The notes beneath the pieces were generated by a model. It was not told the origin of the DNA, searched no databases, and worked only from the letters and a program-made list of their open reading frames with translations. Shown piece after piece: positions 1 to 48,913 of a DNA stretch of 48,913 nt. The first letter of the stretch is position 1. Each line of letters starts with the position of its first letter. Source of the DNA: Lachnospiraceae bacterium (lineage in GTDB: Bacteria; Bacillota; Clostridia; Lachnospirales; Lachnospiraceae); NCBI GenBank assembly GCA_024690885.1, contig JAILOI010000009.1, forward strand, positions 1 through 48,913, written 5' to 3'. Both the position numbers and the translations under genes were made by a program.

Positions 1-186
1 AAGGGTACCAGCACCACCAGCTATTATCGCAGTGTACCGCCGGTGACCCCGATTCCGGGCTATGGTGATCCAAGTCGCCCAACCCCGCCTCCGATGCCGT
101 CCACACCAGTGGTCGAGGCCGAGCCCCAGCAGCCGGAGGAAAACCAATCGCAAGATGATAATGCCCATATGTTCGAAGAAGAATAG
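1..186 (+). CDS. 3' end of an unidentified gene, proline/acid-rich C-terminal tail
   Basis: Frame 1 is open from the window edge to a TAG at 184-186, giving 61 C-terminal residues. The tail is rich in Pro, Ser/Thr and acidic residues, with motifs such as PTPPPMPSTP, and ends in FEEE. Such low-complexity tails are common at the C-terminus of cell-envelope proteins such as penicillin-binding proteins, but no domain is visible, so no function is assigned. It is too short for the ORF track. Coding is inferred from the open frame, the codon pattern and the repeat/terminator region that follows the stop. Confidence 0.55.
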   Translation, partial: KGTSTTSYYRSVPPVTPIPGYGDPSRPTPPPMPSTPVVEAEPQQPEENQSQDDNAHMFEEE

Positions 187-285
187 GTTTTAGGGCAAGT
201 CTATTTCTTTGATTTGTACAAGCGTTTTAGGGCAAGTCTATTTCTTTGATTTGTACATGAGTTGTAAGGTAAGTCGATGACGTAC
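187..285. repeat. Tandem repeat, 37-bp period, two perfect units plus a decayed third
   Basis: A 34-base unit beginning GTTTTAGGGCAAGTC and ending GATTTGTACA occurs identically at 187-220 and 224-257. A diverged third unit (GTTGTAAGGTAAGTC...) starts in phase at 261. The spacers are only 3 bases, so this is not a CRISPR. It begins directly after the upstream stop codon. Function unknown. Confidence 0.8.
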
Positions 286-322
286 CTTTTTTGTAGCGAG
301 TCTGTAGAAACGTCGGCACTAG

Positions 323-369
323 AAAAGCTCCCTGCACATTGCTTTGGTCAATGTGTAAGGAGCTTTTTG
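323..369. terminator. Bidirectional intrinsic terminator
   Basis: AAAAGCTCC...CACATTG pairs with CAATGTG...GGAGCTTTT around a short CTTTGGT loop. The A-run on the left and T-run on the right allow it to end transcription from both the plus-strand partial gene and the minus-strand esterase operon that converge here. Confidence 0.75.
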
Positions 370-469
370 TATGTGTCCGCTACGTTTCTACCGAAAGCGA
401 GAGCGACCTCGCGGAAAAAGGTGCGAAATGGACTTGCCGTCGGAAATCGGAAAACCCAAGCGGAATGGG

Positions 470-2008
470 TTAGATGCGTATGGTCATGGCACCCGGCTGC
501 ATGGCAAGGCCCGCTTCGTTGTGGATGTGGAGTTCGCCGTAGTCGGCGGTTCCTACGTCAACGGTAATAGCAGTGCCGGTTGGAGCAAGCGCCAGGGCAG
601 GAACGGTAAGAATCAGGTCCATCGCAGACAACTGATAGGATTCGACCAGGCCTTGCTGTCCATCCAACTGAACCCGAATGTCGTTGATGCAGCTATCCTG
701 GGTCAGGACGGTGCCACCATCGTAATGCAGGGTTAATTCCGTGCGTCCGGTATGCTCGATGGCAGTGAGGCGTGGCCCTTCACAGAGAAGATCTTCGCCG
801 TAAATCATCTTGCGTGCCAGGAGAGAGAGGCGACGACCTACTTCCTTCTTCTCCTTGGGATGGATGTCGTAGTAACTGCCCAGATCCAGGATGGAGGCCA
901 TGCCCACCCGGTCATCTTCATCGGCTACCTGGCGCTGACGCTGGCGCACGGTGGCGTAGTCTTCGTCGCTGCATTCCAGCCAGACACCAAAGGGTGCCAG
1001 TTGAACGATGAAAAAATAGAGGTCGTAGTTCCATACCTTGCGCCAGTGGGCAATGAGTTTTTTTAATAACTGGTCATAGAACTTGGCGTGCCCCAAACCG
1101 CTGTCGCTTTCGCCCTGATACCAGAGGACACCCAAGCAAGGGAATCCAATGATGCGCTCCAACATGGTGGAGTACAAACCGCCGGGGCGATTGATGTTAT
1201 AAGGACCCATAGGAATCACGGGATTGTGGGCACAACGTTTGATATAGTCCAACTGCCAGTTACGATCACGTCCGTAGAGGAGCGGAGCAAAGGCTTCGCC
1301 GTTTTCTTTGGAATCTTCCCATACCCAGGCTTCTAAGCTGATGCGTTTCATCTCTTCCTCGGAATAGAGAGCGCAGGCATCGGCATATTCCTGTAAGTAA
1401 CAACTTAAATCGCAATCTTCCAATTCCGAAGCCGGAAGCCAGGCTGTGGCAGTGGAACCGCCCCAGTTACAACCGATGATACCAACCGGGACATCTTCCT
1501 TGGCGTTGATTTCCTTGGCAAAATAATAGCCGGGTGCAGAGAAACAAGCCAAATCATCGGTGACATCCGGTGTGAACCAGTGGCCATAGGCATCGTTTTG
1601 GCGGGAGGTATGCCCCTCGAAACAAATCTGCGGCACATTGAACAGATGGATGTTTTGGGACGCCGGATTACAAGCGGCATCGGCCTTGGCATCTGCCCAA
1701 TGGGCTTCGTACTGCAGGAAGAACTCCATGTTGGATTGACCACCGGCGATGTAGATATCACCTATGGAAATATCGTGGAGGGTAACCTCCTGGGTATCAT
1801 CGGATATGGTTAAGGTAAGATGCCGACCGCTTTCCCGTTTTGGAAAAGTTAAAACGAAGGAACCGGATGCATCGGCGGTGGCAGTGGATGTAACATCTTC
1901 CAAGACGCCGGTAATGAGATTTGCAGGGGTGGTAGTTCCAAGAATGCGAATCTCTTGATTGCGTTGTAGTATCATCTGGTCTTGATACAGTAATCCTAAA
2001 GTAAACAT
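470..2008 (-). CDS. SGNH-type sialate O-acetylesterase / acetylxylan esterase family protein
   Basis: Predicted carbohydrate O-acetylesterase of 512 aa. The nucleophile motif GQSNMEF puts the catalytic Ser near residue 92. A block III-like LWYQGES and the C-terminal catalytic YDIHP (Asp-x-x-His type) are present, as expected for the sialate O-acetylesterase (SASA) family. No signal peptide is visible, so it is probably cytoplasmic and acts on imported acetylated oligosaccharides. The track start at 2026 is upstream; the ATG at 2008 is preferred because AGGAGG lies 6 bases before it, overlapping the stop of the AraC gene. It forms a two-gene minus-strand unit with that regulator, opposite a sugar importer and GH3 enzyme. 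The real substrate (acetylxylan or another acetyl-glycan) is inferred from context. Confidence 0.85.
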   Translation of the reverse strand: MFTLGLLYQDQMILQRNQEIRILGTTTPANLITGVLEDVTSTATADASGSFVLTFPKRESGRHLTLTISDDTQEVTLHDISIGDIYIAGGQSNMEFFLQYEAHWADAKADAACNPASQNIHLFNVPQICFEGHTSRQNDAYGHWFTPDVTDDLACFSAPGYYFAKEINAKEDVPVGIIGCNWGGSTATAWLPASELEDCDLSCYLQEYADACALYSEEEMKRISLEAWVWEDSKENGEAFAPLLYGRDRNWQLDYIKRCAHNPVIPMGPYNINRPGGLYSTMLERIIGFPCLGVLWYQGESDSGLGHAKFYDQLLKKLIAHWRKVWNYDLYFFIVQLAPFGVWLECSDEDYATVRQRQRQVADEDDRVGMASILDLGSYYDIHPKEKKEVGRRLSLLARKMIYGEDLLCEGPRLTAIEHTGRTELTLHYDGGTVLTQDSCINDIRVQLDGQQGLVESYQLSAMDLILTVPALALAPTGTAITVDVGTADYGELHIHNEAGLAMQPGAMTIRI

Positions 2009-2019
2009 GTCATTGCCTC

Positions 2020-2880
2020 CTAGCATTCATGCTGCATCTTCCGATATTCGGTGGGAGTGCAGCCTTTTACAATTTTAAACATACGAATAAAGGCGGACAG
2101 GGATGAGAATCCACAGCCGAGGGCTACGTCGGTGATGGAGTTTTTCTCATCAATGAGTAGGTTTTCCGCCATGGCAATTCGTTTTTGGTTTAAGTATTTG
2201 TAGAACGAGATATTGGTAAATTGTTTGAATAACCGGGTGAAGTAGAACTTGCTGAATCCGGCCTGTTCCGCTACCTGTTCCAGGGTTAAATTCTCCGTGC
2301 AGTGATTGGAAATATAGTCACAGATGGAGAGAAATTTGTCGGTGTATTCCTGCTGTCTGGATACATTGGAAGAAAGCTGATCCGCCGTATTGGTGTAGTT
2401 TTGTCCAATGAGTGACAACATCATAAGAAACTTCGAGTAGATATAAGACTCGGAGAAAAAGCTGTCACGGAAATACTCGTCCTGGATTTCTAAGATAATA
2501 TCGTGGATGGTATCGTAGATGCCCGGGTATGCTTCCGGTGTAATAAGAATGGCCGGAGAGAGCAGGGAGAGGATGGTATCCACATCCTTAATTTCCCGCA
2601 GGGAAGAAGCCCCCACCTGGAAGATGATTCGTTCTCCTTCCGTCGGTGCCGTCAAGGAATGGATGGTACCGGGACAGATGAAGAAGATATCTCCCTCGCG
2701 AATATCATAGGTTTGCCCCCCGCATTCGGCTTTGTAACCGTTCTTAATAGGCATAATGATTTCGGCCGGCGTATGCCAGTGGGCCGGATAATTCTCATAT
2801 TCATTATTATGATAGAACTTCAATTTGGTGTTGCCGTGATAATTCACGGTTTCCACCATACCGTTTAATGTTTCGATCAT
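2020..2880 (-). CDS. AraC-family transcriptional regulator with N-terminal cupin domain
   Basis: 286-aa sugar-responsive regulator. The N-terminal half is cupin-like (HWHTPAEI, DIFFICPG, HSL motifs). The C-terminal ~100 residues carry the two helix-turn-helix motifs of the AraC family (LEQVAEQAGFSKFYFTRLFK and ITDVALGCGFSSLSAFIRMF). The ATG at 2880 is chosen over the track start at 2913 because GGAGGGG lies 7 bases upstream. It is divergent from the binding-protein gene and probably controls the ABC importer, GH3 enzyme and esterase from the shared A/T-rich region. Its stop overlaps the Shine-Dalgarno of the esterase, suggesting translational coupling. Confidence 0.93.
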   Translation of the reverse strand: MIETLNGMVETVNYHGNTKLKFYHNNEYENYPAHWHTPAEIIMPIKNGYKAECGGQTYDIREGDIFFICPGTIHSLTAPTEGERIIFQVGASSLREIKDVDTILSLLSPAILITPEAYPGIYDTIHDIILEIQDEYFRDSFFSESYIYSKFLMMLSLIGQNYTNTADQLSSNVSRQQEYTDKFLSICDYISNHCTENLTLEQVAEQAGFSKFYFTRLFKQFTNISFYKYLNQKRIAMAENLLIDEKNSITDVALGCGFSSLSAFIRMFKIVKGCTPTEYRKMQHEC

Positions 2881-3214
2881 ATGTGTTCCCCTCCAATCGC
2901 ACGAATAGTACAACGTCTGTGGAATAACAATATACAGAAATTGCTTTCACAAAACCTAAAAAACATCACTGTTAATATCCCTTTTTTTAGAAAAAAAGGC
3001 AATATATTTTCTAAAAATATAAAAATATTAGGCGCAATGCATAATTTTCGTTAAGATAAATCGGTAAGAATTCACAAAGGAAGATAAAATGGGCAAAAAA
3101 ATAGCAACAATTAGGAAGCATTTTCGCAAGAATTTGTAAGCAAGTGTTGTATACTGATGATAGTATGACTTTAGTAACACAAACGCGACAAATCTTAAGA
3201 AGGGGGTATTGTTT
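2881..3214. promoter_or_regulatory. Divergent A/T-rich control region, AraC gene versus sugar importer
   Basis: This 334-base gap holds no gene. It is very A/T-rich with poly-A/T palindromic stretches near 2981-3030 (for example TTTTTTTAGAAAAAAA). A TATACT element lies at 3150-3155 and TTGTAA at 3134-3139, but no pair has ideal spacing, so no promoter is called. It is the expected binding site of the divergent AraC protein. AGGGGG at 3201-3206 is the Shine-Dalgarno for the next gene. Confidence 0.5.
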
Positions 3215-4528
3215 GTGAAGAAAAAACTTTTATCAATTTTATTGTCTGCAACAATGGCATTAACTGCATTTGCCGGTTGTGGAGCAAGCGGAAGTGACTC
3301 TGGTAGCGCATCTTCCGGTGGAAGCAGCAGCGGTGCAGAAGAAATCACCTGGATGTTCTGGGATGATTTGAATGCAACGGAAGACATGATTTCCTTAGGA
3401 TATAAGGATGTGTTAGAGCGCTTCAACAAGGATTACGAAGGTGTTTACCATGTAACTCCAATCACCACAAACTTGGAAGAGTACTACACCAAGTTAAACG
3501 CATTGGTTGCTTCCGGCGAGACTCCGGACTGCTTCATTGTAAGTCCCGGACCAAACCTGACAACGTATGTTGAGCCGGGTGTTGCAGCAGACTTAACATC
3601 CTATTTGGATGCAGATGGATGGAAGGATACCTTCACCAGCGACAGTGTATTCACACAGCAGACCTATGATGGCAAGATTTATGCCGTACCGTTGAACATC
3701 GCAGCAGCATGCGTATTCTACAACACAGAGATGTTCGATAAGGCAGGCGTAGAAGTTCCGAAGACTTATGATGAGTTGTTGGATGCTTGTAAGAAGTTAA
3801 AAGATGCAGGCTATACACCAATCACCATCAGTGCAGGAACCGCTTGGTGCTTGTCCATGCTTTGCGCATACTTAATGGATCGTGAAGGTGTTGACCTTGC
3901 AGCTATGGAAGCCGGCGATGAGAGCTGGGTAAATGACAAGACCATCGACGCAGCAAACAAGATGTTAGAGCTGTCTCAGTATTTCCAGCCAACCGCTGCC
4001 GGAGATACCAACGACGTTGCAACCGCAGCTTTCTACAATGAGGAAGCAGCAATCTTGATTCAGGGATCTTGGGCAATCGGTCAGATCAACGGATCCAACC
4101 CAGCATTCGAGGAGAAGTGTGGAGTATTCCAGTTCCCGGCATTGGAGGGCGGCAATGATCCGAACCGTTTGATTGCAAAGTCTGATTCTCTTGCAATGAG
4201 TGCAAACACCGAGCATCCGGAAGCAGTTATCGCATTGATGAAGTACTTCACCGATGACACTGCTCAGAAGTACACTGCTGAGAAGGGTGGAAAGATTCCG
4301 GTAACCAAGGTGGAATATGATGCAGCAGCAGCACCTGCACAGCTTGCATATGTAATGGATATCTTCGAGAATGCATCCGGAACCTTCGGTTTCTTGAATG
4401 AGTCCTTGAAGACTACTGAGGCTGGTTCTTTCTTCGATGACCAGATGGTTGCTACTTACCTGGGAAGTGAGACACCGGAAGAGGCATTCAAGACCATTGA
4501 ACAATGGTACGTGGATAATATCCGATAG
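3215..4528 (+). CDS. Sugar ABC transporter substrate-binding lipoprotein
   Basis: 437-aa extracytoplasmic binding protein of the family 1 (MalE/UgpB-like) type. It begins with KKKLLSILLSATMALTAF and a lipobox (TAFAGC), followed by a Ser/Gly linker and the mature domain. Features such as QGSWAIGQ and the C-terminal helices fit oligosaccharide-binding proteins. The GTG at 3215 is preferred to the TTG at 3209 because AGGGGG is then 8 bases upstream rather than 2. It is first in an operon with two permeases and a GH3 glycosidase; the ligand is inferred to be a xylo- or gluco-oligosaccharide. No ATPase gene is nearby, as is usual when a shared MsmK/MsiK-type ATPase is used. Confidence 0.93.
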   Translation: MKKKLLSILLSATMALTAFAGCGASGSDSGSASSGGSSSGAEEITWMFWDDLNATEDMISLGYKDVLERFNKDYEGVYHVTPITTNLEEYYTKLNALVASGETPDCFIVSPGPNLTTYVEPGVAADLTSYLDADGWKDTFTSDSVFTQQTYDGKIYAVPLNIAAACVFYNTEMFDKAGVEVPKTYDELLDACKKLKDAGYTPITISAGTAWCLSMLCAYLMDREGVDLAAMEAGDESWVNDKTIDAANKMLELSQYFQPTAAGDTNDVATAAFYNEEAAILIQGSWAIGQINGSNPAFEEKCGVFQFPALEGGNDPNRLIAKSDSLAMSANTEHPEAVIALMKYFTDDTAQKYTAEKGGKIPVTKVEYDAAAAPAQLAYVMDIFENASGTFGFLNESLKTTEAGSFFDDQMVATYLGSETPEEAFKTIEQWYVDNIR

Positions 4529-4567
4529 GATTGTTACAGAAAGAATTGTTTTAAAAGGGGAACTCTA

Positions 4568-5452
4568 ATGAATAAGTTATTACAGGACAAAAAAGCAATT
4601 TGCATTTTTGTTGTGCCGGGATTACTACTTTTTACATTCGTGCTTTTCATCCCGATTTGTCAGTCAATCTTCTATTCACTCTGTGATTATGATGCATTGA
4701 CACCGCCAAAGTTTATTGGCATCAAAAACTACATAAGTCTTTTACATGATGATACGATGAAAATCGCACTGAAGAATTCTATGTTTTTCTTGGTCTTCTC
4801 CTGTGTAACTCAGTTGATCATGGGCCTGCTTCTTGCAGGCCTGTTGACCAACATTCAGAAGGGAAGAAACTTCTTTAAGAATGTCATTTATTTACCATGT
4901 GTTTTATCATCTGCAGCACTTGGACTTCTGTGGATGTTTATCTTCAGTCCAAAGCTTGGTATCAACCAGTTATTATTGACCAAGGGAATTACCGGCCCGT
5001 TGTGGTTGATGGATACCAAGGGATTTATCACCTTGCCTATGTGGGTGATCGGATTCGTTGCTTTGTGGCAGTACGTGGGACAATCCATGATGCTCTACAT
5101 GGCACAGATTTCCGGAATCAGTAAAAGTTTATATGAAGCCAGCGCGATTGACGGCTGCTCCAAAGCACAGTCTTTCCGCTATATTACCTTGCCATTGATC
5201 AAACCAATGGTAGGTACTGCAATGAGTTTGAATGCCATTGGTTCCTTGAAGTTCTTCGATTTGATCTTCAACATGACCGAAGGCGGCCCGAACCACACGA
5301 CCGAAGTGTTGGCAACGCATCTGTATACCCAGGGATTTAAGTACTTTAAATATGGATATGCAAGTGCCATCGGTGTTGTACTTTTGATTTTGTGCTTGAT
5401 TATGACGGCGTTGATTAACAACGTATTTAAGACCGATCAGTACGAAAGTTAG
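4568..5452 (+). CDS. Sugar ABC transporter permease, MalF/UgpA type
   Basis: 294-aa inner-membrane permease with about six transmembrane segments. The cytoplasmic EAA loop is visible (EASAIDGCSKAQSFRYITLP), the docking site for the ATPase. It lies 39 bases after the binding protein and pairs with the next permease. Its stop TAG (5450-5452) adjoins the Shine-Dalgarno of the next gene, so the two are probably translated together. Confidence 0.94.
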   Translation: MNKLLQDKKAICIFVVPGLLLFTFVLFIPICQSIFYSLCDYDALTPPKFIGIKNYISLLHDDTMKIALKNSMFFLVFSCVTQLIMGLLLAGLLTNIQKGRNFFKNVIYLPCVLSSAALGLLWMFIFSPKLGINQLLLTKGITGPLWLMDTKGFITLPMWVIGFVALWQYVGQSMMLYMAQISGISKSLYEASAIDGCSKAQSFRYITLPLIKPMVGTAMSLNAIGSLKFFDLIFNMTEGGPNHTTEVLATHLYTQGFKYFKYGYASAIGVVLLILCLIMTALINNVFKTDQYES

Positions 5453-5463
5453 TGGAGGGTGTT

Positions 5464-6303
5464 ATGAATCAGAAAACAAAACGGATTTCCGTTCCGAAAA
5501 TATTAATTTATGCATTTCTCTGCATCATGGTAGCCATCTATTTGGTTCCACTCTTGTGGGTATTTTCCGTATCCTTCAAGACCAATGCAGAAATCTTTTC
5601 TTCTCCGTTTTCTTTGCCGGAGAGCTTGTTTATCGATAACTATGTGGTTGCTTGGACTGCAGGTAAGCTTGGAATTGCAACCTGGAACTCCTTTTTGGTA
5701 TGCGTGATTACATTGATTTTAAGTATGCTGATTGGTTCCATGATTGCCTTTGCAATCGCTCGTATGCAGTGGAAGTTGTCCGGATTGACCTTGACCTACT
5801 TCATGCTGGGTATGATGATTCCGGTACACTGTGTGTTGATTCCGTTGTTTACCCGATTTGCAAAAATCGGATTATCCAACAATCTATGGGGATTGGTGCT
5901 TCCGTATTTGACCTTTTCCCTACCGGTTACCATCTATATTATGACCGGATTCTTCCGAAGTCTTCCAAACGAATTGTTGGAAGCCGCATGTATTGATGGT
6001 TGCTCGATTTACAAGATTTTCTTCCAGGTTTGCCTGCCGTTGGCAAAAACCGGATTGTTTGTTACCGGTTTGATGACCTTCGTCGCAAACTGGAATGAGT
6101 TGTTGCTGGCCATGGTATTTATTTCCGATGATAACATCAAAACCTTGCCGGTATCCTTGTCCAAGTTCGTTGGACCTTATAACACAAACTACTCACAGAT
6201 GTTCGCGGCAATCATCATTGCCATCGTTCCGACCATCGTTGTATATTGCGCATTCTCCAATCAGATTGTAGATGGTTTGACGGCCGGCGCTGTGAAGGGC
6301 TAA
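5464..6303 (+). CDS. Sugar ABC transporter permease, MalG/UgpE type
   Basis: 279-aa second permease of the importer, about six transmembrane helices, with an EAA-type loop (LEAACIDGCSIYKIFFQVCL). The track starts at GTG 5452, but GGAGGG at 5454-5459 lies inside that extension and serves an ATG at 5464. It completes the membrane dimer with the upstream gene. The importer probably delivers oligosaccharides to the GH3 enzyme encoded 18 bases downstream. Confidence 0.93.
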   Translation: MNQKTKRISVPKILIYAFLCIMVAIYLVPLLWVFSVSFKTNAEIFSSPFSLPESLFIDNYVVAWTAGKLGIATWNSFLVCVITLILSMLIGSMIAFAIARMQWKLSGLTLTYFMLGMMIPVHCVLIPLFTRFAKIGLSNNLWGLVLPYLTFSLPVTIYIMTGFFRSLPNELLEAACIDGCSIYKIFFQVCLPLAKTGLFVTGLMTFVANWNELLLAMVFISDDNIKTLPVSLSKFVGPYNTNYSQMFAAIIIAIVPTIVVYCAFSNQIVDGLTAGAVKG

Positions 6304-6321
6304 AGAAAAGGGAAAAAGACT

Positions 6322-8415
6322 ATGAACCGTACAGAAGCTAGAGAGCGAGCAGAAGCATTGGTGTCTCAGATGACGCTGGAAGAGAAGGCATCGCAGCTTA
6401 GATACAATGCACCTGCAATTCCCAGACTTGATATTCCGGAGTACAACTGGTGGAATGAAAGTCTGCATGGCGTGGCACGTGGTGGAACAGCAACCATGTT
6501 CCCACAGGCCATCGGTATGGCAGCATCCTTTGACTGCGACTTGTTGGAACAGATCGGGGAATGTATTTCAACCGAAGGCAGAGCCCGCTACAATGAATTG
6601 TCAAAAAGAGGAGACCGTGATATCTACAAGGGTTTAACCTTCTGGTCTCCCAACGTCAATATATTCCGTGATCCCCGGTGGGGCAGAGGTCATGAGACCT
6701 ATGGTGAAGACCCATACTTGGCCGGAACCCTGGGCGTATCCTTTATTCATGGAATCCAGGGCCATGGGGAGTACATGAAGGCTGCGGCTTGTGCAAAGCA
6801 TTTTGCCGTACATTCCGGACCGGAGGCACTTCGACATTCCTTTGATGCCAAGGCATCCCTAAAGGATATGGAAGAAACCTATCTGCCGGCCTTCGAGACC
6901 TGTGTCAAAGATGGTGAGGTAGAAGCGGTCATGGGCGCGTACAATCGTGTCAACGGAGAGCCTGCCTGTGCCAGCGAAACCCTGTTGAAGCGTACCTTGC
7001 GTGAGAAGTGGGGCTTCCAGGGACATGTGGTGTCGGATTGTTGGGCACTGCGTGATATTCATGAGAACCACAAAGTAACCAAGACGGCAGAGGAATCTGC
7101 CAAGATGGCACTTGAGGCCGGCTGCGATTTAAACTGTGGCTGCACCTATGAGAAATTAATGTCTGCCATTCATCAGGGATTGGTTACGGAAGAGATGGTC
7201 ACCCAGTCCTGCATCCGTTTGTTTACCACGCGTATGCTGCTTGGACTTTTTGATAAAACGGAATACGATGAGCTTGGCTGGATGGATGTTGCGACCGGCG
7301 CTCATGAGGCGCTTGCTCATACGGCCGCGCAAGAGAGCATGGTTCTATTGAAAAACAATGGAATCCTTCCGCTGATGACAGAAAATATCCGAACCCTTGG
7401 TGTCATTGGCCCGAACGCCAACAGCAGAAGCGCTCTCATTGGTAATTATCACGGAACGGCTCAGCGTTATGTGACTGTTTTAGAAGGCTTGCAGGAGAAA
7501 TTGCCTGAGTCGATCCGTGTCATTTATTCCGAAGGCTGCCACTTGTGGAAAAACAACGTGGAGCACCTATCGAAGCCATCCCGTTCCGATCGTCTGGCAG
7601 AAGCGCAGACGGTATGTGATTACTCGGATGTTGTGGTGCTGGTTGTAGGTTTGGATGAAACTTTAGAAGGAGAAGAAGGAGATACCGGTAACTCTGATGC
7701 ATCGGGAGACAAGAAGGATTTACGTTTCCCGGGACCGCAGCGGGAACTGATGCGCACGGTCTTTGATAGTGGAAAGCCGGTCATCCTAATCAATATGACG
7801 GGATCTGCTATGGATTTAGAGGCCGCCGATGAACATGCAGCAGCCATCTTACAGGCATGGTATCCCGGAGCTTTGGGAGGCGAAGACATTGCAGATCTTC
7901 TGTTAGGCAGAATATCACCCTCCGGTAAACTGCCAGTCACATTCTATCAGAACACTGCAGACCTCCCGGACTTTGATGACTATTCCATGAAGAACCGAAC
8001 CTATCGGTACTTCATGGGAACGCCATTGTATCCGTTTGGATTTGGTTTGACCTATGGATCGATGGATGTGACCAATGCCACAGTGGACGAGGAACATAAG
8101 GTGCATGCAACCATTACCAATACCGGTGATGTTGCTTGCTCGGATGTGTTACAGGTATACATCAAGGATGAAGATAGCAGCTTTGCCGTCTTGCATCCGA
8201 CCTTGTGTGGATTCGCTCGTGTCACTTTGGACGTGGGAGAGACCAAGGAAGTGGTGATTCCGTTGCAAGAACGGGCATTTACTTCGGTCAATGAAGGTGG
8301 TATTCGTAACGTGTATGGACAGAATTTCTCGATTTATGTGGGATTTTCACAACCGGATGCGCGTAGTAAGGAACTCACCCAGAAAGACACAATCAAAATC
8401 CCTTATCACTTATAA
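6322..8415 (+). CDS. Glycoside hydrolase family 3 beta-xylosidase / beta-glucosidase
   Basis: 697-aa cytoplasmic (no signal peptide) GH3 exo-glycosidase. The N-terminal (beta/alpha)8 domain has NWWNESLHGVAR, typical of xylosidase-like GH3 enzymes, the substrate-binding KHF motif, and the nucleophile Asp239 in VVSDCWALRD. An alpha/beta sandwich domain follows (about 345-560) and then a C-terminal fibronectin III-like domain (about 590-690). Length is normal for a three-domain GH3. As last gene of the ABC operon it probably trims imported oligosaccharides to monosaccharides. The NWWNESLHGVAR motif and the acetylesterase across the divergent promoter favour xylo-oligosaccharides, but beta-glucosidase activity cannot be excluded. 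Confidence 0.92.
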   Translation: MNRTEARERAEALVSQMTLEEKASQLRYNAPAIPRLDIPEYNWWNESLHGVARGGTATMFPQAIGMAASFDCDLLEQIGECISTEGRARYNELSKRGDRDIYKGLTFWSPNVNIFRDPRWGRGHETYGEDPYLAGTLGVSFIHGIQGHGEYMKAAACAKHFAVHSGPEALRHSFDAKASLKDMEETYLPAFETCVKDGEVEAVMGAYNRVNGEPACASETLLKRTLREKWGFQGHVVSDCWALRDIHENHKVTKTAEESAKMALEAGCDLNCGCTYEKLMSAIHQGLVTEEMVTQSCIRLFTTRMLLGLFDKTEYDELGWMDVATGAHEALAHTAAQESMVLLKNNGILPLMTENIRTLGVIGPNANSRSALIGNYHGTAQRYVTVLEGLQEKLPESIRVIYSEGCHLWKNNVEHLSKPSRSDRLAEAQTVCDYSDVVVLVVGLDETLEGEEGDTGNSDASGDKKDLRFPGPQRELMRTVFDSGKPVILINMTGSAMDLEAADEHAAAILQAWYPGALGGEDIADLLLGRISPSGKLPVTFYQNTADLPDFDDYSMKNRTYRYFMGTPLYPFGFGLTYGSMDVTNATVDEEHKVHATITNTGDVACSDVLQVYIKDEDSSFAVLHPTLCGFARVTLDVGETKEVVIPLQERAFTSVNEGGIRNVYGQNFSIYVGFSQPDARSKELTQKDTIKIPYHL

Positions 8416-8423
8416 AAACGAAG

Positions 8424-8456
8424 GAAGCGCTTGGATTACTCCAAGCGCTTCTTTCT
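8424..8456. terminator. Strong bidirectional terminator between GH3 gene and argG
   Basis: A perfect 12-bp stem (GAAGCGCTTGGA / TCCAAGCGCTTC) with a TTAC loop. A-rich sequence lies to the left and T-rich sequence to the right. It sits between two convergent genes and can serve both. Confidence 0.88.
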
Positions 8457-8483
8457 ACTTTTTATTATTTTAGGATGGATTGA

Positions 8484-9704
8484 CTATTTTAATAATCCCT
8501 GCTCCTGCATCTTCATGGCACGAACTTTCAGTGGAAGTCCGAACAAGGTAATGAAACCTTCTGCATCATGATGATCGTACAAATCTCCGGTGGTAAAGCT
8601 TGCGAGAGATTCGGAGTACAAGGAGTATGGAGATGTAGTGCCGGCCTTGATGATGTTGCCCTTGTAGAGCTTGAACTTTACTTCACCGGTTACATATTCC
8701 TGGGTAGAAGTAACGAAAGCCTGAACTGCCTCACGAAGAGGAGTGAACCACTTGCCTTCGTAAACGATCTGAGCCATCTTGTTGCCCATATCTTTCTTCA
8801 CATCCATGGTTGCACGGTCTAATACCAATTCCTCTAACTGAGCGTGTGCTTCCATAAGAATGGTTCCACCAGGAGTCTCATAAACACCACGGCTCTTCAT
8901 ACCTACAACACGGTTCTCTACGATATCAACGATACCGATACCATGCTTGCCACCTAAGGTGTTTAATTCACGGATAATATCGGAAACCTTCATCTTCTTA
9001 CCATTGACGGAGGTTGGAACACCCTTCTCAAAGGTCATGGTAACGTACTCGCCTTCCTCCGGAGCTTTCTCAGGAGAAACACCAAGTACCAACAGATGAT
9101 CGTAATTTGGCTCGTTGGCCGGATCCTCTAATTCCAATCCCTCATGGGAGATGTGCCATAAGTTACGGTCACGGCTGTAGCTCTGGTCTGCAGAGAATGG
9201 AAGGTCAATGCCGTGTGCCTTACAATACTCGATTTCAGACTCTCTGGAATCCATGTTCCACTTGTCATCACGCCAAGCAGCGATGATCTTAAGGTCCGGA
9301 GCCAAAGCCTTGATGCCAAGCTCGAAACGAATCTGGTCGTTACCCTTGCCGGTAGCACCATGGCAGATTGCAGTAGCGCCTTCCTTACGAGCAACTTCAA
9401 CCAATTTCTTGGCAATACCCGGACGAGCCATGGAAGTTCCTAATAAGTACTTATTCTCGTAAACCGCACCGGCCTGAACACAAGGAACGATGTAATCATC
9501 ACAGAACTCATCGGTGATGTCCTCAATATAAAGCTTGGAAGCACCGGATAACTTGGCACGTTCTTCCAGACCGTCTAATTCCTCTCCCTGTCCGCAGTCG
9601 ATACAGCAGCAGATGACTTCGTAATCGTAGTTCTCCTTCAACCAAGGGATGATGGCTGTGGTATCCAAACCACCGGAGTAAGCTAATACAATCTTTTCAC
9701 TCAT
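8484..9704 (-). CDS. argG: Argininosuccinate synthase
   Basis: 406 aa, normal length. It joins citrulline and aspartate with ATP to give argininosuccinate in the cytoplasm, the penultimate step of arginine synthesis. The N-terminal PP-loop ATP-binding motif AYSGGLDTT, the [14 protein letters not shown] motif and the SYSRDRN segment are diagnostic. AGGAAAGGAAAT upstream of ATG 9704 provides the Shine-Dalgarno. It is transcribed away from argC across a 438-base control region with its own promoter, a long structured leader and an ARG-box-like site. No argH is adjacent in the window. Confidence 0.98.
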
Positions 9705-9879
9705 AATCTATTTCCTTTCCTATATATGATTCTTTTCACCCAGAATCGGGTGCAACCGGTTTTGTTAGCAGTAATACCTTTTTCCTTTTCAGACACCTCT
9801 ATTTGAACTGTCAAATCTTTTTCCTTTTTCGACTTTTCAGTCTTTTCCCTTTTGCTAACGAAACCGCTTGCTGATTCTA
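9705..9879 (-). promoter_or_regulatory. Structured 5' leader of argG (candidate cis-regulatory RNA)
   Basis: From the predicted start near 9879, the leader begins almost at once with AAGCGGTTTCGTTAGCA (9869-9853), which pairs with TGCTAACAAAACCGGTT (9770-9754): 15 of 17 identical positions, one mismatch being a wobble. This closes an 82-base purine-rich region containing small hairpins GACU-GAAA-AGUC and AUUUGA-CAGU-UCAAAU and repeated GAAAAAGGAAAAAG. After it comes CACCC-GATTCT-GGGTG and then the Shine-Dalgarno. I see no T-box GGUGGNACC bulge and no uridine-tailed terminator, so the mechanism is unknown. Confidence 0.5.
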
Positions 9880-9893
9880 TGCAATAATATACA
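9880..9893. promoter_or_regulatory. ARG-box-like site overlapping the argG -10 region
   Basis: TGCAATAATATACA resembles the ArgR operator core (inverted TGTAT...ATGCA type) and overlaps the -10 hexamer and probable start point of argG. Occupancy by the arginine repressor here would block RNA polymerase. The assignment is by resemblance only. Confidence 0.45.
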
Positions 9894-9914
9894 ATATGAC
9901 TTTCCGATGTGCAA
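9886..9914 (-). promoter_or_regulatory. argG sigma-A promoter
   Basis: On the minus strand, TTGCAC (9914-9909) and TATATT (9891-9886) are separated by exactly 17 bases. A start point near 9879 would place the long leader stem at the very 5' end of the transcript. Confidence 0.65.
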
Positions 9915-9993
9915 GTAGAAAATATTCACAATAAAACTTTTTAATTACGGGTTAATCATGTGAGATATGCTCTTGCATATGTGTTTTTATGAA

Positions 9994-10029
9994 TGTATAA
10001 TTATGCAATAAAAATGATTATAATATTCA
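9994..10029. promoter_or_regulatory. Tandem ARG-box-like operators upstream of argC
   Basis: TGTATAATTATGCA (9994-10007) is a near-perfect palindrome, and TGATTATAATATTCA (10015-10029) is a second AT-rich inverted site. Their centres are about 21 bases apart, two helical turns, which matches the known tandem arrangement of ARG boxes bound by the ArgR hexamer. They lie just upstream of the putative argC promoter. Confidence 0.5.
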
Positions 10030-10037
10030 CGGACTAA

Positions 10038-10065
10038 TGTCAGGCAACTTGGTGTATATTATAAT
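10038..10065 (+). promoter_or_regulatory. Putative promoter of the argC operon
   Basis: A perfect TATAAT lies at 10060-10065; the best -35 is TGTCAG (10038-10043), weak, with 16 bases of spacing. The start would be near 10072, leaving a leader of about 70 bases before argC. The ARG-box-like palindromes immediately upstream support control by ArgR. Confidence 0.5.
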
Positions 10066-10142
10066 ATGAATGAATGCAGATTCAGAAATGCCACAATCAT
10101 GGGATTTGTGTGGCCAAGAACTGGATTGGATGGAGGATATGT

Positions 10143-11210
10143 ATGATAAAAGTAGGCATTGTAGGAGCTACCGGCTATGCAGGCGCAGAATTGGTACGGT
10201 TATTATTGGGACATAAGGAGGCCGAGATTGTTTGGTATGGTAGCAAGAGCTACGTGGATCAAAAATTTGCCGATGTTTATCGGAACTTCTTCCAATTAGT
10301 AGAAGATCCTTGTTTGGAGGATCAGTTAGAAGAGATGGCCAAGCAGGTGGATGTGATTTTTACCGCTACGCCACAGGGCTATCTGGCAAGCGTATTGACG
10401 GAGGACATCTTATCGAAGTGTAAGGTGATTGATTTATCTGCAGACTACCGCATCAAGGATGTGGCAACCTATGAGAAGTGGTACAATCTCGAACACAAAA
10501 GCCCGCAGTTTATTGAAGAAGCGGTTTATGGTTTGTGCGAAGTGAACCGGGAAGATATTAAGAAGGCCCGCCTCATTGCAAATCCGGGTTGCTTTACCAC
10601 CTGTTCCATTTTAACGGCTTATCCATTGGTGAAGGATGGCCTTATTGATCCGAATACCTTAATCATTGATGCCAAGAGTGGTACCAGTGGTGCAGGCCGT
10701 GGTGCGAAACAGCAGAACCTCTTCTGCGAAGTGAATGAAAGTATGAAGGCATATGGTGTCACCACCCATCGTCACACGCCGGAAATCGAGGAACAGCTGG
10801 GATATGCCTGCGGGAAGGAGATTCTTGTAAACTTCACTCCGCATTTGGCACCGATGAATCGCGGTATTTTGGCAACGGAGTATGCATCCCTCTGCCAGGT
10901 GACTTTGCCGGATGGTAGCGTGGGTTATCCAACGGAAGAGATGATTCGAGCTTCTTATAAGAAGTATTATGACCAGGAGTTCTTTGTGCGTGTATTGGAT
11001 GGAGATACCCCTCCGGAAACCAAGTGGGTGGAAGGAAGCAACTTCGTGGATATCAATTTCAAGGTGGATGAACGTACCCATCGCGTGGTGATGATGGGCG
11101 CACTGGACAATTTGGTGAAGGGTGCTGCCGGACAGGCATTGCAGAACATGAATCTGTTGTTTGGATTGGATGAAAAAGAGGGATTGGCCATGGCGCCGAT
11201 GTTCCCATAA
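10143..11210 (+). CDS. argC: N-acetyl-gamma-glutamyl-phosphate reductase
   Basis: 355 aa. It reduces N-acetylglutamyl phosphate to the semialdehyde with NADPH. The N-terminal Rossmann motif VGIVGATGYAGAEL and the catalytic-cysteine motif NPGCFTT are clear. The track begins at 10074, but ATG 10143 has GGAGG 6 bases upstream and gives the usual family N-terminus (MIKVGIVGATG). First gene of an operon argC-GNAT-argJ-EAL-argB-argD. Confidence 0.97.
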   Translation: MIKVGIVGATGYAGAELVRLLLGHKEAEIVWYGSKSYVDQKFADVYRNFFQLVEDPCLEDQLEEMAKQVDVIFTATPQGYLASVLTEDILSKCKVIDLSADYRIKDVATYEKWYNLEHKSPQFIEEAVYGLCEVNREDIKKARLIANPGCFTTCSILTAYPLVKDGLIDPNTLIIDAKSGTSGAGRGAKQQNLFCEVNESMKAYGVTTHRHTPEIEEQLGYACGKEILVNFTPHLAPMNRGILATEYASLCQVTLPDGSVGYPTEEMIRASYKKYYDQEFFVRVLDGDTPPETKWVEGSNFVDINFKVDERTHRVVMMGALDNLVKGAAGQALQNMNLLFGLDEKEGLAMAPMFP

Positions 11211-11224
11211 AGGAAGTAAGGACC

Positions 11225-11686
11225 ATGAATCAAGTGGAATATAGCATACGGACAATGACAATGGCAGATTACGAGGGGGTACGCAAACTCTGGATGACCA
11301 TCCATGGATTTGGTATTCGAAGCATCGATGATTCCAAGGAAGGGGTGGAACGCTTTCTTCGCCGGAATCCAACCACCAGTGTGGTGGCGGTGGTGCAGGA
11401 TGAAATCGTAGGCTCCATTTTGTGCGGCCACGATGGACGTACCGGTTGTTTCTATCATGTATGTGTACGGGAAGATTTACGGCGCAGAGGAATCGGCAAA
11501 GCCATGGCAACTGCGGCGATGCTGGCACTACAGAAGGAATCGGTCAGCAAAGTGTCCTTGTTGGCATTTAAGAGCAATGCAGTGGGAAATCAGTTCTGGC
11601 ATGAGGAAGGCTGGACCATCCGAGATGATGTGTACACCTATGATTTTCCGTTGAATGAAGAAAATATTACAAGATTTAACAGCTAG
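11225..11686 (+). CDS. GNAT-family N-acetyltransferase within the arg operon
   Basis: 153 aa, one acetyltransferase domain. The acetyl-CoA pyrophosphate-binding motif is REDLRRRGIGKAM (R-x-x-G-x-G type), followed by SNAVGNQFWHEEGW, typical of GNATs. It lies 14 bases after argC and just ahead of argJ. Its place in the pathway suggests a role in acetylglutamate supply or control, but GNATs have diverse substrates and ArgJ may already make acetylglutamate, so the substrate is left open. Confidence 0.85.
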   Translation: MNQVEYSIRTMTMADYEGVRKLWMTIHGFGIRSIDDSKEGVERFLRRNPTTSVVAVVQDEIVGSILCGHDGRTGCFYHVCVREDLRRRGIGKAMATAAMLALQKESVSKVSLLAFKSNAVGNQFWHEEGWTIRDDVYTYDFPLNEENITRFNS

Positions 11687-11696
11687 AGGTAGAAGG

Positions 11697-12920
11697 ATGA
11701 AGATGATCACAGGCGGTGTAACCGCAGCAGAAGGATTTGCAGCAGCCAGCTGCGAAGCAAATATCAAATACAAGGGCCGGACAGATATGGCCATGGTATA
11801 CAGCAAAACACCATGTGTGTGCGCCGGAACCTTTACCACCAACGTGGTGAAGGCTGCTTGTGTGAAGTGGGATCAACAGGTGGTGGCCTCCAAGGAACCG
11901 ATGCAGGCCATCGTTATCAATTCCGGCATTGCCAATGCGGCAACCGGTGCCGAAGGCTTTGCTGCTTGTGAGGCAACTGCAAAGGCGGTGGAAAAAGCCT
12001 TAGGTGTACCGCATCAGCAGGTGGGTGTTGCGTCTACCGGTGTCATCGGCATGCAGCTTCCGGTGGAGAAGCTGGCTCATGGCGTTGCCGTTATGAGTAC
12101 CCAATTGGAGGAAAGTATCCAGGCTGGTACCGATGCATCCAAGGCAATTATGACAACGGATACGGTAAATAAGGAATTGGCAGTCACCGTGGAATTGGGT
12201 GGAAAGACAGTAACCTTAGGCGGTATGAGCAAGGGCAGTGGTATGATTCATCCCAATATGTGCACCATGCTGGCGTTCTTGACTACAGATGCAGCAATTT
12301 CCAAGGAACTTTTGCAGGAAGCAACCTCTCAGGTGGTTTCTGATACCTTCAATATGATTACGGTGGATGGAGATACCTCTACCAATGATACCTTGTTGAT
12401 TATGGCCAATGGCCTTGCCAAGAATCCGGAGATTACCGAGAAAAATGAGGACTATAACACCTTCGTGGAAGCCCTTCGATTTGTATGCGAAACCTTGGCA
12501 AAGAAGATGGCAGCCGATGGGGAAGGCGCCAGCAAGTTGTTTGAGGCCAAGGTGAAAAACGCCAAAAGCGTGGCGGATGCCAAGGTATTGGCTCGCGCCA
12601 TCGTAGGCTCTAATTTATCCAAGGCAGCCATCTTCGGATGTGATGCCAACTTCGGTCGATTCCTATGTGCCATGGGTTATTCCGGCGTCAGCTTCTGCGA
12701 GGAAGATGTGGAATTATTCTTTGAAAGCAGCGTAGGAAAACTTCAGGTGTTTGACCATGGAACACCGGTGGCGTTTGATGAGGAGATGGCACTTGCCATT
12801 ATGAAAGCAGATGCGGTTACCGTTCTTGTGGATATGCATGAAGGGGATGGAAATGCGACCGCTTGGGGCTGTGACTTAACGTACGATTATGTTAAAATAA
12901 ATGCAGATTATCGTTCATAA
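11697..12920 (+). CDS. argJ: Bifunctional glutamate N-acetyltransferase / ornithine acetyltransferase
   Basis: 407 aa. ArgJ moves the acetyl group from N-acetylornithine to glutamate (and in bifunctional forms makes acetylglutamate from acetyl-CoA). The precursor cleaves itself before a conserved Thr, which becomes the nucleophile; here the site is KGSGMIHPNMCTMLAF, so the residue before Thr is Cys rather than the common Ala. The track start at 11655 overlaps the GNAT gene; ATG 11697 is preferred because it follows AGAGGT at 6 bases and gives the family N-terminus (MITGGVTA). ATG 11703 is also possible. Confidence 0.95.
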   Translation: MKMITGGVTAAEGFAAASCEANIKYKGRTDMAMVYSKTPCVCAGTFTTNVVKAACVKWDQQVVASKEPMQAIVINSGIANAATGAEGFAACEATAKAVEKALGVPHQQVGVASTGVIGMQLPVEKLAHGVAVMSTQLEESIQAGTDASKAIMTTDTVNKELAVTVELGGKTVTLGGMSKGSGMIHPNMCTMLAFLTTDAAISKELLQEATSQVVSDTFNMITVDGDTSTNDTLLIMANGLAKNPEITEKNEDYNTFVEALRFVCETLAKKMAADGEGASKLFEAKVKNAKSVADAKVLARAIVGSNLSKAAIFGCDANFGRFLCAMGYSGVSFCEEDVELFFESSVGKLQVFDHGTPVAFDEEMALAIMKADAVTVLVDMHEGDGNATAWGCDLTYDYVKINADYRS

Positions 12921-12970
12921 CAATTGGAAGATATGGGTTTTTAAGTAGTCAGTTTTATAGGAGGGGGCTT

Positions 12971-14908
12971 ATGTTACGGGGTATAGCACAACTACTTGGT
13001 TTTCGGAAGAACTCAGCGTATGTGAATCGTTCCATTCAGGATATGAACATTCGAACATCGGTCTATATGGCAGTAATTACCATTGGATTCGAAGTGTACA
13101 TGTATTACTACATTCTGAAGAAGCGTTATTGGGAAATTGGGGTTCCTTTTGATGCATCGTTGTATTTCCAACAGACCAAAAACTATTTGATTTTATTGTT
13201 AACGGGCTTGATGCTGCTTCTGGTTGCATTGTTTTACCAGAAGAATAATCAGGCATGGCGGCGGATGGGCTATGTTGCAACCATTGCTTTTTCCGTCATC
13301 AGTTTGTATTTTGGATTTGTGGTGTCCTTTGATGATTATATGAATGGCAAGCAGATTCTGGCCTTTTTGACGATGTCCTTGTATGCGGCTTGTCTGCTCA
13401 TCTGGAGACCTTACATATCGATGATTATGTTGGCCGGTGTGTATTACTTCTTTTTCTCCACCATCAATGCGGCGGTGGAAGGTGGTATGCGAACCGGTGA
13501 CAAGGTGAATTTATTTACCTATTGGCTTGGACTTACGGTGGTGGTCATCAGTATTTATCACCAGCGCCGGGAAGTGGCAGAGAAGACGGAACATCTGGAA
13601 GCAGCAAACCGGAGACTTCAGAATATTGCAATTTATGATGAACTCACCCGTATCCACAATGCCTACTACTTCTATGAGGAAGCAGCAAAGATTTTCGCAG
13701 ATGCGGATATGGACTACCGGGATAAGCTCTATCTCTTTGTGAACCTAGAGAATTTTAAATACTACAACGACCGCTTTGGCTTTAAAGCCGGCAATGAATT
13801 TCTGGGGCGTGCGGCCCATATCATTGAGGAGGCCTTCCAAGGATCTCTGGTGGCCAGACAGTCCGACGATCACTTCTTGATTTTGACGGATGTGGTAGGT
13901 GCAGAGGAGCGCATTGAACAGATGCGCCGACAGATTGTGAATATGCAACATGAGGTACGCATCGGTGTGAAGTTTGGCATCTATTTTCCGGAAAGCAAGA
14001 CCATCGATCCTCAATATGCTGTGGACAAGGCGCGTTATGCCTGCTCTCTGACGAGGGATCGTTTTGACAAAGACTTGTGTATCTACGATGACAAGGTGGC
14101 CAATGGCTTCCGTCGTCGTCAATATATTGTAAATAACCTGCAGATGGCCATCGATGCCGGCTATATTCAACCGTTTTATCAGCCGGTGGTTTGGGCCAAG
14201 GACGGCTCCCTCTGCGGTTGTGAGGCGCTGGCACGTTGGATTGATCCAACCTATGGTTTCTTGTCTCCGGGAGATTTCATTCCGGTATTGGAAGACTATC
14301 GTGTGATTCATCAGTTGGATGCTTGCATCTTTGAGTGCGTATGCCGGGATTTGCGAAATGCAATGGATGAAGGACGGCCGGTGGTGCCGGTGTCCATCAA
14401 CTTCTCTCGTCTGGACTTTGAACTGATGGACGATGCGGTGCTTCTTCTGGAGAATCTGGTGGAGAAGTATCAAATCCCAAAGGATATGCTCCATGTGGAG
14501 ATTACGGAGAGTGCGATTTCCGATTGCCTGGATGGTATCCGCCAGGCCATGGATCGGTTGCATGACAGCGGCTATGCGTTGTGGCTGGATGATTTCGGCA
14601 GCGGTTATTCTTCCTTGAATACCCTGAAGGACTTCCAGTTCGATGTGATGAAAATTGATATGGCCTTTTTACATGGATTTGAGAACAACCCGAAGGCCAA
14701 GAGTTTGTTAAACTACGTGGTCAACCTTGCGGACAATATGGAGATGCGTTCCCTTACCGAAGGTGTGGAAACGGAGGAACAAGCAGAGTTCTTACGTGCC
14801 GCCGGTTGCGGCAGATTACAAGGCTATTTCTACGGAAAGCCTATGAGTATCTCGGAACTGCGAGATAGAATCAATGATGGAACCTATCGCGTTGCTGCGG
14901 AAATGTGA
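12971..14908 (+). CDS. Membrane-bound c-di-GMP phosphodiesterase, degenerate GGDEF plus EAL
   Basis: 645 aa. About six transmembrane helices occupy residues 30-195, followed by a short coiled linker. The GGDEF domain (about 215-370) is degenerate: the signature is SDDHF (298-302), so cyclase activity is not expected. The EAL domain (about 385-640) keeps its metal and catalytic residues: EAL 418-420, Asn477, Glu510, DDFGSGYSS with Asp540/541, Lys561 in KID, and TEGVE 596-600. It should therefore hydrolyse c-di-GMP. AGGAGGGGG gives a strong ribosome site. It sits between argJ and argB, and c-di-GMP is the expected ligand of the PelD-like protein at 24.5 kb. Confidence 0.9.
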   Translation: MLRGIAQLLGFRKNSAYVNRSIQDMNIRTSVYMAVITIGFEVYMYYYILKKRYWEIGVPFDASLYFQQTKNYLILLLTGLMLLLVALFYQKNNQAWRRMGYVATIAFSVISLYFGFVVSFDDYMNGKQILAFLTMSLYAACLLIWRPYISMIMLAGVYYFFFSTINAAVEGGMRTGDKVNLFTYWLGLTVVVISIYHQRREVAEKTEHLEAANRRLQNIAIYDELTRIHNAYYFYEEAAKIFADADMDYRDKLYLFVNLENFKYYNDRFGFKAGNEFLGRAAHIIEEAFQGSLVARQSDDHFLILTDVVGAEERIEQMRRQIVNMQHEVRIGVKFGIYFPESKTIDPQYAVDKARYACSLTRDRFDKDLCIYDDKVANGFRRRQYIVNNLQMAIDAGYIQPFYQPVVWAKDGSLCGCEALARWIDPTYGFLSPGDFIPVLEDYRVIHQLDACIFECVCRDLRNAMDEGRPVVPVSINFSRLDFELMDDAVLLLENLVEKYQIPKDMLHVEITESAISDCLDGIRQAMDRLHDSGYALWLDDFGSGYSSLNTLKDFQFDVMKIDMAFLHGFENNPKAKSLLNYVVNLADNMEMRSLTEGVETEEQAEFLRAAGCGRLQGYFYGKPMSISELRDRINDGTYRVAAEM

Positions 14909-14941
14909 TGGTTTTAATAAAAGGAAAAGAAGGAAAAAAGA

Positions 14942-15847
14942 ATGGCAACAGAGTCAATTGAACAGGTAATGGCAAAAGCGGAGGTATTGATTGAGGCCCT
15001 GCCTTATATCCAGCGCTTTAACCGCAAGATTATCGTTGTAAAATACGGCGGTAGTGCAATGCTGGATGAGGATTTGAAGAAAAGTGTCATCCAGGATGTC
15101 ACCCTCTTAAAACTGGTTGGTTTCAAACCGATTATCGTCCATGGCGGCGGCAAGGAAATCTCCAAGTGGGTTGGCAAAGTCGGTATGGAAGCACAGTTTG
15201 TCAACGGATTGCGTGTGACGGATGAAGCTACCATGGAAGTGGCTGAGATGGTACTGAACAAGGTGAATAAGTCACTGGTTTCTATGGTACAGGAGTTAGG
15301 TGTTGCTTCTGTCGGTATCAGTGGCAAGGACGGTGGCCTTCTGAAGGTACGTAAGAAATACTCCGATGGCCAGGATATCGGTTTCGTCGGTGAGGTAACC
15401 GAAGTGAATCCGAAGATTCTCCATGATTTGTTGGAGCGGGATTTCTTGCCAATTGTTTGCCCAACCGGTTTGGATGACGAATTCCATACCTATAACATCA
15501 ACGCAGATGATGCGGCTTGTGCAATTGCCAAGGCGGTCGCTGCAGAGAAGTTGGCGTTCCTGACCGATATCGAAGGTGTTTTGAAGGATCCTTCCGACAA
15601 GGGAACCTTGATTTCCGAACTGACCCTCTCTGAGGCCAGATCCCTCATTGAAGAAGGCTTTATCGGTGGTGGTATGTTGCCAAAACTGAACAATTGTATT
15701 GATGCCATTGAAGAGGGCGTTTCCAGAGTTCATATTTTGGACGGACGGATTGCCCACTGCCTCTTGTTGGAAATCTTCACCAATCGCGGAATCGGTACAG
15801 CAATTTTGAAAGACGAAGATACCAAGTTCTACAAGGGGGAGGTATAA
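14942..15847 (+). CDS. argB: N-acetylglutamate kinase
   Basis: 301 aa. It phosphorylates N-acetylglutamate with ATP. Amino-acid kinase motifs [19 protein letters not shown] and GGGMLPKL are present. The ~25-residue N-terminal helix ([20 protein letters not shown]) is the element that forms the hexamer in arginine-inhibited NAGKs, so feedback inhibition by arginine is likely (inference). It lies 33 bases after the EAL gene and 1 base before argD. Confidence 0.97.
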
Positions 15848-15848
15848 G

Positions 15849-17057
15849 ATGACAAAGCAAGACTATATCAATCAGGCGGAAGAACACCTATTCCATGTGT
15901 ACAACCGGTTTCCGGTGGTGTTTGACCACGGCATGGGCACTTATCTGTATGATACAGATGGCAAGGAGTATCTGGACTTCGCATCCGGAATCGGTGTTAT
16001 GGCCTTCGGCTATGGCAACGCAGCCTATGAGCAGGCGTTAAATGCCCAGATTGCAAAGCTGTTACACACCTCCAATCTGTATTATCATCCGGCGCTGGTG
16101 GAAGCCGGCACCAAGTTGTGTCGCGTCGCTCAGATGGACAAGGCATTCTTTACCAACAGTGGTGCGGAAGCCATCGAGGGTGCCATCAAAGTTGCCAAGA
16201 AGTACGCCTTCCTTCGGGATGGATTTGCCGGACATGAAGTGATTGCCATGGAGCATTCCTTCCACGGACGTACGGTGGGTGCGTTATCTGTGACCGGAAC
16301 GGATCACTATCGGGAACCGTTCTATCCATTGATGGATGGCGTAAAGTTTGCCACCTTCAATGATTTGGACAGCGTGAAGCGTCAGGTGACCGACAAGACC
16401 TGTGCCATTATTTTAGAACCATTGCAGGGGGAGGGCGGTATCTATCCTGCCACCAATGAATTCATGGAAGGCTTACGCAGTCTCTGTGATGAGAAGGATA
16501 TCCTGTTGATTTTCGATGAGATCCAGTGTGGTATGGGACGTACCGGTGCCATGTATACCTGGCAGCACTATGGGGTACGACCGGATGTGATGACCACGGC
16601 TAAGGCTTTGGGCGGCGGCGTTCCGGTGGGCGCATTCCTTTTAACTGATCGGGTGGCGAAAGCGTCCTTGGTACCGGGGGATCACGGAACCACCTATGGT
16701 GGAAATCCGTTGGTATGTGCTGCCGTTGCCAAGTCCATTGATTTAATGGAAGAGTTGCAGTTGCCGGCACATGTAACGGAACTTACCGGTTACTTTGAAG
16801 AGAAGTTGGAACACTTTACCCAGAAGTATGACTTCGTTAAGGGGTATCGTGGTATGGGCTTTATGCAGGGCTTGTTGATAGACGAAAGCATCCCGGTGGG
16901 CTCCATCGTATCCAAGGCGTTAGAGGAAGGCTTGGTGGTACTTTCTGCCGGCGGCAATGTACTTCGTATGTTACCTCCGCTGGTGATGGAGAAGGAGGGC
17001 TTCGATGAGATGGAAGCGCGCCTTACACGGGTATTGGATGCCTTTACAACAGAATAA
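15849..17057 (+). CDS. argD: Acetylornithine aminotransferase
   Basis: 402 aa class III PLP-dependent aminotransferase. It converts N-acetylglutamate semialdehyde to N-acetylornithine using glutamate. The PLP-binding region IFDEIQCGMGRTG and the Schiff-base Lys in TTAKALGGGVPVGA are clear, with the upstream NSGAEAIEGAIK motif. The start follows GGGGAGG; the preceding stop is 1 base away. Last recognised gene of the arg operon; I see no clear terminator after it. Confidence 0.96.
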   Translation: MTKQDYINQAEEHLFHVYNRFPVVFDHGMGTYLYDTDGKEYLDFASGIGVMAFGYGNAAYEQALNAQIAKLLHTSNLYYHPALVEAGTKLCRVAQMDKAFFTNSGAEAIEGAIKVAKKYAFLRDGFAGHEVIAMEHSFHGRTVGALSVTGTDHYREPFYPLMDGVKFATFNDLDSVKRQVTDKTCAIILEPLQGEGGIYPATNEFMEGLRSLCDEKDILLIFDEIQCGMGRTGAMYTWQHYGVRPDVMTTAKALGGGVPVGAFLLTDRVAKASLVPGDHGTTYGGNPLVCAAVAKSIDLMEELQLPAHVTELTGYFEEKLEHFTQKYDFVKGYRGMGFMQGLLIDESIPVGSIVSKALEEGLVVLSAGGNVLRMLPPLVMEKEGFDEMEARLTRVLDAFTTE

Positions 17058-17108
17058 TTCTCGGGTGCAATCAGAGGTTTCGGAGGCAAGACAAAGTGGG
17101 AAACTATC

Positions 17109-17137
17109 TTGTAATCTTTCGGAAATTTCGATACAAT
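17109..17137 (+). promoter_or_regulatory. comEA promoter
   Basis: TTGTAA (17109-17114) and TACAAT (17132-17137) are separated by exactly 17 bases. Start near 17144, 45 bases before the comEA ATG. Confidence 0.7.
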
Positions 17138-17155
17138 AGAGCCGAGGTAGTCAGG

Positions 17156-17182
17156 ACTCCTTTCAAACCTTTTGGAAGGAGT
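17156..17182 (+). promoter_or_regulatory. Hairpin that includes the comEA ribosome-binding site
   Basis: ACTCCTTTC (17156-17164) can pair with GGAAGGAGT (17174-17182) around a 9-base loop. The right arm is the comEA Shine-Dalgarno itself. GCTTTTT follows, so the structure could act as an attenuator or as a shutter on translation. Confidence 0.5.
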
Positions 17183-17189
17183 GCTTTTT

Positions 17190-17795
17190 ATGAAAAAAAG
17201 AATACAAAAATCCCTGATTTTTATGGCAATATCCCTGTTTGGATGGAGTGTATCCGCTTGCGGGAATGCCTCCTATTTTGAATCCACCAACCGGTTGGAG
17301 GAGGCGTCTGTGGAGGAAGCTTCGACGGAAGAAGCAAGTGCTTCGGAAGCGGATAACCGAAACACCCAAACGGATGAAATCGTTGTCCAGGTGGCGGGTG
17401 CAGTGGCATCTCCCGGGGTCTTTCACTTGGCACAGGATGCGCGGGTTTACGAGGCGATTGATTGTGCAGGTGGCGTTACCGAGGATGCATACATGGTGGA
17501 ATTAAACCAGGCAGCCAAGGTGGAAGACGGACAGATGATTTACATCTACACGTCGAAGGAACACGAACAGATGGCAGCAGAAGTGGCCGAGGAAGCGGAT
17601 TCCAGAGTGGACTTAAACACTGCGGATGCTGCGACGCTGACCACACTGCCGGGTATCGGAGAAGCCAAGGCAAATCAGATTATTGCTTACCGGGAAGAAC
17701 ACGGAAGATTTGAAAGCCCGGAGGATATTATGAATATCCAAGGCATCAAAGAAGGTGTATATAACCAGATCAAGGATTTGGTAGTAACCAGATAA
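17190..17795 (+). CDS. comEA: ComEA-like DNA-uptake receptor, lipoprotein form
   Basis: 201 aa. A signal sequence ends in a lipobox-like SVSAC, then an acidic Ala/Ser/Glu linker, an SLBB domain (VQVAGAVASPGVF ... about residues 65-120) and a C-terminal double helix-hairpin-helix DNA-binding domain (VDLNTADAATLTTLPGIGEAKA). ComEA binds double-stranded DNA outside the membrane during natural transformation. ATG 17190 is chosen because GGAAGGAG lies 8 bases upstream. It differs from classical ComEA in being anchored probably by lipid rather than by a transmembrane helix. Its partner comEC lies 3.1 kb downstream. Confidence 0.9.
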   Translation: MKKRIQKSLIFMAISLFGWSVSACGNASYFESTNRLEEASVEEASTEEASASEADNRNTQTDEIVVQVAGAVASPGVFHLAQDARVYEAIDCAGGVTEDAYMVELNQAAKVEDGQMIYIYTSKEHEQMAAEVAEEADSRVDLNTADAATLTTLPGIGEAKANQIIAYREEHGRFESPEDIMNIQGIKEGVYNQIKDLVVTR

Positions 17796-17826
17796 CATAT
17801 AGAATTGTTGTGGGATAAGGATAATT

Positions 17827-18516
17827 ATGGCTAAGAGAGTATTGGTTGTAGACGATGAAAAACTGATTGTGAAGGGCATTCGCTTTAGCTTAGAGCAGGA
17901 CGGCATGGAAGTGGATTGTGCTTACGACGGGGAAGAGGCACTGGATAAGGCCTTGAATGGCTCTTTTGACATGATTCTGTTGGATGTTATGCTTCCGAAG
18001 ATGGATGGGTTTGAAGTTTGTCAGCGCATCCGTGATGTATCCAATGTCCCAATCGTAATGTTGACCGCCAAGGGCGAGGATATGGACAAGATTTTAGGCT
18101 TAGAGTATGGTGCGGATGACTACATCACCAAGCCCTTTAATATTTTGGAGGTGAAGGCTCGTATCAAAGCCATCATGCGTCGTAGCGCACCACAGGTAAA
18201 TCCGGAAACACGCTCCAGTGAAGTATTAAGCGGAGATGTGTACTTGGATACGGAGAGCCGTCGGGTACGCATCAAGGACGTGGAGATGAACTTAACCTCC
18301 AAGGAATTTGATTTGTTGTTGCATTTTGTCAGCAACCCGGGAAAGGTGTACAGCCGTGAACAGTTGTTGGAAACCATCTGGGGTGCAGATTATCCGGGGG
18401 ATGCCAGAACCGTGGATGTTCACGTACGTCGCTTACGTGAGAAGATTGAACCAAACCCGAGTGAACCCCGTTACGTTCATACCAAGTGGGGTATGGGATA
18501 TTACTACCAAAAATAG
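17827..18516 (+). CDS. OmpR/PhoB-family response regulator
   Basis: 229 aa. The receiver domain has the acidic pocket (VVDDE), phospho-acceptor Asp in MILLDVMLPKMDG, and the conserved Thr and Lys (MLTAKG, TKPF). The C-terminal winged helix (LTSKEFDLLLHFVSNPGKVYSREQLLE; DVHVRRLREKI) binds DNA. It is followed 11 bases later by its histidine kinase. Target genes are unknown; the location between comEA and comEC is notable. Confidence 0.95.
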   Translation: MAKRVLVVDDEKLIVKGIRFSLEQDGMEVDCAYDGEEALDKALNGSFDMILLDVMLPKMDGFEVCQRIRDVSNVPIVMLTAKGEDMDKILGLEYGADDYITKPFNILEVKARIKAIMRRSAPQVNPETRSSEVLSGDVYLDTESRRVRIKDVEMNLTSKEFDLLLHFVSNPGKVYSREQLLETIWGADYPGDARTVDVHVRRLREKIEPNPSEPRYVHTKWGMGYYYQK

Positions 18517-18527
18517 GTGTATATCAG

Positions 18528-19982
18528 ATGAATGTTTTGAATAAACTCAAACCCAAATTGCAGAGCTTTCGATTCCACATTGCACTGTTAATTCTGTGCA
18601 TGGGAATCATTCCAAGCTTTGTGATTGCACATCTTTTTATATATTATTTTGAACAGCGGTCCCTAAGCAGTGAGGAACTTGCAATTTCCTCCCAGGCACA
18701 GCTGTTAAGCAATCAGATTGTTACCAGCGGTTATCTGCAGGACAATAGCGTGGAGAGCGTTAATACCCAGTTGAAAGCCTTAGGTAATATATATTCCGGC
18801 CGTATCATGGTCATTGACTCCAAGATGAAAGTGGTGAAGGACACGTACAACATGTACGATGGCCGTACCATTGTTTGGCAGAATGTAATCGAAAGCGCTT
18901 CCGGAGCATTTCGGTCTTATTATGATGCACAAAATCACTGTGTGATTGTCACGGTGCCCATCACCGATCCTACGGATACTTCTGTAATTGCCGGTGTGTT
19001 GCTGGTGAATAAAACCACCGGTTCCCTGGAACAGAATATGGAATACTATCGGTCCATCGGTGTGATTATTGGACTGATTTCTGTGATTTTATCTACGATT
19101 TTGGCGCTGGCCTTTTCCAGACGGTATGTCACACCGATTCGGAAGATGGCACAATCCATTGAGCATATGAATCAGGGGCTTACCCATCAGGAACTGGAGG
19201 TTTCCGGTTATACGGAACTTCAGAAGGTGGCGGAGCAGTTCAACGCTTATGCAGACAGTATGTACAAGGTGGATGAATCCCGCCAGGAATTTGTATCCAA
19301 CGTGTCTCACGAATTGAAGACTCCGTTGACCTCCATGAAGGTATTGGCGGATTCTATCAATTCCATGGGAGATGGTGTTCCGGTGGAACTGTATCAGGAA
19401 TTTATGAATGATATTACCAACGAAATTGACCGTGAGACTTCCATCATCAACGATCTGTTGTCCCTGGTACGTATGGATAAATCCGGAGCAAACCTGAATA
19501 TTGCCCCGGTGAATTTAAATGAGTTGATTGAGCTGATTCTCAAGCGCTTAAAGCCGATTGCCGAGAAGCAGGAGGTGGAACTGGTGATGGAAAGTTTCCG
19601 GCCGGTGACGGTGGAAATAGACGAGGTGAAGTTCTCCTTGGCCATCAGTAATTTGATTGAGAATGGTATCAAATACAACAATCCGGGTGGCTTCGTCCAT
19701 GTATCCTTGAATGCGGATCATCGGTATTGCTATATTCGTGTGGAGGACTCCGGTATGGGTATTCCGCAGGAATCCCTGGACTTTATTTTTGATCGTTTCT
19801 ATCGCGTGGATAAGTCCCACTCCAGAGAAATCGGAGGAACGGGTCTTGGCCTTGCGATTACGAAGAACGCCATCAACATGCACCATGGTGAAATCAAGGT
19901 TAGCAGTGTGGTGGGCGAGGGTACGACCTTTGATGTGCGCGTACCGCTTAATTACATCAAACCGGAGGAGAACCCGTCATGA
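18528..19982 (+). CDS. Sensor histidine kinase
   Basis: 484 aa. Two transmembrane helices (about 20-40 and 170-195) flank a ~130-residue extracellular sensor. HAMP, HisKA (phospho-His in VSHELKTPLTSMK) and HATPase_c follow (N box NLIENGIKYN, G1 VEDSGMGI, G2 GGTGLGLAI). Start ATG 18528 is preferred to the track start at 18486, which overlaps the regulator gene. Its last codons overlap the GerMN lipoprotein gene by 4 bases (ATGA), so the three proteins probably work as a unit. Confidence 0.94.
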   Translation: MNVLNKLKPKLQSFRFHIALLILCMGIIPSFVIAHLFIYYFEQRSLSSEELAISSQAQLLSNQIVTSGYLQDNSVESVNTQLKALGNIYSGRIMVIDSKMKVVKDTYNMYDGRTIVWQNVIESASGAFRSYYDAQNHCVIVTVPITDPTDTSVIAGVLLVNKTTGSLEQNMEYYRSIGVIIGLISVILSTILALAFSRRYVTPIRKMAQSIEHMNQGLTHQELEVSGYTELQKVAEQFNAYADSMYKVDESRQEFVSNVSHELKTPLTSMKVLADSINSMGDGVPVELYQEFMNDITNEIDRETSIINDLLSLVRMDKSGANLNIAPVNLNELIELILKRLKPIAEKQEVELVMESFRPVTVEIDEVKFSLAISNLIENGIKYNNPGGFVHVSLNADHRYCYIRVEDSGMGIPQESLDFIFDRFYRVDKSHSREIGGTGLGLAITKNAINMHHGEIKVSSVVGEGTTFDVRVPLNYIKPEENPS

Positions 19983-20905
19983 GGAAGCAACATCGATGGA
20001 TTGCCATCATCCTAAGTCTTGTGGTATCTGTGGGGCTTCTGCTATGTGCCTGCAAAAACAAGGAGACAGAAGAACAGGGATTTACCATCTATTATTTGAA
20101 CAAGAATGCAACCGCATTGTATCCGGTATCTACCAGTTTTCGAACCACTGATGTGAATGGACAGATCGGAGAGATTATCTCCAACATGACATCCAAGAAA
20201 CAGGAAGTGGAATATACCAATCCCATTCCGGACAATGTCACCATCCGAAGTTATGCCCTGGTGGATGGATCCCTGGAAATCCATTTTTCCAGAGATTATG
20301 AGACCTTGACCAATACCAGAGAAGCACTGCTGCGTGCTGCTGTGGTGAAAACCTTCTGTGGGTTGGAAGATGTGAAGGAAGTGATTTTCTATGTGGTGGA
20401 CGATCCACTGCATGATGAGACCGGCAATGTGATTTCTGCCATGACAGCCAATTCCTTTGTGGACGATTTTGCCAGAGAGCAGGAAGCGGTTGTGACCAAG
20501 CAGATGACTTTCTACTATCCCAGTGCGGATGGAGACACCCTCGTAGAGGAGACCCGCTTGGTGCATTACAATACCAACATTTCCCTGCCGATGATGTTAT
20601 TGCGTTATCTTTCCTACGCTCCGGAGACCAAAGGCTCTCAGGCAGCCTTTGCTTCCCGTAACATGGTTTTAAATGCCACGGTCAGTGATGGTATCTGCTA
20701 TGTGGATTTGGATGCTTCGATTCTAAGCCAGGAGAGCAATATCACCCAGGAAGCGTTGGTTTATTCCATCGTGAATACCTTGACCACCCAGGATTCCATT
20801 ACCAAGGTCAAGATTACGGTGCTTAGCACCACCAGTGCCATTGAAGTGGACAACAACCAGTTGGATGGCACTTATGAACCGAATTTGTCCCTGATTGAGG
20901 ACTAG
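19979..20905 (+). CDS. GerMN-domain lipoprotein linked to a two-component system
   Basis: 308 aa. An N-terminal signal ends in a lipobox (LLLCAC), followed by two GerMN-like repeats: one around residues 35-165 (FTIYYLNKNATALYP) and one from about 175 (QMTFYYPSADGDTLV). GerMN domains occur in the spore germination protein GerM and in LpqB, the accessory lipoprotein of the MtrAB system. Translational overlap with the kinase suggests that it modulates the sensor outside the cell. No direct role in sporulation can be read from the sequence. Confidence 0.85.
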   Translation: MRKQHRWIAIILSLVVSVGLLLCACKNKETEEQGFTIYYLNKNATALYPVSTSFRTTDVNGQIGEIISNMTSKKQEVEYTNPIPDNVTIRSYALVDGSLEIHFSRDYETLTNTREALLRAAVVKTFCGLEDVKEVIFYVVDDPLHDETGNVISAMTANSFVDDFAREQEAVVTKQMTFYYPSADGDTLVEETRLVHYNTNISLPMMLLRYLSYAPETKGSQAAFASRNMVLNATVSDGICYVDLDASILSQESNITQEALVYSIVNTLTTQDSITKVKITVLSTTSAIEVDNNQLDGTYEPNLSLIED

Positions 20906-20919
20906 AAAGAGGTGTATTG

Positions 20920-23403
20920 TTGAACAGACGATATCTTGCGCAAGGCGCAGTATGGTTTCTGTTTGGCATCTTGTTTGTATTACAACGGAATTTGATTTTT
21001 GCCCTATTGGGCGTTCTCGGTGGCGGCTGGTTGATCTACCATCACAGCCGTCACTATCTGAAAACATCCCATCGCTATCTACATGGCGTTTTTCTACTTC
21101 TTTTATTTGCCATGGGTGTCTTTCGTGGTCTTGTTGCAAACTCTTGCATCACAATTTCCAACCAAATAATGGAACAACATACAAACATCTGCTTTACGGG
21201 AACAATCGTAAAGAAAGAACAGAAACAGGACCAATGGCGTTATACCATAGACCCATTGGAATTCTCCGAGGAACAACCCCTGCCGGAGGATTGGGAGGGT
21301 CTTATTGTTGTGCAATCCAGCACGGATATGGGACGATTGGATACAACGGTTCTGGTGGAAGGCAGTATTCGTCCATTCCGGCGGCCGGAGAATGATGGCG
21401 GTTTTGATGAGGCCAATTACAATCAATCCATGGGCGTGATGGCCGTGGTAAAAGCAACCGACCTACAGGAAATCAAAGCACCCAAGATTTTATTGCGTGA
21501 GGGATTGTTCCAATTAAGACGACGGATGGCGCAGGTATATGACGTGTATCTTCCGGGAGAGGAAAGCGGTATCTTGGCGGCCATGACCCTCGGAGAAAAA
21601 GGGGACTTATTGCCGGAGGCCAAGGACTTGTTTCAGGAGACGGGCATCAGCCATATCCTTGCTATCTCCGGGCTGCACATCTCCATGGTGGGCATGCTTC
21701 TGTTTCGACTCCTGCGAAAAAGGTGGGCACCACTGCCGGCCGCAACGGTGACGGTGGTGGTGGTAATCCTCTATGGGATGTTGACGGGGAGTAGCATTTC
21801 GACCAACCGCGCGGTGGGCATGTTTGTGATTTTGATGATTGCTACGGTTTTCGGATGCAGCTATGATTTGCTATCGGCGTTGTCGGTGATGGCCATCCTC
21901 TTGTTGTGGCAAAATCCCCTGGCCTATCGTCAGGTGGGCTTCGTCTTCTCCTTTGGAGCGATTCTTGGGGTGGCATTGGTGGCCAATCCGTTGAGTCAGA
22001 CTTATGAAATGTTGTGTGATTACCGCTGGCGCACCCACCATCGCATGGACCATGGAAAACAGTTTCATAAGAATGCCAAGGAGGTGGTGGTATCTGCCTT
22101 GATTGGTGGTATAGGAATTCAGCTGGCCAGCTTACCCCTATGTGCCTATTTCTTCTATGGATTTCCCATCTATGTGGTGGGAGTGAATCTGCTGGTGTTA
22201 CCGGTACTGGGGATTGTGATTTCCCTGGGATTATTGGGCGGTTTGCTTGGGGGAATCTGCGGGGCAATCTGGGGATTACATCCTGCCCTAAACATCTTTT
22301 TCTATCCCTGTCATTTGATTCTGTACTTCTATGAGGCTGTCAGCGGATGGAGTCTGGATCTGCCCATGGCACAGATGATTGTGGGGCGACCGACGTGGTG
22401 GCAGATGCTCCTTTACTATGGTCTGTTACTTGGTGTGGTGTGGGGCTGTTATACCTGGACGAAGAAACAATTGGATGGGCGCTGGGAGCGGGCACGTCAC
22501 GGCAACCGGCGGATGGCAACCAACCGGGTGCGATGTTTTGTGGTTGCGTTGGGGGTGATGGTGCTTCCGTTGGTGGGACTTCTGTATCATCCGACCCGTG
22601 GCTTTGAAGTGGATATGTTATCGGTGGGCCAGGGAGACGGCATCTACATTTCTTCTCCGGAAGGGGTGGACTTTTTTCTGGACGGCGGATCGACGTCGAA
22701 GCAACAGGTGGGAGAGTATGTGATTGCACCCTTCCTGAAATACCATGGAGTAGCAAAGATTTCTTACTGGTTTGTCAGTCATACGGATGAAGATCATTAC
22801 AGCGGATTACTGGAAGTTTTGGCCAGCGAAATTCGAATCGAGCATGTTGTAATTCCAACAACAATGGAGCACAATGAAGGATATGAACAGATTGCGTTGG
22901 CATGTCAGGCGGCAGGCACCAAGCTTCTGCACATCCAAGAGGGACAGATCGTCGGAACCGGGAGGATGCGCATAGAGTGTTTCTATCCGACAGATCCCGC
23001 GCCTTATACGGGAACCAACGAAAATTCCATGTGCTTGCTTGTGACCACGGAGGACTTCTGTGGGATTTTTACCGGAGATTTAGGAGAGGAGCAGGAGGCA
23101 TGGATTCTGCGAAACCATCTGTTGCCGCGCTTACAGGGACGCAAGGTGGATTGCTTGAAAGCGGCCCATCATGGTTCGAATGGGTCCAATAGCGAGGCAT
23201 GGTTAGATGCCATTCATCCGGAGTTTGTTATGATTTCCGCCGGCAAGAATAATTCCTATGGGCATCCCGGAGACGCCTTTCTTGGACGATTGAAGGAACG
23301 GGAGATTCCATGGGCACTGACGGCGACCTCCGGTCAAATACAATTACGTAAAGAACACAAGCATCCCTTACAGGTGCGCTGTCCATGGAACATGGATCCT
23401 TAA
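20920..23403 (+). CDS. comEC: ComEC/Rec2 DNA-uptake channel
   Basis: About 827 aa. N-terminal DUF4131-like membrane region with an OB-fold-like loop, then the polytopic competence domain (GETGISHILAISGLHISMVG-like motif, about residues 230-500), then a C-terminal metallo-beta-lactamase domain (VGQGDGIYI; metal-binding SHTDEDHYSG; KAAHHGSNGSNS). It carries single-stranded DNA across the membrane and may degrade the other strand. No ATG is suitably placed: TTG at 20920 is 5 bases after AGAGGTG, TTG 20917 only 2. Start is therefore a non-ATG codon. In many Firmicutes holA follows nearby; here it is 24 kb away. Confidence 0.94.
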   Translation: MNRRYLAQGAVWFLFGILFVLQRNLIFALLGVLGGGWLIYHHSRHYLKTSHRYLHGVFLLLLFAMGVFRGLVANSCITISNQIMEQHTNICFTGTIVKKEQKQDQWRYTIDPLEFSEEQPLPEDWEGLIVVQSSTDMGRLDTTVLVEGSIRPFRRPENDGGFDEANYNQSMGVMAVVKATDLQEIKAPKILLREGLFQLRRRMAQVYDVYLPGEESGILAAMTLGEKGDLLPEAKDLFQETGISHILAISGLHISMVGMLLFRLLRKRWAPLPAATVTVVVVILYGMLTGSSISTNRAVGMFVILMIATVFGCSYDLLSALSVMAILLLWQNPLAYRQVGFVFSFGAILGVALVANPLSQTYEMLCDYRWRTHHRMDHGKQFHKNAKEVVVSALIGGIGIQLASLPLCAYFFYGFPIYVVGVNLLVLPVLGIVISLGLLGGLLGGICGAIWGLHPALNIFFYPCHLILYFYEAVSGWSLDLPMAQMIVGRPTWWQMLLYYGLLLGVVWGCYTWTKKQLDGRWERARHGNRRMATNRVRCFVVALGVMVLPLVGLLYHPTRGFEVDMLSVGQGDGIYISSPEGVDFFLDGGSTSKQQVGEYVIAPFLKYHGVAKISYWFVSHTDEDHYSGLLEVLASEIRIEHVVIPTTMEHNEGYEQIALACQAAGTKLLHIQEGQIVGTGRMRIECFYPTDPAPYTGTNENSMCLLVTTEDFCGIFTGDLGEEQEAWILRNHLLPRLQGRKVDCLKAAHHGSNGSNSEAWLDAIHPEFVMISAGKNNSYGHPGDAFLGRLKEREIPWALTATSGQIQLRKEHKHPLQVRCPWNMDP

Positions 23404-23433
23404 GACGCAGGGGAGCAAGGGAAGGAGCATTAT

Positions 23434-24138
23434 ATGGAACCAAAAATCGAAGGAAGATGTGGTAGTTTCTATGGAGTTGGCGTGGGCCCGGGAGATCCGG
23501 AACTGCTAACCTTAAAGGCATTGCGTATTTTAAATCAATGTACGGTCATTGCCCATCCCGGCAAAACCCATGATTCCGGGGTGGCCCTGGGATGTGTGCG
23601 TCCTCTGTTGGCGGACTTTTATAAGAAACAGATCCTCTCTTTGGAGGTGCCCATGACCAAGGATGTCGCCATCCTGCAGGCAGCCTATGAAGCCCATGTG
23701 GAGGAGATTGTGTCCCATCTGGAAGCAGGGGAGGATGTGGCCTTCTTAAATCTGGGGGACCCTACCATCTACGGAAGCTATATGCAGTTGCATCAGTTGG
23801 TAAAAGCCCAGGGATTTGAAGCTCATATCATTCCGGGAATTCCTTCCTTCTGTGGGGCAGCGGCGGAATTGGAAGAAGCGTTATGCCGGCGGCGGGAACA
23901 GCTGCATATCATTCCGGCGTCCTATGATATGAACAAGGCATTGGAGTTATCCGGGACGAAAGTCTTTCTGAAGTCTGCATCCTCTTATGGTGCACTACGT
24001 GAATTGCTACAATCCTATGATGGCCGTGTGGCGGTGGTTTGCAATGCCACCATGGATTGTCAGGAAATCTATTGGGGAGTGGAGGAAATGCCACAGGACG
24101 TGGGATATCTGACATTAGTTTTTGTATACGATAAATAA
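23434..24138 (+). CDS. cbiL: Precorrin-2 / cobalt-factor-II C20-methyltransferase
   Basis: 234 aa SAM-dependent tetrapyrrole methylase of the CobI/CbiL type. GVGVGPGDPELLTLKA near the N-terminus, LNLGDPTIYGSYM and IPGIPSF are the family signatures. The enzyme methylates C20 in cobalamin synthesis. No other cobalamin gene is in the window, so it is an isolated member; cbiL is inferred from motif wording (YGSYM) and length, and another tetrapyrrole methylase is possible. It lies 30 bases after comEC. Confidence 0.8.
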   Translation: MEPKIEGRCGSFYGVGVGPGDPELLTLKALRILNQCTVIAHPGKTHDSGVALGCVRPLLADFYKKQILSLEVPMTKDVAILQAAYEAHVEEIVSHLEAGEDVAFLNLGDPTIYGSYMQLHQLVKAQGFEAHIIPGIPSFCGAAAELEEALCRRREQLHIIPASYDMNKALELSGTKVFLKSASSYGALRELLQSYDGRVAVVCNATMDCQEIYWGVEEMPQDVGYLTLVFVYDK

Positions 24139-24165
24139 TGGGCAAATTTGTGGAATTGTTGTGAA

Positions 24166-24184
24166 AAAGGGGGGACATCCCTTT
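24166..24184 (+). terminator. Weak terminator-like hairpin after cbiL
   Basis: AAAGGG pairs with CCCTTT around a 7-base loop. Only ATTA follows instead of a U-run, so termination may be partial. It lies just before the promoter of the next operon. Confidence 0.3.
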
Positions 24185-24201
24185 ATTACGGTGTGAAAAA
24201 G

Positions 24202-24210
24202 TGATAAAAT
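24202..24210 (+). promoter_or_regulatory. Extended -10 promoter of the PqqD/Pel operon
   Basis: TGATAAAAT is an extended -10 (TGN plus TAAAAT) preceded by GTGTGAAAAAG; a weak -35 (TTTATT, 24182-24187) has 17-base spacing. A start 6-7 bases downstream coincides with the ATG at 24217, predicting an mRNA with almost no leader. The same GAAAAA-TGNTAAAATAA pattern precedes the pseudokinase gene near 46.36 kb. Confidence 0.5.
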
Positions 24211-24216
24211 AATTCC

Positions 24217-24462
24217 ATGAAAGTGCTGGTAAGGGAAGTCTTGGGGGTTCATTATCTGGTGCCAATCGGCGAGGAACATCCGGGACAAAAACCGATGGAA
24301 TTGAATGAAACTGCATATGAGATTTATCAGCTTTTATCGCGGGGGAAGACGGTAGAAGAAGTCAGTGCTTGCTTAGCCGAACAATACCGGGTTTCGCCTT
24401 CGCAGGTACAAGAAGATGTGATGTCTTGTTATAACGAGTTTTGTTCCAGGGGCATAATATAA
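24217..24462 (+). CDS. PqqD-family peptide chaperone-like protein
   Basis: 81 aa, one PqqD-like winged-helix domain (MELNETAYEIYQLLSRGKTVEEVSACL is the typical core). PqqD-type RiPP recognition elements bind the leader of a precursor peptide and present it to modifying enzymes. No Shine-Dalgarno precedes the ATG, which lies 7 bases after a -10 element, so translation is probably leaderless. It is the first gene of the long exopolysaccharide operon, an unexpected place. Two further PqqD domains occur in the window (42.8 and 46.4 kb), fused to HprK-like domains. Its partner may be the leader-bearing 152-aa protein, but that is inference. Confidence 0.8.
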   Translation: MKVLVREVLGVHYLVPIGEEHPGQKPMELNETAYEIYQLLSRGKTVEEVSACLAEQYRVSPSQVQEDVMSCYNEFCSRGII

Positions 24463-24478
24463 TTAATTGGAGTAGGGT

Positions 24479-26665
24479 ATGGACATTGTTTTGACAGGAT
24501 CGTACAACTATGTGATGAAGGCTTTGATCCTGAAGCTGAACAAAGAGGGGCATCGTATCTTTGTGATTTCCGGTAGCCGGTTTTCTCAAAAAAAATATCC
24601 CAAAGTTTTTGAACAATATGATTTCGTCTATGAGAGCAGTAGCATGCGTGAGATTTTTGATAGTATTCACCCGGATGCTGTTGTTTTTTTGGGTGCCTAT
24701 GATGACACCTTTAACTGGAAGAAGCAGGACCTAGAACAGGTGCGCTATAACACGGGACTGACCAATATTTTGCAGGCAGCCACGGCGCTACAGAAGCATG
24801 TGCGGTTTATCTATCTGTCCTATCAGGACGTCTTCTCCGGACATTCACCAAGCGATATTTTAGAACATGATAAGTTCTCTGCCGTAGGCTTCCAGGGAAT
24901 GGCGGTACGACAGGGAGAATTGATCTGCGGTAATTTCCAGAAGACCAACCAGTTTGATTCGCTGGTTCTTCGTATGGATCATCTCTATGGCATGCCGCTT
25001 TCCGACAAGGATTTGATGGAGCCCTTTGCCACCATGGTGCGGGAAGGCTTACATGGCAATACCATTCATGCCAATCGGAACAACATCTATTCCATGCTGC
25101 ATATTTCCGATGCGGTGGAATACATTCACAAGGTATTGACGACGGAAGAGTTGAAGTACCATGTTTACAATCTCTCCAGCGGAGAGGCAATGTCAGAATA
25201 TGAGATGGCAGAGTTGGTTGCTTCCGGTATGGGTGGCGGCACCTCCGTAGAGGATCGCAGCGTGGGAAATATGTATCGCCTGGTATTATCCAAGGAGCGG
25301 TTTTCCGATGAGTTTTCCAGCCGGGTATATAATCATGCCAAGGATTGTATCCCGAAGATTGCGGCAGAGATTGCTTCCCAGGAGCAGAAGTTTTTCTTCT
25401 TCGGCGGAGACAAGGTGAGTATCTGGAAACGCATCTGGGACAAGATTGCCTTGGTGCTGAAAATCGTATTGCCGTACTTAGAAACAGCAGCACTGTTTAT
25501 TCCGTTTTTCATGCTGAATAACCGTGCAACCAACAGTGAGTATTTTTCCAATTTGGATTTTTATTTGTTATACGTGTTGACCATGTCCATCATCCATGGA
25601 CAGCAGCAGGCGCTGATTGCAGCATTATTAGCGACGGCCGGCTATCTGTTCCGACAGCAGTATGACCGTTCCGGATTTGATGTATTGTTGGATTACAACA
25701 CCTATGTCTGGATTGCCCAGCTGTTTATCTTAGGACTGGTGGTGGGCCATATGAAAGACCGTCTGCGGAATGTGCGGGAAGAGGACTTGCATGAGATTGA
25801 TTTCTTGAATACCCAGATTTCGGATATTACGGACATTAATGCCACCAACGTTCACATCAAAAACATTATGGAAGAGCAGATTGTCAATCAGAATGACAGC
25901 TTCGGCAAGGTATATGAAATTACCTCCTCCCTGGATCAGTATGAACCGGAGGAAGTCCTCTTCTATGCCGGTGATGTATTAAAACAGTTGATTCACAGTG
26001 AGGATATCGCCATCTACAACGTGGCCAATTCCGATTATGCCCGTCTGTTTGTTTCTACCTCCAAGAAGGCCAGAAGCATGGGAAATTCCATAGAGTATCC
26101 AAAACTGGGAGCACTCTATGACGCGATTTCCAAGGACCAGATTTATATTAACCACGATATGAATCCGGATTATCCGCTGATGGCAGATGCCATCTATTCC
26201 GGTGACCACATTGAGCTGATCATTATGATTTGGGGTATTCCATGGGATCGTATGAACTTGGCCCAGGCCAACATGATTCGTGTGGCCGGCTATCTGATTC
26301 AGAATGCGGTGCTACGTGCAAACCGCTATATGGAGGCTTTGCAGGAGGACCGTTACATCAAGGGTACCAATGTATTGGGCCGGGATGCGTTCCTGATTTT
26401 GATGGGGGCATTCTTACATGCCCGTTCCAAGGACTTGACGGAATGTTGCGTCTTGCATGTACTTCCGGTGGAAGGGGAAGACAAAAACCTTGTGGCCACC
26501 ACCATTGAGAAGCAGCTTCGAAATACGGACTACATCGGATACGGACCGGAGGATGAGTTGTTTGTCCTTCTGTCGAATACCAACGAAGACAATGTCAGCT
26601 TTGTTATGAATCGTATCAAAGCAGCCGGCTATGAGACGGAAATCTGGAAGGAAATGAACGTATGA
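24479..26665 (+). CDS. SDR-PelD fusion: decayed NAD-epimerase domain plus c-di-GMP receptor
   Basis: 728 aa. Residues 1-300 are an extended SDR/NAD-dependent epimerase fold, but the nucleotide loop is TGSYNYV, lacking the later glycines, and the catalytic Tyr-x-x-x-Lys region reads GFQGMAVRQGE, with neither residue in place. Transmembrane helices follow (about 325-425), then a GAF-like domain (about 475-610) and a GGDEF-like domain (about 625-725). The GGDEF signature is PEDEL (690-694), while an RxxD motif (RNTD, 681-684) lies exactly 5 residues upstream, the position of the c-di-GMP inhibitory site. This is the layout of PelD, the receptor that switches Pel polysaccharide synthesis on when c-di-GMP binds. 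The SDR part is related to PelX-like epimerases but is predicted inactive. Its stop overlaps the next ATG. Confidence 0.85.
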   Translation: MDIVLTGSYNYVMKALILKLNKEGHRIFVISGSRFSQKKYPKVFEQYDFVYESSSMREIFDSIHPDAVVFLGAYDDTFNWKKQDLEQVRYNTGLTNILQAATALQKHVRFIYLSYQDVFSGHSPSDILEHDKFSAVGFQGMAVRQGELICGNFQKTNQFDSLVLRMDHLYGMPLSDKDLMEPFATMVREGLHGNTIHANRNNIYSMLHISDAVEYIHKVLTTEELKYHVYNLSSGEAMSEYEMAELVASGMGGGTSVEDRSVGNMYRLVLSKERFSDEFSSRVYNHAKDCIPKIAAEIASQEQKFFFFGGDKVSIWKRIWDKIALVLKIVLPYLETAALFIPFFMLNNRATNSEYFSNLDFYLLYVLTMSIIHGQQQALIAALLATAGYLFRQQYDRSGFDVLLDYNTYVWIAQLFILGLVVGHMKDRLRNVREEDLHEIDFLNTQISDITDINATNVHIKNIMEEQIVNQNDSFGKVYEITSSLDQYEPEEVLFYAGDVLKQLIHSEDIAIYNVANSDYARLFVSTSKKARSMGNSIEYPKLGALYDAISKDQIYINHDMNPDYPLMADAIYSGDHIELIIMIWGIPWDRMNLAQANMIRVAGYLIQNAVLRANRYMEALQEDRYIKGTNVLGRDAFLILMGAFLHARSKDLTECCVLHVLPVEGEDKNLVATTIEKQLRNTDYIGYGPEDELFVLLSNTNEDNVSFVMNRIKAAGYETEIWKEMNV

Positions 26666-27603
26666 TGGAACAACACTTAGGGATTGTAATTATCTTGTGG
26701 ACCATCAATGCACTCGTTGCCCTTGCCTATCTGCTCATCACCCTCTATCGCGACAAGCGAAGCGAGGCGAAGGAGGGGGTACATGATCGGCGCAAGACCT
26801 GGATTTTATTTATCATGATGCTTCTGTGTGTGGGCGTAGGCCCCCTGTTTTTGGGCATTGCCTGGTTGCTTCGCCATACCATCTTTCACAATCCGGTGGA
26901 TTTGGAGGATGCAGTATTCTCCAAGGATCGTGTGGATTCACGACATCCGGCAGATACGGAGCGGGAACGGAATATGGCGCCCATGGAAGAAGCCTTGGCA
27001 GTCAGTGACAAAAGCAGTTTACGTACCCTGATGATGAACGTCTTAAAAGGTGACGTTAGTGGATACTTAAGTTCCATTTCCAAGGCATTGAATTCTTCGG
27101 ACAGTGAGACCGCCCATTATGCAGCAACGGTGCTACGTGATGAGTTGAACAACTTTCGAACCAATGTGGCAACCATGGTGAATCGGATGGAAGAGGAATC
27201 CGGGGATGAGATGGTCTTAGACGGGCAGCAGCTGTTGGCCTATATGAATGAATACCTGATGCAGAATATCTTCACCTCCATGGAGCAGTTATCTTATGTC
27301 AATACCATGGAAGCGGTGGCACAACGGATGTATGACTATGAGGCGAACGCCCTGCATGCCGTACATTTTGAATATCTATGTCTGCGCCTATTGGATACAG
27401 ACAAGATGGAGGAGTGTTGCCTATGGTGCAATCGCGGGATGGAAGTATACCCGGAGGAATTAACCAGTTATACCTGCCTCCTTCGGTATTATTTTAAACA
27501 GGGAGATCGGGATGCTTTTATGGCAACCTTGGAATCCTTGAAAAAGTCCAATATCATCATCAACAATGAGGTGTTGGAACTGATACGAATGTTTTCAAAC
27601 TAA
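26662..27603 (+). CDS. PelE-like membrane protein with helical repeats
   Basis: 313 aa. Two N-terminal transmembrane helices (about 5-28 and 45-70), then a mostly alpha-helical cytoplasmic part that looks like TPR repeats (NSSDSETAHYAATVLRDEL; HAVHFEYLCLRLLDTDK). PelE has this arrangement and bridges PelD and the glycosyltransferase PelF in known Pel systems. The call rests on layout and on position directly after PelD (ATGA overlap) and upstream of PelF/PelG rather than on a strong sequence signature. Confidence 0.75.
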   Translation: MMEQHLGIVIILWTINALVALAYLLITLYRDKRSEAKEGVHDRRKTWILFIMMLLCVGVGPLFLGIAWLLRHTIFHNPVDLEDAVFSKDRVDSRHPADTERERNMAPMEEALAVSDKSSLRTLMMNVLKGDVSGYLSSISKALNSSDSETAHYAATVLRDELNNFRTNVATMVNRMEEESGDEMVLDGQQLLAYMNEYLMQNIFTSMEQLSYVNTMEAVAQRMYDYEANALHAVHFEYLCLRLLDTDKMEECCLWCNRGMEVYPEELTSYTCLLRYYFKQGDRDAFMATLESLKKSNIIINNEVLELIRMFSN

Positions 27604-27636
27604 TACGAAAAGAATGTAAGAGAGGAGGATGTGCAT

Positions 27637-30189
27637 ATGTCCATGGCAGATTTAACCGTCATGCAAACCATACAGTTATTTGTAATCTACCTAGGCATGA
27701 TGTTGCTTCTTCCGGCGTTTGCCTTTGGAACGAAGTTAAAAACCTTCTCTTATCCGTTGCGTATGATGGCTTACTATGCCATCGGCAATTTCTTTCTCAT
27801 TAATCTGGTGTTGTATTTACAACTGATGCATCTGTCCTATCGACCGACGTTAATCATTGGTACGGTGTTGTTCTACGGATATTTTGCCCTGCGTTTTCGT
27901 GGGATTCGACCAGCGCGGGTATTCTTTTCGTTTTTGGATTTAATGAATCGACGCTATACCAGATCCATGGGATGGAAGTCCTTCTGGCGAACCCTAAAGG
28001 AGAATTCCAAACCACTGCGTAAAAACCTATGGCAGTGGTGCAAACGTTATGTATTGTGCCGATTGCCGGAGTGGATTGCAGCCATTGGGTTACTGGCATT
28101 CTTATGGTATCTCTTTGGCAACAGTTATCTGGTGAATTTAGGTTACGGAGCATCGGATATTCCGGTGCACAACAACTGGATCAATGAACTATCCAAAGAG
28201 AATCTGTTCTGTGATGGTATTTATCCCTTTGGTATGCATGCCCAGGTGTACTACATCCATCAGGTCTTTGGCATGGATACCTATGTCATTTTGCGGTTAT
28301 GGGGCATCTTAAATACCTACACTGTAACCTTTGGTTTGGTGGGATTTTTGGCATGGGCTTGTGAGTCCCGTACCTTCTTAGCGCTGCTGGGCGGTTTCTG
28401 CTATGTGGCTCCGGCAGTGATTCAGCAGGATTTGTGGTATCGCTTTTTCTCCGCGCTGCCGCAGGAATTTGGAATGTCCTTTATTCTGCCGGCCATCGCC
28501 TTCCTTCTGGAATTCTTCCGTCGAAGAAAAGAGGAACCGGTTGTGGTGGTATCACCGGAAGCGGAAGAATACTGTGCCTGTGGCCGAAAAGACAATTTGG
28601 GCAAGCAGCCGTGGCGAATCGAGCGGGTGAATCAGAAGTGTAAGGCATGGAGTAGCGAACTACGTCAGGCACCGGCATCCACCGCTTGCTTATTCTTTTT
28701 TGCCCTATTACTGGCTTGTTCCATTTCCATTCATTTTTATCCGGCAATTATTACCCTGATCCTATGTCTGGGTGTGGGAATTGGTTTTGTGGGGGTGATT
28801 TTCCGCAAACCCTATTTTGCATCGATTTTACGTTCCGGCATCTTAGCCTTCGTATTAGCAACGGCGCCTATGTTTTTGGCCTTCCTGGGTGGTACGCCCT
28901 TCCAGGGATCCATGAACTGGGCAGTCAGCGTTATGACTCAGGGCGGCAGTGGAGAGGATACGGAATTCAAGGCGCAAGACTTCACCGTCGAAGGATCTTC
29001 CGAAGGTGGTGAGGTGTACTTCTACGACAGCAAGGGAAATCTGGTAGCCGTGGGAGAACCGGGGACCACCATCGATGATTTATCCGGGGATGAGATTGCA
29101 CGGCTGACGGGTGTGGACAATCGAAGTTTCTTTGAGAAGGTGACAGAGCGGGCAAAGCATTTTCGCGAGCATGCCTATGAAATACCGGAGGCCATCAAAG
29201 CCAATACGGATTTGTTTTTGCTGCGAAATGAAAACCGGAACGCACCGGAGGGATACGCCTTCCTATGGCTATGCCCGATTGCTCTTTTGCTTGGTATCCT
29301 ATGTCTGTTGCTTCGCCGGCGGTTTTATGGAAGCGTGCTTTGTTCCTTTGCACTTGGATATGGCATGTTGCTTCTGGTGATGGCGACGGATCGCTTGCAT
29401 CTGCCGGTGATTATGGATATTAACCGGGGACGCCTGTTTATGTATTATCTGGTGCCATTGATGTGCATCTTAATCATCAACACGTTGTTTGTATTCGTGG
29501 AACCCTGGTATAAAAACACTTGGATTTCCGGTGTGATTGCCATGGTGGCAAGTGTGATGTTTGTGGCCTGGGCGGTGGATAACCGGCAGGTACAAACCCC
29601 GATGTATGTAGAAAGCATGGAGTATCCGGGGGCAATTACTTGTTTGACCAATATTGTATCTACGGACGAACCCTTCCATTACACCGTACTATCGGCCAAT
29701 GACGAGTTGCATATGGTGGAAGAATCCGGTTATCACTACGAGGTGATTTCACTGTTAAAACATCTGGCGCTATATGAGGGCGGTGTTTACGACGGAACAG
29801 AGATTTCTGATTTGACGGATGTGGATGAGGGACATCTGTATTTGCCAACGGAAGATATCTACGTCTTTATTGAGACGGTACCACAGGATTACTTTTTGCC
29901 CTATATGAACAGCGGACAGAGGATTTCAGAAGCCGGAGCAAAACGTGCACTTCCGGATATGGAAGGCCTTGGAATCTACCAGGGAGAGAATCGCTGGATT
30001 TGTATGTCGAAACTTTATTACTGGGTGAAGGCATTTGAGAAATTGCATCCGGATGCAGTTAGCGTCTATTATCAGGACGATGTGTTTGTGTGCTATCGCA
30101 TTCATCAGAATGTGTACAGCTTATATGATTTATGTATTGATTACGGGTATAACCATTGCGGAGAGAAGGAAATAACGGTTCATGATTAG
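27637..30189 (+). CDS. Large polytopic membrane protein, GT-C glycosyltransferase-like
   Basis: 850 aa with about twelve or more transmembrane helices and a C-terminal soluble domain of some 200 residues. An acidic residue in the first large loop (GASDIPVHNNWI) and a YPFGMH motif recall GT-C membrane glycosyltransferases that use polyprenyl-phosphate sugars. An extracellular insert rich in Gly/Ser/Glu precedes the middle helices. ATG 27637 is preferred to GTG 27631 because AGAGGAGG then sits 8 bases upstream. It is not part of the canonical Pel set. The DPM1-like GT2 protein encoded at 36.2 kb could supply its lipid-linked donor; that pairing is inference. Function otherwise unknown. Confidence 0.6.
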   Translation: MSMADLTVMQTIQLFVIYLGMMLLLPAFAFGTKLKTFSYPLRMMAYYAIGNFFLINLVLYLQLMHLSYRPTLIIGTVLFYGYFALRFRGIRPARVFFSFLDLMNRRYTRSMGWKSFWRTLKENSKPLRKNLWQWCKRYVLCRLPEWIAAIGLLAFLWYLFGNSYLVNLGYGASDIPVHNNWINELSKENLFCDGIYPFGMHAQVYYIHQVFGMDTYVILRLWGILNTYTVTFGLVGFLAWACESRTFLALLGGFCYVAPAVIQQDLWYRFFSALPQEFGMSFILPAIAFLLEFFRRRKEEPVVVVSPEAEEYCACGRKDNLGKQPWRIERVNQKCKAWSSELRQAPASTACLFFFALLLACSISIHFYPAIITLILCLGVGIGFVGVIFRKPYFASILRSGILAFVLATAPMFLAFLGGTPFQGSMNWAVSVMTQGGSGEDTEFKAQDFTVEGSSEGGEVYFYDSKGNLVAVGEPGTTIDDLSGDEIARLTGVDNRSFFEKVTERAKHFREHAYEIPEAIKANTDLFLLRNENRNAPEGYAFLWLCPIALLLGILCLLLRRRFYGSVLCSFALGYGMLLLVMATDRLHLPVIMDINRGRLFMYYLVPLMCILIINTLFVFVEPWYKNTWISGVIAMVASVMFVAWAVDNRQVQTPMYVESMEYPGAITCLTNIVSTDEPFHYTVLSANDELHMVEESGYHYEVISLLKHLALYEGGVYDGTEISDLTDVDEGHLYLPTEDIYVFIETVPQDYFLPYMNSGQRISEAGAKRALPDMEGLGIYQGENRWICMSKLYYWVKAFEKLHPDAVSVYYQDDVFVCYRIHQNVYSLYDLCIDYGYNHCGEKEITVHD

Positions 30190-31966
30190 TCGCAGAAACT
30201 ATTTATCAATCACAATTATGATGGGCATCATTTTCTTCTTGTTCCTGTTTTCCGGAGCAGCCAAGAGTGCGCTGTCCCACTATGAGGTGAATGAATACGC
30301 CTGGGAAGATGGAACGCCAAAGGGGTGGAAGGCGGATGCCGGGGCAACCACCGAAACCCATGGGGTGTTGTTGTATTTAGGTGCCAATGATTCCATGTTA
30401 AAGCTCTGCCAGCGATACTGCATGTTGCGTCAGTATACCTGCTTAGATTCCATTGAAGCCTCGGTGGGCAAGGAACTGCAGCTGGTGGTGGTGGACGGCG
30501 TCTCCATGTCGGAAGAAACCTGGAAACAGGTGCAGGCTTACCACGAAGCAGGCATTCCCATTGTTTTTGGAAGTTTGCCTTCGAGCCGGCGCATCGGACG
30601 GGATATCGAACTTGCCGGAATGCTTGGCATCACCAATATCCAGGCCTCTGAAGTGGAACTATCCGGTATGACCCTCTATGAGAATTTCCTTGTGGGAGAC
30701 AAGGTCATCTATCAGGCGAAGACCAAGGAAGAACAAAAGCAGCAGGATTTGAATCTGTCCGTTCCCTGGTATGTTTTAAACTCCGGCACCAAGGTGTACA
30801 TGGACGGTTTATTGCCAGATACCTATGATGAATTGGATGCCGCTTATAAGCCACCTGTTGTTTGGCGTTATCGCAATGACAAGGGGTGTGTCTTTGCAGT
30901 GAACAGTGACTTTTTTACCTCGGATATCGGCCTTGGTATGTTGTGTGCCATGGAAAGCGAGTTATCGGAGCAATTCGTATATCCGATTATCAATGCCCAG
31001 AATTTGGTGGCACTGAATTATCCGACCTTCATGGAGGAGAATACCGATACGCTGCGGAAGCTCTATTCCAGAGATGTCACAGCCGTGCTGCGGGATTTGG
31101 TATGGCCGGGTATCGTTGCAGTCTCCGAGCATAATCACGGATATCCCAGTGTCTGTATGTCACCGAAATTGGATTATGGGGTAAACAACTGGGTAGATGG
31201 AGAGCGTGTGGCTTACTACCTGCAACTGTTGCGGGAACAGCACGGAGAAGCAGGTATTAACCTGTGTGCCTGGGCCGGGGCAACCACCGAAGAGAAGTTA
31301 GCGTACGATAAAACCTTTTTCGATACCTATGCCAAGGAGTATGCCTTCCAGTTTGCCTATGCCAAGGATTTAACACCCAAAGAGGCCAAGGAGTCCCTGG
31401 ATACCGCCGGATTTTCCCGGGTGCGGGCATTGCTTTGTGATTACAGTGAGGACTTACCTCTGGTGGATGTGGCAGAGGGAATGCTTCTGATGCAGGTGAC
31501 CAATGAGGGCTCTTCCCATACCTATCGGGAAGATTTGCGCATGCGAAGCATCCAAACGATTTTAGGGTATTCGGTGATTGGACAGGATTTCAGTCAGATT
31601 GTCTATCCATGGGGCAAAAGTGATCAGTGGGAAAAGGTGTTCGATCGGTTCTCCAGCTATACCAATACCTATTGGCGGGATTATCACTTCTATGAGGAGA
31701 CCACCATCAGCCAGGCGGCAGGGCGTACCAATCGCTTTCTGCAGCTGTCTTATGAGGTTACTTATGGAGATAAGGATATTACCATCACCTCAGATGCATC
31801 GGCCGAAGCGCCGGTTTACTTTGTGGTCAAGAGTGATACAGCAATACGAGATGTAGAAGGCGGCAGCTTCCAGCCGATGGACGCAAATCGCTGGTTAATA
31901 ACAGCAACGGATGCTACGGTTAGAATCGCCTGGGATTCGGATGCTGATTTGATGTTTTGGAGGTAA
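30182..31966 (+). CDS. DUF2194-like membrane-anchored protein, probable polysaccharide deacetylase of the Pel cluster
   Basis: 594 aa. One N-terminal transmembrane anchor (about 8-26), then an extracellular part. A Rossmann-like region (YLGANDSM, VVVDGVSM) is followed by a deacetylase-like core: the Asp motif AVNSDFF and a later His-containing SEHNHGYPS are plausible metal-site elements. Gram-positive Pel clusters encode such a protein at this place to do the PelA deacetylase job, making the polymer cationic by removing acetyl groups from amino sugars. No glycosidase domain is fused, unlike PelA of Pseudomonas. It overlaps the upstream gene by 8 bases. Confidence 0.7.
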   Translation: MISRRNYLSITIMMGIIFFLFLFSGAAKSALSHYEVNEYAWEDGTPKGWKADAGATTETHGVLLYLGANDSMLKLCQRYCMLRQYTCLDSIEASVGKELQLVVVDGVSMSEETWKQVQAYHEAGIPIVFGSLPSSRRIGRDIELAGMLGITNIQASEVELSGMTLYENFLVGDKVIYQAKTKEEQKQQDLNLSVPWYVLNSGTKVYMDGLLPDTYDELDAAYKPPVVWRYRNDKGCVFAVNSDFFTSDIGLGMLCAMESELSEQFVYPIINAQNLVALNYPTFMEENTDTLRKLYSRDVTAVLRDLVWPGIVAVSEHNHGYPSVCMSPKLDYGVNNWVDGERVAYYLQLLREQHGEAGINLCAWAGATTEEKLAYDKTFFDTYAKEYAFQFAYAKDLTPKEAKESLDTAGFSRVRALLCDYSEDLPLVDVAEGMLLMQVTNEGSSHTYREDLRMRSIQTILGYSVIGQDFSQIVYPWGKSDQWEKVFDRFSSYTNTYWRDYHFYEETTISQAAGRTNRFLQLSYEVTYGDKDITITSDASAEAPVYFVVKSDTAIRDVEGGSFQPMDANRWLITATDATVRIAWDSDADLMFWR

Positions 31967-31975
31967 GGCAATTCC

Positions 31976-33394
31976 ATGAAAATCTGTATGGTGGCAGAGG
32001 GCTGTTACCCCTATGTGGTGGGCGGTGTATCCAGTTGGATTCACAGTATGATTCAGTCCTTTCCGGAATATGAATTTATCATATTGGCCATTGTGGCGGA
32101 TCGCAGTACCCGGGGAAAGTTTAAGTATGAACTGCCGGAGAATGTTTCGGCGGTCTATGAAGTTTACCTAAACGACGAGGACTGGGGTGAGAGCAAGGGT
32201 GCATCCTTTCACCTGAAGGACAAGGATTTGCAAGCCATGGAAAGCTTGCTGCTCAATGAGAATATTCAGTGGGAACAAATCTTTACCCTGATGGAAAATC
32301 CCAAGCTGTCCCTGGATGATCTGCTTATGGGCTATGACTATATGCAAGCAGTGAAGGAGTGCTATCGCCGGTATTATTCCGATGTATCCTTCTCGGACTT
32401 TCTGTGGACCATGCGCTCCATCTATTTGCCCATGCTGCATATTCTGCAGTTTCAGGTGCCGAAGGCCGACCTCTATCATTGCGTTGCCACCGGGTACGCA
32501 GGATTATTGGGCGCCATGGCCAAGCACAAGTATGGCTGTGGATTGCTGGTATCGGAGCACGGCATCTATACCCGTGAGCGCGAAGAGGAAATCATTCGTG
32601 CGGAATGGGTTCAGGGAATTTACAAAAACATCTGGATTGATCAGTTTCGTAAAATGTCGCTGGTGGCCTACCAGCGGGCGGATCTGGTGACCAGTTTGTA
32701 TGAACATGCAAGAGAGTTACAGATTGAATTGGGTTGTCCACCCCAGAAGACCATGGTAACGCCCAACGGAATCAATGCAAAACGCTTTTCCGAAGCTCCG
32801 GGCAAGTTACCGGAGGATGAGGGATTTGTGAATATTGGTGCGGTGGCCCGTGTCACTCCAATCAAGGACATTAAGACCATGATTCGTGCCTTTGGTTATG
32901 CCAAGGAGAAGGTGCCCAATTTAAAACTCTGGATTATGGGACCGACGGATGAGGAAGAAACCTATGCCAAGGAATGCTTTGATTTGGTAAACACCATGCA
33001 CATTCCGGATGTGATTTTTACCGGACGTGTCAACACGGTAGAGTACATTGGACGTATGGATTTCACCATTCTTACCAGTATCAGCGAGGGTCAGCCCCTG
33101 ACCATCCTAGAGGGCTATGCCGCAGGTAAGCCGGCCATCGCAACGGATGTGGGCAACTGCCGGGGCTTGATCTACGGAGAAAAGGACGGCTTAGGAGAAG
33201 CCGGAATTTTGACCCATATTATGAATGTGGAAGAAATCACCATCGCAATGGTGAATTTGGGAAGCAGCCCAAGGTTGGTAGAAAAGATGGGCGAGGTAGG
33301 AAAGCAGCGTGTAATGGAGAAGTATACCATCGAACACATGAAGGAAACCTACCGCAAGATTTATCAGGATTTTGAACAGTCGAAGGAGACGTAA
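31976..33394 (+). CDS. pelF: PelF glycosyltransferase (GT4 family)
   Basis: 472 aa cytoplasmic glycosyltransferase. The N-terminus (ICMVAEGCYPYVVGGVSSWI) is the PelF hallmark, and the GT-B donor motif E-x7-E is seen in SEGQPLTILEGYAAGKP. PelF polymerises UDP-GalNAc/GlcNAc into Pel and acts with PelD, PelE and PelG at the membrane. GGAGGTAAGG provides a strong ribosome site. It lies 9 bases after the DUF2194 gene and 6 bases before pelG. Confidence 0.95.
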   Translation: MKICMVAEGCYPYVVGGVSSWIHSMIQSFPEYEFIILAIVADRSTRGKFKYELPENVSAVYEVYLNDEDWGESKGASFHLKDKDLQAMESLLLNENIQWEQIFTLMENPKLSLDDLLMGYDYMQAVKECYRRYYSDVSFSDFLWTMRSIYLPMLHILQFQVPKADLYHCVATGYAGLLGAMAKHKYGCGLLVSEHGIYTREREEEIIRAEWVQGIYKNIWIDQFRKMSLVAYQRADLVTSLYEHARELQIELGCPPQKTMVTPNGINAKRFSEAPGKLPEDEGFVNIGAVARVTPIKDIKTMIRAFGYAKEKVPNLKLWIMGPTDEEETYAKECFDLVNTMHIPDVIFTGRVNTVEYIGRMDFTILTSISEGQPLTILEGYAAGKPAIATDVGNCRGLIYGEKDGLGEAGILTHIMNVEEITIAMVNLGSSPRLVEKMGEVGKQRVMEKYTIEHMKETYRKIYQDFEQSKET

Positions 33395-33400
33395 CAAGGT

Positions 33401-34846
33401 ATGGCGGGTATTGGCGTTAAGCTCAACAGACTTTATGAAAAAAATACGTTGATTACCACCTTAAGTGGAATCAGTTACAGTATGATTATCACCATTGCGC
33501 CGATGATTATCGGAATGCTGATGATCTGGGCAATGAGCTTTGTGCTGGGATTTTCGGATTTGGATTATGCCAGACGTGAGTTGTTCTCTTGTACGGTGTT
33601 GTATATCTTTATCTTTGCATTGGTGGTTACCGCCTCCTTAAATGCAGTGATTTCCCGGTACATGGCAGATGTGATTTTCCAGGAACGCTATGGAGAGATT
33701 ATGGCATGCTTTTATTACTGCCTGCTGTTAATCGTGGTGATTGCCATACTGCCCATGGTGCCCTTTTTCCTGCATGAATATCGGGTGGGCGGCGTGGACG
33801 GCGTGTTTATTTTCCTGTCCTTTTTCAGCTGCATTGCACTGGTGTTGACCTTCTACTGCATGACGTACTTATCCATTTGCAAGGACTACGCCAAGATTTC
33901 CTTGTTCTATTTGATTGGACTGGGCATTGGATTTTTACTGGCCTGGGCCCTGCATGACTGGTTTTCGGTGGATACCATCTATGCCATGTTAAGTGGTTTG
34001 GGTGTGGGATTTCTGTTTACAGCGGCGCTCGAGTATGCCCAGTTGTTAAGCTACTTCCGGGACAACAGCCATAATTACACGGCAGTAAATGCCCACTTTC
34101 GAAAGTATTGGAAGCTGATCATCGCCAATACGGCTTATATCCTGGGACTGTACTGCCACAACTTTGTGTTTTGGACCACGGACCTTCGGATGGAGGTGGT
34201 ACATACCTTCGTCTGTGCCCAGCCTTTTGATATGGCAACCTTCTTGGGTCTGTTGACCAACATTACCGCAACGACGATTTTCATCAGTAGTGTGGAGCGG
34301 CGGTTTACCTTCCGGTATCGAAAGTATTCGGAGATGGTCATCGGTGGTCGTCTATCGGATATTGAAGCGGCTCAGAAGCGATTGTTTCGCCAGCTGTCTG
34401 TGGAACTGATGGGCTTGGTACGGACTCAGTTTATCATTTCCGTTGTGCTGTATTTAGTTTTTGTGGTTGTCCTTCCGCAGCTTGGAATCTCCGGTATGGT
34501 GATGCAGATTTATCCATGTATGGCGGTGGGCTATTACATCCTGTTTTTGATGTATGCCGCATTGAACTTTTTATATTACTTCAATGACTTAAACGGTGCG
34601 TTGATGGTGGCGCTGGGATTTCTGTTTACGGATGTGGCCGTCTCCATTGTTGCCACCGGATGGCAGGAAATCTGGTATGGCATGGGGCTTGTGGCCGGTG
34701 CCTTTGTGGGTTGGACCATCGGTTATCTGCGCCTGCGTTGGGTAGAGAAGAATTTGGAACGACATATCTTCTGTGAGGCACACCTCTTGAATCGGGCCAA
34801 GGGGGCGCGTCCATCAGATATGGTATATGAAAGAAAGAAGGCTTAA
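33401..34846 (+). CDS. pelG: PelG polysaccharide exporter
   Basis: 481 aa, about twelve transmembrane helices, related to MOP-superfamily flippases. The N-terminus (GIGVKLNRLYEKNTLITTLSG) and the FIGRGFEPS-free short form fit PelG of Gram-positive clusters. It is thought to move the growing Pel chain across the membrane in step with PelF. The call is supported by direct adjacency to pelF (6 bases). Confidence 0.92.
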   Translation: MAGIGVKLNRLYEKNTLITTLSGISYSMIITIAPMIIGMLMIWAMSFVLGFSDLDYARRELFSCTVLYIFIFALVVTASLNAVISRYMADVIFQERYGEIMACFYYCLLLIVVIAILPMVPFFLHEYRVGGVDGVFIFLSFFSCIALVLTFYCMTYLSICKDYAKISLFYLIGLGIGFLLAWALHDWFSVDTIYAMLSGLGVGFLFTAALEYAQLLSYFRDNSHNYTAVNAHFRKYWKLIIANTAYILGLYCHNFVFWTTDLRMEVVHTFVCAQPFDMATFLGLLTNITATTIFISSVERRFTFRYRKYSEMVIGGRLSDIEAAQKRLFRQLSVELMGLVRTQFIISVVLYLVFVVVLPQLGISGMVMQIYPCMAVGYYILFLMYAALNFLYYFNDLNGALMVALGFLFTDVAVSIVATGWQEIWYGMGLVAGAFVGWTIGYLRLRWVEKNLERHIFCEAHLLNRAKGARPSDMVYERKKA

Positions 34847-34848
34847 AC

Positions 34849-35019
34849 ATGGTACTTGGAATTGTAGTGTTCGTATTGGCTTGCTTGGTGATCCGACTGT
34901 TGTTTTCCGAACGGGTCTTAAAACGCAAGATACAGGAGCTGGCCATGCAGGTATCCTTATTGAACCAGGAAAATGAACGTATCCGAAAACGATTGGGACA
35001 GGAAAAGAAAGCAGAATGA
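34849..35019 (+). CDS. 56-aa single-pass membrane protein with basic coiled coil
   Basis: Too short for the ORF track. ATG 34849 follows AAGAAGG; the TGA at 35017-35019 overlaps the next ATG (35016), so it fits the operon without a gap. Residues 1-20 (VLGIVVFVLACLVIRLLF) form one transmembrane helix; residues 24-56 are charged heptad-like helix (KIQELAMQVSLLNQENERIR). It could be a small subunit or scaffold of the Pel complex. No family recognised. Confidence 0.7.
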   Translation: MVLGIVVFVLACLVIRLLFSERVLKRKIQELAMQVSLLNQENERIRKRLGQEKKAE

Positions 35020-36239
35020 AACCATCCATTTTATTTGTCATGAATACAATGGGACAGGCCGGAGCAGAGATGGCATTGATCTCCATGCTCCGCAAAATCG
35101 ATCCTGAGGAATATGATATTTCCTTATACGTGTTGTTGGGCCAGGGAGAGCTCTTTGATCGCATTCCGCCCTATGTGCATATCCTGAATCGTCATTACTC
35201 GACCGATTCGGTGTTATCCACCCGGGGGCTGTTTCGTCTTGGCTTCCATCTGCTGCATCGGGGCTTATGCTATGGGGCATTTGTGCCATGGATTCCTTAT
35301 GCCATCCGAAATTATCGGGCTATGAAGAAGCAGCGGGGACGAATCCAGCTGGATAAGTTGTGCTGGAAGATGCTTTCCGATGGTAGCCGCAGATTCCATA
35401 AGGAGTATGATTTGGCGGTTGCTTTCATTGAGGGAGCATCCACCTATTATGTGGCCAACCACGTACGGGCAAAGCAGAAGGCTGCCTTTGTACATGTGGA
35501 TTACCATCTGGCGGGATATACCACAGATTTGGATGGCAATGCCTATGACAAGATCCATCAGATTTTTGCTATCTCAGATGAAGTGAAGAAGGCCTTCCTG
35601 GGGGTTCATCCGGAATGCCGGGAGAAGACCAAGGTATTCCACAACATCCTAGATCAAAATCGTATCCGTACACTTGCCAAGGAAGGGGATGGGTTTACGG
35701 ATGGATACCGGGGAATTCGATTGTTGACGGTGGGACGATTGAACGTGCAGAAAGCCTACGAGATTGCCATCGAAGCCTTGGCGTTACTTCGGGATTGGGG
35801 ATATGAGGTACGCTGGTATGCCCTGGGGGAGGGCCCCATGCGTGAGGATTTGGAACGTAAGATCATTAAGCGTGGGTTGAAGGAGGATTTTCTGCTCTTA
35901 GGAGCCATGGAGAATCCCTATCCCTATTTTTTGAATTGTGATATCTATGTGCATGCCACCCGTTTTGAAGGCAAAAGCATTGCGGTGCAAGAAGCCCAGA
36001 CCTTAGGTTGCCCCATTATCGTCAGTGATGTAAACGGTAACCGGGAACAGGTGGAGCATGAGGTGGACGGACTGATTTGTGCCTTGCAGCCGAAGGCTGT
36101 GGCAGAGGCCATCGTCTATATGATCAAACATCCGATTGAGCGGGCCAAGATGGCCAAGCTTGCAGGGGAGAAGGAATTAGAACATGCGCAGGAACTGGAA
36201 GCATTATTGGCCTGCGCCAGAGGGGAGTCATCCGTATGA
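35016..36239 (+). CDS. Glycosyltransferase family 4 protein
   Basis: 407 aa GT-B enzyme. The N-terminal acceptor half starts with SILFVMNTMGQAGAEMAL; the C-terminal donor half has TVGRLNVQKAYEIAI and the E-x7-E motif in RFEGKSIAVQEAQTLGCP. It transfers a sugar from a nucleotide donor, probably in the cytoplasm; donor and acceptor cannot be told. Overlaps both neighbours by 4 bases (ATGA). It is additional to the core Pel genes and suggests a side chain, primer or second glycan. Confidence 0.9.
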   Translation: MKPSILFVMNTMGQAGAEMALISMLRKIDPEEYDISLYVLLGQGELFDRIPPYVHILNRHYSTDSVLSTRGLFRLGFHLLHRGLCYGAFVPWIPYAIRNYRAMKKQRGRIQLDKLCWKMLSDGSRRFHKEYDLAVAFIEGASTYYVANHVRAKQKAAFVHVDYHLAGYTTDLDGNAYDKIHQIFAISDEVKKAFLGVHPECREKTKVFHNILDQNRIRTLAKEGDGFTDGYRGIRLLTVGRLNVQKAYEIAIEALALLRDWGYEVRWYALGEGPMREDLERKIIKRGLKEDFLLLGAMENPYPYFLNCDIYVHATRFEGKSIAVQEAQTLGCPIIVSDVNGNREQVEHEVDGLICALQPKAVAEAIVYMIKHPIERAKMAKLAGEKELEHAQELEALLACARGESSV

Positions 36240-37048
36240 AGAAAGACTTATTGATTATCATACCTGCCTACAATGAGGAGGAGTGCATCGAGGATGTGTT
36301 GGACGCACTGGAGTGCCCCGAGATTCGGGAAATCGCTGATGTACTCATTATGAATGATGCCTCCAGCGACAATACCAGTTGGATTGCCAAGAAGCGGAAA
36401 TACAAGGTGATTACCCATGTCTTCAACTTAGGCTATGGAAGCGCCATTCAGTTGGGCTATAAATATGCGGTACGTCGCCGCTATGATTACGTCATCCAGA
36501 TGGATGCAGACGGCCAGCATGATGTCAACAATATTCCACGTATCTATGAGGAACTAAAGAAGGCAGATGCAGATGGTCGCTATCCGGATATTGTGTTAGG
36601 TTCCCGCTTTCTGCCGGGAAGCTCCGAGTTTCACGTGGGTGGATGCAAAAAGTTCGCCATCCGCTTGTTCCGGCACTATATCCGCAGACATACCCATGTT
36701 AGCATTCAGGATCCCACCAGTGGATTGCAGGGTCTTCGGTTTCCGGCCTTTTTGTATTACTCCAAGTATGGACACTTTGATGAACGTTATCCGGATGCCA
36801 ACATGATTCTACAGATGCTGTTGTTGGGCTATCGGATTCGGGAGATTCCGGCTACCATGCATGCCAGAGAAACCGGCAAGAGCATGCACTCCGGCTTACG
36901 TCCCATCGGCTATATGCTGCATATGGCTTGTTCCTTGTTATGGATCACCTATCAGTATCAATTTAAGAAAAAGGATGCCGGAATAGGAGAGAGCGGTGCG
37001 ATTTCTACGAAAAAATATACCGACGAAAAAACGGAAATTTACGGATAG
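36236..37048 (+). CDS. Glycosyltransferase family 2, polyprenyl-phosphate sugar synthase-like
   Basis: 270 aa GT-A enzyme. Motifs IIIPAYNEEECIEDV, MNDASSDNT and the metal-binding DAD in IQMDADGQHD are clear, as is the DPM1-like DPTSGLQGLR. No long transmembrane region. Such enzymes load a sugar onto undecaprenyl phosphate, and GT-C proteins use that product; the 27.6-kb gene is the candidate user. The gene overlaps the following one by 53 bases. Confidence 0.9.
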   Translation: MKKDLLIIIPAYNEEECIEDVLDALECPEIREIADVLIMNDASSDNTSWIAKKRKYKVITHVFNLGYGSAIQLGYKYAVRRRYDYVIQMDADGQHDVNNIPRIYEELKKADADGRYPDIVLGSRFLPGSSEFHVGGCKKFAIRLFRHYIRRHTHVSIQDPTSGLQGLRFPAFLYYSKYGHFDERYPDANMILQMLLLGYRIREIPATMHARETGKSMHSGLRPIGYMLHMACSLLWITYQYQFKKKDAGIGESGAISTKKYTDEKTEIYG

Positions 37049-38159
37049 TGGAGCAGTTTTTCAAAATCCTTATCAGGGCTGGTATCGGCCCTATCTGTTT
37101 CCGCTGAATCAAGCGGTGGACTGGGAGGAACTTCCCTGGGTGATGGTGGAAGCGGAACCCCTGTGCCTGTTGGAGTTTGATCTATCCGCCTATGCATCCG
37201 GTAAGATATCGGAGGAGGGGTTGCTTCGGTGCAAGGAGATTTTGGACTTTTTTCAAAGCCATCACAAGCAGATGATCCTCCGTTTTGCCTATGATTATGA
37301 GGGCAAGGCGATGGTCAAGGAGCCAACCGATGTTGAAATCATCTATGAACATATGAAGCAGGTGGCCCGGGTGGTTGTGGACTATGCGCGCAGCCTGGTT
37401 TGTATCCAGGGCTTATTTGTAGGCAACTGGGGAGAGATGCATTCTTCCCGGTATGATACCACCACAAGCTTGGATGGGTTGTATGAGACGTTCCGGGATG
37501 CTTTTGGAGAGCGTGTGATATTAGGCGTACGGCGATTGGAGTTATTCCTTCGCTGGAGCGCACAGGATGCACGCATTAGTTTATTTGATGACGGAATCTG
37601 TGGGTCGGAGAATGACCTGGGGACCTATGAGATGTCCAGGTATGAGGCCTATGAGATTCTGCAGCAGAAGATGGGATGCCTTCCGGTGGGGGGTGAACTG
37701 CTTTCCATGGGCCTGCTGGATGGATGCTTTGATGCGGAGCGGGTGCGAAAGACCTTTCAAGGAATGCAGCTATGTTATCTCAACAGTCAGTATGAGAAGC
37801 GTGCCCTGGAGCTTTTGGATACCTGGGGCCTTCGGGCGGAACTGAATCTTCGGATGGGGTATCGCCTTCTTGTGACAGATGCCAAACTGCAAGATGGCAG
37901 ATGGCAGATTTGTGTGGAGAATGTGGGGTTTGGTGGCCTGGCATTTCCACTGACCCTATTCCTGTTTGGAGATGGGCAGTTGTGTGAACAACAATATTGG
38001 GGGGACGGAATCAAACCGGGGGAGCGGATATCGGTGATGTTTGCCGGAGAATGGAAGGCAGGCACCTATGATATCCAGGGTAGTATCTATGACGCTGCTA
38101 TTACCTTTGCCAATGAAGGTGGTATGGCGGTACGAATCGGTGAGGTGTTACATGCGTAA
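36996..38159 (+). CDS. DUF4874/DUF4832-like TIM-barrel protein, copy 1 (no signal peptide)
   Basis: 387 aa. The N-terminal barrel shows NPYQGWYRP, LRFAYDYEG, GLFVGNWGEMHSSRY and FDDGICGSENDLGTY, motifs with conserved acidic residues as in glycosidase-like barrels. The C-terminal part (about 290-380) looks like a beta-sandwich (VENVGFGGLAFPL). It starts with GTG 36996 inside the preceding gene, supported by AGGAGA 5 bases upstream. A membrane-anchored paralogue follows. Probably a glycan-acting enzyme or binding protein, but no activity is established. Confidence 0.75.
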   Translation: MRFLRKNIPTKKRKFTDSGAVFQNPYQGWYRPYLFPLNQAVDWEELPWVMVEAEPLCLLEFDLSAYASGKISEEGLLRCKEILDFFQSHHKQMILRFAYDYEGKAMVKEPTDVEIIYEHMKQVARVVVDYARSLVCIQGLFVGNWGEMHSSRYDTTTSLDGLYETFRDAFGERVILGVRRLELFLRWSAQDARISLFDDGICGSENDLGTYEMSRYEAYEILQQKMGCLPVGGELLSMGLLDGCFDAERVRKTFQGMQLCYLNSQYEKRALELLDTWGLRAELNLRMGYRLLVTDAKLQDGRWQICVENVGFGGLAFPLTLFLFGDGQLCEQQYWGDGIKPGERISVMFAGEWKAGTYDIQGSIYDAAITFANEGGMAVRIGEVLHA

Positions 38160-39588
38160 CGTATTCCTTCGACTGTTGTTGATTTTGGGCTTGACCAGTG
38201 CTTTGGGCATGGGAGCCGTAGTGAATGAGCAATGGTTGCAGTCTCTGTATCATATGAAGTTCCAGCCGGCTGATTTGGCGGCCGGTGGAGAGAAACTGGA
38301 GAATCCGGATTGCGGATGGTATGAGATGTTTGGGTATGAGCTTTCCGACAATGGAAGCCTGCTGTCCTTGATTGCATCTCATATTCGTTCGGCGGATACG
38401 TCCAATGCTCTGGTACTGCTACAAGTGAACCTAAAGGCCTATGCTTCCGGTGATATCAGTGCGGCGGCGTTGGGCCAGCTGGATGATATTCTTCGCCTCT
38501 GGGAGGAGGAAGGTTACCATCTAATCTTACGGTTTGTCTATGATTGGGAAGGCCGGGGACTTGCTACAGAACCCGGGGAGCGCTCCATCATTGAGAGACA
38601 CATGCAGCAGGTGGCCGGGGTGGTGAATGCCCACAAAGACAGTGTCTATGTGGTACAAGGCGTCTGTATCGGTAATAATGGGGAGATGAATGCTTCCAAG
38701 TATATGGACCCTGAGGATTTGCGCAGCTTAATGAACACCTATGCCACTGCCTTAGACCCCGAGATATTTCTGGCGGCACGGACCCCGGAACATATTCGAA
38801 TCATACGTAAATCCGAGACACCGCTGTCACAGGAGGACGCCGGTCATGAGACCATGGATGCACGTCTGGGCTTGTTTGATGATGGGATGCTTGGCTCCGA
38901 AACGGATTTGGGTACCTATGGGGATGCGGATTATCCCCTGGATGCGGAGTTTGCCGGGAAGAAAAGCCGGCAGCAGGAGCTGGCTTATATCAATCAGCTG
39001 TGTCGCTATGTCCCCTGTGGTGGGGAATGCGTATACGATACCCCTTATTCCGACGGAGCGGCGGCCATTGAGACACTGAATACCATGCATGTCAGTTATT
39101 TAAACCAGATGTATGATCCGACGGTACTTGCGAAGTGGAAAAGAACTGCTTACAACGGTGGGGAAGCGGGATTTGCCGGGAAAAGTGTCTATGATTACAT
39201 TGGTACCCACCTGGGATATCGCTATGTGGTAACGGATGTGACGGCAGCTCATGAGCTTCTGGGAGCGTCGGATACCACGGTTACGATGCACGTCACCAAC
39301 GTGGGATTTGCTCCTGCGTATCGGAGGTATGATTCCGCTTTGGTTTTGTACAATGAAGCGGGAGATGTGGTGTTAGAGCAGCCGGTGGAGGTTGATAATC
39401 GCAGTTGGCAACCGGGGGAGGAAATCTCTCTGGAAATGCATCTGCAACCGGGAAGTTTGGAACGCGGACGTTATCTGTTGTATTTCCAACAACAAGATGG
39501 AGGAAGCAAGCAATGGATTTCCTATGGCAATGGTACAACGACAGACCATCCCGGCGTATATTTAGGAACGATGGAACTTAAGGATTGA
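38152..39588 (+). CDS. DUF4874/DUF4832-like TIM-barrel protein, copy 2 (membrane anchored)
   Basis: 478 aa. Residues 5-25 form a signal anchor (FLRLLLILGLTSALGMGAVV). The barrel repeats the motifs of copy 1: ENPDCGWYEM, LRFVYDWEG, GVCIGNNGEMNASKY and FDDGMLGSETDLGTY, with a C-terminal beta-sandwich (VTNVGFAPAYRRY). ATG 38152 overlaps the stop of copy 1 and has GTGAGGTG upstream; the track start at 38041 is too early. It probably acts outside the membrane on the exported polymer; it may do the job of the hydrolase domain missing from the PelA-like gene (inference). Confidence 0.78.
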   Translation: MRNVFLRLLLILGLTSALGMGAVVNEQWLQSLYHMKFQPADLAAGGEKLENPDCGWYEMFGYELSDNGSLLSLIASHIRSADTSNALVLLQVNLKAYASGDISAAALGQLDDILRLWEEEGYHLILRFVYDWEGRGLATEPGERSIIERHMQQVAGVVNAHKDSVYVVQGVCIGNNGEMNASKYMDPEDLRSLMNTYATALDPEIFLAARTPEHIRIIRKSETPLSQEDAGHETMDARLGLFDDGMLGSETDLGTYGDADYPLDAEFAGKKSRQQELAYINQLCRYVPCGGECVYDTPYSDGAAAIETLNTMHVSYLNQMYDPTVLAKWKRTAYNGGEAGFAGKSVYDYIGTHLGYRYVVTDVTAAHELLGASDTTVTMHVTNVGFAPAYRRYDSALVLYNEAGDVVLEQPVEVDNRSWQPGEEISLEMHLQPGSLERGRYLLYFQQQDGGSKQWISYGNGTTTDHPGVYLGTMELKD

Positions 39589-39605
39589 TACGGAGATTTG
39601 AGACT

Positions 39606-41141
39606 ATGGAGTCACGCTCACGCACGGAAAATTCAGCGAGAAATTCTTCCGTTGCATTGATATCACAACTGTTATCCCTGCTGATGGGATTCTTACTTCG
39701 GATTGTGTTTACCCACACCCTAAGCAAGGATTATGTGGGAGTCAATGGCTTGTTTTTGGATATTATCTTCATTCTCTCCCTATCGGAATTGGGCGTGGGA
39801 AGTGCCATTACCTATGCACTATACGGACCCATTGAACGGCAGGATATCGAAAAACAAAAAAGCCTGATGGCTCTATTCCGGAAGTTTTATCACGGCGTCG
39901 CATTACTGGTACTGGCGCTGGGATTGCTGCTGATTCCTTTTATGGATGTCATCATCAAGGAACCGCCGGAAGTGAATCACCTGACGCTGATTTATCTGTT
40001 TTATCTGGCCAATGCGGTATCCAGTTATTTTATGATCTACAAGCGGACCTTGATGGACGCCCATCAGCTGTCCTATATTGGTACGCTGTATATGACAATA
40101 TCCTGGGTGATTCAGGACGCCATCCAGATTGTGGTACTTCTTACCACCCACAATTTTATTTTGTATTTATCCATCAATCTGGTGACCACCATCACCACCA
40201 ATATCTTAATTTCCAGGAAGGCAGATCGGATGTATCCCTTCCTCAAGGAGAAGCAGGTGGCAGCGGTTCCAAAGGAGGAACTGTGTGAAATCAAGCGCAA
40301 TGTGGGTGCCATGTTTTTACACAAGATGAGTGCTGTTATTGTCAATAATACGGACAATCTGTTAATTTCCGCCTTCGTTGGTATTGTCAGCGTTGGAAAA
40401 TATTCCAATTACCTGCTGATTACCCAGTCCTTGCGCACCATTGTGAAAAACTTCTTTCAGGGGATTATGGCAAGTGTGGGAAATCTGGGAGTATCCAAAG
40501 ACCGGATGCGCCTGGGTGAGATTTTTCACACCACCTTGTTTGTGAATCAGTGGGTGAGCTGCTTTTGCACCATTATGTTGTTTGAGATTTTCAACCGCTT
40601 CATCGCCATCTTTTTCGGTGCGGTGTATGTGTTTGAACTGCCGGTGGTGGCAATGATATGTATTAATTTCTATTTGGGTTCTCTGCGGGAAGGCATCCTG
40701 GTGTTTCGGGATTCCCTGGGGGTTTTCTGGTACGATCGCTACAAGGCCGTGGCTGAAGCTGTGGTGAATCTGGTGGCCTCCATCATTTTGGCAAAACTAT
40801 ACGGAACCGCCGGAGTATTTCTTGGCACCATCATTTCCACCTTAAGTACCTCGGCCTGGGTGGAGCCCTATGTGCTGTATAAGTATCGCCTGCAGCGACC
40901 GGTATGGGAATACTGGAAGCGGATGTTATTATATGTGCCGGTGGGGGGTGTGATTTTTGCCCTGACCCACAGCATCTGTTCCTTGTACCGGGGTAGCCTC
41001 TGGCAGGAACTTCTATACCGTGCGGGAATTTGTTTGATCCTTCCCAATGTGTTGCTGTTGCTGGTGTATATGCGTAGCAGGGAGTTTCAATTTTTGTTGC
41101 AAAAAGGATGGTCCTTATGGAAGAATCGAAAAGAAAGCTAA
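39606..41141 (+). CDS. Polysaccharide flippase (Wzx-like, MOP superfamily)
   Basis: 511 aa, 12-14 transmembrane helices. The N-terminus (SRTENSARNSSVALISQLLSLLMGFLLR) and GVNGLFLDI are typical of O-antigen/teichoic acid flippases. It would flip lipid-linked oligosaccharides. ATG 39606 with GGAG 10 bases upstream is preferred to TTG 39585. A flippase in addition to PelG means that the operon probably exports a second, lipid-linked glycan. Confidence 0.9.
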   Translation: MESRSRTENSARNSSVALISQLLSLLMGFLLRIVFTHTLSKDYVGVNGLFLDIIFILSLSELGVGSAITYALYGPIERQDIEKQKSLMALFRKFYHGVALLVLALGLLLIPFMDVIIKEPPEVNHLTLIYLFYLANAVSSYFMIYKRTLMDAHQLSYIGTLYMTISWVIQDAIQIVVLLTTHNFILYLSINLVTTITTNILISRKADRMYPFLKEKQVAAVPKEELCEIKRNVGAMFLHKMSAVIVNNTDNLLISAFVGIVSVGKYSNYLLITQSLRTIVKNFFQGIMASVGNLGVSKDRMRLGEIFHTTLFVNQWVSCFCTIMLFEIFNRFIAIFFGAVYVFELPVVAMICINFYLGSLREGILVFRDSLGVFWYDRYKAVAEAVVNLVASIILAKLYGTAGVFLGTIISTLSTSAWVEPYVLYKYRLQRPVWEYWKRMLLYVPVGGVIFALTHSICSLYRGSLWQELLYRAGICLILPNVLLLLVYMRSREFQFLLQKGWSLWKNRKES

Positions 41142-42385
41142 CAACTGCACAAGTGCGATTCCTCAATCTGATGAAGGCCTGGTTTTTGCAGGAAGAGGAA
41201 GGGGTCTTCTCGGAGTTTAGCGACGCAGAGATTGGTGGCGTGGTGGCCATTGCGCGAGAGCAGGGACTGCTGGGATTTGTTTATGCCTATCTCTATACCT
41301 ACCACCGCAATCGTGTTTCTACCAAGTGGCTGGATGCCTTGCAACGGGAAATTAAGCCACTGATTACCAATAACTACAGTTTATGGCAGCAAACCATCCA
41401 TCTGTTTCGCAAGATTCATGAGGCAAAGCTGCCCTGCCTACTACTCAAGGGACCGGCAATCGCAAATTATTATTCCATTCCGGAGTTGAGAAAATCCGGC
41501 GATGTGGATTTGTGGATGTATCAACCGGATACGCCGGCCGCCCGTGGGGAAGTGTATTACGGGCAGGATTTCATAACCTTGAATGAACTGCTGAAGGCCG
41601 ATGGTTATGTAACCAACCCCAGCCAGCATGCCAATCATCACATCGGTTATCTGAAGGACGGCTGTGGAGAAGTGGAAGCCCATGCCTTGTGGATGGAGGA
41701 TTTTCACAAGCATTGGGTGAATGAAGAAATTGCCTCCTACGCCCAGAGTGCCTATCAGCGGGCTATGGAATTGGAGTTATTCCCGGGAGAACACATCAAA
41801 ACCTTAGCACCCGGGGATTTAGCGCTGCAGATGTTGTTACATATGTTGCAGCATTATCTGACCCAGGGCTTTGGATGGAAGTTTCTCTGTGACTGGACAG
41901 CCATCTGGAATCATCCGGATACCATGGCAGCCATAGAGGAAGTGAAACAGAAGGTGAGGGACTGGCATCTGGAAACCTTTGTCAGTTATTGTTGTTGGAT
42001 TTCCAACAAATATTTGGGCATGAAGGATGCGCCGGCCCAGGCACTTTTGCTGCGGGAGGTGCGCGAGGACATTGCCATGGAATTGATGAGCGAGATGTTT
42101 GCGGCCGGTGAATTCGGTGACGGAGAAGAAGGCCGTATGGTGGCGCCGGAGGGCAAGGGGGTCCTTGGGCTGGTGATGGAATTCCATCATCAGATGCGCC
42201 GAAATCATTATGAAGCATCGAAATCCTATTGGAAGTGGCCCTATTTATGGGTGGTGACTTTGGTGGAATTCATTCGTAACAATCATGCCATACGAAATAC
42301 GTCCACGAGACAGATTATCGCCAATGCAAGACGGCGGGGAAAGCTTCGGAGACAAATGCAACTTTTTAAAGAAGACGGGCAGTAA
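41117..42385 (+). CDS. Nucleotidyltransferase-like protein (PF14907 type)
   Basis: 422 aa. The motif LLLKGPAIANYYS (about 108-120) followed by KSGDVDLWM (126-134) is the signature of the uncharacterised nucleotidyltransferase family found in RiPP clusters such as lasso peptide operons. The acidic DVD would bind metal. ATG 41117 is preferred; it overlaps the flippase gene by 25 bases. It opens the four-gene module NTase, peptidase, PqqD-kinase, ABC exporter. The substrate could be a phosphorylated peptide or a glycan. Confidence 0.82.
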   Translation: MEESKRKLTTAQVRFLNLMKAWFLQEEEGVFSEFSDAEIGGVVAIAREQGLLGFVYAYLYTYHRNRVSTKWLDALQREIKPLITNNYSLWQQTIHLFRKIHEAKLPCLLLKGPAIANYYSIPELRKSGDVDLWMYQPDTPAARGEVYYGQDFITLNELLKADGYVTNPSQHANHHIGYLKDGCGEVEAHALWMEDFHKHWVNEEIASYAQSAYQRAMELELFPGEHIKTLAPGDLALQMLLHMLQHYLTQGFGWKFLCDWTAIWNHPDTMAAIEEVKQKVRDWHLETFVSYCCWISNKYLGMKDAPAQALLLREVREDIAMELMSEMFAAGEFGDGEEGRMVAPEGKGVLGLVMEFHHQMRRNHYEASKSYWKWPYLWVVTLVEFIRNNHAIRNTSTRQIIANARRRGKLRRQMQLFKEDGQ

Positions 42386-42397
42386 AGGGAGACAGAT

Positions 42398-42862
42398 ATG
42401 GAGAAGACAGATGTAGTGAAGCTGTTGCAAGAGGGGCAGACGGTGCAGATTATGCCCAAGGGGTTTAGTATGTATCCGCTGATTATTCCGGGACGGGATT
42501 CGGCGATTCTTCGTTCCATCGAAGATACGGAAGGTCATCGGGGCGATGTGGTGTTGTTTCGTCGGGAAGATGGAACCCTGGTGTTACATCGCATCTGGCA
42601 GGTGAGCAGCGCCGGTTACTTTTTCGTGGGGGACAATCAATTGGAAATTGAGGGCCCCATCAATCGTCGGCAGTTGTTGGGAATTGCATCGGGATTTGTG
42701 CGGAAGGGCAAAACCTTTTCCACAAAGCATCCCGCATATCGCATCATAAGTGGATTATGGCTTGTGTTGCGGCCGTTTCGCTATGTGATTGAAACGCCGG
42801 TGGCACTGGTAAGGAGAGCATATGGACATTGCAAAAAACTTTCTTCGGAAAAAATGCGGTGA
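42398..42862 (+). CDS. S24/S26-like signal peptidase, Ser/His type
   Basis: 154 aa. Ser24 in KGFSMYPLI is the expected nucleophile; the general base is His64 in LVLHRIW rather than Lys, as in SipW/ER-type signal peptidases, and GDN (78-80) ends the core. Only one weak C-terminal hydrophobic stretch (about 115-130) is seen. It may cut the leader of the 152-aa protein (45.7 kb), acting with the ABC exporter. It overlaps the next gene by 41 bases. Confidence 0.82.
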   Translation: MEKTDVVKLLQEGQTVQIMPKGFSMYPLIIPGRDSAILRSIEDTEGHRGDVVLFRREDGTLVLHRIWQVSSAGYFFVGDNQLEIEGPINRRQLLGIASGFVRKGKTFSTKHPAYRIISGLWLVLRPFRYVIETPVALVRRAYGHCKKLSSEKMR

Positions 42863-43955
42863 GTATACGTACTTGCTGCCATATGGACAGGCCGTAGTGG
42901 AACAGGGCCGAAGCGTCAAGCTGGATGCCCATGCAACCCACCTGTTGGATGTGCTCTTAGAGGCAAAGAATGTGGAGGAAGCAACGCAGTCATTGCTGTC
43001 GCAGGGCGAGATGGAAGCGGACTTTCGTCATCTGATTGCGACATTAGAACAGGCCGGTGCACTTTCTGTGGATGAGGAGCCCCAGCTTTCGGTCAGGGAG
43101 GAGACGATGCGCTTTTCCATCGGTGGGCGGAGGATATCCTTCGTTGGGGCACCACGGTACGTGGCTCGGGAACTTTTGGATTTTTGCGTTGAGACTTCGG
43201 AGGATGCCCCGGATGGACGTTTTGTTTTGTGCGGCGGAAATCCGCCCCATCATGGAATGGGCGAAGTGTTGGTACATCACGAGGATTTACTGATTCTAAG
43301 AGAGGATGCATGGTTGTATTATCTCTATCCCAATCATCGGTATTTACGGGAGATGGTGATGGATGTGGATGGACAAGTGGCCAATGCGTATCTGCCCTTT
43401 TTGGATGAGGATACGCCGGCGGTAACAGCAGAGATTTTTCTTGCCATGCGCCAGGCCTTTTTCTATGGGGCCGCTCTTGCCAATCGGTATGCAATTCATT
43501 CTGCGTCCGTATTATATGAGGGGAAGGCCTATTTGTTTTCCGGTCCCTCCGGCATGGGGAAATCCACTCAGGCCAATTTATGGAAGCAGTGCTTCGGCAC
43601 AGAGATATTCAATGGGGATGTTAATCTTGTTTCCATAGAAGCAGACGGTGCCTATGTATGGGGACTGCCCTGGAACGGAACTTCCGGGATTTATCGGGAT
43701 GGCAGAGTGCCACTGGGTGGTATCATATATTTGCGGCAGTCGTTGGAAAATCAGGTGGAAGTGCCGGATGCGGGAGATCTGGTGGTAGCAACGGTACAGC
43801 GGTTGATTTCGCCAACCTACACCGAAGGACTGTATCAGAAGGCGTTTTCCTTTGCCAAGCAGCTGCAAGGGAAGATTCCCATGTGGCGGTTGTATTGCAA
43901 TCCCACGCCGCAGGCGGCAGAAATCATGAAGGAATGCATAGATGAATATCGTTAA
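42822..43955 (+). CDS. PqqD-HprK-like kinase fusion
   Basis: 377 aa. Residues 10-85 form a PqqD-like domain (TYLLPYGQAVVEQGRSVKLDAHATHLLDVLLE). Residues 95-370 are HPr-kinase-like: HSASVLYEGKAYLFSGPSGMGKST with Walker A at 241-248, then FNGDVNLV with an acidic metal ligand near 266 and GLPWNGTSG. In lasso peptide clusters such as paeninodin, HprK-like kinases phosphorylate the precursor. Here the fused PqqD domain could hold the leader. ATG 42822 has AAGGAGAG upstream. A paralogue lacking Walker A lies at 46.4 kb. Confidence 0.85.
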   Translation: MDIAKNFLRKKCGEYTYLLPYGQAVVEQGRSVKLDAHATHLLDVLLEAKNVEEATQSLLSQGEMEADFRHLIATLEQAGALSVDEEPQLSVREETMRFSIGGRRISFVGAPRYVARELLDFCVETSEDAPDGRFVLCGGNPPHHGMGEVLVHHEDLLILREDAWLYYLYPNHRYLREMVMDVDGQVANAYLPFLDEDTPAVTAEIFLAMRQAFFYGAALANRYAIHSASVLYEGKAYLFSGPSGMGKSTQANLWKQCFGTEIFNGDVNLVSIEADGAYVWGLPWNGTSGIYRDGRVPLGGIIYLRQSLENQVEVPDAGDLVVATVQRLISPTYTEGLYQKAFSFAKQLQGKIPMWRLYCNPTPQAAEIMKECIDEYR

Positions 43956-45702
43956 GAAATGTTATGAAAAAATGAAAGACGGCACCCTGAAGCGCATGGT
44001 GCAGGAGACCATCTGGATTTATGCCTATGCCAAGCGGTATTTTCCACAGATGGTGTTATATACCGCACTCGGAATGGGCGGTATCCTGTTAAGCTTTGGT
44101 TCGAGCCTGGTGTCCAAGGATATGATTGATATCATTACCGGACAGCGGGTGGGGGAGTTAATGAAGTACTTCCTCGTTACCATCGGACTTGCAGTGGTGA
44201 GTTTGCTTTTTACCCAGATTACCACCTTTTTGAATATGATCATCTCACAGAAGGTGGACAACGAGCTGCGCCAGGAGATGTTTGAAAAAATCATGGTGAC
44301 GGATTGGGAGAGCATTACCAAGTACCACAGTGGTGATTTGCTGGCGCGTTGGGCCGGCGACACCTCGTTGATTGCGTCCGGGTTATTAAACTATATTCCC
44401 AATGCCATTATGGCACTGTTGAAGTTTTTTGGTGCCTTGTTTATTGTGATTCGTTACGACTGGACCTTTGCCGTGTTTGCCCTGCTGGGTGCACCGGTGA
44501 GCTTGTTTATGTCCCGGTTTTTGATGTCACGCATGCGAAACAACAACGATCGTTCGGCCCAGATGCAGGCACGGATGAGCGGGTTTAACCAGGAGGCCTT
44601 CGTCAACATCCAAACCATCAAGGCCTTTGATTTAGTGCCACTGTATATTTCTTACTTAAAGGATATCCAGAAGGATTACTTGGAGATGCGGGTGGACTTC
44701 CAGAAGTTGTCCATGAAGACGTCCATCATTATGTCGGTGGTGGGCATGATTGTGTCCTACAGTTGTTATGGTTGGGGAATTTATCGTGTGTTTAGCGGAG
44801 CCATCACTTATGGAACCATGACCTTGTTTCTGTCCATGTCCGGAAATCTGACGGCGGCGTTGAATACCTTGATTTCCTTGGTCCCATCGGTGATTTCCAT
44901 GACGACTTCTGCAAGGCGACTGATGGATATCGAAGAGATGCCGACGGAGGATTATTCCAAGCGTTCCGAAGCATTGGCGTTTGCCGATGCTCACAAGCAG
45001 GAGGGAATTTCCGTAACGTTGGAACAGATGTCTTATACCTATCACACCGGTACCCATGTGTTTGAGAAGACCGGGTTTGAAGCCCATCCCCATGAGATTG
45101 TAGCTTTGGTTGGCCCCAGCGGAGAAGGGAAGACCACCATGCTTCGTCTGTTGCTTGCTCTGTTAAAGCCCCAGGAAGGACGCTGCATCCTCTCATCGAA
45201 CACCGGGGATGCACTGGAGATTGCGCCCTATTCCAGACAGTTGTTTGCTTATGTGCCCCAGGGCAATACCATGTTTTCCGGAACCATTGCGGAAAACTTA
45301 CGGAAGGTAAAGCCTGAGGCTTCGGAAGAAGAATTGCGTCAGGTGTTACAGATGGCTTGTGCCTGGGAATTTGTGGAGCAGATGCCGGATGGCATGTATT
45401 CCTCCCTGCAGGAGCGGGGCGGCGGTATTTCCGAGGGGCAGGCCCAGCGTTTATCCATTGCCAGAGCCCTGCTTCGGCAGGCCCCCATCCTTCTATTGGA
45501 TGAAGCCACCAGTGCCTTGGATGTGGAGACGGAGCGCCGGGTATTACGCAACATTATGAAGGATACCTATCCGAGAACCTGTATTGTAACTACCCATCGT
45601 CCCACGGTATTATCCATGTGCGACCGGGTATATGGTATTGCCGGAAAGCAATGTGTGGTACTAAGTCAGGAAGAAGTGCAGAAGCGCATTATGGATTTTT
45701 AG
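43942..45702 (+). CDS. ABC exporter (fused membrane and ATPase domains)
   Basis: 586 aa. Six transmembrane helices (about 35-320), then the ATPase: Walker A GPSGEGKT (391-398), signature ISEGQAQRLSIARALL, Walker B ILLLDEATSALD, and a switch His (TTHRP). No C39 peptidase domain, so the leader would be cut by the separate S26-like enzyme. Likely exports the modified 152-aa protein. Overlaps the kinase gene by 14 bases; a strong terminator follows. Confidence 0.92.
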   Translation: MNIVKKCYEKMKDGTLKRMVQETIWIYAYAKRYFPQMVLYTALGMGGILLSFGSSLVSKDMIDIITGQRVGELMKYFLVTIGLAVVSLLFTQITTFLNMIISQKVDNELRQEMFEKIMVTDWESITKYHSGDLLARWAGDTSLIASGLLNYIPNAIMALLKFFGALFIVIRYDWTFAVFALLGAPVSLFMSRFLMSRMRNNNDRSAQMQARMSGFNQEAFVNIQTIKAFDLVPLYISYLKDIQKDYLEMRVDFQKLSMKTSIIMSVVGMIVSYSCYGWGIYRVFSGAITYGTMTLFLSMSGNLTAALNTLISLVPSVISMTTSARRLMDIEEMPTEDYSKRSEALAFADAHKQEGISVTLEQMSYTYHTGTHVFEKTGFEAHPHEIVALVGPSGEGKTTMLRLLLALLKPQEGRCILSSNTGDALEIAPYSRQLFAYVPQGNTMFSGTIAENLRKVKPEASEEELRQVLQMACAWEFVEQMPDGMYSSLQERGGGISEGQAQRLSIARALLRQAPILLLDEATSALDVETERRVLRNIMKDTYPRTCIVTTHRPTVLSMCDRVYGIAGKQCVVLSQEEVQKRIMDF

Positions 45703-45709
45703 CAAGAAA

Positions 45710-45740
45710 AAAGACAGAGGAGAAATCCTCTGTCTTTGTT
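45710..45740. terminator. Strong bidirectional terminator at the end of the Pel/export operon
   Basis: Perfect 12-bp stem AAAGACAGAGGA / TCCTCTGTCTTT with a GAAA tetraloop, A-run before and T-rich tail after. It separates the 21-kb plus-strand operon from the convergent precursor gene. Confidence 0.9.
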
Positions 45741-45743
45741 TGA

Positions 45744-46202
45744 TTAATCGATGTTTGGATAATTTGGAGTGCCGGTTTTCTCGCAGTTTAAAATCACCGG
45801 AGACGGAGCACCAAGTGCAATGGTGGATGCCTGATCAGCTGCGTTTACAAATACCTTGTAGGTAACGGTATCTCCGGAGTATTCGCCATTGGCATGGTGG
45901 ATACGACGTACGGTTACAATATTACCGGATACGCTGACTTCGTAATTGCCGCTGCCTTCTGCGTAAGCACTCACAACAGGTGCACCGAAGGTGTACTGTA
46001 CGGTACAGGATTCGGAAAAATGGCTGACCGCACTGCTGTGTACCAAATGCATTTCATAGACATGAGAAGCACCGTTCCAATCCTGAACACTCTGTACGGA
46101 AACAGACCAACAGGTGGCTGTAGCGATGGAGCCGCTGGCTGCAAAAATGCTCTCTGACATGTCGTCACTCATAACTACTACTGGTTGTTCATAAGTCTTC
46201 AT
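45744..46202 (-). CDS. Leader-bearing small exported protein with CBM2-like pattern; candidate substrate of the PqqD/kinase/ABC module
   Basis: 152 aa. The first ~24 residues (KTYEQPVVVMSDDMSESIFA + ASG) look like a RiPP-type leader, acidic and without a Sec hydrophobic core. The rest (about 30-152) is beta-rich. CWSVSVQSVQDWNG and the run SGNIVTVRR ... HANGEYSGDTVTYKVFV resemble the W..G / N..I..G pattern of family 2 carbohydrate-binding modules. Cys31, Cys66 and Cys140 could form a disulfide. It has its own near-perfect promoter and a GGGGGTAG ribosome site, as expected of an abundant substrate. It converges on the exporter operon and is flanked by both PqqD-HprK genes. No function is known; the substrate role is inference. 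Confidence 0.75.
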   Translation of the reverse strand: MKTYEQPVVVMSDDMSESIFAASGSIATATCWSVSVQSVQDWNGASHVYEMHLVHSSAVSHFSESCTVQYTFGAPVVSAYAEGSGNYEVSVSGNIVTVRRIHHANGEYSGDTVTYKVFVNAADQASTIALGAPSPVILNCEKTGTPNYPNID

Positions 46203-46257
46203 AAGCTAACTCTACCCCCGATTTCTCAAGTAATTTGTTATAAAAACACCCACTTAT

Positions 46258-46286
46258 ATTATATTGTTTCTGGAATTATGCGTCAA
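46258..46286 (-). promoter_or_regulatory. Near-consensus sigma-A promoter of the 152-aa protein gene
   Basis: On the minus strand, TTGACG (46286-46281) and a perfect TATAAT (46263-46258) are separated by exactly 17 bases. Best-matching promoter seen in the window; start near 46251 leaves a leader of about 48 bases. Confidence 0.85.
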
Positions 46287-46359
46287 TTCCCTTTTCCCGG
46301 TTCCTTGGCAAATGTGGATGAGTGGTCCTTTACCCAAACTTCCTAGATGATGAAAAAAA

Positions 46360-46368
46360 TGGTAAAAT
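46360..46368 (+). promoter_or_regulatory. Extended -10 promoter of the pseudokinase gene
   Basis: TGGTAAAAT (TGN plus TAAAAT) preceded by GATGAAAAAAA, closely like the pattern upstream of the PqqD/Pel operon. No good -35. Start near 46375, about 37 bases before the ATG. Confidence 0.5.
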
Positions 46369-46411
46369 AAGAAAAAGTGGAGTTTGCATGTTGCATGGTG
46401 AGGGGTCACAT

Positions 46412-47614
46412 ATGAAAATACGCAAAGAATATATGATTAAGTATATTGAAGGAATTCCGTATTTACTTCCGTATGGACAGGGCATTGCCCAGTCCTTCCG
46501 GAGCCTGCGCTTAGATGCAGATGAAGTGTTCCTATGGGAATACATGCTGCGTGGCTATGATGAGGTCGAATGCATGCATCGCCTATGCGCACACTTAGGG
46601 GTTGGAGAAACCCATCGGAGTGCGGTAGAAGCGAAGGTGACGGATTTTTTCTCCATGCTGGAACAATTGCAGATTATTGACCGGAGGTCCCATCAACTCA
46701 TTGGACCGCTGGAGGATTATGACCTGTTTGAAGTAGCCGGGCTTTTGATTTGCTACAGTGGTCCCAAGGAATACATTGCCCGGGAGTTAGAACCGTTTCG
46801 GATGGATTCGGTGATGGTGCCGGCCAATTGGAAAGACGGAGAGTGCCTAGAACGCCCCATACAGCGGGTGGAGATTGTATTATCCGGTCCGCGGATTTTG
46901 GCAGTCGGTGAGATTCTGATGCGTACACCGGAAGTGATTGTGTATGCAGATGAGCGGCACTATTATTATCTGTTTCCACAGAATACCTGCGTTCATGAGA
47001 TGCGGGTACGCAAGAATGGTTCCAAGGCGGTGATTTTTGTCAGCAATCTGGTTGGACGAGAAGATGTCATCACCCGGGAAGTGTACGAGGCGATGTACCA
47101 AAGCTTTTTGGTTTACGGACTGGCACATCACAAATATGCGATTTCTTCCTTATCCCTGCAGTATCAGAAGCGAGGCTTTCTGTTTTTGGAAAGTGACGCA
47201 GAGGATTGGAGTAATTTGATTGAACTGCTTTCCACGATGTCCAACGTACAACGTTGCAATTATCGGACCACCATGGTAGAACTTTCCGGTGAGGAAGCGC
47301 GGATGTGGAACATCCCATGGGGCAGCTGCAACGATGCACCCGGACGGGAGTCCATGCATTTGGGCGGTATTGGCCTTTTGCGTCAATCGAAAACCAATCA
47401 TGCGGTTATCAAAACGCCGAGCGAACGCATCTTACGGACCAGCTTCGGTGTGGTTTCACCACAGTTTTCTGCAGATTTGGTGGAGCACACCATCGATTTT
47501 TGTACCCGCTTATACGATGTGGTTCCAATCTGGCGATTGCACTGTAATCAGTCACCGGAAGCTTTGGCATTCATTCAACGCATTGTGGACGATGAATTAT
47601 CTGATGAAACATAG
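46412..47614 (+). CDS. PqqD-HprK-like pseudokinase (Walker A lost)
   Basis: 400 aa. The N-terminal PqqD-like domain shares YLLPYGQ with the active paralogue at 42.8 kb, and the rest aligns along its whole length (for example PLGGIIYLRQS versus HLGGIGLLRQS; IPMWRLYCN versus VPIWRLHCN). The Walker A GPSGMGKST is replaced by ESDAEDWSN (260-268), FNGDVNLV by CNYRTTMV, and the HS before it by SS. ATP binding and phosphotransfer are therefore not expected; a leader-binding or regulatory role is more likely. ATG 46412 has GGTGAGGGG 6 bases upstream; the track start at 46322 lies before the promoter. Confidence 0.85.
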   Translation: MKIRKEYMIKYIEGIPYLLPYGQGIAQSFRSLRLDADEVFLWEYMLRGYDEVECMHRLCAHLGVGETHRSAVEAKVTDFFSMLEQLQIIDRRSHQLIGPLEDYDLFEVAGLLICYSGPKEYIARELEPFRMDSVMVPANWKDGECLERPIQRVEIVLSGPRILAVGEILMRTPEVIVYADERHYYYLFPQNTCVHEMRVRKNGSKAVIFVSNLVGREDVITREVYEAMYQSFLVYGLAHHKYAISSLSLQYQKRGFLFLESDAEDWSNLIELLSTMSNVQRCNYRTTMVELSGEEARMWNIPWGSCNDAPGRESMHLGGIGLLRQSKTNHAVIKTPSERILRTSFGVVSPQFSADLVEHTIDFCTRLYDVVPIWRLHCNQSPEALAFIQRIVDDELSDET

Positions 47615-47629
47615 AATTGAGACAGTAGA

Positions 47630-48610
47630 ATGAAAACAATTGATGAACAGTTGAAATCCGGCAACTTAAAACCGGCGTATCTTTTATATGGGGATGAGGA
47701 TTATCTGAAGCAGATGTATCGCAAGCGTCTCTTGGCGGCCACCGTCAAGGAGGGGGATACCATGAACTTCATGTCCTACGAAGGTGCCTCCATTAATGTG
47801 CATGAGGTGATTGACTTCGCGGACACCATGCCTTTTTTCGCAGACAGTCGTGTGGTTTTGGTGGAGAACAGCGGATTTTTTAACCGTTCCGTCGATGATT
47901 TGGCGGACTACTTCTCCCACATGTCAGAGACGGCCTTTCTGGTGTTTGTGGAAGAGAAGGTGGACAAGCGCAGTCGCACCTACAAGGAGTTTGCCAAGGT
48001 TGGCGAAGTGGTGGAATTGAAATTTCCGGATGAGAAGGAATTGCAGGCCTGGGTCGGTGGTCGCGTAAAGCGTGCCGGCAAACAGATTACCATGGATGCC
48101 TGGGAGGAGTTTCGGAATCGTTGCTCCACCAATATGGAGAACATGGATCGGGAGTTGGACAAGCTTTTGGATTATTGTGCTGACAAGCCTGCCATCTCCA
48201 AGAAGGACGTGATGGACATCTGCATTGATTCCTCGGAAGAGCGGATGTTTGTTCTTGTGGACGGAATGGGAGAGAAGAACGCCAGGAAGACCATGATGGC
48301 TTACCAGGACATGCTGTCTCGTAAGGTTTCCCCCATGTACATCCTCGGTTCTCTGGAGGGGCAGATTCGTTCCATCCTCCAAACCAAGGTTTATCTGAAT
48401 CAGGGCATGCGTAAACCGGACATTCAGAAAGCACTCGGTTTGAAATATGCCTTCTTCGTAGATAAGTACCAGAAGATGGGCAAGAACTTTTCCGAAGGTC
48501 AGTTGGAGCGGATGCTGATTGAATGTGCGTCCTTCGATGAACAGATGAAGTCCGGCAAGTTGGATCCCCAGGTCGCCGTGGAAATGCTCCTTTTAAAATA
48601 TGCCAAGTAA
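47630..48610 (+). CDS. holA: DNA polymerase III delta subunit
   Basis: 326 aa. Clamp-loader delta subunit, which opens the beta clamp at primed DNA. The N-terminal LKPAYLLYGDEDYLKQMY and the three-domain AAA-like layout with a helical collar fit the family, and the length is normal. The start has only a weak ribosome site (GACAG). In many Firmicutes it follows comEC closely; here a 24-kb block lies between them. Confidence 0.95.
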   Translation: MKTIDEQLKSGNLKPAYLLYGDEDYLKQMYRKRLLAATVKEGDTMNFMSYEGASINVHEVIDFADTMPFFADSRVVLVENSGFFNRSVDDLADYFSHMSETAFLVFVEEKVDKRSRTYKEFAKVGEVVELKFPDEKELQAWVGGRVKRAGKQITMDAWEEFRNRCSTNMENMDRELDKLLDYCADKPAISKKDVMDICIDSSEERMFVLVDGMGEKNARKTMMAYQDMLSRKVSPMYILGSLEGQIRSILQTKVYLNQGMRKPDIQKALGLKYAFFVDKYQKMGKNFSEGQLERMLIECASFDEQMKSGKLDPQVAVEMLLLKYAK

Positions 48611-48614
48611 TACA

Positions 48615-48637
48615 GCCCCCAATTCGGGGGCATTTTT
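48615..48637 (+). terminator. holA terminator
   Basis: GCCCCC pairs with GGGGGC around AATTC, followed by ATTTTT. Confidence 0.88.
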
Positions 48638-48794
48638 CTACCAATTTTTCGCCGTCTGACCCTTAAGGTGTTCGGTGTTTCAAACAATGATTTTCTAACA
48701 TGGTCCGCCAACGCATTCTCTATAATGCGTGTCTTTTCAAGTCTTTACACTTCGCCTCGGCCCGGTGCGTTTGCTCCGCGGACACCGCGATATT
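48638..48794. other. Non-coding stretch after holA
   Basis: No gene recognised. A 7-bp inverted repeat ACGCATT-CTCTAT-AATGCGT spans 48711-48730 and contains a TATAAT-like hexamer, and a CGGTG...CACCG pair lies near 48763-48787. I found no tRNA, SRP, tmRNA or riboswitch signature. Confidence 0.4.
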
Positions 48795-48911
48795 TCAATA
48801 TTCTTCCATGTTCATGTCCTGTAATTTTGTGAACCTTAAGCGATGCGCTAGTGCTGCAGAAGCTTGTTGGGAAAACGAATTGGCACGCTGCGCCATGGAC
48901 GGCGCAGCGAA
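48795..48911 (-). CDS. Possible 3' end of a minus-strand gene
   Basis: A minus-strand frame is open from the right edge to a TGA at 48797-48795, giving 38 residues with Ala/Gln/Ser-rich helix-like composition (SFSQQASAALAHRLRF...MNMEEY). Only its composition and the open frame support it. A 9-bp inverted repeat (CGCTGCGCC / GGCGCAGCG, 48886-48909) falls inside it. Confidence 0.3.
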   Translation of the reverse strand, partial: FAAPSMAQRANSFSQQASAALAHRLRFTKLQDMNMEEY

Positions 48912-48913
48912 CA

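Follow-up and report, generated by a model that had tools for sequence, protein, structure and literature searches.

The window analysed here is a stretch of 48,913 nucleotides from a Lachnospiraceae bacterium (contig JAILOI010000009.1). Close to its end lies a gene for a predicted pseudokinase, located between a gene module for a putative modified peptide and holA (Table 1). The pseudokinase gene has 400 codons without interruption, from an ATG at 46412, preceded by a GAGGGG Shine-Dalgarno sequence, to the end at 47614. The same frame is already open from a GTG at 46322.

Table 1. Features of the pseudokinase locus and of the region upstream of it, with positions in the window.
Feature	Position	Strand	Description
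Discrete PqqD/RRE protein	24226-24459	+	78 aa; PF05402 (47 bits); flanked by a TP_methylase gene and exopolysaccharide genes
Pel-like exopolysaccharide locus	24479-39588	+	DUF2194, PelF-like DUF3492 glycosyltransferase, PelG, tandem DUF4874/DUF4832 (x2); adjoins the module
Wzx-like flippase	39585-41141	+	Recurs beside the NTP transferase in related clusters
NTP_transf_5 nucleotidyltransferase	41108-42385	+	LppN/PsmN-like; PF14907, 108 bits
Signal peptidase I, archaeal-type/SipW-like	42398-42862	+	LppS-like leader peptidase; TIGR02228 and SipW models, below cut-off
Active paralogue kinase	42822-43955	+	RRE-HprK fusion with intact GPSGMGKST, HSAS, NGD and PWNGTS; LppB+LppK-like; activity predicted
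MsbA-like ABC exporter	43942-45702	+	LppD-like
Terminator-like hairpin, bidirectional	45710-45737	.	Lies at the end of both the module operon and the precursor gene that converges on it
Precursor-like protein	45744-46202	-	152 aa; leader YEQP...SESIFAASG, then predicted CBM2-like beta-sandwich core
Extended -10-like element	46360-46368	+	TGGTAAAAT (TGRTARAAT); conserved upstream of the pseudokinase in four species
Pseudokinase	46412-47614	+	Fusion of a remodelled RRE/PqqD-like domain (residues 1-93, approximately) with an HprK-like domain (215-400, approximately) that is predicted to be catalytically dead
holA (DNA polymerase III delta)	47630-48610	+	Marks the conserved position of the pseudokinase

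In linear polyphosphorylated peptide (LPP) systems the YxxP leader is bound by an RRE, LppB, which presents it to the signal peptidase and is needed for SpI cleavage; a core Ser is polyphosphorylated by LppK (PMC13381572). Judged by gene content, the module in the window appears to match these systems, with the component set present together and the RRE not discrete. A SipW-like signal peptidase, an RRE, an HprK-like kinase, an NTP transferase, an MsbA-like exporter and a YxxP precursor are in common with the LPP RiPP systems (Popov et al. 2026, PMC13381572), as are the location in a polysaccharide locus and the lack of a macrolactam synthetase. However, RRE and kinase form a single fusion protein here, a discrete RRE lies about 18 kb away, and the leader ends in EGVYAASG instead of FETxxS. 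Further differences are the precursor core, predicted to fold as a CBM2-like domain, and the second, apparently catalytically dead RRE-kinase; phosphorylation is a prediction in our case. The lasso tailoring kinases PadeK, ThcoK and PsmK are also of the HprK type, and in pseudomycoidin the kinase is partnered by an NTP transferase (PMC9266682). Unlike these, the kinase in the window carries its own RRE and the pseudokinase has no P-loop. Among the proteins scanned from 10074 to 48610, no asparagine-synthetase-like lasso cyclase and no B2 peptidase were found.

The core of the precursor was modelled as a CBM2-like beta-sandwich (pLDDT 75), with a Cellulomonas cellulose-binding domain as the best PDB match. 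The Ser and Gly of the AASG motif were invariant among the aligned precursors, which makes this Ser a candidate phosphate acceptor. The precursor belongs to a Lachnospiraceae family of small proteins with the leader YxxP...[AST]EG[VI][FY]AASG, comprising 86 proteins from 68 loci (L060-L160, some records duplicated). Its members occur one to three per cluster, adjoining a fused RRE-HprK kinase, and have at least three unrelated-looking cores: CBM2-like, an 'HQ..GRGDYRIQV' type and a short Cys-rich 'CDSKYMNG' type. In 16 other genera the module gene set recurs, partially or as a whole, around one intact kinase. Of 47 further well-flanked loci, 44 have the exporter, 39 the peptidase, 35 a precursor, 29 the NTP transferase and 26 the flippase, and none has holA. 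A discrete RRE similar to the one in the window was also seen in another genome of the same genus (G001, contig C99).

The pseudokinase and the active kinase of the module align from end to end with 26% identity (147 bits), in agreement with the sequence-only reading of the locus, which had taken the pseudokinase for a full-length paralogue of that kinase. Single-sequence Pfam searches matched no family in the pseudokinase and gave only weak matches in the active kinase. Neither protein matches PF07475 (Hpr_kinase_C), for which the sole match in the genome sits on another contig, and both are by Pfam outside the canonical HprK/P. The AlphaFold2 model of the pseudokinase, made from a 41-row alignment, had a pLDDT of 87. 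With Foldseek it gave matches to the PEPCK/HprK fold over its length, although full-length PEPCK superpositions were loose (rmsd approximately 11 A), and the N terminus matched the lasso RRE TbiB1 (5v1u) with a TM score of 0.77. The family kinase profile scored the pseudokinases at 224-241 bits. The earlier domain reading, PqqD-HprK, is thus right for the RRE-HprK family, and full-length homology, loss of conserved residues and selection together place the pseudokinase in this family as judged from sequence comparison.

The P-loop GPSGMGKST was found to be ESDAEDWSN in the pseudokinase, exactly as had been claimed. As a reference for conservation we used 40 active kinases, with 57 columns conserved in at least 90%, and separately 16 aligned active kinases with 32 invariant columns. 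Against the 40 kinases, 29 of the 57 conserved columns are kept and 28 lost in the window pseudokinase, which bears out the replacement of further residues at the ATP and metal sites. Among the lost residues are all of the P-loop (GxSGxGKST) but one Ser, the HSAS His, both G and D in NGD (now NYR), the GTS in PWCGTS, and R346. Structural motifs (YLLPYGQ, PW and LGGI among them) are retained, in line with the flanking motifs noted earlier as kept, and the sequence is not scrambled. Common to all four pseudokinases known from the genus are Lys to Trp in the P-loop, His to Ser or Thr in HSAS, NGD to N[YHR]R and PWCGTS to PWGS, and all four share a new invariant RCNxRT. From these losses the protein is predicted to be devoid of ATP and kinase chemistry.

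A profile built from the RRE parts of the family found TbiB1 (5v1u, E 8.8e-6), weakly LppB (9x8z, E 0.018), and also weakly PbaB1 and TfuB1, whereas a single-sequence RRE search against PDB gave only chance matches. We mapped the published leader contacts of LppB onto 82 active kinases and the four pseudokinases. The position of Asp70, which bonds the leader Tyr, holds an acid in 79 of the 82 active kinases (D 75, E 4), but Y, K, T and K in the pseudokinases. At the position of Val35, T or S was found in 76/82 active kinases and D in 4/4 pseudokinases, and at Tyr60 Y or F in 71/82 as compared to K, L, R and L. The Asn33 position is N in 75/82 active kinases and D in all pseudokinases; D also occurs there in TbiB1 and in the window's own active kinase. 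The hydrophobic pocket positions L32, C39, F74, M78 and L83 are kept in kind. The two RRE-kinases had been proposed to share leader-binding domains. The fold is retained according to the model, but with the leader-Tyr Asp and two to three further conserved residues of the TbiB1- and LppB-type pocket rewritten in all four copies, YxxP-leader binding by the pseudokinase is unsupported by its sequence.

The pseudokinase had further been credited with its own promoter. A consensus promoter scan upstream of the gene was not above chance (2 sites, 1.9 expected). However, in 4/4 orthologues the ATG is preceded, at a distance of 27-43 nt, by the extended -10-like element, within DNA that is otherwise poorly alignable, with a chance of about 1% per sequence for a motif that was picked after the fact. 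The gene is also separated from the module operon by the terminator-like hairpin. Taken together, the pseudokinase probably has its own promoter, and it may be co-transcribed with holA, as suggested by the close spacing (a gap of 12-27 bp in all four species).

The genus of the window DNA was sampled as four genomes (G000 to G003). The three others all carry an orthologue of the pseudokinase directly upstream of holA, 49-80% identical among themselves. We looked for a homologue with an intact Walker A motif at this position in all four genomes and found none; each of the four copies is without Walker A. Such homologues had been named beforehand as the sign of a simply decaying copy, and their absence speaks for the pseudokinase reading. 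For the pseudokinases of G001 and G003 (80% identical) the dN/dS was 0.092 (bootstrap 0.056-0.132), and for the kinase-derived (HprK) part 0.086 (0.044-0.139); the synonymous distance in this pair, the sole close one, is 1.4 and near saturation, so these values are approximate. The per-position differences (0.15, 0.10, 0.45) agree with constraint. Between the window and G002 the pseudokinases are 54% identical and the live kinases 36%, as compared to 79% for holA and 80% for the ABC exporter; by this comparison the dead copy seems more constrained than the live kinase. In the module itself (window 41108-43955 against L078 1445-4302, congeners), the kinase (36%), NTP transferase (43%) and signal peptidase (49%) have diverged, while the flanking genes change far more slowly (exporter 80%, flippase 74% and precursor 70% identity).

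In a tree of 46 proteins the four pseudokinases formed one clade (support 100/100), with which the genus's two active kinases grouped (98/93). The stem of the pseudokinase clade was 1.83 changes per site and its tips 0.08-0.49. A smaller tree supported the six-protein group of pseudokinases and genus kinases with 94/92. Because of this single clade with a long stem and short tips, the pseudokinase most likely arose by one duplication inside the genus, followed by rapid change and then constraint. A single-sequence search of the genome contigs with the kinase found nothing, and an alignment-based search yielded 588 relatives. A phylogenetically wide pseudokinase family was rejected: among 94 distinct full-length RRE-HprK proteins, the P-loop Lys is absent only from the copies of this genus and from one protein of another genus (G026). 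The latter, at L076 9744-10850 (+), is isolated and independently degenerate (GPAGTEKNK, NPNRN), with no module nearby, in a genome that is 60% complete and has no congeners for constraint testing. The variant P-loop at another locus, L098, belongs to an active kinase and not to a pseudokinase.

The proposed pairing with an active paralogue was found in two genomes, G000 and G002, where the complete module lies beside the pseudokinase. In G001 pieces of the module lie beside it. One contig (C258) stops within the NTP transferase and another (C281) begins at the precursor; the missing kinase is explained by these contig ends, and the gap leaves the pairing undecided for this genome. G003 (91% complete, 20 contigs, the best-assembled species) does not show the pairing. 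Here comEC, the pseudokinase and holA are contiguous, and the approximately 23 kb that lie between comEC and the pseudokinase in the window, with the Pel-like exopolysaccharide locus and the module, are absent. Neither a kinase nor a precursor, an NTP transferase, PelG or a matching ABC exporter was found in G003 by profile or family searches, the best ABC match being distant (25%). Nevertheless the G003 pseudokinase has an intact frame, the promoter-like element and a Shine-Dalgarno sequence. Polarised nonsynonymous to synonymous changes were 29:29 in G003 and 19:28 in G001 (p = 0.43), and G003 departed from otherwise agreed positions 13 times, G001 6 times. Continued selection and a recent loss of the module both fit this pattern.

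What the protein does can be weighed from these results. A decaying duplicate that is kept by chance might be expected of a paralogue that has lost its active-site motifs, but the frame is open in four species, both halves are under strong purifying selection and no intact-Walker homologue occurs at the position, all of which makes this very improbable. The pseudogene reading, which had already been argued against, was rejected on the dN/dS and the orthologues. We instead favor, with a probability of about 0.55, a lineage-specific pseudoenzyme under selection that works by protein binding, as a non-catalytic partner or scaffold. Binding is probable rather than catalysis because the catalytic and the usual leader-gripping residues are lost, yet the protein is kept intact. 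Most likely the pseudokinase binds a partner, with the active kinase or the module as the likeliest; we infer both the binding and the identity of the partner. The activator or adaptor role first suggested for the pseudokinase is possible. A precedent counted in favor of a non-catalytic scaffold is EcpK, which takes part in exopolysaccharide synthesis in Myxococcus; this bacterial tyrosine pseudokinase is a proposed scaffold with EpsV as partner (PMC12004946). EcpK is likewise a P-loop kinase relative that has lost its catalytic residues and is tied to polysaccharide machinery, but it belongs to the BY-kinases and not to HprK, so the comparison is an analogy only. Counted against the partner reading are G003, where the pseudokinase is kept although module genes were not found, and the approximately 80 other distinct RRE-HprK loci that work without such a copy.

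The main rival to binding of a partner in the kinase pathway is an autonomous role outside it, in which a doubly 'blinded' RRE-pseudokinase, independent of its parent kinase and selected alone, serves another process as, for example, a regulator or scaffold, or protects non-producers as an immunity factor or sensor. The intact G003 gene beside no detectable module, the lack of significant relaxation in that lineage and the rewritten leader pocket speak for it. The other three genomes retain the pseudokinase beside the module, G003 is just 91% complete, and its more numerous departures would fit a recent loss, so we regard this role as possible but clearly the less likely one. A subfunctionalised leader presenter, showing the leader to the signal peptidase as LppB does while the dead kinase domain serves as a tether or as a reader of the phosphorylated product, was an early favourite. 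The RRE fold with its TbiB1 match, the part of the RRE in SpI cleavage and the hydrophobic pocket positions kept in kind agree with such a role, and the Arg in place of the metal-site Asp could, with a second invariant Arg, bind phosphate. It was downgraded after the contact mapping and is now rather unlikely: the Asp that bonds the leader Tyr (D/E in 79/82 active kinases) and the equivalent of Tyr60 are replaced, and the pocket Thr/Ser is Asp in 4/4. More doubtful still is a repurposed enzyme that has exchanged kinase chemistry for another activity. New invariant residues (W266, R281, C282, N283, R285 and T286) do cluster in the former active site, but none of the nucleotide and metal ligand motifs remains, and a new acid/base/metal triad is not apparent.

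For the favored reading of a binding partner or scaffold, the following course can be proposed. The RRE-HprK fusion kinase belonging to an LPP-like peptide-modification system would most likely have been duplicated in the ancestor of the genus, and one copy would have settled upstream of holA with its own promoter. A burst of change may then have removed the ATP and metal chemistry together with the conserved YxxP-leader contacts, after which purifying selection would have set in. The resulting pseudokinase would most likely serve the LPP-like and exopolysaccharide-associated machinery as a scaffold or non-catalytic subunit, the leading form being a hetero-oligomer with the active kinase.

The literature searched yielded neither an HprK-type pseudokinase nor any pseudokinase from such a RiPP pathway. 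The module family extends LPP-like systems widely over Lachnospiraceae, with folded cores that are predicted to be carbohydrate-binding-like. An active and a dead RRE-kinase in one locus offer a clean natural contrast, and G003 a species apparently stripped of all but the dead copy. It is now directly testable whether non-catalytic partners are required by RRE-kinases, or whether dead ones take on separate jobs.
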